Virus record (IMG/VR): IMGVR_UViG_3300032223_001961
Location: 1-22,594 of that record
From: a virus
Length of the DNA: 22,594 bases
Strand: one strand, 5' to 3'
In this document: one piece after another, positions 1-22,594 of the stretch
Layout of the letters: the number at the start of each line of letters is the position of its first letter
Position numbering within the stretch: position 1 is the stretch's first letter
The notes under the pieces: generated by a model
The model's input: only the letters and a program-made list of their open reading frames with translations
Database searches by the model: none
Told to the model about the DNA's origin: nothing
Program-made: the position numbers and the translations under genes

Positions 1-1
1 A

Positions 2-712
2 ATAAGAACAAATGGTGATTTATCATTAAATGGAATTGCCGTCAATAAAACATATAATATTTTTTCAAAAGAAAATTATAAATTAGAATGGTCATCGGAT
101 GGATCAAATAGAGATGAAGATCCAACATGGATTGATAGATATAAATATGAATCAGATTTGATTTCAAATATAATACAAAGTGAAAACTATAAAAAAATTA
201 TAGAAATAGGATCTGGACCAGGAAAGTTATCACAATTTATTCAAGAAAAATGTAATGTTAATTATTCATTAATAGATGATTTTGATGCAAATGAAGTGTT
301 TAATAAACGTAAATATAAAGGAAAATTTTTTGCTAAAAATTTGTTACATAATTTTGACATAACAGATTTAGAAAATGACTATGATTTAGTTATTATGAAT
401 GATTTTCTAGAACACATATGTAATCCAAGTAATATAATTTATAACTGTTCAAGGATTACAAATAAAAATTCAAAAATATTTATATCAGTTCCAAATTGGA
501 GAATGGGACACAGTTTTATATATAGAGGACTATTTGATTATGATAATTTTATATATTTTATGTATGTACACGGATATAATTTATGTGCAATTGCACCATC
601 AGTATTAAAATGCAATAATTATCCAAAATTAGAAACAGAAAAATCTATGCCTGACATTTTACTTCAATCATGGAATTGGTATTTAATTTTTAGTAAAAAT
701 GAAAATGAATAA
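2..712 (+). CDS. SAM-dependent class I methyltransferase, 5' end cut off by the window
   Basis: The reading frame is open from base 2 to the TAA at 710-712, so the gene very probably starts upstream of the window. The TTG at 158 lies inside the frame and is not needed as a start. The visible protein has a Rossmann-type SAM-binding motif I (IIEIGSGPGKLSQFI) and, about 60 residues later, DLVIMNDFLEHICNP. That is the usual post-motif segment of class I methyltransferases of the type 11/23 kind. The acceptor substrate cannot be told. It is the first of five plus-strand genes, followed by a cytidylyltransferase-like gene and lhgO, so small-molecule or surface-glycan chemistry is a reasonable guess (inference). 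Family assignment is fairly sure; specificity is unknown. Confidence 0.75.
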   Translation: MRTNGDLSLNGIAVNKTYNIFSKENYKLEWSSDGSNRDEDPTWIDRYKYESDLISNIIQSENYKKIIEIGSGPGKLSQFIQEKCNVNYSLIDDFDANEVFNKRKYKGKFFAKNLLHNFDITDLENDYDLVIMNDFLEHICNPSNIIYNCSRITNKNSKIFISVPNWRMGHSFIYRGLFDYDNFIYFMYVHGYNLCAIAPSVLKCNNYPKLETEKSMPDILLQSWNWYLIFSKNENE

Positions 713-747
713 TTTTATATATTCATCAAACCATATGACACAAATAT

Positions 748-1209
748 ATGATTACTGAATTAACAAACTTACCAGACTATAAGAGTAAAAAAATTGGAAT
801 TGTATCCGGTTATTTTAATCCAATTCATTATGGTCACATTGAATATATAAACGGAGCAAAAGAACAATGTGATTGGTTAGTTGTAATCATAAACAGCGAC
901 CATCAACGTATATTAAAAGGATCAAAAGAATTTATGGACGAAAATCATAGACTTAATATTGTAAAAAATTTAAAGTCTGTGGATGAAACTTTCATTTCGA
1001 TTGACAAAGATAAAACTCAATGTGAATCATTAAAATATTTTAGACAAAAATATCCAGACAATAAATTATCATTTTTTAATAGCGGTGATCGTCAAGGATC
1101 TAATTTGGAATTACCAGAAAGTTTAACGTGTAAACAATACAATATTGAAGAATGTATATTGCCTTTACAAAAAATATTCTCTTCAAGTGAATTGTTAAAA
1201 AAATTATGA
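748..1209 (+). CDS. Cytidylyltransferase-like nucleotidyltransferase
   Basis: This 153-residue protein has the nucleotidyltransferase signature near its N-terminus: GYFNPIHYGHIEYI at residues 21-34, with the HxGH motif at 27-30. A C-terminal IFSSSELL resembles the ISSTxL-type motif that binds the nucleotide triphosphate. Enzymes of this fold (glycerol-3-phosphate cytidylyltransferase, the RfaE second domain, phosphopantetheine adenylyltransferase) transfer a nucleotidyl group from CTP or ATP to a phosphorylated small molecule. The length fits a single catalytic domain. The start is the ATG at 748; no clear ribosome-binding site precedes it. Its stop overlaps the start of lhgO as ATGA (1206-1209), which suggests translational coupling. 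The substrate cannot be predicted. Confidence 0.75.
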   Translation: MITELTNLPDYKSKKIGIVSGYFNPIHYGHIEYINGAKEQCDWLVVIINSDHQRILKGSKEFMDENHRLNIVKNLKSVDETFISIDKDKTQCESLKYFRQKYPDNKLSFFNSGDRQGSNLELPESLTCKQYNIEECILPLQKIFSSSELLKKL

Positions 1210-2420
1210 ATAACGCTTATATAATTGGTGGCGGTATTGTGGGACTTGCAACTGCATATAAATTATCGTGCAAATTTGACAATTTAAATATAACGGTGTT
1301 TGAAAAAGAACCTGATGTCGGGTTACATCAAAGTACTCACAATAGCGGCGTATTACACTGTGGATTGTATTATAAACCAGGTTCACTAAAGGCGAGACTC
1401 GCAGTTGATGGTATAAAACAAATGACGAACTTTTGCGTAGAATATAACATTCCACATGAAATTTGTGGCAAACTGGTTGTTGCTACAAATGATGAAGAAG
1501 CAAGTAGATTGAATGATTTGTATGACCGTGGAATAAAAAATGGTCTAAGTGGATTGACCTTTTTATCAAATCAAGAAGATATATATAAAATTGAACCACA
1601 TGTAAATAAAAATATTAAAAATGCATTATATGTACCGCAAGAAGGTATAGTTGACTATCAATCGGTCATTAGTAAACTAAAAGAATTACTATTGAAAAAA
1701 GGACATCAGATTGTCACAAATTCTAAGATTGTTTCAATAAAACATCAAACAATCACAGTTTTATCTACCGAATGTAATTCACAAGAAATTGATATATCAT
1801 TTTCAGACAACGATATAATAATTAATTGTGCAGGATTATATAGTGATAGAGTCGCAAAACTAACGAGTAACATTACTTCTAAAATTATTCCGTTCCGAGG
1901 AGAATATTACAAATTAAAACCACATGCAAAAAAATTAGTAAACAATTTAATTTACCCAGTTCCAGATCCAAAATTTCCATTTTTAGGAGTACATTTTACG
2001 CGACTAATAAACGGAGAAATTGAAGCGGGTCCAAATGCAGTATTAGCATTTTCCAGAGAAGGATACAAACTATCGACCATTAATATGTTTGATGTATGGG
2101 ATTATATTAAATTTAAAGGACTGTGGAAATTTGTACTAAAACACAAATGGATGTGTTTATTGGAATTACGTCAATCTATCAGTAAATATTATTTTTGTAA
2201 GTCACTACAAAAATTGATACCGGATATCAATATCAATGATATTGAATATGCAGGTTCAGGTGTAAGAGCACAAGCTATGTCATCAAATGGAGACCTTATA
2301 TCAGATTTTGAAATAGTAAATGATAAAAATATTTATCATGTAATTAACGCTCCTAGCCCAGCAGCAACGGCGTCACTCTCAATCGCAGATTACATTATAT
2401 CTAAAATATGCAACAAATAA
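1206..2420 (+). CDS. lhgO: L-2-hydroxyglutarate oxidase/dehydrogenase homologue (LhgO family)
   Basis: This 404-residue FAD-dependent oxidoreductase is of the DAO fold. The dinucleotide-binding motif GGGIVG is at residues 8-13. It is followed by segments I recognise from bacterial LhgO: HNSGVLHCGLYYKPGSLKA, FRGEYYKL, PVPDPKFPFLGVHFTR, GPNAVLAFSREGY, AGSGVRAQAMS and NAPSPAATASLSIADYI. Length is close to the E. coli enzyme (about 420). LhgO oxidises L-2-hydroxyglutarate to 2-oxoglutarate and passes electrons to the membrane quinone pool. All the blocks I would expect are present, so the gene looks intact. The start overlaps the upstream stop as ATGA, and the end overlaps the downstream gene by 13 bases. 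In a phage this would be an auxiliary metabolic gene; oxidation of a related hydroxyacid or sugar acid is an alternative. Confidence 0.85.
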   Translation: MNNAYIIGGGIVGLATAYKLSCKFDNLNITVFEKEPDVGLHQSTHNSGVLHCGLYYKPGSLKARLAVDGIKQMTNFCVEYNIPHEICGKLVVATNDEEASRLNDLYDRGIKNGLSGLTFLSNQEDIYKIEPHVNKNIKNALYVPQEGIVDYQSVISKLKELLLKKGHQIVTNSKIVSIKHQTITVLSTECNSQEIDISFSDNDIIINCAGLYSDRVAKLTSNITSKIIPFRGEYYKLKPHAKKLVNNLIYPVPDPKFPFLGVHFTRLINGEIEAGPNAVLAFSREGYKLSTINMFDVWDYIKFKGLWKFVLKHKWMCLLELRQSISKYYFCKSLQKLIPDININDIEYAGSGVRAQAMSSNGDLISDFEIVNDKNIYHVINAPSPAATASLSIADYIISKICNK

Positions 2421-2743
2421 TTTTTTTTATATTATTCCTAAATATAATCTGGTTTGAAACTGAAGCATTTGTCGAATATATTCGTCTATTTCGTTTCAAT
2501 TTGTTTAAAGTCAATGATTATCTTGATGCAAAACAACATAATTTTGAATTGACCTACCATTCATATTTATTACAAAAACACAACAACTTCTTTACACGAT
2601 TAATAACATGTCCAATATGTGTTACAACGTGGACATCTTTGATATTGGGATGGTATTTTTTGGAAAATGAATGGGATTTTACTATTGTATTTGCATCATC
2701 ACTGACATTGTATCATATTTATAGAAAAATATCATTATGGTAA
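2408..2743 (+). CDS. Small membrane protein, DUF1360-like
   Basis: This 111-residue protein has a hydrophobic N-terminus (IIFFILFLNIIWF), a polar middle and a second hydrophobic region after TCPICVTTWTSLILGWYF. A CPxCxxxW motif leading into a membrane segment is typical of the DUF1360 family of small phage and bacterial membrane proteins, whose function is not established. The ATG at 2408 lies within the last codons of lhgO (13-base overlap) and the stop overlaps the next start by 7 bases, so it is part of one polycistronic unit. Family assignment is by motif only. The paired cysteines could bind metal or form a disulfide. Confidence 0.6.
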   Translation: MQQIIFFILFLNIIWFETEAFVEYIRLFRFNLFKVNDYLDAKQHNFELTYHSYLLQKHNNFFTRLITCPICVTTWTSLILGWYFLENEWDFTIVFASSLTLYHIYRKISLW

Positions 2744-3024
2744 TAACAAATGTCACGGAATTCTTCTACTTTTTAAACAACAACGGATTTGCAGGTTTAC
2801 ATCCAGTTTTTGGTCAATTTGTGAACTGTATAAACGACTTTAACGGTATATGTAACTGTAAAGCAAAGCAAAAAAGTGAAAAGTTATCAACATGTTATTC
2901 GTTGTATAATACATCTTCCCAAATATTGCCTTCGTTTAAAAATCAATTATTTGGGAAGTTTCCATCAGAGTCATCCATTCAATTATCAAACAATGGTACA
3001 GTATTGAATACTATATCTAGATAA
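2737..3024 (+). CDS. Small protein of unknown function
   Basis: This 95-residue protein is not recognised as a named family. It begins with an aromatic helix (EFFYFLNNNGF) and a GLHPVFGQFVNCINDFNG segment, followed by a cysteine pair (CNCK) and a Ser/Asn-rich tail. The tight overlap with the preceding gene (ATG at 2737, upstream stop at 2741-2743) and the codon pattern make it a credible gene. It is the last gene of the plus-strand unit. Its final 8 bases overlap the end of the convergent minus-strand kinase gene. Its last 40 codons contain an 11-bp inverted repeat (2915-2958) that could form a transcript hairpin. Confidence 0.55.
   Translation: MVITNVTEFFYFLNNNGFAGLHPVFGQFVNCINDFNGICNCKAKQKSEKLSTCYSLYNTSSQILPSFKNQLFGKFPSESSIQLSNNGTVLNTISR
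2915..2958. repeat. 11-bp perfect inverted repeat near the convergent gene junction
   Basis: The arms are CTTCCCAAATA at 2915-2925 and TATTTGGGAAG at 2948-2958; three more pairs can form with a one-base bulge. It lies inside the last plus-strand gene, about 60 bases before two convergent genes overlap tail to tail. It may slow or end plus-strand transcription, since there is no intergenic space for a terminator. On neither strand is it followed by a good run of U, so the terminator reading is weak. Confidence 0.35.
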
Positions 3025-3652
3025 TTGCATCTAAACACTTGTTGACGGCATCTTTAAGATAGTCGCATTCTTTCAAATTAATTGCATTGTTTGATGTTGA
3101 TGATATATCCTGCCATTCTACGGTATAGTCAGATAGACCCTTTATAATAGGGTCATTAATTCGTTCATGTTCATTGGGCGGTTCAACATAACGACGCACA
3201 TAAGCATTCTTACTATAAGTTAATGTATATTTGCTTAAATGAACAAGTTTACCGTTTAATTCTTTTTGAATCCAATAAACTTCATCTTTTGGATACTGAA
3301 CATATCGTATATCGGATACAAATATTACGTCACTGGGATCATTTTCTATTTCTTTATATAATAATGATGTCCAATATTGGCCTTCTGTTTGTTTTCGTTT
3401 TACACCACCATACCATACCAAAAATTCACGAAAAATGCTTTTTTCATCGGTATTCTCACTAAAGACATTCAGATTCAACTTCTCTCTGACAAATTGTTCG
3501 CAATCTTTTTTAAGAAAATAAGCAAGTGCATATTGTTTTGCACTATATCCTCGTTTATTCAGTTCTTGTATTGCGATATCACAAAATAAATTTTTACCAG
3601 ATCTAGCTAAACCTGATATACCAATGATTTTTTTAGCATTTATGTTACTCAT
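3017..3652 (-). CDS. Deoxynucleoside monophosphate kinase-like P-loop protein (T4 gp1-like)
   Basis: This 211-residue P-loop protein opens with KIIGISGLARSGKN, a Walker A motif in which the final Ser/Thr is replaced by Asn. Later segments fit the dNMP kinase fold: QYALAYFLK, a WYGG-R-YW stretch, VIFVSDIRYVQYPKDEV (Walker-B-like with the DxRY motif) and LNGKLVHLSK. T4 gp1 phosphorylates deoxynucleoside monophosphates for phage DNA synthesis; this protein is slightly shorter. The start overlaps the gp62-like stop by 8 bases and the 3' end overlaps a convergent gene by 8 bases. Nucleotide supply fits the neighbouring replication genes and the ribonucleotide reductase. Fold is fairly sure; substrate is inferred. 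Confidence 0.65.
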   Translation of the reverse strand: MSNINAKKIIGISGLARSGKNLFCDIAIQELNKRGYSAKQYALAYFLKKDCEQFVREKLNLNVFSENTDEKSIFREFLVWYGGVKRKQTEGQYWTSLLYKEIENDPSDVIFVSDIRYVQYPKDEVYWIQKELNGKLVHLSKYTLTYSKNAYVRRYVEPPNEHERINDPIIKGLSDYTVEWQDISSTSNNAINLKECDYLKDAVNKCLDAII

Positions 3653-4178
3653 CTTTTAATAACTTATCTATCTCCTTCTCAGTTTTTCCATATTTGGAAC
3701 ATATGCTGACAAGGTATTCTATACCAACTTGGTCTTTGAATAGAATTTTACAATAATCTCTTGCTTCATCTTTACCTATTTGTAGGTGAGACGACAACAA
3801 ATCAATCAATTCCTTATTTGTCTTGGATTTGGTTGATTTGATCCATTTACAAAACTTTCGTCCTCTAGGAACCAAGTCACAACAAGTCTTGTAAAATTGT
3901 TTGTTTGGAATTACTTCCATAAACTGGGACAAGTATGCGATACCTTCAATACTATCTGGATCCATACTTAGTCCCATCAAAAGCGTATATTTACTAAAAT
4001 CCCGCTTTTCCTTTTCCGTCAATTGATCATAATAAGAGTCGGATTTAACTTCCCTAATATGATTGATATGATCAAATAGAGTCTTGCTCTTCGTCGATGA
4101 GTTGTTGTTCTCGGTCTTCGATGTCGTCAAGCCTTTCTTTGAAAGAACGGACTTTGGAGTTTTCGCTGGTCTTGCCAT
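3645..4178 (-). CDS. 62: Clamp-loader small subunit, gp62-like
   Basis: This 177-residue protein resembles T4 gp62, the non-ATPase subunit that joins the gp44 ATPase to load the gp45 sliding clamp. The resemblance lies in the order and content of three blocks: RDFSKYTLLMGLSMDP (T4 has YSKFMVENALSQFP), CCDLVPRGRKFCKWIK (T4 has AAVPRGKRYGKWAK) and LQIGKDEARDYCKILFK (T4 has YQVNTNDAINYKSILTK). The first 33 residues are a basic, Ser/Thr/Asn-rich extension with no T4 counterpart. The DNA for that extension is shared in another frame with the upstream membrane protein gene (107-base overlap). A later non-ATG start would shorten the extension. Genes 44 and 45 are not next to it. Confidence 0.8.
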   Translation of the reverse strand: MARPAKTPKSVLSKKGLTTSKTENNNSSTKSKTLFDHINHIREVKSDSYYDQLTEKEKRDFSKYTLLMGLSMDPDSIEGIAYLSQFMEVIPNKQFYKTCCDLVPRGRKFCKWIKSTKSKTNKELIDLLSSHLQIGKDEARDYCKILFKDQVGIEYLVSICSKYGKTEKEIDKLLKDE

Positions 4179-4431
4179 TTGATTTTAATTTATTGATTCT
4201 GGTACGAATTGTTGTGATTACCAATGATATATCCTTTTGATTTTTATACAAAGATTTTATCTCTTCGGACAATTTGACCGTTCTTTCATCAAGAATGTTT
4301 ATTTGTTCCTGCAAAGTACTTATCTTGTATAAAAAAAATAACGCCAGCAGCGTAAACACTACTGGCGTTATTGGGGTATATAACAAAGATAATCCACAAA
4401 CAATTGTCAATATTATAACTTCAATAAGCAT
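4072..4431 (-). CDS. Small membrane-anchored coiled-coil protein, function unknown
   Basis: This 119-residue protein has two N-terminal hydrophobic segments (LIEVIILTIVCGLSLLY and PVVFTLLALFFLY, residues 2-36). A long charged, heptad-like stretch follows (STLQEQINILDERTVKLSEEI and onward) and continues to an acidic C-terminus (DDIEDREQQLIDEEQDSI). It looks like a membrane-anchored coiled coil, perhaps spanin-like or a membrane scaffold, but no family is recognised. The start ATG at 4429-4431 overlaps the end of a 50-residue gene by 11 bases. The last 107 bases overlap gp62 in a different frame. A strong terminator-like hairpin with a U tract lies inside codons 20-34. Confidence 0.55.
   Translation of the reverse strand: MLIEVIILTIVCGLSLLYTPITPVVFTLLALFFLYKISTLQEQINILDERTVKLSEEIKSLYKNQKDISLVITTIRTRINKLKSNGKTSENSKVRSFKERLDDIEDREQQLIDEEQDSI
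4331..4371 (-). terminator. Intrinsic-terminator-like hairpin inside a coding sequence
   Basis: On the minus strand the sequence is ATAACGCCAG (4371-4362), a 14-base loop, the exact complement CTGGCGTTAT (4347-4338), then a run of T overlapping 4338-4331. This has the full form of a Rho-independent terminator: a 10-bp stem, GC-rich at its loop-proximal end, with a U8 tract. It lies within the membrane coiled-coil gene, so it would act as an attenuator between the strongly promoted small basic gene upstream and gp62 and the kinase downstream. Confidence 0.6.
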
Positions 4432-4573
4432 TATCTATTTCGTCGTTAGATTCAAATGTCTTCTTTTTACCGTCGTAATCAGAAAACTTCTGTTTCTTGC
4501 TCTTGTTTTCTTTTTTGGAAGAACCCTTTGAATTCTTTCTAAATTCAGAGTCTCTTCTATATGTTTTTCCCAT
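4421..4573 (-). CDS. 50-residue highly charged protein, function unknown
   Basis: The ATG at 4573-4571 opens a 50-codon frame ending in TGA at 4423-4421. The product is dominated by Lys, Ser, Asp and Glu (begins MGKTYRRDSEF, ends ESNDEIDNAY) and looks unstructured and basic. Its stop lies 11 bases inside the next gene. That overlap, and its position filling the gap between two genes in the same direction, support it. No Shine-Dalgarno is visible and the composition is low complexity, so it remains tentative. Confidence 0.45.
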   Translation of the reverse strand: MGKTYRRDSEFRKNSKGSSKKENKSKKQKFSDYDGKKKTFESNDEIDNAY

Positions 4574-4605
4574 ATACTTTTGACAATTGATGTGTTTATC
4601 TATTT

Positions 4606-4818
4606 TTAGCGCTTGCTAGCAGCCTTCTTAGTGGAACCAATGACACGGGAAAGTGCATTCACCTGTCGTCCATTGAGTTCAATTCGCTTTTCACCCTCGA
4701 CAATAACTAACTTGGTAGCACGCTTGGTACTAGCAAACGGAACAACGATGTGAGCACGAACACCTTGAACGGCGGTCTTAGCAAATGCGGTACGCTTCTT
4801 GTTATTTGTAACAGTCAT
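4606..4818 (-). CDS. Small basic protein, probably abundant, function unknown
   Basis: This 70-residue, strongly basic protein (begins MTVTNNKKRTAFAKTAV, ends STKKAASKR) has a central beta-rich segment (KLVIVEGEKRIELNGRQV). It is not recognised. Expression should be high. A near-consensus promoter lies 57 bases upstream, and the leader ends in AAGGAAAAATAT before ATG, a good ribosome-binding site in a window where most genes lack one. It uses more G and C in its codons than its neighbours. A small DNA- or RNA-binding protein is a fair inference from charge alone. Confidence 0.65.
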   Translation of the reverse strand: MTVTNNKKRTAFAKTAVQGVRAHIVVPFASTKRATKLVIVEGEKRIELNGRQVNALSRVIGSTKKAASKR

Positions 4819-4874
4819 ATATTTTTCCTTTTTTATTTTTTTAGTTTAGTTAGCTTTATTACTAACACAAATTC

Positions 4875-4903
4875 ATCATAAACCATTGTAACCCAATCGT
4901 CAA
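4875..4903 (-). promoter_or_regulatory. Sigma70-like promoter for the small basic protein
   Basis: On the minus strand TTGACG (4903-4898) is followed after exactly 17 bases by TATGAT (4880-4875). Transcription would start near 4868, giving a leader of about 50 bases that carries the AAGGA ribosome-binding site. It lies between the UvdE stop and the small basic gene, where a promoter is expected. Confidence 0.65.
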
Positions 4904-4915
4904 CATGTTTATTTT

Positions 4916-5845
4916 TTATAATTTGTATTGGGTCTCAAATTTTTCAATTGCATAATCTTTAGCCTTGAATTCAAATTCAAAATCAATATCATTAATATGA
5001 TTTTTATACTCAACAGGCAATTCACGCACATACTCGGCATGTGCTCTTGGATTTTTATTGTTGGTATCATTGTCACTAAAATGAAATAATGGACGATATT
5101 TTCCCCACGTACTAATGGCAAGTTTCAATGCTTCATTGGAAGAAAGACTTCCTTTGTTGCATCTAAAATGCAAATTGTCATACGTAATTGGAATATTTGT
5201 CACACTATAAATATGTGTATACAGTTGTTCTACATTCCAACTATTTGGTTTATCTTCATTTTCTAAAACAAGCCTGGATTTTACATTATTAGGCAATGAA
5301 TTGTATACATCAATAAATCGTTTTGCGATTTCTTTGATATCACCTTTATAACAATTCATATGAATATTGATAGGAGCATCATATGATTGAGGAAGATTCA
5401 TAAGATCCATCATATCGCCATGAACAATCAATTCTTCCACAGATTTTTTAACAACATTTGGATTTGCACTAGCAGGCACAACAAATTGATCTGGATGTGT
5501 GCTGCATCGAATATTATGCTTTTTGATAACATCAGCACACAATTGGAATTCACGCTTGATGATATCAAAATTATAATTATTTTCCATACGTAAATTTGCG
5601 TCTGGAAGCGTTTGAAGAGGCATCATGCCACTACTAATTCTATAATTCCATTTTCTGGAAGCACAGAATTCTAGGGTTTTTCTAGTTACAACTACATTGT
5701 TGAGAGTACGGTCTGCTACAATACGTTCCGCACTTTTTCTTTCCAATGCAAGAAACCGTGTTTTGGTCATGGTATTAGCGTGAATACCACTTTCTTGTAA
5801 TTTTAAACTAATGCAACACAATGATTTTTTCATTGTATCAATCAT
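4916..5845 (-). CDS. uvdE: UV-damage endonuclease (UvdE/UvsE family)
   Basis: This protein of about 309 residues has the UVDE TIM-barrel motifs in order: YRISSGMMPL, STHPDQFVV, NIHMNCYKGD, RLVLENEDK, PITYDNLHF and PLFHFSDN. The His, Glu and Asp residues in these motifs coordinate the metal cluster in characterised UVDEs. The enzyme nicks DNA 5' to UV photoproducts and starts excision repair. T4 itself uses the unrelated DenV for pyrimidine dimers. The frame can be extended to a TTG at 5869, but the ATG at 5845 is more likely; another ATG at 5833 would also leave the first barrel strand intact. It follows the DUF4338-like gene closely and precedes the promoter of the small basic gene. Confidence 0.88.
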   Translation of the reverse strand: MIDTMKKSLCCISLKLQESGIHANTMTKTRFLALERKSAERIVADRTLNNVVVTRKTLEFCASRKWNYRISSGMMPLQTLPDANLRMENNYNFDIIKREFQLCADVIKKHNIRCSTHPDQFVVPASANPNVVKKSVEELIVHGDMMDLMNLPQSYDAPINIHMNCYKGDIKEIAKRFIDVYNSLPNNVKSRLVLENEDKPNSWNVEQLYTHIYSVTNIPITYDNLHFRCNKGSLSSNEALKLAISTWGKYRPLFHFSDNDTNNKNPRAHAEYVRELPVEYKNHINDIDFEFEFKAKDYAIEKFETQYKL

Positions 5846-5872
5846 ATACCACAATTTAAAATAAGTCAATGA

Positions 5873-7057
5873 TTATCGTCCAACTTCGTTGAAGTATTTG
5901 GACTTGGCTTCCTCATAGGTCATACCCATCATTTTATTGTAAAATAAAATTTCAGATTTGAGATTATTGTCTGCCTTTAATCGTTTGTATCTTTCAATAG
6001 CTTTGGGTTTCCACCAATCTATAATAGCACCAACATCTTTCTTAAACAATTCTTTCATTACCAATTTATCTTCGGTAATTTTATTTTGAAGAAATTCTTT
6101 GGTATTTTCATAAAAACAACTATAATATACACCTCTTTCATACCCATGAACGAAATCAGATGATTTGATTTTTAATGTTTGAAATATCATGGAAATAACT
6201 CTGTTTTTGGCTCCAGTGACAGGTCCACTTACACCTTCTTTTTGTGTCATGGCTTCATTGTATTGTTGTGTTTTATTCTCTTTCAACCAATGATGCCATA
6301 CTTCATATACACTGTCATCTGGTTTAATAGTCATTTTACCAGCACTACTACCACATTTGTGCCACCATTTTAAACTATTATACATACTGAAACTACCATA
6401 TAGACTGGTAGTGGTTATTCCCACCAAAGTTTCATTATACAATTGTTTCCACAATTCTCTAATTTTGGAACTGGTTACGAGAGCAGCAACTAACTTTCCT
6501 CCTAAGAAATTATAACCAAATGGTTGGGTGCTCATGATACAACTACCAATCGCACTATTTGCGAGCTTCTTGTCATCCAAACGATTTTCAGATGTCCATC
6601 CAATATAGTTATCTCGATCAGTAATAGCGATCACATCACTGGATATACTCACTACTCCCAGATAACGGGGATTTTCTACATTACCATCAGTAATTAAAAG
6701 TTTTATGAATCTGCCGGGAGTTTGTGCATATTCCATCGTATGACAAAATGTTCGCAACATTACCCAGTCCATATCCAAAGAATCATTGTCTACATAAACA
6801 ACGGTGGGATTAATTGCATTTATCTCATCAATAGTAAGTTGTTCGTTATTGATGTCAGTGGGAGTCCAAATTTTTGCTTTTGTCTGTGACGATCTATTTA
6901 TATAACTGCTTAAAGTTTGTACTTCTAACCATTTCTTATAAAATGTCTGTTCTTCAGCAGACATATTTTTTAAAAATTTGAGATTGTCCAGAAACTTTTT
7001 CTTTTCCAAATCAAAATCAAAATCGCCCTCACCAAAAAATTCGTTATTGAAACTCAT
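5873..7057 (-). CDS. DruA/DUF4338-like protein
   Basis: This 394-residue protein has a central block that I recognise, by pattern only, as DUF4338, the domain now named after DruA of the Druantia defence system. It contains YLGVVSISSD, AITDRDNYIGW, then NFLGGKLVAALVTSSKIRELW, VGITTTSLYGSFSMYN and LKWWHKCGSSAGK. The N-terminal 100 residues are charged and helical, and the C-terminus is a basic helical region rich in Lys and Trp. The biochemical activity of this family is not something I can state. It lies in a chain of small overlapping genes and upstream of uvdE, in phage replication context rather than a defence island. Confidence 0.5.
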   Translation of the reverse strand: MSFNNEFFGEGDFDFDLEKKKFLDNLKFLKNMSAEEQTFYKKWLEVQTLSSYINRSSQTKAKIWTPTDINNEQLTIDEINAINPTVVYVDNDSLDMDWVMLRTFCHTMEYAQTPGRFIKLLITDGNVENPRYLGVVSISSDVIAITDRDNYIGWTSENRLDDKKLANSAIGSCIMSTQPFGYNFLGGKLVAALVTSSKIRELWKQLYNETLVGITTTSLYGSFSMYNSLKWWHKCGSSAGKMTIKPDDSVYEVWHHWLKENKTQQYNEAMTQKEGVSGPVTGAKNRVISMIFQTLKIKSSDFVHGYERGVYYSCFYENTKEFLQNKITEDKLVMKELFKKDVGAIIDWWKPKAIERYKRLKADNNLKSEILFYNKMMGMTYEEAKSKYFNEVGR

Positions 7058-7062
7058 AATAT

Positions 7063-7281
7063 TTATTTCTTACGAAAAACTAATTTAAATTTAATAGTCA
7101 ATTCGTTTTTAGTAGACTTAACTTCTTTGATTTCCCATTTTTCTTTCAAATCGTTAAGATACATGTTTCTTCCATCTTCAATATACTCCAACGGAAGTTC
7201 CATATCATACAATTCTTTTTCTTTGTATACCAGAAACTTTTTCTTAAATTTATCCAAATATAGTATGATAATATCTTTCAT
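7063..7281 (-). CDS. Small protein of unknown function (72 residues)
   Basis: This charged 72-residue protein, beginning MKDIIILYLDKFKKKF, has a likely beta-rich fold ending in KNELTIKFKLVFRKK. No family is recognised. The ATG overlaps the stop of the upstream gene as ATGA (7278-7281), and its end is 5 bases from the DUF4338-like start. This tight packing supports it as a real gene of the same operon. Confidence 0.55.
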   Translation of the reverse strand: MKDIIILYLDKFKKKFLVYKEKELYDMELPLEYIEDGRNMYLNDLKEKWEIKEVKSTKNELTIKFKLVFRKK

Positions 7282-7475
7282 ATATGCATCTGTAATTTCA
7301 CCACTTTATAGAGTTCGTCATCATACATATTGGTGTCAAACTCAAACCATATGTTATCTTCACTCAAATCTACCTTTATAAGGACATTATCCTTTAAAGA
7401 AAAGATGCCGTATATCGTAACGGATACGATAGACGGCACCTTATTATTACCAATCTTTTTTGGTTTTTTAGGCAT
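7278..7475 (-). CDS. Small protein of unknown function (65 residues)
   Basis: This 65-residue protein has a basic N-terminus (MPKKPKKIGNNK), then alternating hydrophobic residues suggesting a beta sheet and an acidic middle (VDLSEDNIWFEFD). It starts 8 bases inside the preceding gene, whose last codons supply an AAAAGG ribosome-binding site, and ends with an ATGA overlap to the next gene. A long hairpin followed by a U-rich stretch lies in codons 13-27. It is plausible as a gene because of the coupled start and stop; function is unknown. Confidence 0.5.
   Translation of the reverse strand: MPKKPKKIGNNKVPSIVSVTIYGIFSLKDNVLIKVDLSEDNIWFEFDTNMYDDELYKVVKLQMHI
7395..7438 (-). terminator. Terminator-like hairpin inside the 65-residue gene
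   Basis: Arms at 7437-7425 and 7419-7407 pair over 13 positions with one mismatch and a 5-base loop (GCCGTCTATCGTA against TACGATATACGGC on the minus strand). They are followed by TCTTTTCTTT. It begins about 30 bases after the stop codon of the strongly promoted winged-helix-like gene, the expected place for its terminator. It is also coding sequence for the next gene. Confidence 0.5.
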
Positions 7476-7860
7476 TTACCTTTTCTGATTTGGTTGTGGT
7501 CGAAGCAACCGGTGCGGTTGTCGGTTCAGTAGTGGCATTTGTCTTGATATTGACAACATTGACAGTATAACGGTCATGTAGAAGAATTTCTGCACTCTTA
7601 GCGGCCTCAATAGCCTTTTGTGAAACCGGATTCATTGCGAATGCGATTGTGGGGCGTCCCTTGCCACCATTAATAGTTCCGAGATCTGAAATAAGTCCTT
7701 GGTCAAGAGCATTCTTGAGACGAACTCGCAACGTGATTTCCTTGAAATCAGGATTACTTGCGTGCAACGTCTTGACGGTAAAGAATGAATCCACATTCGG
7801 CCATTCAATCACCTGATTGGTCTTGTTCTTACGATCAGTCTTCTTAATTACATTACTCAT
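7468..7860 (-). CDS. Small winged-helix-like protein, probably abundant
   Basis: This 130-residue protein has residues 25-95 that read like a winged helix: SFFTVKTLHASNP, then EITLRVRLKNALDQGLISDL, then a Gly/Arg-rich wing (GTINGGKGRPTIAFAM). A Thr/Pro/Ala-rich tail follows. This is a fold guess from pattern, not a named family. It has the best promoter in the window (TTGACA-17-TAAATT) and a good AAGGAAAAA ribosome-binding site, and uses more G and C codons than its neighbours, so it should be made in quantity. A dyad between the promoter elements could be an operator, so autoregulation is possible (inference). Alternatives are an abundant nucleoid or structural protein. Confidence 0.6.
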   Translation of the reverse strand: MSNVIKKTDRKNKTNQVIEWPNVDSFFTVKTLHASNPDFKEITLRVRLKNALDQGLISDLGTINGGKGRPTIAFAMNPVSQKAIEAAKSAEILLHDRYTVNVVNIKTNATTEPTTAPVASTTTKSEKVNA

Positions 7861-7914
7861 ATTAGTTTTTCCTTTTTATTTTTTATTTGTTGTTTAATTT
7901 TAACCTACCACTTA

Positions 7915-7943
7915 AATTTAACACACTCAACGAGTTGTGTCAA
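7915..7943 (-). promoter_or_regulatory. Strong sigma70-like promoter with an operator-like dyad
   Basis: On the minus strand TTGACA (7943-7938) is followed after 17 bases by TAAATT (7920-7915). The -35 element overlaps the stop of the VWA gene. Between the two elements, ACACAACTC and GAGTGTGT form an imperfect dyad around GTT, well placed for a repressor. The predicted start near 7908 gives a leader of about 48 bases with AAGGA before the ATG. Confidence 0.65.
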
Positions 7944-10018
7944 TCCTTTTGTAAAAACATTTTATTAATAGTTTTAGCAATATCAAAAATGTTTTGAATA
8001 TTCACAAATGATGCATTTGTTCCATACATTGTTTTGAACATATTACGAATTTTAACATCATATTCGTCCGTAGATAGACGTGAAAATGCATATTGTTCTT
8101 TAATAAAATAACTCAAAATTTTATATCCACGATCACGAATTTTATTGACCTGTTGACGTGTATGTGCTGCCGCAGGTTCTCCAGAATAAGAAATAGAATT
8201 TCCATTCACATCCGTATAACTCATCGTCGGTTGACCGTCACTAAAGTTCAAAAAATAGAAATTTTCGTCAGTCGATACCGGCAATTCATTCATGATTGAT
8301 TCAAAACAAAGACCTTCAGGAGTACATCCATGTGGACGAATATATTTGAATAGATTCTTCACTTTACTAATTTTATCAGTATTTGAATCATATGCAATAA
8401 CCACATATGGTAATTCAGTTCCTTTAGAAGCGATAAAAGTTGTTCTAAAACTAACGCTCACACGTAGATTGTCAATCATTGATGCAGCTTTACAAATAGC
8501 AACTACAGCAGTCATGGTGGATAACCACTTTTGTCCTCCCATACTGGAACTTGCATCTACACTGATATGTATATATGATTTGTTATATTTATCCACGTTC
8601 AATGAGTAGAAAATATTTTCATTTTCAAAACTCAATTCGGATAAAATACGCTTATCCACCCGGCCAGTAGGCTTACGCATATACTTTGTAGTGTTACTTT
8701 CATTACGTAATTGTAATTTTCTACCCAATACAGTCCCTTTGACAATTCCCAAATTAACAGCACCAGTAACACTGCGATCCGCGACTGGGAGGTGTTTCAT
8801 GCCATCTTTGGCAGTCAATGGAAACAATTCATTACTAATCAATTCATAGTTCATTCGTTTGACAACGATGCAATCTACACTATGAGAACCATCTGCTTTA
8901 ATGTAAGTAGATCCCACAGTTGACAATATAATACCTGACTTGTCAATAGAATCCAAAATTTTCTTTTCTTTAGCAGACACCTTCTTCTTTTTAACGTTTC
9001 CTTCCAAAAAATCTTTTTGTTTTTCGAGAGCCTTTTTGATTTTGGCAATCTTGTTATCAGAGATTTTTGGGTCACTTCCAATATTGTCTTTAACAATGTC
9101 CTCTTTGGAAGATGTGACTTGATTGGTATCACCACCAAGAACATCGTCTATAGATTCGTCTTGTTTATCGGATTCAACGGAATCTTCCGATTTCTCCTCA
9201 GATTTATTTTCTGTAGAAGACTTCTTGGAAGCATTCTTATTGTCTGACGATGGAGATGGTGACTTTGCTCCATCGGATTGATGTTCCGTTATATTTTTTA
9301 AAATAATTTCACACACTTCGTATGCAAGATACAATCGATCTTTTGGAGTTGTTAACCTATCAATATTTGATAAATTGATAAGTTTTGCAATCTCACGTAG
9401 ATTCGGCAAAGCTTCAAGATCTGTATTGATATTATTAAAATTAATAATACGAGCTTCGTAACTTGCAATGCTTGGAGTTCTGTATAATTGACTCTTCAAC
9501 ATTTCGTCAATTTTAACACTATTGAAATACGTGTCATACAATGCAGTATAATATCCACGATAACCAGGAGCATTTTTATATACAAACTGATCGATGTAAC
9601 GATCCTCAATATAGTTGAGGATATGCTTTACAAAACCATGAATATCTTCTTTTGAAATTTGCAGTTTCTCGGCATATTTATACAAATTACTTGGGACTTT
9701 CTGCCAGATCGTTTTGAAAATATCAAAATCAGACAAGATGACGTGACTACCTTCGTGTAGAGCAAGTCCCACGGCGGTATCAAAATCATCTTTTTTTACA
9801 ATGTCGGAAGAGATATACACAGATTTTCCATCCGTAGAATTGTCTCCCCCGTCATTAAAAAATACAGGAATATTTTTGTTGGTCAAAATATGAACAAAGT
9901 TACTAATAGCTCTACGAGCCATAGACAATTTGATCAGATCTGTATTAATTGCATTTTGATCATCAATTTCATCAAATTCAAAATCATCCAACCAATAATC
10001 ACTATATGTCGTATTCAT
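7940..10018 (-). CDS. Metallopeptidase-like/VWA protein, partner of the MoxR-type ATPase
   Basis: This 692-residue protein has three parts. Residues 1-250 contain a zinc-metallopeptidase-like HExxH (HEGSH at 88-92) followed by NYIEDRYID at 135-143, whose Glu could be the third ligand; this layout also occurs in CobT-type proteins. Residues 250-360 are a Ser/Lys/Glu/Asp-rich linker. The C-terminus is a von Willebrand factor A domain with a complete MIDAS: DASSS at 488-492, the Thr of GCTPEG at 566 and the Asp of FSDG at 594. It begins 10 bases after the AAA+ gene ends, the classic MoxR-VWA pair arrangement, in which the ATPase and metal-binding VWA protein act together as a chaperone or remodelling machine. 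The target is unknown. Confidence 0.8.
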   Translation of the reverse strand: MNTTYSDYWLDDFEFDEIDDQNAINTDLIKLSMARRAISNFVHILTNKNIPVFFNDGGDNSTDGKSVYISSDIVKKDDFDTAVGLALHEGSHVILSDFDIFKTIWQKVPSNLYKYAEKLQISKEDIHGFVKHILNYIEDRYIDQFVYKNAPGYRGYYTALYDTYFNSVKIDEMLKSQLYRTPSIASYEARIINFNNINTDLEALPNLREIAKLINLSNIDRLTTPKDRLYLAYEVCEIILKNITEHQSDGAKSPSPSSDNKNASKKSSTENKSEEKSEDSVESDKQDESIDDVLGGDTNQVTSSKEDIVKDNIGSDPKISDNKIAKIKKALEKQKDFLEGNVKKKKVSAKEKKILDSIDKSGIILSTVGSTYIKADGSHSVDCIVVKRMNYELISNELFPLTAKDGMKHLPVADRSVTGAVNLGIVKGTVLGRKLQLRNESNTTKYMRKPTGRVDKRILSELSFENENIFYSLNVDKYNKSYIHISVDASSSMGGQKWLSTMTAVVAICKAASMIDNLRVSVSFRTTFIASKGTELPYVVIAYDSNTDKISKVKNLFKYIRPHGCTPEGLCFESIMNELPVSTDENFYFLNFSDGQPTMSYTDVNGNSISYSGEPAAAHTRQQVNKIRDRGYKILSYFIKEQYAFSRLSTDEYDVKIRNMFKTMYGTNASFVNIQNIFDIAKTINKMFLQKD

Positions 10019-10028
10019 ATATTTGAGA

Positions 10029-10967
10029 TTAAAATGGAGGTTGAGAATTGTTGAGAGGATCGTTAATTAGATTGTTAGGAGCGGTATTTGGAATGTATTT
10101 TTGAACAACCTGTTTCATATAGGTACGTTCACTGTCAACTCCACCGTCATTCATGAAATTTGGATAAATAGCAGTTTCTGCGATTTCATTCAAATCAAAT
10201 CCATCCAAGATAAGTTCGCTCATTTCAACTGTAGAACGAGTAGGAATGAAATTGGTGATCTTACTGTCTTCAGACTTGATTTGTTCACGGGTAAGATTAG
10301 CAATTTCACATACAGCCGAAAGAATTTTTAGTGAAGATTCATCGGTAATAGAAAAACGAGACTTCAAATATTCAAATTCCGTTTTGTAATCCATAGGAGT
10401 CATTTCAATCTTGATCGGAAAACGACTCATTAGTGCTCGATCCATAACGCGGGTAGCAGTATATTCATTGCCAATGTTAGCGGTTCCAATAAAACACACA
10501 CCTTCTGCAACCTTAACAACTTCACTGTCTTGCTTTTCGTCCAGACGCAAATAACGTTGAATATCATCCAATACAGTCATCAACACATTCCATGCATCAT
10601 GGTGGGCACGGCTAATTTCATCAAGAAGAATTACTGCGTTAGGGGTCTTGATTGCCTTAACAAAGGTAGATTCACTAAAAAATGTTCCGGCATCTTTATT
10701 ATAATGCGTGTTACCAATAAGTGACGAACGTGCATCTTGCATGGCACCAAGATTGAAATAAAAATATGGACGATCCAATGCTTGAGTAACAGACTGTGCG
10801 GCAAGCGTCTTGCCACATCCAGTGGGTCCAACAATTAAAATGTTCTTTCCACGATACACAGATCGCACCAAATACTTCCATTTGGTGTTATCAATTACCA
10901 GTTCCTTTGGTTTGAGTGTATGACTTTCTTTGATTAAGGATTTGATGTCGATGTTCTTTTTCTTCAT
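10029..10967 (-). CDS. MoxR/CobS-type AAA+ ATPase
   Basis: This 312-residue AAA+ protein has Walker A GPTGCGKT at 47-54, Walker B ILLDEIS at about 113-119, sensor 1 in GTANIG around 164 and an arginine in ALMSRF at about 182. The short N-terminus and overall length match MoxR/CobS-type ATPases, which form rings and work with a VWA partner. Phages of the T4 group have been annotated with CobS-like ATPases; a role in cobalt chelation is not implied. The gene follows a strong terminator and a candidate promoter, and the VWA gene comes straight after it, so the two probably form a transcription unit. No clear Shine-Dalgarno precedes the ATG. Confidence 0.85.
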   Translation of the reverse strand: MKKKNIDIKSLIKESHTLKPKELVIDNTKWKYLVRSVYRGKNILIVGPTGCGKTLAAQSVTQALDRPYFYFNLGAMQDARSSLIGNTHYNKDAGTFFSESTFVKAIKTPNAVILLDEISRAHHDAWNVLMTVLDDIQRYLRLDEKQDSEVVKVAEGVCFIGTANIGNEYTATRVMDRALMSRFPIKIEMTPMDYKTEFEYLKSRFSITDESSLKILSAVCEIANLTREQIKSEDSKITNFIPTRSTVEMSELILDGFDLNEIAETAIYPNFMNDGGVDSERTYMKQVVQKYIPNTAPNNLINDPLNNSQPPF

Positions 10968-10976
10968 GATGTAACC

Positions 10977-11004
10977 ATCTTACACCACTTTCTCTAAAAG
11001 TCAA
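10977..11004 (-). promoter_or_regulatory. Candidate sigma70-like promoter for the MoxR-VWA unit
   Basis: On the minus strand TTGACT (11004-10999), 16 bases, then TAAGAT (10982-10977). It lies between the upstream terminator and the MoxR ATG at 10967. The predicted start near 10970 would give an almost leaderless mRNA, which is unusual and lowers confidence. Confidence 0.4.
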
Positions 11005-11006
11005 AC

Positions 11007-11036
11007 AAAAAAACCGTCAACGTAAATTGACGGTTT
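11007..11036 (-). terminator. Rho-independent terminator after the AT-hook protein gene
   Basis: On the minus strand AAACCGTCAA (11036-11027), a 6-base loop and TTGACGGTTT (11020-11011) form a perfect 10-bp stem, followed by a run of seven T (11013-11007, partly in the stem). It lies 15 bases past the end of the upstream gene, in a true intergenic gap. Confidence 0.9.
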
Positions 11037-11051
11037 GATTTCAAATTTAAA

Positions 11052-11744
11052 TTAATCTTTTCGTGGTCTACCTTTACCTTTAAATGATTTTTGCTTAATT
11101 ACAATTTTATCATCTTTTTGTTTTGGATATTTGTAATCTGCAAATTTACCAACATTCCTCTTGCCATCTGCACTTTCATCTTTAACACTATGATCCACTT
11201 GTTTCTTTATCTTTTCGACAGTCTTCATTGGGGCAGTTGGCAAATTGTCCTTGTTTTCAACTGCATCTTCAACCTTCTCATCAGTCTCTTGTGGTTTGTC
11301 AAGATTTTTCTTACCTTCTTTGTCTTCTGAATTGGTCACACATTTTTCCCACTTCTTTTGACCAAAATCAGGTCCATTTTCTTTGAGAGTTTCAGTGACA
11401 TATTTCTTCAACTCTTCAAAATTTAAATTTAATTTTTTAGTTCTATCAGTTTTGTTTTTGAAATAAGTTACATCAAAACTGTCATCTGTCATTGGATGAA
11501 TGCTAAAATAATGTGGGTCACAGTCACATACATTGTATCTCTTGTTGTCGTCATATACAACCTTAGCATCCTTATTTGCTTTAGCAACTTCCTCTGCCAA
11601 TTCTTCCATCTTGGCTTCCAATGAAGGTTCTTTGCCAAATTTCATTGGCTTCAATGACTCATTTACTATTTTTTTTACTGCATTAGCTATTTTCACTTCA
11701 GCAATACATTCACGAATGAGTTCTCTTAATTGATTTTTTGTCAT
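11052..11744 (-). CDS. Charged protein with C-terminal AT-hook-like motif, function unknown
   Basis: This 230-residue protein begins with an amphipathic helix (MTKNQLRELIRECIAEVK), a type of N-terminus often seen on small phage virion-associated proteins. It continues with a helical, Lys/Glu-rich region, a CDCDPHYFSIHP segment that may be a small folded core, and a long disordered charged tail. The tail ends in KGKGRPRKD, whose central GRP is the core of an AT-hook, which binds the minor groove of AT-rich DNA. No family is recognised. A DNA-associated or capsid-packaged protein would fit (inference). A terminator follows it directly. Confidence 0.55.
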   Translation of the reverse strand: MTKNQLRELIRECIAEVKIANAVKKIVNESLKPMKFGKEPSLEAKMEELAEEVAKANKDAKVVYDDNKRYNVCDCDPHYFSIHPMTDDSFDVTYFKNKTDRTKKLNLNFEELKKYVTETLKENGPDFGQKKWEKCVTNSEDKEGKKNLDKPQETDEKVEDAVENKDNLPTAPMKTVEKIKKQVDHSVKDESADGKRNVGKFADYKYPKQKDDKIVIKQKSFKGKGRPRKD

Positions 11745-11761
11745 ATGTTATATAAATATAA

Positions 11762-12544
11762 TCAAAAATACAAATTATCAATGTTATTTTCAATTGTTAT
11801 TTGTTCTATTTCTTCAACATAAGAACCAACCTTTGGATAGGGTAATATTGGATGTTTTAATGATTTTACGAGCTTTTTGTTCTCTATTTTTTTGGAAATG
11901 AACTTAATATAACGGTGTTTACCACTTTCTTTCTTTCTCCAAAAAGTCTTTCCTATCTTTATTTTTAACTTATCAACACCGTGACTTCCCCACTTGGAAT
12001 ATACACTTCGGCTATGTATCCACTTGTAATCAGGCGGACCTGTCAAACTAACACTATAATTAGGCATCAACGCAATATCCACATAATTGTCTCCTTGATA
12101 CAAAAATCCAGTTGCTTGATAGATTTTGCCTACATGTCCAACTTCACTGTCTGCATAACTTAATATGCACTTTATATCTGGGTAATCCTTGTTTATACAA
12201 CGAAACGATTCGGCAATACAATAACTCTCAATATTTTTACCATAACCATCTTCAATCCAAAGACGAGTCAATTCTAATACATTATCATTGGTTAATTTAC
12301 TACTGATGCTGTTACTGCAATTTCTGCCTACGGAATTTCCATAGACTAGAACCCCAATCAATTTAGAATTAAATCCACCAAAAAATGTACTTTCAGTGTA
12401 TTCTTTATAATAAACACCATATGCAACACTACACAAAGTCCATTTGTGGGTATAATGATTCTTTTCTATTAATTGTCTAGCTATTTTCTTATCAATCGGT
12501 TTTAAATAAACCAATGAGGTATCACAGTAAGATTGTTCCATCAT
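11762..12544 (-). CDS. Mom-like adenine modification protein (GNAT-related fold)
   Basis: This 260-residue protein resembles the phage Mu Mom family, which converts adenine in DNA to N6-carbamoylmethyladenine and so protects it from restriction. The visible signature is a HYTH segment near residue 30, then VLELTRLWIEDGYGKNIES (about 89-107), and SYADSEVGHVGKIYQATGF (about 129-147). This SRL-SYAD-GHxGxxYQA pattern is the family hallmark. The C-terminal 90 residues are basic and may bind DNA. No Com-like translational activator is seen next to it. A candidate promoter overlaps the end of the PAS gene. Two adjacent ATG codons (12544 and 12541) could start it. Membership is probable; the actual modification is not shown. 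Confidence 0.75.
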   Translation of the reverse strand: MMEQSYCDTSLVYLKPIDKKIARQLIEKNHYTHKWTLCSVAYGVYYKEYTESTFFGGFNSKLIGVLVYGNSVGRNCSNSISSKLTNDNVLELTRLWIEDGYGKNIESYCIAESFRCINKDYPDIKCILSYADSEVGHVGKIYQATGFLYQGDNYVDIALMPNYSVSLTGPPDYKWIHSRSVYSKWGSHGVDKLKIKIGKTFWRKKESGKHRYIKFISKKIENKKLVKSLKHPILPYPKVGSYVEEIEQITIENNIDNLYF

Positions 12545-12552
12545 AACAAATT

Positions 12553-12581
12553 ATGTTATAACAAAACAACGAATTAGTCAA
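12553..12581 (-). promoter_or_regulatory. Candidate sigma70-like promoter for the Mom-like gene
   Basis: On the minus strand TTGACT (12581-12576), 17 bases, then TAACAT (12558-12553). The -35 element overlaps the stop of the PAS gene. The expected start near 12546 is only about 2 bases before the ATG, so the transcript would be nearly leaderless. TTGTTAT occurs twice in this short gap. Confidence 0.35.
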
Positions 12582-13161
12582 CAATTTTTATAGTTCCCAT
12601 GTACCCATTGTTATCTACTGATTTATTGGCAATACAATATACGTTATATGTTTTACCGTCTTTATCCACCATTCGGAATAAATTTTCAGAATCTCTGCTC
12701 TCTTTAACACAACTTTCCCAATAGTCACTGACTCTTTCACGGTCATCTGGATGTATTGCATTCTTCCAACCATGACCCAAAAAGTATTTATCGTCTCGTT
12801 TTAACCAATCACAATACTTTTTGTTTGCCCATACACATTTACCGTCATTGTCACTTTCAAATACAATTATATCCTCATTATCCAATATCCAACGTTGTCT
12901 GTCAAAAATCCGAGTGGTTAATAGTGTATTTTCAGATAATTGTTTATCCATTTTATTGATCTTGTCTTTGATACTAGATCCATGATTTGGAGTCAATTCT
13001 TCAAATATATGGTTTATTTTCTTGTGCATTTCTTTTCTCTCAGATATTTCCTTTGATATCACCCTAAAAAGTTTATATATAGCAGTCAATGCACTACCAA
13101 CCGCCAATATTATTTGGGCTGCCTTTGAAGTATCTTCATTGAATAGATTTGAAAATTCCAT
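12574..13161 (-). CDS. Membrane-anchored PAS-domain protein without an output domain
   Basis: This 195-residue protein has an N-terminal hydrophobic segment (AAQIILAVGSALTAIYKLF, about 14-32), then a charged helical linker to about residue 90 (SKEISERKEMHKKINHIFEE and on), suited to a coiled coil. It ends in a PAS fold: DIIVFESDNDGKCVWANKKY, FLGHGWKNAIHPDDRERV, LFRMVDKDGKTYNVYCIA and GYMGTIKIVD. The HPDDR block is typical of PAS_3-type sensors. There is no kinase, cyclase or response domain after it, so it must act through protein contacts, perhaps with host signalling proteins (inference). It is flanked by a terminator upstream and the Mom-like gene downstream. Confidence 0.75.
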   Translation of the reverse strand: MEFSNLFNEDTSKAAQIILAVGSALTAIYKLFRVISKEISERKEMHKKINHIFEELTPNHGSSIKDKINKMDKQLSENTLLTTRIFDRQRWILDNEDIIVFESDNDGKCVWANKKYCDWLKRDDKYFLGHGWKNAIHPDDRERVSDYWESCVKESRDSENLFRMVDKDGKTYNVYCIANKSVDNNGYMGTIKIVD

Positions 13162-13183
13162 ATTTTATAATAAATATAAATAT

Positions 13184-13212
13184 AAAAAAAGACACTAAGA
13201 ATAGTGTCTTTT
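13184..13212 (-). terminator. Rho-independent terminator after nrdB
   Basis: On the minus strand AAAAGACACTA (13212-13202), a 4-base loop and TAGTGTCTTTT (13197-13187) form an 11-bp stem running into seven T. It lies 24 bases past the nrdB stop and before the PAS gene, ending the ribonucleotide reductase transcript. Confidence 0.9.
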
Positions 13213-13236
13213 ATAAAAAAAATGTAAATTAATTAT

Positions 13237-14295
13237 TTACAGTTTGAATCCGTCAAATGCACCTTCACTGATGGTGTTATCTACACCCTTTACATAACTA
13301 CTCAATACAGTTTCTTGAGGAGCAACTTGTAATTTCTTACTATCGTAATAACTATCCAGCCAACCGGCCAACGGATTTGTCTTAACATTTGGATACAATT
13401 TCTTGTAACCAATGCTGGTTAATCTGTTGTTGGCAAGCCATTCAATATAGTTTTTTAGACTTTCAGAGGTCAACCCAACAAGATTTCCCTTGCTGAATAG
13501 GTAATCTGCCCAATCCTTTTCAGCTTCTACGGCAATTTCATATGCCTTGTATACTTTGTCTTCGTTCTTTTTAACAATTTCTTGGAATCCTTCATCGGCG
13601 TTATTTGCCCAATTCTTCATGATGTTTTGAGTGATTGCCACGTGCAGATTTTCATCACGACTAATGAACTTGATAATTTTGCTATTACCTTCCATTTTTC
13701 CACGATAACCAAAATAGAAACTACAAGCAAATGATACATAAAAAATCAACCCTTCGGTAATTTGAGTTGCCAACACAGCATCAAATAATTGTTGTCTTAC
13801 GTCATCTGACGGAGTCAACAGTTCATCATATTTTTTACTAATAGCATTAGCACGATTCACAATTTCTTGATCTTCCAATATGCTATCAAAGAACTTTGTT
13901 GCGTCAGGATACACGTTATTTAAAATATAGGTGTAACTGTTGCTGTGAATGGTTTCAAAGAAACTCCAAGTATTCATACAAATTTCCAATTCACTATTGG
14001 TAACATGTTTCATCAACTCATGAATGCTGCGACTCAACATACTGTCGGTCATGGTCTGAAACTTAAGATTGCTATCAAACACAAATCGTTCTTCGTCAGA
14101 TAGATTTTTGTAGTCGCTGATATCTTTGACCAACGAAACTTCTTGGGGTCTCCAAAAGAAATTTAATTGTTGATCGTAAAGTTCATAGAACTTAGGATAT
14201 CGTATCTTATCATAACGTTGTAATGACAGATCCTCTCCCAAAAACATGGGATTTCTTAATTGATCTATGTTCTTTTTATTTAATACAGTTTTCAT
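13237..14295 (-). CDS. nrdB: Class Ia ribonucleotide reductase, small (radical) subunit
   Basis: This 352-residue protein houses the diiron-tyrosyl radical used by NrdA to reduce ribonucleotides. The ligands are visible and in register with E. coli NrdB: Asp84 (MTD), Glu114 and His117 (ETIHS), Tyr121 (SYTYI, the radical tyrosine), Glu181 (EGLIFYVSFACSF), Glu215 and His218 (RDENLH). The start is the ATG at 14295, not the in-frame TTG at 14307, because GGAGG lies 5 bases before it. It follows the NrdA C-half stop by 12 bases and precedes a strong terminator, so it is the last gene of the nrd transcript. It is intact and carries no intein. Confidence 0.96.
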   Translation of the reverse strand: MKTVLNKKNIDQLRNPMFLGEDLSLQRYDKIRYPKFYELYDQQLNFFWRPQEVSLVKDISDYKNLSDEERFVFDSNLKFQTMTDSMLSRSIHELMKHVTNSELEICMNTWSFFETIHSNSYTYILNNVYPDATKFFDSILEDQEIVNRANAISKKYDELLTPSDDVRQQLFDAVLATQITEGLIFYVSFACSFYFGYRGKMEGNSKIIKFISRDENLHVAITQNIMKNWANNADEGFQEIVKKNEDKVYKAYEIAVEAEKDWADYLFSKGNLVGLTSESLKNYIEWLANNRLTSIGYKKLYPNVKTNPLAGWLDSYYDSKKLQVAPQETVLSSYVKGVDNTISEGAFDGFKL

Positions 14296-14307
14296 ATATA
14301 CCTCCAA

Positions 14308-15396
14308 TTATAGAGCACATGCTCCACCAGCACAACCTTGTTCTTCAACAATAGGTTGTTTTATTTCGTTAGTTTTATTTTCCATTGCAGTTTGCTTATC
14401 ACCATCGTCAGTATTAGCATAATATAGATTCTTCAATCCATACTTGTATGCCAACAAAATATCTTTAATAACAACTTCAACAGGAACCTTATTCTTTTCG
14501 TACCTAGACGGAATATAGTAAGTATTGACACTGATACTCATATCCGTGAACTTTTGAATGGCCGCAGCAACTTTCAAATAACCTTCGTTGCTTGGCATGT
14601 CAAATGCAAATGTATAATTTTCCTTATACTTGTCAATTCCGGGCACAACCACAGGCAATATGTTTGATTTGCTGCCCTTGAAACTGATCGCACTACGAGG
14701 GGGTTCAATTCCGTTGGTACTGCTTTGAATTACGCTACTTGATTCCACAGGCATACAAGCAGTGAGGGTACTATGACGCATTCCATACTTTTTGATATCT
14801 TCACGAAGAGATTCCCAATCGCAATGTAATTTTTCAGTAATAAATTCGTCAACGTCTCTTTTGTATGTATCAATTGGAAGAATTCCTTGGCTAAATTTGG
14901 TTCTGTCAAACTTCTCACATTTACCAAGTTCTTTGGCCATTTGAACACTAGCCTTTATCAAATAATAACTAGTCTTTTCCATCCAAGAGGCAACCAAGTT
15001 TGGAGCTTTCTTGTCCCAATACTTGAGTCCTTCTTTAGCCAACAATGCTGCCAAATTGCTTACACCTACACCCAAACTACGACGCTTCTTAGCGAAATTC
15101 TCAGCAGCAGGCACAAAGTAATTTTGATGTTCAATCAGTGCATCCAACATTCTGACAATAATATCACATACACTTTCCATTTCGGTATCATCCTTGATTT
15201 CCAACCAATTTAATGCTGCCAAAATACAAACGCCAATTTCTCCATTTGGATCGTTAACGTCGTTAATTGCGATTAGTGGATGATTGACCTCAAGGCAATT
15301 ATGAACTAATATATTATTTGCATAAAAATTATGATTATCTTTTACAGTAATGTCATAGACATCCGATTTTTCTTTTATTTTTTTAATTTTTAACAT
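14308..15396 (-). CDS. nrdA: Ribonucleotide reductase large subunit, C-terminal half with split-intein C-fragment
   Basis: This 362-residue protein begins with 33 residues of intein C-fragment and continues as NrdA from Cys34. The extein begins CLEVNHPL, so the thiyl-radical cysteine (C439 in E. coli) and the glutamate E441 are here. Also present are the second redox cysteine (GEIGVCILAALNW), NGIEPPR, the radical-transfer tyrosines (LKNLYYANTDDG) and the C-terminal cysteine pair (GCAGGACAL). It starts 14 bases inside the end of the endonuclease gene, which contains an AGAGGA about 10 bases before the ATG. Joined to the N-half, the enzyme has 433 plus 329 residues, 762 in all, against 761 in E. 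coli. It cannot work without splicing. Confidence 0.95.
   Translation of the reverse strand: MLKIKKIKEKSDVYDITVKDNHNFYANNILVHNCLEVNHPLIAINDVNDPNGEIGVCILAALNWLEIKDDTEMESVCDIIVRMLDALIEHQNYFVPAAENFAKKRRSLGVGVSNLAALLAKEGLKYWDKKAPNLVASWMEKTSYYLIKASVQMAKELGKCEKFDRTKFSQGILPIDTYKRDVDEFITEKLHCDWESLREDIKKYGMRHSTLTACMPVESSSVIQSSTNGIEPPRSAISFKGSKSNILPVVVPGIDKYKENYTFAFDMPSNEGYLKVAAAIQKFTDMSISVNTYYIPSRYEKNKVPVEVVIKDILLAYKYGLKNLYYANTDDGDKQTAMENKTNEIKQPIVEEQGCAGGACAL
15298..15396 (-). other. Split intein C-fragment (33 residues) in NrdA
   Basis: Residues 1-33 (MLKIKKIKEKS to ILVHN) contain intein block F (VYDITVKDNHNFYANN) and block G (ILVHN) with the terminal asparagine that cyclises. The next residue is the +1 cysteine. 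The sequence closely resembles, from memory, the C-fragment of the NrdA-2 split intein described from marine metagenomes. The coding DNA is markedly AT-rich relative to the extein beside it. Confidence 0.93.
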
Positions 15397-16144
15397 GTTT
15401 CAAAAGTCCTCTTTTTAAGTTTAAAATTTTTATTTTTTCATCATCCGAATATAACATGTAATTATTTTTACCATTGTTATACCAATTTCTACCAATTATT
15501 GATTTAGATAAGTTTTCACATCTCGTTTTGTCTCTCTTATCATACACGAAATCAGAATCATTAAAATCAATTTTTCTATTTTTTAATTCACTCTTTAGAT
15601 GTTTTAAAAAACCAATTCTACCCTCGCCGTTGAATCTAAATTTTGTGTAGTTTACAGGTAATTTTTTTGTTTTGCAAAAATTAAACCATTGTCTGAATAT
15701 TAATTTTTTATTAGATTTATAATACTCAATGGCTTCTTCAATTATCTGGGTGTCTGTGTATCCAGAATAATTAGGATTTTTATCTCCAGTTGAAAGTTTT
15801 TTTCGTATTTTAATAAATTTTTTATATTTTTTATTATCTAAAGCGTTTATTATATCTCCACCATCTCCACCTTCCGTTGAATTTAATCCACATTTAAATG
15901 TATCATATTGTTTAATGTAATTTTTTTCTAATTGTTTAGCTTCAATCTCATCGTTACATTCAATTAATATTTTAGATATTATATTTTTAGGTCCATGTTT
16001 TCTGATATGTCTATAGAATTTTGTATCTATACCGCTTAATGCATTTAAAATATGTTTATGTAATCTTTTTTCTAGAGACTTTGACGTATATCCGATATAA
16101 GATTTGTCACAAATAGTATGCATATAGATTATATATTTTTTCAT
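15383..16144 (-). CDS. GIY-YIG homing endonuclease, free-standing, inside the split nrdA locus
   Basis: This 253-residue protein has its GIY-YIG domain at residues 1-95. YIIYMHTICDKSYIGYTS gives the two-part signature (IIY in place of GIY, then YIG). The catalytic arginine is in LEKRLHKH, the glutamate in EAKQLEKNYIKQYD and the asparagine in CGLNSTEGGDGG. A NUMOD3-like GDKNPNYSG follows, then helical DNA-binding regions and a C-terminal WYNNGKNNYML motif common in phage homing enzymes. It would cut nrdA alleles lacking the insertion and drive homing of the cassette. The start has no Shine-Dalgarno and sits 6 bases after a 16-bp hairpin, so translation should be low. Its end overlaps the C-half start by 14 bases. 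Confidence 0.92.
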   Translation of the reverse strand: MKKYIIYMHTICDKSYIGYTSKSLEKRLHKHILNALSGIDTKFYRHIRKHGPKNIISKILIECNDEIEAKQLEKNYIKQYDTFKCGLNSTEGGDGGDIINALDNKKYKKFIKIRKKLSTGDKNPNYSGYTDTQIIEEAIEYYKSNKKLIFRQWFNFCKTKKLPVNYTKFRFNGEGRIGFLKHLKSELKNRKIDFNDSDFVYDKRDKTRCENLSKSIIGRNWYNNGKNNYMLYSDDEKIKILNLKRGLLKHVKN

Positions 16145-16149
16145 ATGAA

Positions 16150-16197
16150 TGAATGGTTTACTTCATATAAGTATGAATCAGTGAAGTAAACCATTCA
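16150..16197 (-). repeat. 16-bp perfect inverted repeat (hairpin) before the endonuclease start
   Basis: Arms 16150-16165 and 16182-16197 are exact complements (GAATGGTTTACTTCA on the plus strand, plus one outer pair) with a 16-base loop. In minus-strand RNA the 3' arm ends 6 bases before the endonuclease ATG and occupies the ribosome-binding region. No U tract follows, so RBS masking or mRNA processing is more likely than termination. Confidence 0.75.
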
Positions 16198-16203
16198 ATT
16201 ATT

Positions 16204-17820
16204 TTATATAATATCTAATATATCCGATTCATTTAAATCTTTAGCTTTCACATATCCTCGGTTTTTAGTAAAAATTAAATGATCTTCGGTACATTTTATT
16301 TCAAATCCCGTTTCTTCATCAATAATTTCTATCAAATTCACATCAATTCCGGTTATATTTGAATTTAAAACTTCTTTATAAGAAATTTCTTGAGTGTTTA
16401 TATCCTTTGACAATACACTTATGCTTTTATTTTGTTTAAATATTTCGTCTAGTTCTTTCATTGACAATTTCATCGGAATATTATCAACGATACAAGATAC
16501 TTGAGTGTCTGGATGTAAACAAAGATTGCTTGTATCTACTTGATCAAGCCAACTACCATGTTCATTTGCATGATCCACAAACATTGTATAAATTCTACCA
16601 GTTTCAAGACGTTCTTTTGCAAGCAATCCCATCAGTTCTCTTGCAGGAATCTTTTTCTTAAATTTGATATTTTTGTTGGCCTCTGCCTTTTCATACAATT
16701 CTTTGAAATTTGGCAATCCAAAATTATTCCAAAGACTTGGGCATTCATGATAACTGAACAGTGTCACATCCTTATTTTGGAGGAATCGTTCAAAAATTAA
16801 TTTATCTAACCCAATGCAATAGTCTAGTTTACGAACGCGATTGTCATCTGTTCCTGCATTGTTTTTCAACACAAGAATGTCCATAATATCGTAATGGAAC
16901 CAAGCGAAATTTACAGTAGCACTACCACCACGAATTCCGTTTTGATGACAACTCTTTACAGTGGATTCAAATGCTTTACTAAATGGAATTGGTCCTGTGT
17001 GTATCACTTCACCGTTCCTAATAGGAGCATTTGTAGCACGCAATCGGCTCAAGTTTAATCCAATACCGTAACGACTTGCAGTTGCAAATCCTACAGCACT
17101 ATTGTTAGCAAATATACTGCGTAACGTATCGTCAACGGTAAACAATGAGCAACTTGCATAACTCTTCATAACAGAACGAACGCCTGCCATGATTGGGGTG
17201 GGTAAGTTAATTTTATGTTTACTGAAGTATGTGTATGCCTTCTTTACATAATCAAGACGATTCTCCTTATAATCTTTAAAGAATGTCATTGCAATCAACA
17301 TATATGCAAACTGTGGAGTTTCGTATATTTTCTTAGTTGATCTGTTTTGAATCAAGTATTTGTCACACAATTGCTTGATTCCAGCATATGTAAAATTCAA
17401 ATCTCTATCATGTTTTAGAAATTCATCAATTTTGTCAAATTCTTGTTTTGTATACCATTCTAAAATTTCCCCGTCGTATACCAAATTGGATACATTTTCC
17501 TTGACAAGATCATACAATTTAGGCGGATTTTTACCTCCCCACACTTCTTTACGAAGATGATAATTTAACAATCGTGAGGCAACATATTGATAATTTGGCT
17601 TTTCTTCGCTAATCAAATTTGCCGCAGCTTCAATCAACATACCGTGTATATCTTTGGAAGCCATGCCATCAAAAAACGACAAATGTGCATTCATTGCAAC
17701 TTCTTCAAAACTAACATTTTTTACGTTTTCAGTTGCCCATTGCAATATTTTGTTGATTTTGTCTGCGTTAAACTTTTCAACTTTTCCACTACGCTTTTTA
17801 ATAAAAATTTCTTTATTCAT
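16204..17820 (-). CDS. nrdA: Ribonucleotide reductase large subunit, N-terminal half with split-intein N-fragment
   Basis: Of 538 residues, 1-433 are NrdA and 434-538 are intein N-fragment. The start of the protein is an ATP-cone (IFIKKRSGKVEKFNADKIN to about residue 95), the allosteric activity domain. The barrel follows, with redox cysteine Cys224 (SYASCSLF), GIGLNLSRLRA, a GGSATVNFAWFHYDIMDILVLK-like stretch and ending VDTSNL. The asparagine of the catalytic N-x-C-x-E motif is on this fragment; the cysteine and glutamate are on the other. The gene follows a terminator after the helicase; no clear promoter or Shine-Dalgarno is visible. It is class I NrdA, interrupted by a known type of element and not a decayed gene. 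Confidence 0.95.
   Translation of the reverse strand: MNKEIFIKKRSGKVEKFNADKINKILQWATENVKNVSFEEVAMNAHLSFFDGMASKDIHGMLIEAAANLISEEKPNYQYVASRLLNYHLRKEVWGGKNPPKLYDLVKENVSNLVYDGEILEWYTKQEFDKIDEFLKHDRDLNFTYAGIKQLCDKYLIQNRSTKKIYETPQFAYMLIAMTFFKDYKENRLDYVKKAYTYFSKHKINLPTPIMAGVRSVMKSYASCSLFTVDDTLRSIFANNSAVGFATASRYGIGLNLSRLRATNAPIRNGEVIHTGPIPFSKAFESTVKSCHQNGIRGGSATVNFAWFHYDIMDILVLKNNAGTDDNRVRKLDYCIGLDKLIFERFLQNKDVTLFSYHECPSLWNNFGLPNFKELYEKAEANKNIKFKKKIPARELMGLLAKERLETGRIYTMFVDHANEHGSWLDQVDTSNLCLHPDTQVSCIVDNIPMKLSMKELDEIFKQNKSISVLSKDINTQEISYKEVLNSNITGIDVNLIEIIDEETGFEIKCTEDHLIFTKNRGYVKAKDLNESDILDII
16207..16521 (-). other. Split intein N-fragment (105 residues) in NrdA
   Basis: The fragment starts at Cys434 (CLHPDTQVSCI, block A). 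It ends with block B-like KCTEDHLIFTKNRGYVKAKDL, holding the TxxH motif, just before the stop. The first residue is the nucleophile for the N-to-S acyl shift. The shape and wording (IIDEETGFEIKC, NRGYVKAKDL) are very close, from memory, to the NrdA-2 N-fragment. No endonuclease domain is included; that function is in the separate GIY-YIG gene. Confidence 0.93.
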
Positions 17821-17850
17821 AAACTATTTTTTCGTATAAAATAATTATCA

Positions 17851-17917
17851 AAAAAACGGGAATTAATGTAAAAAATATTTTTTAAAATTTTTACTTTTTT
17901 ACATCTTTTCCCGTTTT
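17851..17917 (-). terminator. Terminator between the helicase gene and nrdA
   Basis: On the minus strand AAAACGGGAA (17917-17908) pairs with TTCCCGTTTT (17862-17853). A second inner stem, ATGTAAAAAA against TTTTTTACAT (17904-17895 with 17875-17866), stacks inside. T residues follow the outer arm. It sits in the 111-base gap after the helicase stop. The long inner A/T stem is unusual, but position and U tract support termination. Confidence 0.7.
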
Positions 17918-17931
17918 AATTGATATACAAT

Positions 17932-19329
17932 TTACTCTGATTCTTCCTCGTTTGTATTAGAGTTCATGTGAGCGTTCCACTTTCCACCCATCATTTTTTT
18001 GACAAGATTTTCACTCTGATTCATTTCGTTCATGACACTCATACCTTCTCTACTATTTTCAGAGAAAATTTGGATATCACCACAGCCAGCGTTCATTCTG
18101 CTTGGGAATGTTTGTCCATCAGGACCGAAACGATTTTTGATAATATGAATACGAGCAGTATTGCTTACTTTGTCTTGAACTTTACGACTCAAACTCATTA
18201 CGAAATCTGCCGTCATGATCTTACGATACGAATCGGAGATGTTATTTGCCTGAATGATGTCTTCATCCATAGCAGCTCGATTGCTTTGTGAAGCCGTCCA
18301 TATAGGTATCTGCAATTCACCTGCAACTCCACGAAGTTCTTCATAGATACCTCCAGCCTCACTGTAGCTGTTACTGTTACGTTCACTTTGTGAAGGACGT
18401 AAAATGTCAGCATAATCCACAATGATCATGTCAACCTTGGTTCCGAGGGTTTGTATACGTTCAGCATGAAGTTTCAAGCTATGAGCAGACACCGTCTTGA
18501 TTGGGAAATATTTAATAATTAATTTTCCAGGAACTTCTGCAATTTTCTTTTTGACGATATCTATATTGGATCTGATATTCTGGAAATCGATTCCAGTAAA
18601 ACATGCATCATAACGAAGCCCCACGTAGTTTTCATTCAATTCCAACGTGTAATGAAGAACATTTTTTCCTTGTCTCATCGCTTCTGCACCGAGCTTAGCA
18701 AGCAACCAACTCTTTCCACTACCTGCACAAGCAGTAATGACTCCTAGTTCTCCACTGGAGAGACCACCATCCATAATACTATCAATTTCAGACCAGTTTG
18801 TTTTGATAGTCTTTCGTGCCATCATGCTCATACGTTTCTCAATATCAATATCATATTCATGACCGATATTTCGTTCCATACCAGCTTTCATTGCAACATC
18901 AACCACATTCTTGATTTTGTCATATTGACCATTCTTCAAATGATCGACACTTTCCATAATAGCATTTTTAAGTTTCTGGTTCTTACAGAATTCAAGAAAC
19001 TGTTCTTTGATAAATTTTAAATCACTATCAGTGATTTTTTGATAAACTAGTCGCAATTGATCTACCACTGTTTGTTTCAACAACTCATTTTCAATACTAT
19101 CTACCTTTACTTTAAAAACAGCAAGAGTAGGCAGTTCCTTGTATCCTAAGAAATAACTCAACGTTTCTTTAACGATAAATTGATGAGCATCAGTTTCAAA
19201 TGACTCTGGCTCAATAATATCACTAATTCTTTCAATAAACGTTTTATCGCTCACAAGTGCACTGATGCACTTGGTTTGAAAGTCTGAACCGAATTTCTTC
19301 AGATTATCCACAATGTATTTTTCACTCAT
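17932..19329 (-). CDS. 41: Replicative DNA helicase, DnaB/gp41 family
   Basis: This 465-residue protein has an N-terminal helical domain to about residue 150, then a RecA-like motor. Walker A is ACAGSGKS at 200-207, Walker B MIIVDYADIL at 301-310, and the DnaB-type segment WTASQSNR and HIIKNRFGPDGQTFP follow. It unwinds DNA ahead of the fork as a hexamer, in T4 with the gp61 primase and loader gp59, neither of which is in this window. T4-type gp41 genes elsewhere can carry split inteins at the P-loop; here the P-loop is uninterrupted. The 72-base gap before it holds two short stem-loops (ATCTTTG/CAAAGAT and GTATCT/AGATAC) and no Shine-Dalgarno. Confidence 0.93.
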   Translation of the reverse strand: MSEKYIVDNLKKFGSDFQTKCISALVSDKTFIERISDIIEPESFETDAHQFIVKETLSYFLGYKELPTLAVFKVKVDSIENELLKQTVVDQLRLVYQKITDSDLKFIKEQFLEFCKNQKLKNAIMESVDHLKNGQYDKIKNVVDVAMKAGMERNIGHEYDIDIEKRMSMMARKTIKTNWSEIDSIMDGGLSSGELGVITACAGSGKSWLLAKLGAEAMRQGKNVLHYTLELNENYVGLRYDACFTGIDFQNIRSNIDIVKKKIAEVPGKLIIKYFPIKTVSAHSLKLHAERIQTLGTKVDMIIVDYADILRPSQSERNSNSYSEAGGIYEELRGVAGELQIPIWTASQSNRAAMDEDIIQANNISDSYRKIMTADFVMSLSRKVQDKVSNTARIHIIKNRFGPDGQTFPSRMNAGCGDIQIFSENSREGMSVMNEMNQSENLVKKMMGGKWNAHMNSNTNEEESE

Positions 19330-19401
19330 ATTTTATATAATATCAATCAGTATCTCGTATATTAAGATACTACACCCTATCTTTGTAAATCCAAAGATTT
19401 T

Positions 19402-20469
19402 TTACACCACGTAAGAATTCACTTTGCCGAACACTTCTTGTATCCACACCATACTGTTAGGAAAGTTATTTTGCATACCATCTTCCATCAACAGTTTTCC
19501 AAAATTAAATTTATCTAATTTTTGTAGTGGTTTTTCCATTATTTCATTGATTCGCAATTGACTAAATGTTTGAATTTGAGTGTCATGCAATTGCATCAAT
19601 CCGTAATTACGTTCCATTATGGATTTGTTATCCAAAATAGTATTATACAATTTATACTTACCTTTGTGAGTATCACTATAATTGTATATTTCTTGTAAAG
19701 AATATTGTTTTTCTTCTGTGAATATAGGAAAACACTTTAATATAGTTTTTAACCCTGCTCCCTGTATTCCATTTATATTATCACTGTCATCTCCTTCCAT
19801 AACACGATAATTTATAAAATTGGAACAACTAATTCCATACTCTGTCAATATTTCTGCACATCCGTACATCTTTTTCTTGGTAGGACTCCATATTTTAATT
19901 TTGTCGCTAGCAAGTTGAAGAAAGTCTTTATCAGCACTCATGATAGTCACGTTGCTATCCTTGAAGTATTGTTTAGCCAAATACGCAATTGTATCATCTG
20001 CTTCAATATGGTCTATTGCCATTGTTGTAACTGGCAGTGTATCCAAATACTTAACAGTTTTGATCAATTGAACTTTAAGGTTCTTTTCTTCTGTATCAGG
20101 ATTACTCAAATCTTCATATGATCTGTTAAGACGAATTTTACTCTTTCGTCCACTTTTGTATTCTGGATAGATCTTTCTACGTTTCAACGATCCACCATTA
20201 CCATCAGAAACTATAACGATTCTAGTTGGATTAATCAATTTTACGGCATAACCAATACTCTTTAAACATCCAGCAATACCGCCAGTATGATTGCCATTGG
20301 CGTTCATTGACGGACTTGCCATAAATGCTCTTAAAAAGGTGTTCATAAAGTCTACGATCAATACCTCTGAGTTGAGGGTCCGGTTAAGACCCTCAACTTT
20401 ATCAGACGGTTTAATTTGATCAAATAAACTAAACAACCGACGCTTCTCGCTGTCGGTGATATTGCTCAT
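19402..20469 (-). CDS. rnh: T4 RNase H-like 5'-3' exonuclease/flap nuclease
   Basis: This 355-residue protein of the PIN/FEN superfamily carries the acidic metal-binding residues in LIVDFMNTFLRAF (about 33-45), IEADDTIAYLA, MSADKDFLQLA and MEGDDSDNINGIQGAG, the last being the helix-three-turn-helix region. In T4 this enzyme removes RNA primers from Okazaki fragments. The start overlaps the uvsX stop by one base (TAATG), so the two are translationally coupled. A perfect 11-bp hairpin lies in its early codons. The C-terminal 90 residues are not recognised but match the extra C-terminal region of phage enzymes. It is slightly longer than T4 RNase H (305 residues). Confidence 0.88.
   Translation of the reverse strand: MSNITDSEKRRLFSLFDQIKPSDKVEGLNRTLNSEVLIVDFMNTFLRAFMASPSMNANGNHTGGIAGCLKSIGYAVKLINPTRIVIVSDGNGGSLKRRKIYPEYKSGRKSKIRLNRSYEDLSNPDTEEKNLKVQLIKTVKYLDTLPVTTMAIDHIEADDTIAYLAKQYFKDSNVTIMSADKDFLQLASDKIKIWSPTKKKMYGCAEILTEYGISCSNFINYRVMEGDDSDNINGIQGAGLKTILKCFPIFTEEKQYSLQEIYNYSDTHKGKYKLYNTILDNKSIMERNYGLMQLHDTQIQTFSQLRINEIMEKPLQKLDKFNFGKLLMEDGMQNNFPNSMVWIQEVFGKVNSYVV
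20370..20398 (-). repeat. 11-bp perfect hairpin inside the RNase H coding sequence
   Basis: GTTGAGGGTC at 20371-20380 and GACCCTCAAC at 20388-20397 are exact complements with one further outer pair and a 7-base loop. It encodes residues around KVEGLNRTLNSEV, 23-35 codons after the start. No U tract follows. It may affect translation or mRNA stability in the uvsX-rnh transcript. Confidence 0.55.
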
Positions 20470-21617
20470 TATTCTTCGTTTCCAGCATTTTCTTCTTCGG
20501 TATCAATCACCGCATCTTCTACAATTTGACTGTTAGGATCTTTGTATTTCATGATAACTGCATCACAAATCTTCAAATAAATTTCTTCATTCAAAGCAGA
20601 GTCAGTTTTCAATGTTGATACAAAGTCTTTGGATTGAAACTTCCATTCCTCTCCATTGTCTTTTTTGTATGTGTAATATGCACCACCTTGTTTAATCAAG
20701 TTATTGTCCTTCAAAACCTTGATCCAACTGCTATAATCAGCAATACCACTGTCAAAGTAAATTTCAAAATTTGCTTGACGTTGTGGTGGTCCCATTCGAT
20801 TTTTTACAACAACAGCCTTACACTCATTTCCGATGATTTCTTCACCTTTTTTGAGTTTTCCAGTGTTGTTCAAACGAACACGAACACTACAATGATAAGC
20901 AAGAGCCTTGCCACCAGACACAATATACTTGTCACCAAATGCCATAGCATTTAGATTTTGTCGTAATTGATTGGTGAATACGGTTAAGACCTTTTGACGA
21001 CCGATCATAGTGGTAATCTTTCTCATTGCCTTTGAGATAATGATACTCTTACCAGTGGCATAACCGTCCTTACCATGATCACTTTCCAATTCTACTTTGG
21101 TACTAGCAGCAGCAACACTGTCTACGATAATGGTGAGAATACGATCTTTGTTGCTCTTACGAACAATTGCGATCATTTGTTCCATCTTTTCAAAGATATC
21201 TTCAACGGTTTCACATTGAACATACAATAGTTTAGATAGATCAACTCCCAAACTCTTCCAGAATTCAGGTGCAGCAGCATTTTCAGTATCAATAACTACA
21301 GCAACTCCACCCTTCTTTTGAGTATTTGCAACAACGTGTGCTGACAATAAGGACTTTCCTGTTCCTTCTAATCCATTAAATTCGACCATCTTCCCAACTG
21401 GCAATCCTCCATGTGGACGATTACTAATGGCCAAATCTAACATTGATGATCCTGTTCCGATCCAATCGGAAATTTCAGCGGGGTTTTCTTGTTCATCCAA
21501 GAAATAAGCAATTTTTCCTCCTTCTTTATTTGCTTTGTTTAATTCGCTTGCTAGCAATTCAACTAATTCATCTCTCTGTGGAGATTCCGTTTGTGTAACA
21601 TGTGATTTCTTTTTCAT
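20469..21617 (-). CDS. uvsX: UvsX recombinase (RecA family)
   Basis: From the ATG at 21617 the protein has 382 residues. It is a RecA-fold strand-exchange protein: Walker A GLEGTGKS at 82-89, Walker B-like LTIIVDSVAA, the loop L1/L2 region TVFTNQLRQN and SGGKALAYHCSVRVRL, and an acidic C-terminus. T4 UvsX is of similar length (about 390). It pairs DNA strands for recombination-dependent replication and works with gp32, which is the gene just upstream. The frame extends to an ATG at 21650, but those 11 extra codons lie inside a GC-rich hairpin and read MYATTPTLYIF, so the internal ATG is preferred. It is coupled to rnh by TAATG. Confidence 0.93.
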   Translation of the reverse strand: MKKKSHVTQTESPQRDELVELLASELNKANKEGGKIAYFLDEQENPAEISDWIGTGSSMLDLAISNRPHGGLPVGKMVEFNGLEGTGKSLLSAHVVANTQKKGGVAVVIDTENAAAPEFWKSLGVDLSKLLYVQCETVEDIFEKMEQMIAIVRKSNKDRILTIIVDSVAAASTKVELESDHGKDGYATGKSIIISKAMRKITTMIGRQKVLTVFTNQLRQNLNAMAFGDKYIVSGGKALAYHCSVRVRLNNTGKLKKGEEIIGNECKAVVVKNRMGPPQRQANFEIYFDSGIADYSSWIKVLKDNNLIKQGGAYYTYKKDNGEEWKFQSKDFVSTLKTDSALNEEIYLKICDAVIMKYKDPNSQIVEDAVIDTEEENAGNEE

Positions 21618-21633
21618 AAAAATATAAAGAGTT

Positions 21634-21666
21634 GGGGTGGTAGCATACATTATATACTACCACCCC
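21634..21666 (-). terminator. GC-rich hairpin between gp32-like gene and uvsX, possible partial terminator
   Basis: On the minus strand GGGGTGGTAG (21666-21657), a 13-base loop and CTACCACCCC (21643-21634) form a perfect 10-bp stem, followed by AACTCTTTATATTTTT. The stem is strikingly GC-rich for this genome. A perfect TATAAT lies in the loop (21654-21649). It could reduce read-through from the gp32-like gene into uvsX, or protect a 3' end. Confidence 0.55.
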
Positions 21667-21683
21667 GAGATTAAACAGTAATT

Positions 21684-22502
21684 TTAACTGTTGAACAAAT
21701 TATCAAAAGCCTTGGTAAGGTCTTCTGCATTTGATTTTGAAGCAGCCGCCGACGGTGATGCTGTTGATTTAGGAACGGTAGACACTGGAGGTCCAGAAAT
21801 AGGAGCATCATCATCTGATGCGGTTCCTACTACAGTTGGGGTTTCTGCAGCGTTTTCAGGATTCAACCAAGCTTCCATTGCGGACTTGAGTTCGTCATAA
21901 GTAGGTTCTTGGAACAAATCAAGAATGTTTGCTTGTTTTGTTAAAACATCCTTCTTAGACGGATCGATTGCGGGTGAGGCGTTTGGCTTAGGACGTATTG
22001 TGGTTTCTGGGAAATTCTTTCCAGATTCCTCTGCGGTTCTAAACTCAACGACAATATCACGTCCATTTACAAGGTCAGTAATATCACCGTAATCTTCATC
22101 AGTAATAATGCCCATCAATTCTTGATATACATTTTTACCGAATCCCCAAAACTTCACACCTTGATCTTCTTCACCACGAACCAACACAGGTACATAAGTA
22201 CGCATCTTTGGTTCCATCTTTCTTCCAACTTGCCAATCTTCCTTGTTTCCAGTCTTTTTCATGCGATTGCTAAATTCGACAATCGGATCAGGACGATTGA
22301 AACTATCAGGAGAAAGATAAGTTTTGTTATTAATTCCGTAATGGAACTTCAACTCAATAAACGGATTGTCAGGTTGAAACTTGTAAGGAACAATACGAAG
22401 AACTTGTTTACCAGGATTTGGTTTCCAAATATAATTGGTTTTTTGATTTGCGTTTGAAAGACTATTCAAACGGTTTTTAATTAGAGACAAATTTAATGCC
22501 AT
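21684..22502 (-). CDS. 32: Single-stranded DNA-binding protein, gp32-like
   Basis: This 272-residue protein has an N-terminal basic region (MALNLSLIKNRLNSL), an OB-fold core (VLRIVPYKFQPDNPFIELKF, then YVPVLVRGEEDQGVKFWGFG and KNVYQELMGII) and a Ser/Pro/Ala-rich linker. A short C-terminal tail (AEDLTKAFDNLFNS) like those used for protein contacts follows. This is the gp32 layout. T4 gp32 binds zinc through three cysteines and a histidine; this protein has no cysteine at all, so it is a zinc-free version. It coats single strands at the fork and assists UvsX, the next gene. Its leader resembles the T4 gene 32 translational operator. No Shine-Dalgarno precedes the ATG. Confidence 0.85.
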   Translation of the reverse strand: MALNLSLIKNRLNSLSNANQKTNYIWKPNPGKQVLRIVPYKFQPDNPFIELKFHYGINNKTYLSPDSFNRPDPIVEFSNRMKKTGNKEDWQVGRKMEPKMRTYVPVLVRGEEDQGVKFWGFGKNVYQELMGIITDEDYGDITDLVNGRDIVVEFRTAEESGKNFPETTIRPKPNASPAIDPSKKDVLTKQANILDLFQEPTYDELKSAMEAWLNPENAAETPTVVGTASDDDAPISGPPVSTVPKSTASPSAAASKSNAEDLTKAFDNLFNS

Positions 22503-22564
22503 AAGTATTTAATGTTTAATTGTTAAGTGTTTTAATTATTAATTAGATGGTTCACACGAACCAT
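22503..22564 (-). promoter_or_regulatory. Candidate autogenous translational operator of the gp32-like gene
   Basis: Upstream of the ATG on the minus strand there is a 7-bp hairpin, ATGGTTC-GTGT-GAACCAT (22564-22547). A 44-base A/T-rich stretch with five TTAA motifs then runs up to the start codon. The hairpin loop GTGT is complementary to ACAC at 22530-22527, so a small pseudoknot is possible. T4 gp32 represses its own mRNA by binding first to a pseudoknot at a similar distance and then along an unstructured leader with UUAAA repeats. Confidence 0.5.
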
Positions 22565-22594
22565 TGTATATAACTAATACACGTATAACTATAA

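What the first reader, a model, noticed from the sequence alone, without database searches (positions are those of the whole stretch)
14308..17820. nrdA is a fractured gene: trans-splicing split intein with a GIY-YIG endonuclease gene in between
The sequence shows two ORFs that each hold half of NrdA. The first ends in a 105-residue intein N-fragment, the second starts with a 33-residue intein C-fragment, and a separate 253-codon GIY-YIG gene lies between. Fractured genes with split inteins and free-standing endonucleases are known from marine phage metagenomes (Dassa et al. 2009), and both intein halves resemble NrdA-2 from that work as I remember it. Which endonuclease family accompanies the NrdA-2 allele there is something I cannot confirm, so the GIY-YIG pairing may be less well described. 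Here the full local context (T4-type replisome, NrdB) is visible in one piece.
Basis: partly seen in the sequence, partly recalled or inferred. Interest (0 to 1): 0.85.

Follow-up and report, generated by a model that had tools for sequence, protein, structure and literature searches.

The report
Phage nrdA broken by split intein
A virus of bacteria carries an essential DNA-building enzyme as two separate genes that should be rejoined as proteins by a split self-splicing element, with a DNA-cutting "homing" gene between them; this is a well-preserved new example of a known arrangement, and relatives in cultured phages make its spread directly testable.

Summary
On the minus strand nrdA is two ORFs: NrdA 1-433 plus a 105-aa intein N-fragment, and a 33-aa intein C-fragment plus NrdA 434-762. 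A 253-aa GIY-YIG endonuclease gene lies between them. The +1 Cys aligns with E. coli NrdA C439, the thiyl-radical cysteine. All splicing and nuclease residues are present, and intein and endonuclease are under purifying selection. The arrangement recurs in other contigs (L003, L088, L004, L082), so it is not an assembly error. L002 has lost the endonuclease but is still split. About 75 close relatives have an intact, empty nrdA. The cassette looks mobile: occupancy is patchy on the nrdA tree, synonymous divergence is lower in the cassette than in nrdA, and flanks look co-converted. A family search gave 57 non-redundant loci, all split and nearly all at this RNR cysteine; 29 carry this GIY-YIG family. 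Klebsiella phage KP13-7 carries a homologous cassette; its relative RaK2 has the empty site. Related endonucleases also break nrdA without any intein. This is a new member of the 'fractured gene' kind (Dassa 2009), with a published GIY-YIG precedent (AceL NrdHF). Splicing and cleavage were not shown. Identity with NrdA-2 could not be tested.

The parts
16522..17820 (-). NrdA N-extein, residues 1-433 (ATP cone, all-alpha domain, first part of the barrel; contains the residue aligned with E. coli C225)
   Evidence: Pfam; alignment to E. coli NrdA
16207..16521 (-). Intein N-fragment, 105 aa, Cys1 and TxxH block B (CTEDH), followed by stop codon 16204-16206
   Evidence: PDB match of joined halves to NrdJ-1 E = 4e-19; AF2 model pLDDT 91, top fold hits NrdJ-1 and Npu DnaE N-fragment; C1, T78, H81 invariant in 37 sequences
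16150..16197 (-). RNA hairpin (16-bp stem, 16-nt loop) between the IN stop and the GIY-YIG start; likely control element of the endonuclease gene
   Evidence: -20.3 kcal/mol, z -5.0; also in L003, L004, L082 with an A-U to G-C double change, and a hairpin of different sequence in KP13-7
15383..16144 (-). GIY-YIG homing endonuclease gene, 253 aa (Y7, Y16-I-G18, R27, H31, E73, N88)
   Evidence: Pfam E = 4e-8; catalytic residues invariant in 31 sequences; AF2 model matches I-TevI catalytic domain 1mk0, TM 0.81 by target length, rmsd 1.7; dN/dS 0.10-0.23
15407..15412 (-). Shine-Dalgarno-like AGAGGA for the IC ORF, inside the endonuclease coding sequence, 10 nt before its ATG
   Evidence: sequence; AGGA kept in L002, L003, L004, L082
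15383..15396 (-). 14-nt overlap of the endonuclease stop and the ATG of the IC ORF
15298..15396 (-). Intein C-fragment, 33 aa, ending in the HN dipeptide
   Evidence: Pfam Intein_splicing 125-155, intein_Cterm; dN/dS 0.00-0.05
14311..15297 (-). NrdA C-extein, residues 434-762; first residue aligns with E. coli C439 (thiyl radical Cys), then C462, Y730/Y731 and the C-terminal Cys pair; stop 14308-14310
13237..14307 (-). nrdB, intact (context)
   Evidence: Ribonuc_red_sm E = 2e-60
17932..19329 (-). DnaB/gp41-like replicative helicase, intact here (fractured in some relatives)
   Evidence: phrog_19 E = 2e-76; relatives

Best explanation
A mobile split-intein plus homing-endonuclease cassette sits exactly at the active-site cysteine of a phage class Ia ribonucleotide reductase gene. 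The two nrdA halves are translated separately. The intein halves associate and splice in trans, using Cys1, the block-B Thr/His, the terminal His-Asn and, as +1 nucleophile, the reductase's own thiyl-radical cysteine, to give a 762-residue NrdA. The free-standing GIY-YIG endonuclease cuts nrdA alleles that lack the cassette in co-infecting phages, and repair copies the cassette with flanking DNA, including the +1 Cys codon. A hairpin before the endonuclease gene probably limits its translation. Shown by sequence: anatomy, conserved residues, selection, recurrence, empty alleles, patchy distribution, flank mosaics. Inferred: the splicing reaction, the cleavage specificity and the hairpin's role.
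For: Anatomy and domains. Intein fold and relatives NrdJ-1, Npu DnaE, gp41-1. Endonuclease fold: I-TevI. Same layout in L003, L088, L004, L082; L002 is split without the endonuclease, whose gene appears deleted between copies of AAAAATAATT. All 57 non-redundant family loci are split, 52 with a recognisable NrdA site at the thiyl Cys plus 3 in a class II reductase. Occupied alleles are scattered on the nrdA tree: 5 changes for 6 occupied of 83, at least 4 forced by supported branches. L004-L082 dS is 0.07-0.12 in the cassette against 0.46 and 0.43 in exteins. L004 differs from empty L020 at 11/1000 sites far upstream but 32/399 around the site, Fisher 3e-10. KP13-7 matches empty RaK2 at 98% upstream, 89% just downstream, 98% beyond site 2, and has TGT where RaK2 has CAG at +1. 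All 15 strongest loci found with the endonuclease alone (E <= 3e-17) lie in nrdA. IN and GIY distances correlate (Mantel r = 0.78), more than either does with NrdA (0.55, 0.61).
Against: No experiment shows splicing, cleavage or homing. GIY-YIG genes can persist without homing. Synonymous distances above 1 are saturated and codon composition may differ between cassette and nrdA, so the strongest dS contrast rests on the L004-L082 pair. The L004-L020 divergence also stays at 5% further downstream, so the tract has no clear downstream end. The window's hairpin loop has no T4 late-promoter motif. The record is a 22.6-kb fragment, so a second intact nrdA elsewhere in the genome is not excluded.
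Confidence: 0.88

Rival explanations
1. Gene in pieces without splicing: the NrdA halves assemble non-covalently, as shown for Aeh1 NrdA-a/NrdA-b around mobE, and the intein halves are inactive leftovers.
For: Related GIY-YIG genes break nrdA with no intein in L090-L098; there the break lies downstream of the C439 motif and the halves have unrelated tails. Aeh1 precedent in PMC2988022.
Against: Cys1, T78, H81, HN and +1 Cys are intact; IN and IC have dN/dS 0.09-0.19 and 0.00-0.05; unspliced halves would carry 105 and 33 extra residues directly at the radical cysteine.
Confidence: 0.05
2. Assembly or sequencing artefact: the real gene is contiguous, or the intein is contiguous with a frameshift.
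For: The window is a single metagenomic virus record.
Against: Same split with the same overlap in L003, L088, L004 and L082 from other records; 57 of 57 non-redundant family loci are split, including cultured Klebsiella phage KP13-7 and Yersinia phage TG1.
Confidence: 0.01
3. Dead or non-mobile endonuclease: a splicing split intein, inherited vertically, with a gene between its halves that no longer homes.
For: L002 shows that the endonuclease is dispensable for the split gene; seven family loci have no ORF in the gap.
Against: GIY dN/dS 0.10-0.23 with all catalytic residues kept; patchy occupancy and low cassette dS.
Confidence: 0.06

Closest known systems
Fractured genes with split inteins and free-standing endonucleases (Dassa et al. 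2009, NAR 37:2560)
   Same: Conserved DNA-metabolism enzyme gene broken in two by a split intein with an endonuclease gene between; nrdA loci were among them (7 nrdA and 2 nrdJ according to PMC3653736)
   Different: That paper could not be read here; from memory half of its loci had Vsr-like endonucleases. Here the endonuclease is GIY-YIG.
AceL NrdHF split intein (PMC7891396)
   Same: Phage-like contig, RNR gene, fractured arrangement with a GIY-YIG putative homing endonuclease
   Different: Inserted in the beta-subunit gene nrdHF; class 3 intein with Ala1. The window has Cys1 and the block-B and penultimate histidines, and interrupts the alpha subunit.
NrdJ-1 split intein (PDB 8ubs)
   Same: Closest solved intein by sequence (E = 4e-19) and fold
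   Different: Only distantly similar (34% identity in the fold alignment of the IN part)
Aeromonas phage Aeh1 nrdA-a/mobE/nrdA-b
   Same: Endonuclease gene inserted in nrdA of a T4-like phage; hairpin control of the endonuclease
   Different: mobE is HNH and there is no intein; halves work without splicing (PMC2988022)
Klebsiella phage KP13-7 nrdA (OP617745)
   Same: IN 38%, GIY 37%, IC 65% identical, hairpin in the same place, same active-site loop
   Different: Inserted one codon later (SNLC|CEI); nrdA is also broken at two further places

Membership tests
Class 1 split intein | Cys/Ser at position 1 and TxxH in block B | tested here: met
   C1, T78, H81 invariant in 37 sequences
Class 1 split intein | C-terminal HN (or SN) followed by Cys/Ser/Thr | tested here: met
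   LVHN|C in the window and VHN/IHN/VSN|C in nearly all relatives
Class 1 split intein | Two separate ORFs, broken between the B and F blocks | tested here: met
   57 of 57 non-redundant loci split
Class 1 split intein | Trans-splicing activity | not testable with these tools
   needs co-expression
Fractured gene (Dassa 2009) | Conserved enzyme gene broken by split intein with free-standing endonuclease between | tested here: met
GIY-YIG homing endonuclease | Fold and catalytic Tyr, Tyr, Arg, His, Glu, Asn | tested here: met
GIY-YIG homing endonuclease | Cassette present/absent polymorphism with lateral movement and flank co-conversion | tested here: met
   for relatives of the window, not for the window itself, whose nearest empty relatives are only about 80% identical
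GIY-YIG homing endonuclease | Cleaves the cassette-free allele | not testable with these tools
   needs protein
NrdA-2 allele | Sequence identity with the published NrdA-2 halves | not testable with these tools
   sequence not held
T4-style hairpin with internal late promoter | Stable hairpin before the endonuclease start | tested here: met
T4-style hairpin with internal late promoter | TATAAATA late promoter in the hairpin | tested here: not met
   absent in the window; present in the gap of 10 of 42 relatives against 1.2 expected, but equally often on the other strand
Aeh1-type gene in pieces | No intein at the break | tested here: not met
   intein halves present

The most novel reading that the evidence does not exclude
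One GIY-YIG endonuclease lineage dedicated to the ribonucleotide reductase radical-cysteine loop drives two alternative kinds of broken nrdA: a split-intein cassette that homes as a unit, co-converting the +1 cysteine it needs, and an intein-less gene in pieces. Endonuclease loss leaves a stable endonuclease-free split intein, a route by which free split inteins arise.
Probability: 0.5. Interest if true: 0.62.

Novelty: new member of a known kind. Interest (0 to 1): 0.48.

Why it matters
Fractured genes are mostly known from metagenome fragments, and whether the free-standing endonuclease really mobilises the split intein is, as far as I know, untested. Here the same element is present with its empty alleles, a natural deletion derivative, an intein-less counterpart, and a homologue in a cultured phage whose 96%-identical relatives lack it. 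That makes homing of a split intein directly testable. The intein family is also a source of new natural split inteins with Cys1 and Cys+1 for protein ligation.

Tried and rejected
Group I intron instead of intein in the intein-less loci L090-L098: Rfam found none. Assembly error: rejected by recurrence. Late promoter in the window's hairpin loop: not found; the family-wide enrichment is equal on both strands, so it is only a hint. Bacterial genomes: no relative of the endonuclease found with the alignment patterns. Dassa 2009 and the NrdA-2 sequence: not held. A 31-row alignment was too divergent for a genome scan.
Full report
Observation. The window is a complete 22,594-base IMG/VR virus record. 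On the minus strand, ORF 16204-17820 holds NrdA residues 1-433 followed by a 105-residue intein N-fragment and a stop. ORF 15383-16144 is a 253-residue GIY-YIG protein. ORF 14308-15396 starts with a 33-residue intein C-fragment and continues with NrdA 434-762. The IC ATG overlaps the endonuclease stop by 14 nt, and an AGAGGA lies 10 nt before it inside the endonuclease gene.

Site. Joined exteins align end to end with E. coli NrdA (E = 1e-231). The +1 residue aligns with C439, the thiyl-radical cysteine, so the splicing nucleophile is the reductase's own essential residue. C225 lies in the N-half, and C462, Y730/Y731 and the C-terminal Cys pair in the C-half (the roles of the residues are established knowledge).

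Parts. The joined intein matches NrdJ-1 (E = 4e-19), Spl DnaX and gp41-1. A model of the N-fragment (pLDDT 91) matches NrdJ-1 and the Npu DnaE N-fragment. The endonuclease model matches the I-TevI catalytic domain (1mk0, TM 0.81 by target length, rmsd 1.7). Its Tyr, Tyr, Arg, His, Glu and Asn are invariant in 31 sequences.

Close relatives. Searching with the C-half gave 80 loci. L003, L004 and, from the endonuclease searches, L082 and L088 have the same cassette. About 75 loci have intact nrdA. L002 lacks almost the whole endonuclease gene. What is left is IN, stop, about 70 nt including the endonuclease tail, then the IC ORF in another frame. The junction holds one copy of AAAAATAATT, which in L003 and L004 stands both at the IN stop and in the endonuclease tail. 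The endonuclease is therefore dispensable once the gene is split.

Mobility. On the tree of the N-extein, six occupied rows of 83 need five changes, at least four forced by supported branches, and are no more clustered than shuffled labels. L004 is 99% identical to empty L020, L021 and L080 over the 5' part of nrdA. L004 against L020 shows 11 differences in the 1000 nt far upstream but 32 in the 399 nt around the site (Fisher 3e-10), where L041 is closer. This is what co-conversion would leave, though divergence also stays at 5% further downstream. Between L004 and L082 dS is 0.068 (IN), 0.083 (GIY) and 0.12 (IC) against 0.46 and 0.43 in the exteins. dN/dS of the endonuclease is 0.10-0.23 across pairs. 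The window's own nearest empty relatives are only about 80% identical in nrdA DNA, so its own acquisition cannot be dated.

Wider family. An alignment of N-fragments found 353 relatives, of which the best 80 were kept. With the window set, 57 non-redundant loci have both halves, and none is contiguous. Of these, 52 show an NrdA site either just before or just after the thiyl cysteine, three are in a class II reductase (NPC|C), one is another gene and one is cut off at the site. Twenty-nine carry the same GIY-YIG family, 21 another ORF (LEM-3/I-HmuI-like, HNH, AHH or unclassified) and seven none. Because only the best 80 were kept, these proportions are not unbiased. Searching with the endonuclease alone, all 15 loci with E <= 3e-17 lie in nrdA; weaker hits match the nuclease domain only. 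IN and GIY distances correlate (r = 0.78) better than either does with NrdA.

Intein-less counterpart. In L090-L098 a related endonuclease (35-46%) breaks nrdA with no intein detected and no Rfam intron. The N-half runs past the SNLC motif and, where it is covered, the C-half restarts before the C462 motif. This resembles Aeh1 nrdA-a/mobE/nrdA-b (PMC2988022). These endonucleases form one clade (support 99) beside the split-intein ones.

Cultured phages. Klebsiella phage KP13-7 has IN (38%), GIY (37%, by far the best phage hit) and IC (65%) one codon further on, and a second split intein with an HNH-like ORF later in nrdA. RaK2, K64-1 and Muenster, 96% identical over the matched parts, lack the inserts; phiKp_21 has only the second site. 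KP13-7 and RaK2 share 98% upstream of the site, 89% between the two sites and 98% after. The RaK2 codon CAG at +1 is TGT in KP13-7. Yersinia phage TG1 has a split intein at the window's exact site with an HNH gene, and its 97%-identical relative phiR1-RT has an intact nrdA.

Control. A 16-bp hairpin lies between the IN stop and the endonuclease start in the window and in L003, L004 and L082, with an A-U to G-C double change, and a hairpin of different sequence is in the same place in KP13-7. In T4 and Aeh1 such hairpins hide the ribosome site unless transcription starts at an internal late promoter (PMC2988022). TATAAATA occurs in the gap of 10 of 42 family loci against 1.2 expected, but equally on the other strand, and not in the window. 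Hairpin control is likely; the late-promoter part is open.

Known or new. Fractured genes are known (Dassa 2009, not held; 7 nrdA and 2 nrdJ by PMC3653736). A GIY-YIG gene in a fractured RNR beta-subunit gene is published as AceL NrdHF, with protein trans-splicing assays of that intein (PMC7891396). The window is a new member of that kind. What I did not find described in the library is the site-specific GIY-YIG family at the NrdA radical cysteine, its intein-less branch, the deletion derivative and the cultured pair KP13-7/RaK2. The library holds only part of the literature.

Noticed in passing
L082:5749-8404: nrdA is in three pieces: besides the GIY-YIG cassette a second split intein with a 365-aa HNH-like ORF breaks the C-half after MPVES and before SSVIQSS; KP13-7 and phiKp_21 have a similar second cassette at the corresponding place.
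   Followed up: partly
L082:1341-3222, L071:2642-4601, L057:2652-4684: The gp41-like helicase gene is fractured at its Walker A motif (ACAGSGK|S) by another split intein; Vsr-like ORFs precede the C-half in L071 and L082.
   Followed up: partly
L003:124-972, L047:227-2093: The UvsX/RecA gene is fractured by a further split intein; a Vsr-like ORF lies before it in L047. In the window uvsX and the helicase are intact.
   Followed up: partly
L084:3646-4032: KP13-7 nrdA has a third interruption after residue 293 holding a 128-aa HNH-like ORF with no intein halves seen.
   Followed up: no
L184, L185, L188: The same split-intein family sits before the radical cysteine of a class II (NrdJ-type, NPC motif) reductase.
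   Followed up: no
L087:3719-5654: In Prevotella phage Lak-B2 a related split intein interrupts a helicase-like gene at an ECC motif, about 1.2 kb between the halves.
   Followed up: no
11762-12544: Mom-family protein (Pfam E = 3e-45), suggesting modified phage DNA.
   Followed up: no
7940-10967: CobS/MoxR-like AAA ATPase gene followed by a 692-aa protein with no PHROG match that looks like a VWA-domain protein.
   Followed up: no

Follow-up and report, generated by a model that had tools for sequence, protein, structure and literature searches.

A phage class Ia ribonucleotide reductase gene fractured by a split intein at its predicted radical cysteine

Introduction

In E. coli NrdA, the large subunit of class Ia ribonucleotide reductase, C439 carries the thiyl radical. 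The locus described here raises the question of how a phage carries an nrdA gene that is broken immediately before the codon of this residue, and whether the cysteine predicted to complete protein splicing is the same one on which the spliced enzyme would depend. The window, by which we mean the whole stretch of 22,594 nucleotides that was analyzed, is a virus record, a 22.6-kb fragment with T4-like replication genes (Pfam), and its source is an uncultured T4-like phage.

Conserved genes of DNA metabolism that are divided by a split intein whose halves flank an independent endonuclease gene have been called fractured genes (Dassa et al. 2009, NAR 37:2560, as cited in PMC3653736 and PMC7090010), and PMC3653736 lists seven nrdA and two nrdJ cases in ocean data. 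The window has this arrangement, with a free-standing endonuclease gene between the split-intein halves of a conserved enzyme. The arrangement itself is already known; the window adds another example, at an insertion point that is a hot spot in phages.

Results and discussion

Organization of the locus

The nrdA gene consists of two minus-strand ORFs (17820-16204 and 15396-14308) with a GIY-YIG ORF in the middle. The first, of 538 aa, joins NrdA, ending in VDTSNL, to an N-intein whose first codon is TGT (16521-16519); the second has its own ATG at 15396 and encodes a C-intein, MLKIKKIKEKSDVYDITVKDNHNFYANNILVHN, followed by NrdA from CLEVNHPL onward, the +1 Cys codon being TGC. The C-half ORF begins within the endonuclease ORF and shares its last 14 bases, and a 59-base leader with a strong hairpin lies between the N-half stop and the GIY-YIG ORF. 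The features are as follows.

16522-17820, minus strand: NrdA N-extein, 433 aa, containing the ATP cone, the all-alpha domain and the first part of the barrel (Pfam ATP-cone, Ribonuc_red_lgN and Ribonuc_red_lgC; phmmer)
16527-16525, minus strand: codon of N432, the equivalent of E. coli N437
16207-16521, minus strand: N-intein, 105 aa, CLHPDTQ...CTEDH...SDILDII, followed by the stop codon at 16206-16204 (partial Pfam Intein_splicing; match to 8ubs)
16150-16197, minus strand: putative RNA hairpin with a stem of 16 bp and a loop of 16 nt, in the stretch that separates the stop codon of the N-half from the start of the endonuclease gene (fold energy, shuffles, paired changes)
15383-16144, minus strand: free-standing GIY-YIG endonuclease gene, 253 aa, with R27, E73 and N88 (Pfam GIY-YIG; alignment)
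15407-15412, minus strand: AGAGGA, a Shine-Dalgarno-like site for the C-half within the 3' end of the endonuclease ORF (sequence)
15298-15396, minus strand: C-intein, 33 aa, MLKIKK...ILVHN (Pfam Intein_splicing 125-155; near-invariant among relatives)
15295-15297, minus strand: +1 Cys codon, the predicted thiyl-radical Cys439 (alignment with E. coli NrdA 438-760)
14308-15297, minus strand: NrdA C-extein, 329 aa, with the equivalents of E441, C462, C754 and C759, stop included (Pfam Ribonuc_red_lgC; phmmer)
13237-14307, minus strand: nrdB, small subunit, the next gene downstream (Pfam Ribonuc_red_sm)

The insertion site within the catalytic motif

The two halves match E. coli NrdA 1-441 and 438-760, respectively (phmmer, E = 6e-128 and 4e-97). 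The alignments pair C224 and N432 of the N-half with C225 and N437 and, in the C-half, the +1 Cys with C439, the Glu two residues on with E441, C57 with C462, and the tail GCAGGAC with C754/C759. Every residue sought for a class Ia large subunit (C225, N437, C439, E441, C462 and the C-terminal CxxxxC) is present. The original prediction, that the intein divides the catalytic motif as VDTSNL / CLEV and sets N437 apart from C439 and E441, proved correct to the codon, and its coordinate 16527 is where the N437-equivalent Asn codon begins. It had also identified the +1 residue with the thiyl-radical Cys, and the alignment bears this out, placing the radical Cys nowhere but at the +1 position. Judged by this alignment, the predicted splicing nucleophile of the window is the radical cysteine, an identity for which we found no prior explicit statement in the literature searched, of which our coverage was partial. 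A second nrdA, which had also been looked for, is absent from the 22.6-kb record, and four intein-free relatives with records of 131-172 kb carry one copy each; NrdD was not found in seven related records. It is plausible that neither NrdA fragment alone has partial activity.

The description of this site as an extreme case of inteins choosing the most conserved residue was overstated. As many as 116 of 600 columns are invariant in the phage NrdA set, and the 12 residues at the insertion site rank 156th among 588 such stretches, in a ranking that used sequences picked with the junction pattern and in which the invariance of SNLC.E is partly imposed. The description is weakened further by the reuse of the SNL/C site in at least 66 contigs and by the intein of other phages, which lies one residue later.

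A split class 1 intein

Pfam Intein_splicing is found in two parts, one end on each ORF (E = 1.4e-4 and 1e-7); neither part reaches the whole-domain cut-off, as expected for matches to halves. The N-intein also matches the solved structure of the NrdJ-1 split intein (8ubs, E = 3e-11), to whose N-intein it is homologous; the host gene there is a class II reductase. Class 1 split inteins are recognized by Cys or Ser at position 1, TxxH in block B, a terminal Asn and C/S/T at +1, and the window has Cys1, TEDH, a terminal HN and the +1 Cys. By these motifs, its intein is a split class 1 intein, predicted to act in trans. The N-intein is conserved in three relatives (L002-L004) and the C-intein is near-invariant among relatives.

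Because the +1 Cys is common to both reactions, splicing could be imagined to serve as a redox or timing switch on reductase activity, with dNTP supply coupled to splicing, and there is a precedent of sorts in the Aquifex NrdB intein, which lies between iron ligands and raises iron loading (PMC8772380). Against this, the close family has no further conserved intein Cys beyond Cys1 and the Cys preceding block B, leaving none available to form a trap; most close relatives are without the intein altogether; and splicing is very fast in some related split inteins (PMC7090010). We regard a switch as highly improbable, and redox control of splicing, in particular, is unsupported.

Uninterrupted alleles and recurrence of the site

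Among 80 close relatives taken from IMG/VR, 76 have an uninterrupted SNLCLEV (SNLCVEV in L067), and in the other four (L002, L003, L004 and L059) the split intein seen in the window interrupts the protein at the identical peptide bond. The uninterrupted allele L060 has flanks near-identical to those of the window, with AGATACAAGCAATCT[A/T] before the junction and TGCCTTGA[A/G]GTCAATCATCC after it. The insertion is not a matter of chance, since uninterrupted relatives have nearly identical DNA on both sides with nothing inserted.

A profile scan around the C-intein junction gave 497 candidate stretches, and we retained the best 80 of these 497. In this set, 66 contigs (four of them among the 80 relatives) were legible on both sides, and all 66 are split, with SNL/C on the N-side and [HS]N/C on the C-side. 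All but one, L003, have a GIY-YIG ORF belonging to one connected family (65/66). Cys1 was found in 66/66 and the +1 Cys in 66/66, block B TxxH in 64/66, and the terminal dipeptide was HN in 62 and SN in four; the C at the N-side junction was demanded by the search pattern and the +1 residue was left free when counted, and the invariance of S-N-L-C-E in this set was partly imposed by the junction-finding pattern. The NrdA proteins of these split loci, drawn from the best 80 of 497, form 13 clusters at 85% identity. The same inteins gave 15 matches in bacterial and archaeal genomes, and all eight of those with a readable junction are in genes other than nrdA. On the strength of these comparisons, the SNL/C insertion point is a hot spot in phages, and the feature of the window is real but recurrent.

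The breadth of this set also bears on whether the window might instead contain a group I intron, or a cis intein, unsplit in reality and made to look interrupted by assembly errors. Introns are frequent in phage nrd genes (PMC3653736). Rfam gave no match in the window, L082, L004 or L003, however, and the layout of two separate ORFs, with the C-half beginning at its own ATG, is repeated in all 66 separate contigs from the best 80 of 497. An intron was rejected on these grounds, and this explanation as a whole is the least probable that we considered.

Spread and loss of the endonuclease gene

The ORF at 16144-15383 has a GIY-YIG domain (Pfam, E = 4e-8), and R27, E73 and N88, the Arg, Glu and Asn looked for in a GIY-YIG homing endonuclease, are invariant in the GIY-YIG alignment. 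We compared synonymous divergence among five window-type loci (the window, L002, L003, L004 and L090). In every pair, dS of the N-intein and of the homing endonuclease gene (HEG) was lower than that of the N-extein; L004 and L090, for example, differ by 0.50 in the extein, 0.07 in the N-intein and 0.09 in the HEG, and the window and L003 by 2.4 in the extein and 0.94 in the N-intein. Values above 1 are saturated, and what can be trusted in them is the direction of the difference. We left the C-extein of L004 out of account, since a second intein in that locus spoils the comparison. Synonymous divergence of the intein and HEG is well below that of the flanking gene, and the element therefore spreads horizontally. 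Values of dN/dS lie at 0.08-0.18 in the N-intein and at 0.09-0.20 in the HEG, which indicates purifying selection on both. Third-position identity, a possible trace of co-conversion, peaks in the site-adjacent bin of the N-extein in most pairs, although the signal is noisy.

A stretch of 70 bases divides the halves in L003, from which the HEG is missing. This stretch can be aligned with about the last 20 codons of the HEG (63 columns, six mismatches and one single-base gap) and carries a frameshift; a Shine-Dalgarno-like AAGGA, the counterpart of AGAGGA in the window, remains just before the C-half ATG, and both half-genes are open. This remnant, together with the open halves, implies that the HEG can be lost imprecisely while the start signal of the C-half stays. 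The original prediction held that a genome losing the element imprecisely loses its reductase, an argument whose general form has been published (PMC2814812). It stands for the intein halves only, because the endonuclease has a gene of its own that is part of neither half-ORF; for the HEG, the imprecise deletion in L003 contradicts it.

Comparison with known systems

In the fractured genes of Dassa et al., a Vsr-like nuclease is reportedly common. AceL NrdHF, in a phage-like contig, is another fractured reductase gene, and its halves flank a GIY-YIG gene (PMC7891396) as in the window; that intein is class 3 and lies in the small subunit, whereas the window has a class 1 intein with Cys1 in the large subunit. 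Yersinia phage TG1 nrdA (L084) has a split intein at SNL/C with HN/CAEIAIP, so that its +1 residue is the radical Cys as in the window; its middle gene differs, being annotated as an HNH endonuclease and lacking a Pfam match. Split inteins in the same loop are also found in nrdA of Klebsiella phage KP13-7 and Campylobacter phages CC_R7/CPt10 (L082, L083 and L085), inserted one residue later (SNLC/C or TNLC/C), and the radical Cys there is therefore residue -1. KP13-7 has a related GIY-YIG gene with a hairpin ahead of it.

In Aeromonas phage Aeh1, an endonuclease gene (mobE) breaks the active-site region between nrdA-A and nrdA-B, as in the window, but there is no intein, and the break follows GNLCIEIALP, past the radical Cys, whereas that of the window precedes it. 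Since Aeh1 NrdA is reported to function in two pieces (PMC2988022), we considered whether the window NrdA pieces might likewise work unspliced, with the intein halves as relics. In further support, the nrdA genes of the IMG/VR loci L092-L100 are broken beside GIY-YIG genes 35-46% identical to that of the window and are intein-free; in their N-piece, SNLC.E[IV]LLP is followed by a tail related to that of Aeh1 NrdA-A, and their C-piece, where it is in the record, has an intein-free start. That N-piece retains the radical Cys, however, whereas the N-piece of the window lacks it, the break lying upstream of that residue. The intein motifs of the window are, moreover, intact and under purifying selection. 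The window was accordingly not placed among Aeh1-type genes in pieces, and unspliced function of its NrdA, though the likeliest of the alternatives weighed here, is very improbable.

The spliced window type and the two-piece type of Aeh1 and L092-L100, taken together, indicate that phages withstand a break near the catalytic loop in two ways, through splicing or through assembly. Both types of break may trace to the target choice of the endonuclease. We tentatively suggest that the catalytic codons of phage nrdA have been broken time and again by one GIY-YIG lineage, that phages survive by trans-splicing exactly at the radical cysteine or by assembly of two unspliced pieces whose break lies a few residues later, and that the endonuclease target, rather than splicing chemistry, sets the splice nucleophile, an idea that we find possible but on balance somewhat doubtful.

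Proposed mechanism and significance

We propose that the locus is a fractured class Ia nrdA with a trans-spliced split intein and a homing GIY-YIG gene, a reading in which we have high confidence. In this model, NrdA(1-433)-IntN (105 aa) and IntC (33 aa)-NrdA(434-762) would be translated separately, and the two NrdA halves would associate via their intein halves. Class 1 trans-splicing would then proceed by a thioester at Cys1, transfer to the +1 Cys and Asn cyclisation, yielding one NrdA of 762 aa whose active-site radical cysteine is the former +1 Cys. The GIY-YIG endonuclease is predicted to cut uninterrupted nrdA at the catalytic codons, and the empty allele would then acquire the complete IntN-HEG-IntC block by copying during repair. 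Translation of the HEG from the nrdA transcript is probably limited by the hairpin that precedes it.

The window is a clean example from nature of one residue with two roles, since the cysteine predicted to complete splicing is also essential to catalysis in the spliced enzyme. Close relatives supply uninterrupted alleles, and one allele that has lost the HEG, for comparison. The series of empty site, split intein with and without HEG, intein one residue later, and intein-free genes in pieces enables tests of catalytic-codon choice by homing endonucleases and of split-intein origin, and protein ligation could draw on the relatives for new split inteins.

The leader of the endonuclease gene

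In the I-TevI scheme, early transcripts fold and hide the start of the endonuclease gene and late transcripts do not (PMC2988022). The leaders of the other loci, most of which have a late promoter, fit control of this type. Of the 60 leaders with a length of 25 bases or more, 53 have the exact T4 late promoter TATAAATA; among the 32 distinct leaders the count is 26, as against 0.6 expected from shuffling. The window type has the upstream hairpin without the sense late promoter: TATAAATA is absent from the sense strand of its leader, and the other strand has only TATAAGTA, no more than expected by chance. The full scheme is not demonstrated for the window because the sense promoter is missing. 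We also asked whether the leader repeats the homing site as an operator, in the manner of I-TevI; the local similarity was no better than that of shuffles (p = 0.06-0.29). The window leader does fold stably (-20.3 kcal/mol, z = -5.5, with 0 of 200 shuffles as stable), and relatives keep the stem through paired changes, from GAATGG/CCATTC to GAGTGG/CCACTC.

Late promoters upstream of GIY-YIG genes

Among the leaders that precede the GIY-YIG ORF in IMG/VR loci L203-L274, 53 of 60 contained an exact match to the T4 late promoter, TATAAATA, usually accompanied by a hairpin. The control of I-TevI likewise combines a late promoter with a hairpin. We also observed TATAAGTA within the hairpin loop of the window (16166-16173, +), here on the non-coding strand, and the relative L002, which carries the same split intein, has TATAAATA at the corresponding place in its loop, on the antisense strand.

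Multiply interrupted nrdA genes

Two split inteins, at SNL|C and MPVES|C, interrupt nrdA in the related contig L004 (IMGVR_UViG_3300028569_000073; 3727-9570), and within the same region a gp41-like helicase gene has an intein at the start of its C-terminal part, ending at HN|SWVLSKLG inside the Walker A motif. The ORF that follows the second break (8473-9570) had no match in a Pfam search. In Klebsiella phage KP13-7, nrdA lies in four pieces (2653-8183): one break, after VKSCSQG, holds an HNH_3 ORF, and an Rfam search found no intron there; another is the SNLC|C split intein, which comes with GIY-YIG; and at a further break there is another split intein, MPGE|C ... HN|TSS, accompanied by an ORF.

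Neighboring genes

Genes near nrdA in the window
7940-10967 (-): CobS-like/MoxR-type ATPase (PHROG 249) and an adjoining 692-aa protein
11762-12544 (-): DNA modification protein of Mom-like type (PHROG 1384; E 2.8e-45 in Pfam)
12574-13161 (-): small PAS-domain protein, encoded between the Mom-like gene and nrdB

The 692-aa protein, which had no match in PHROG, looks by eye like a VWA/CobT partner. A related-looking ORF occupies the position of the PAS-domain protein in L003, a relative lacking the endonuclease gene.
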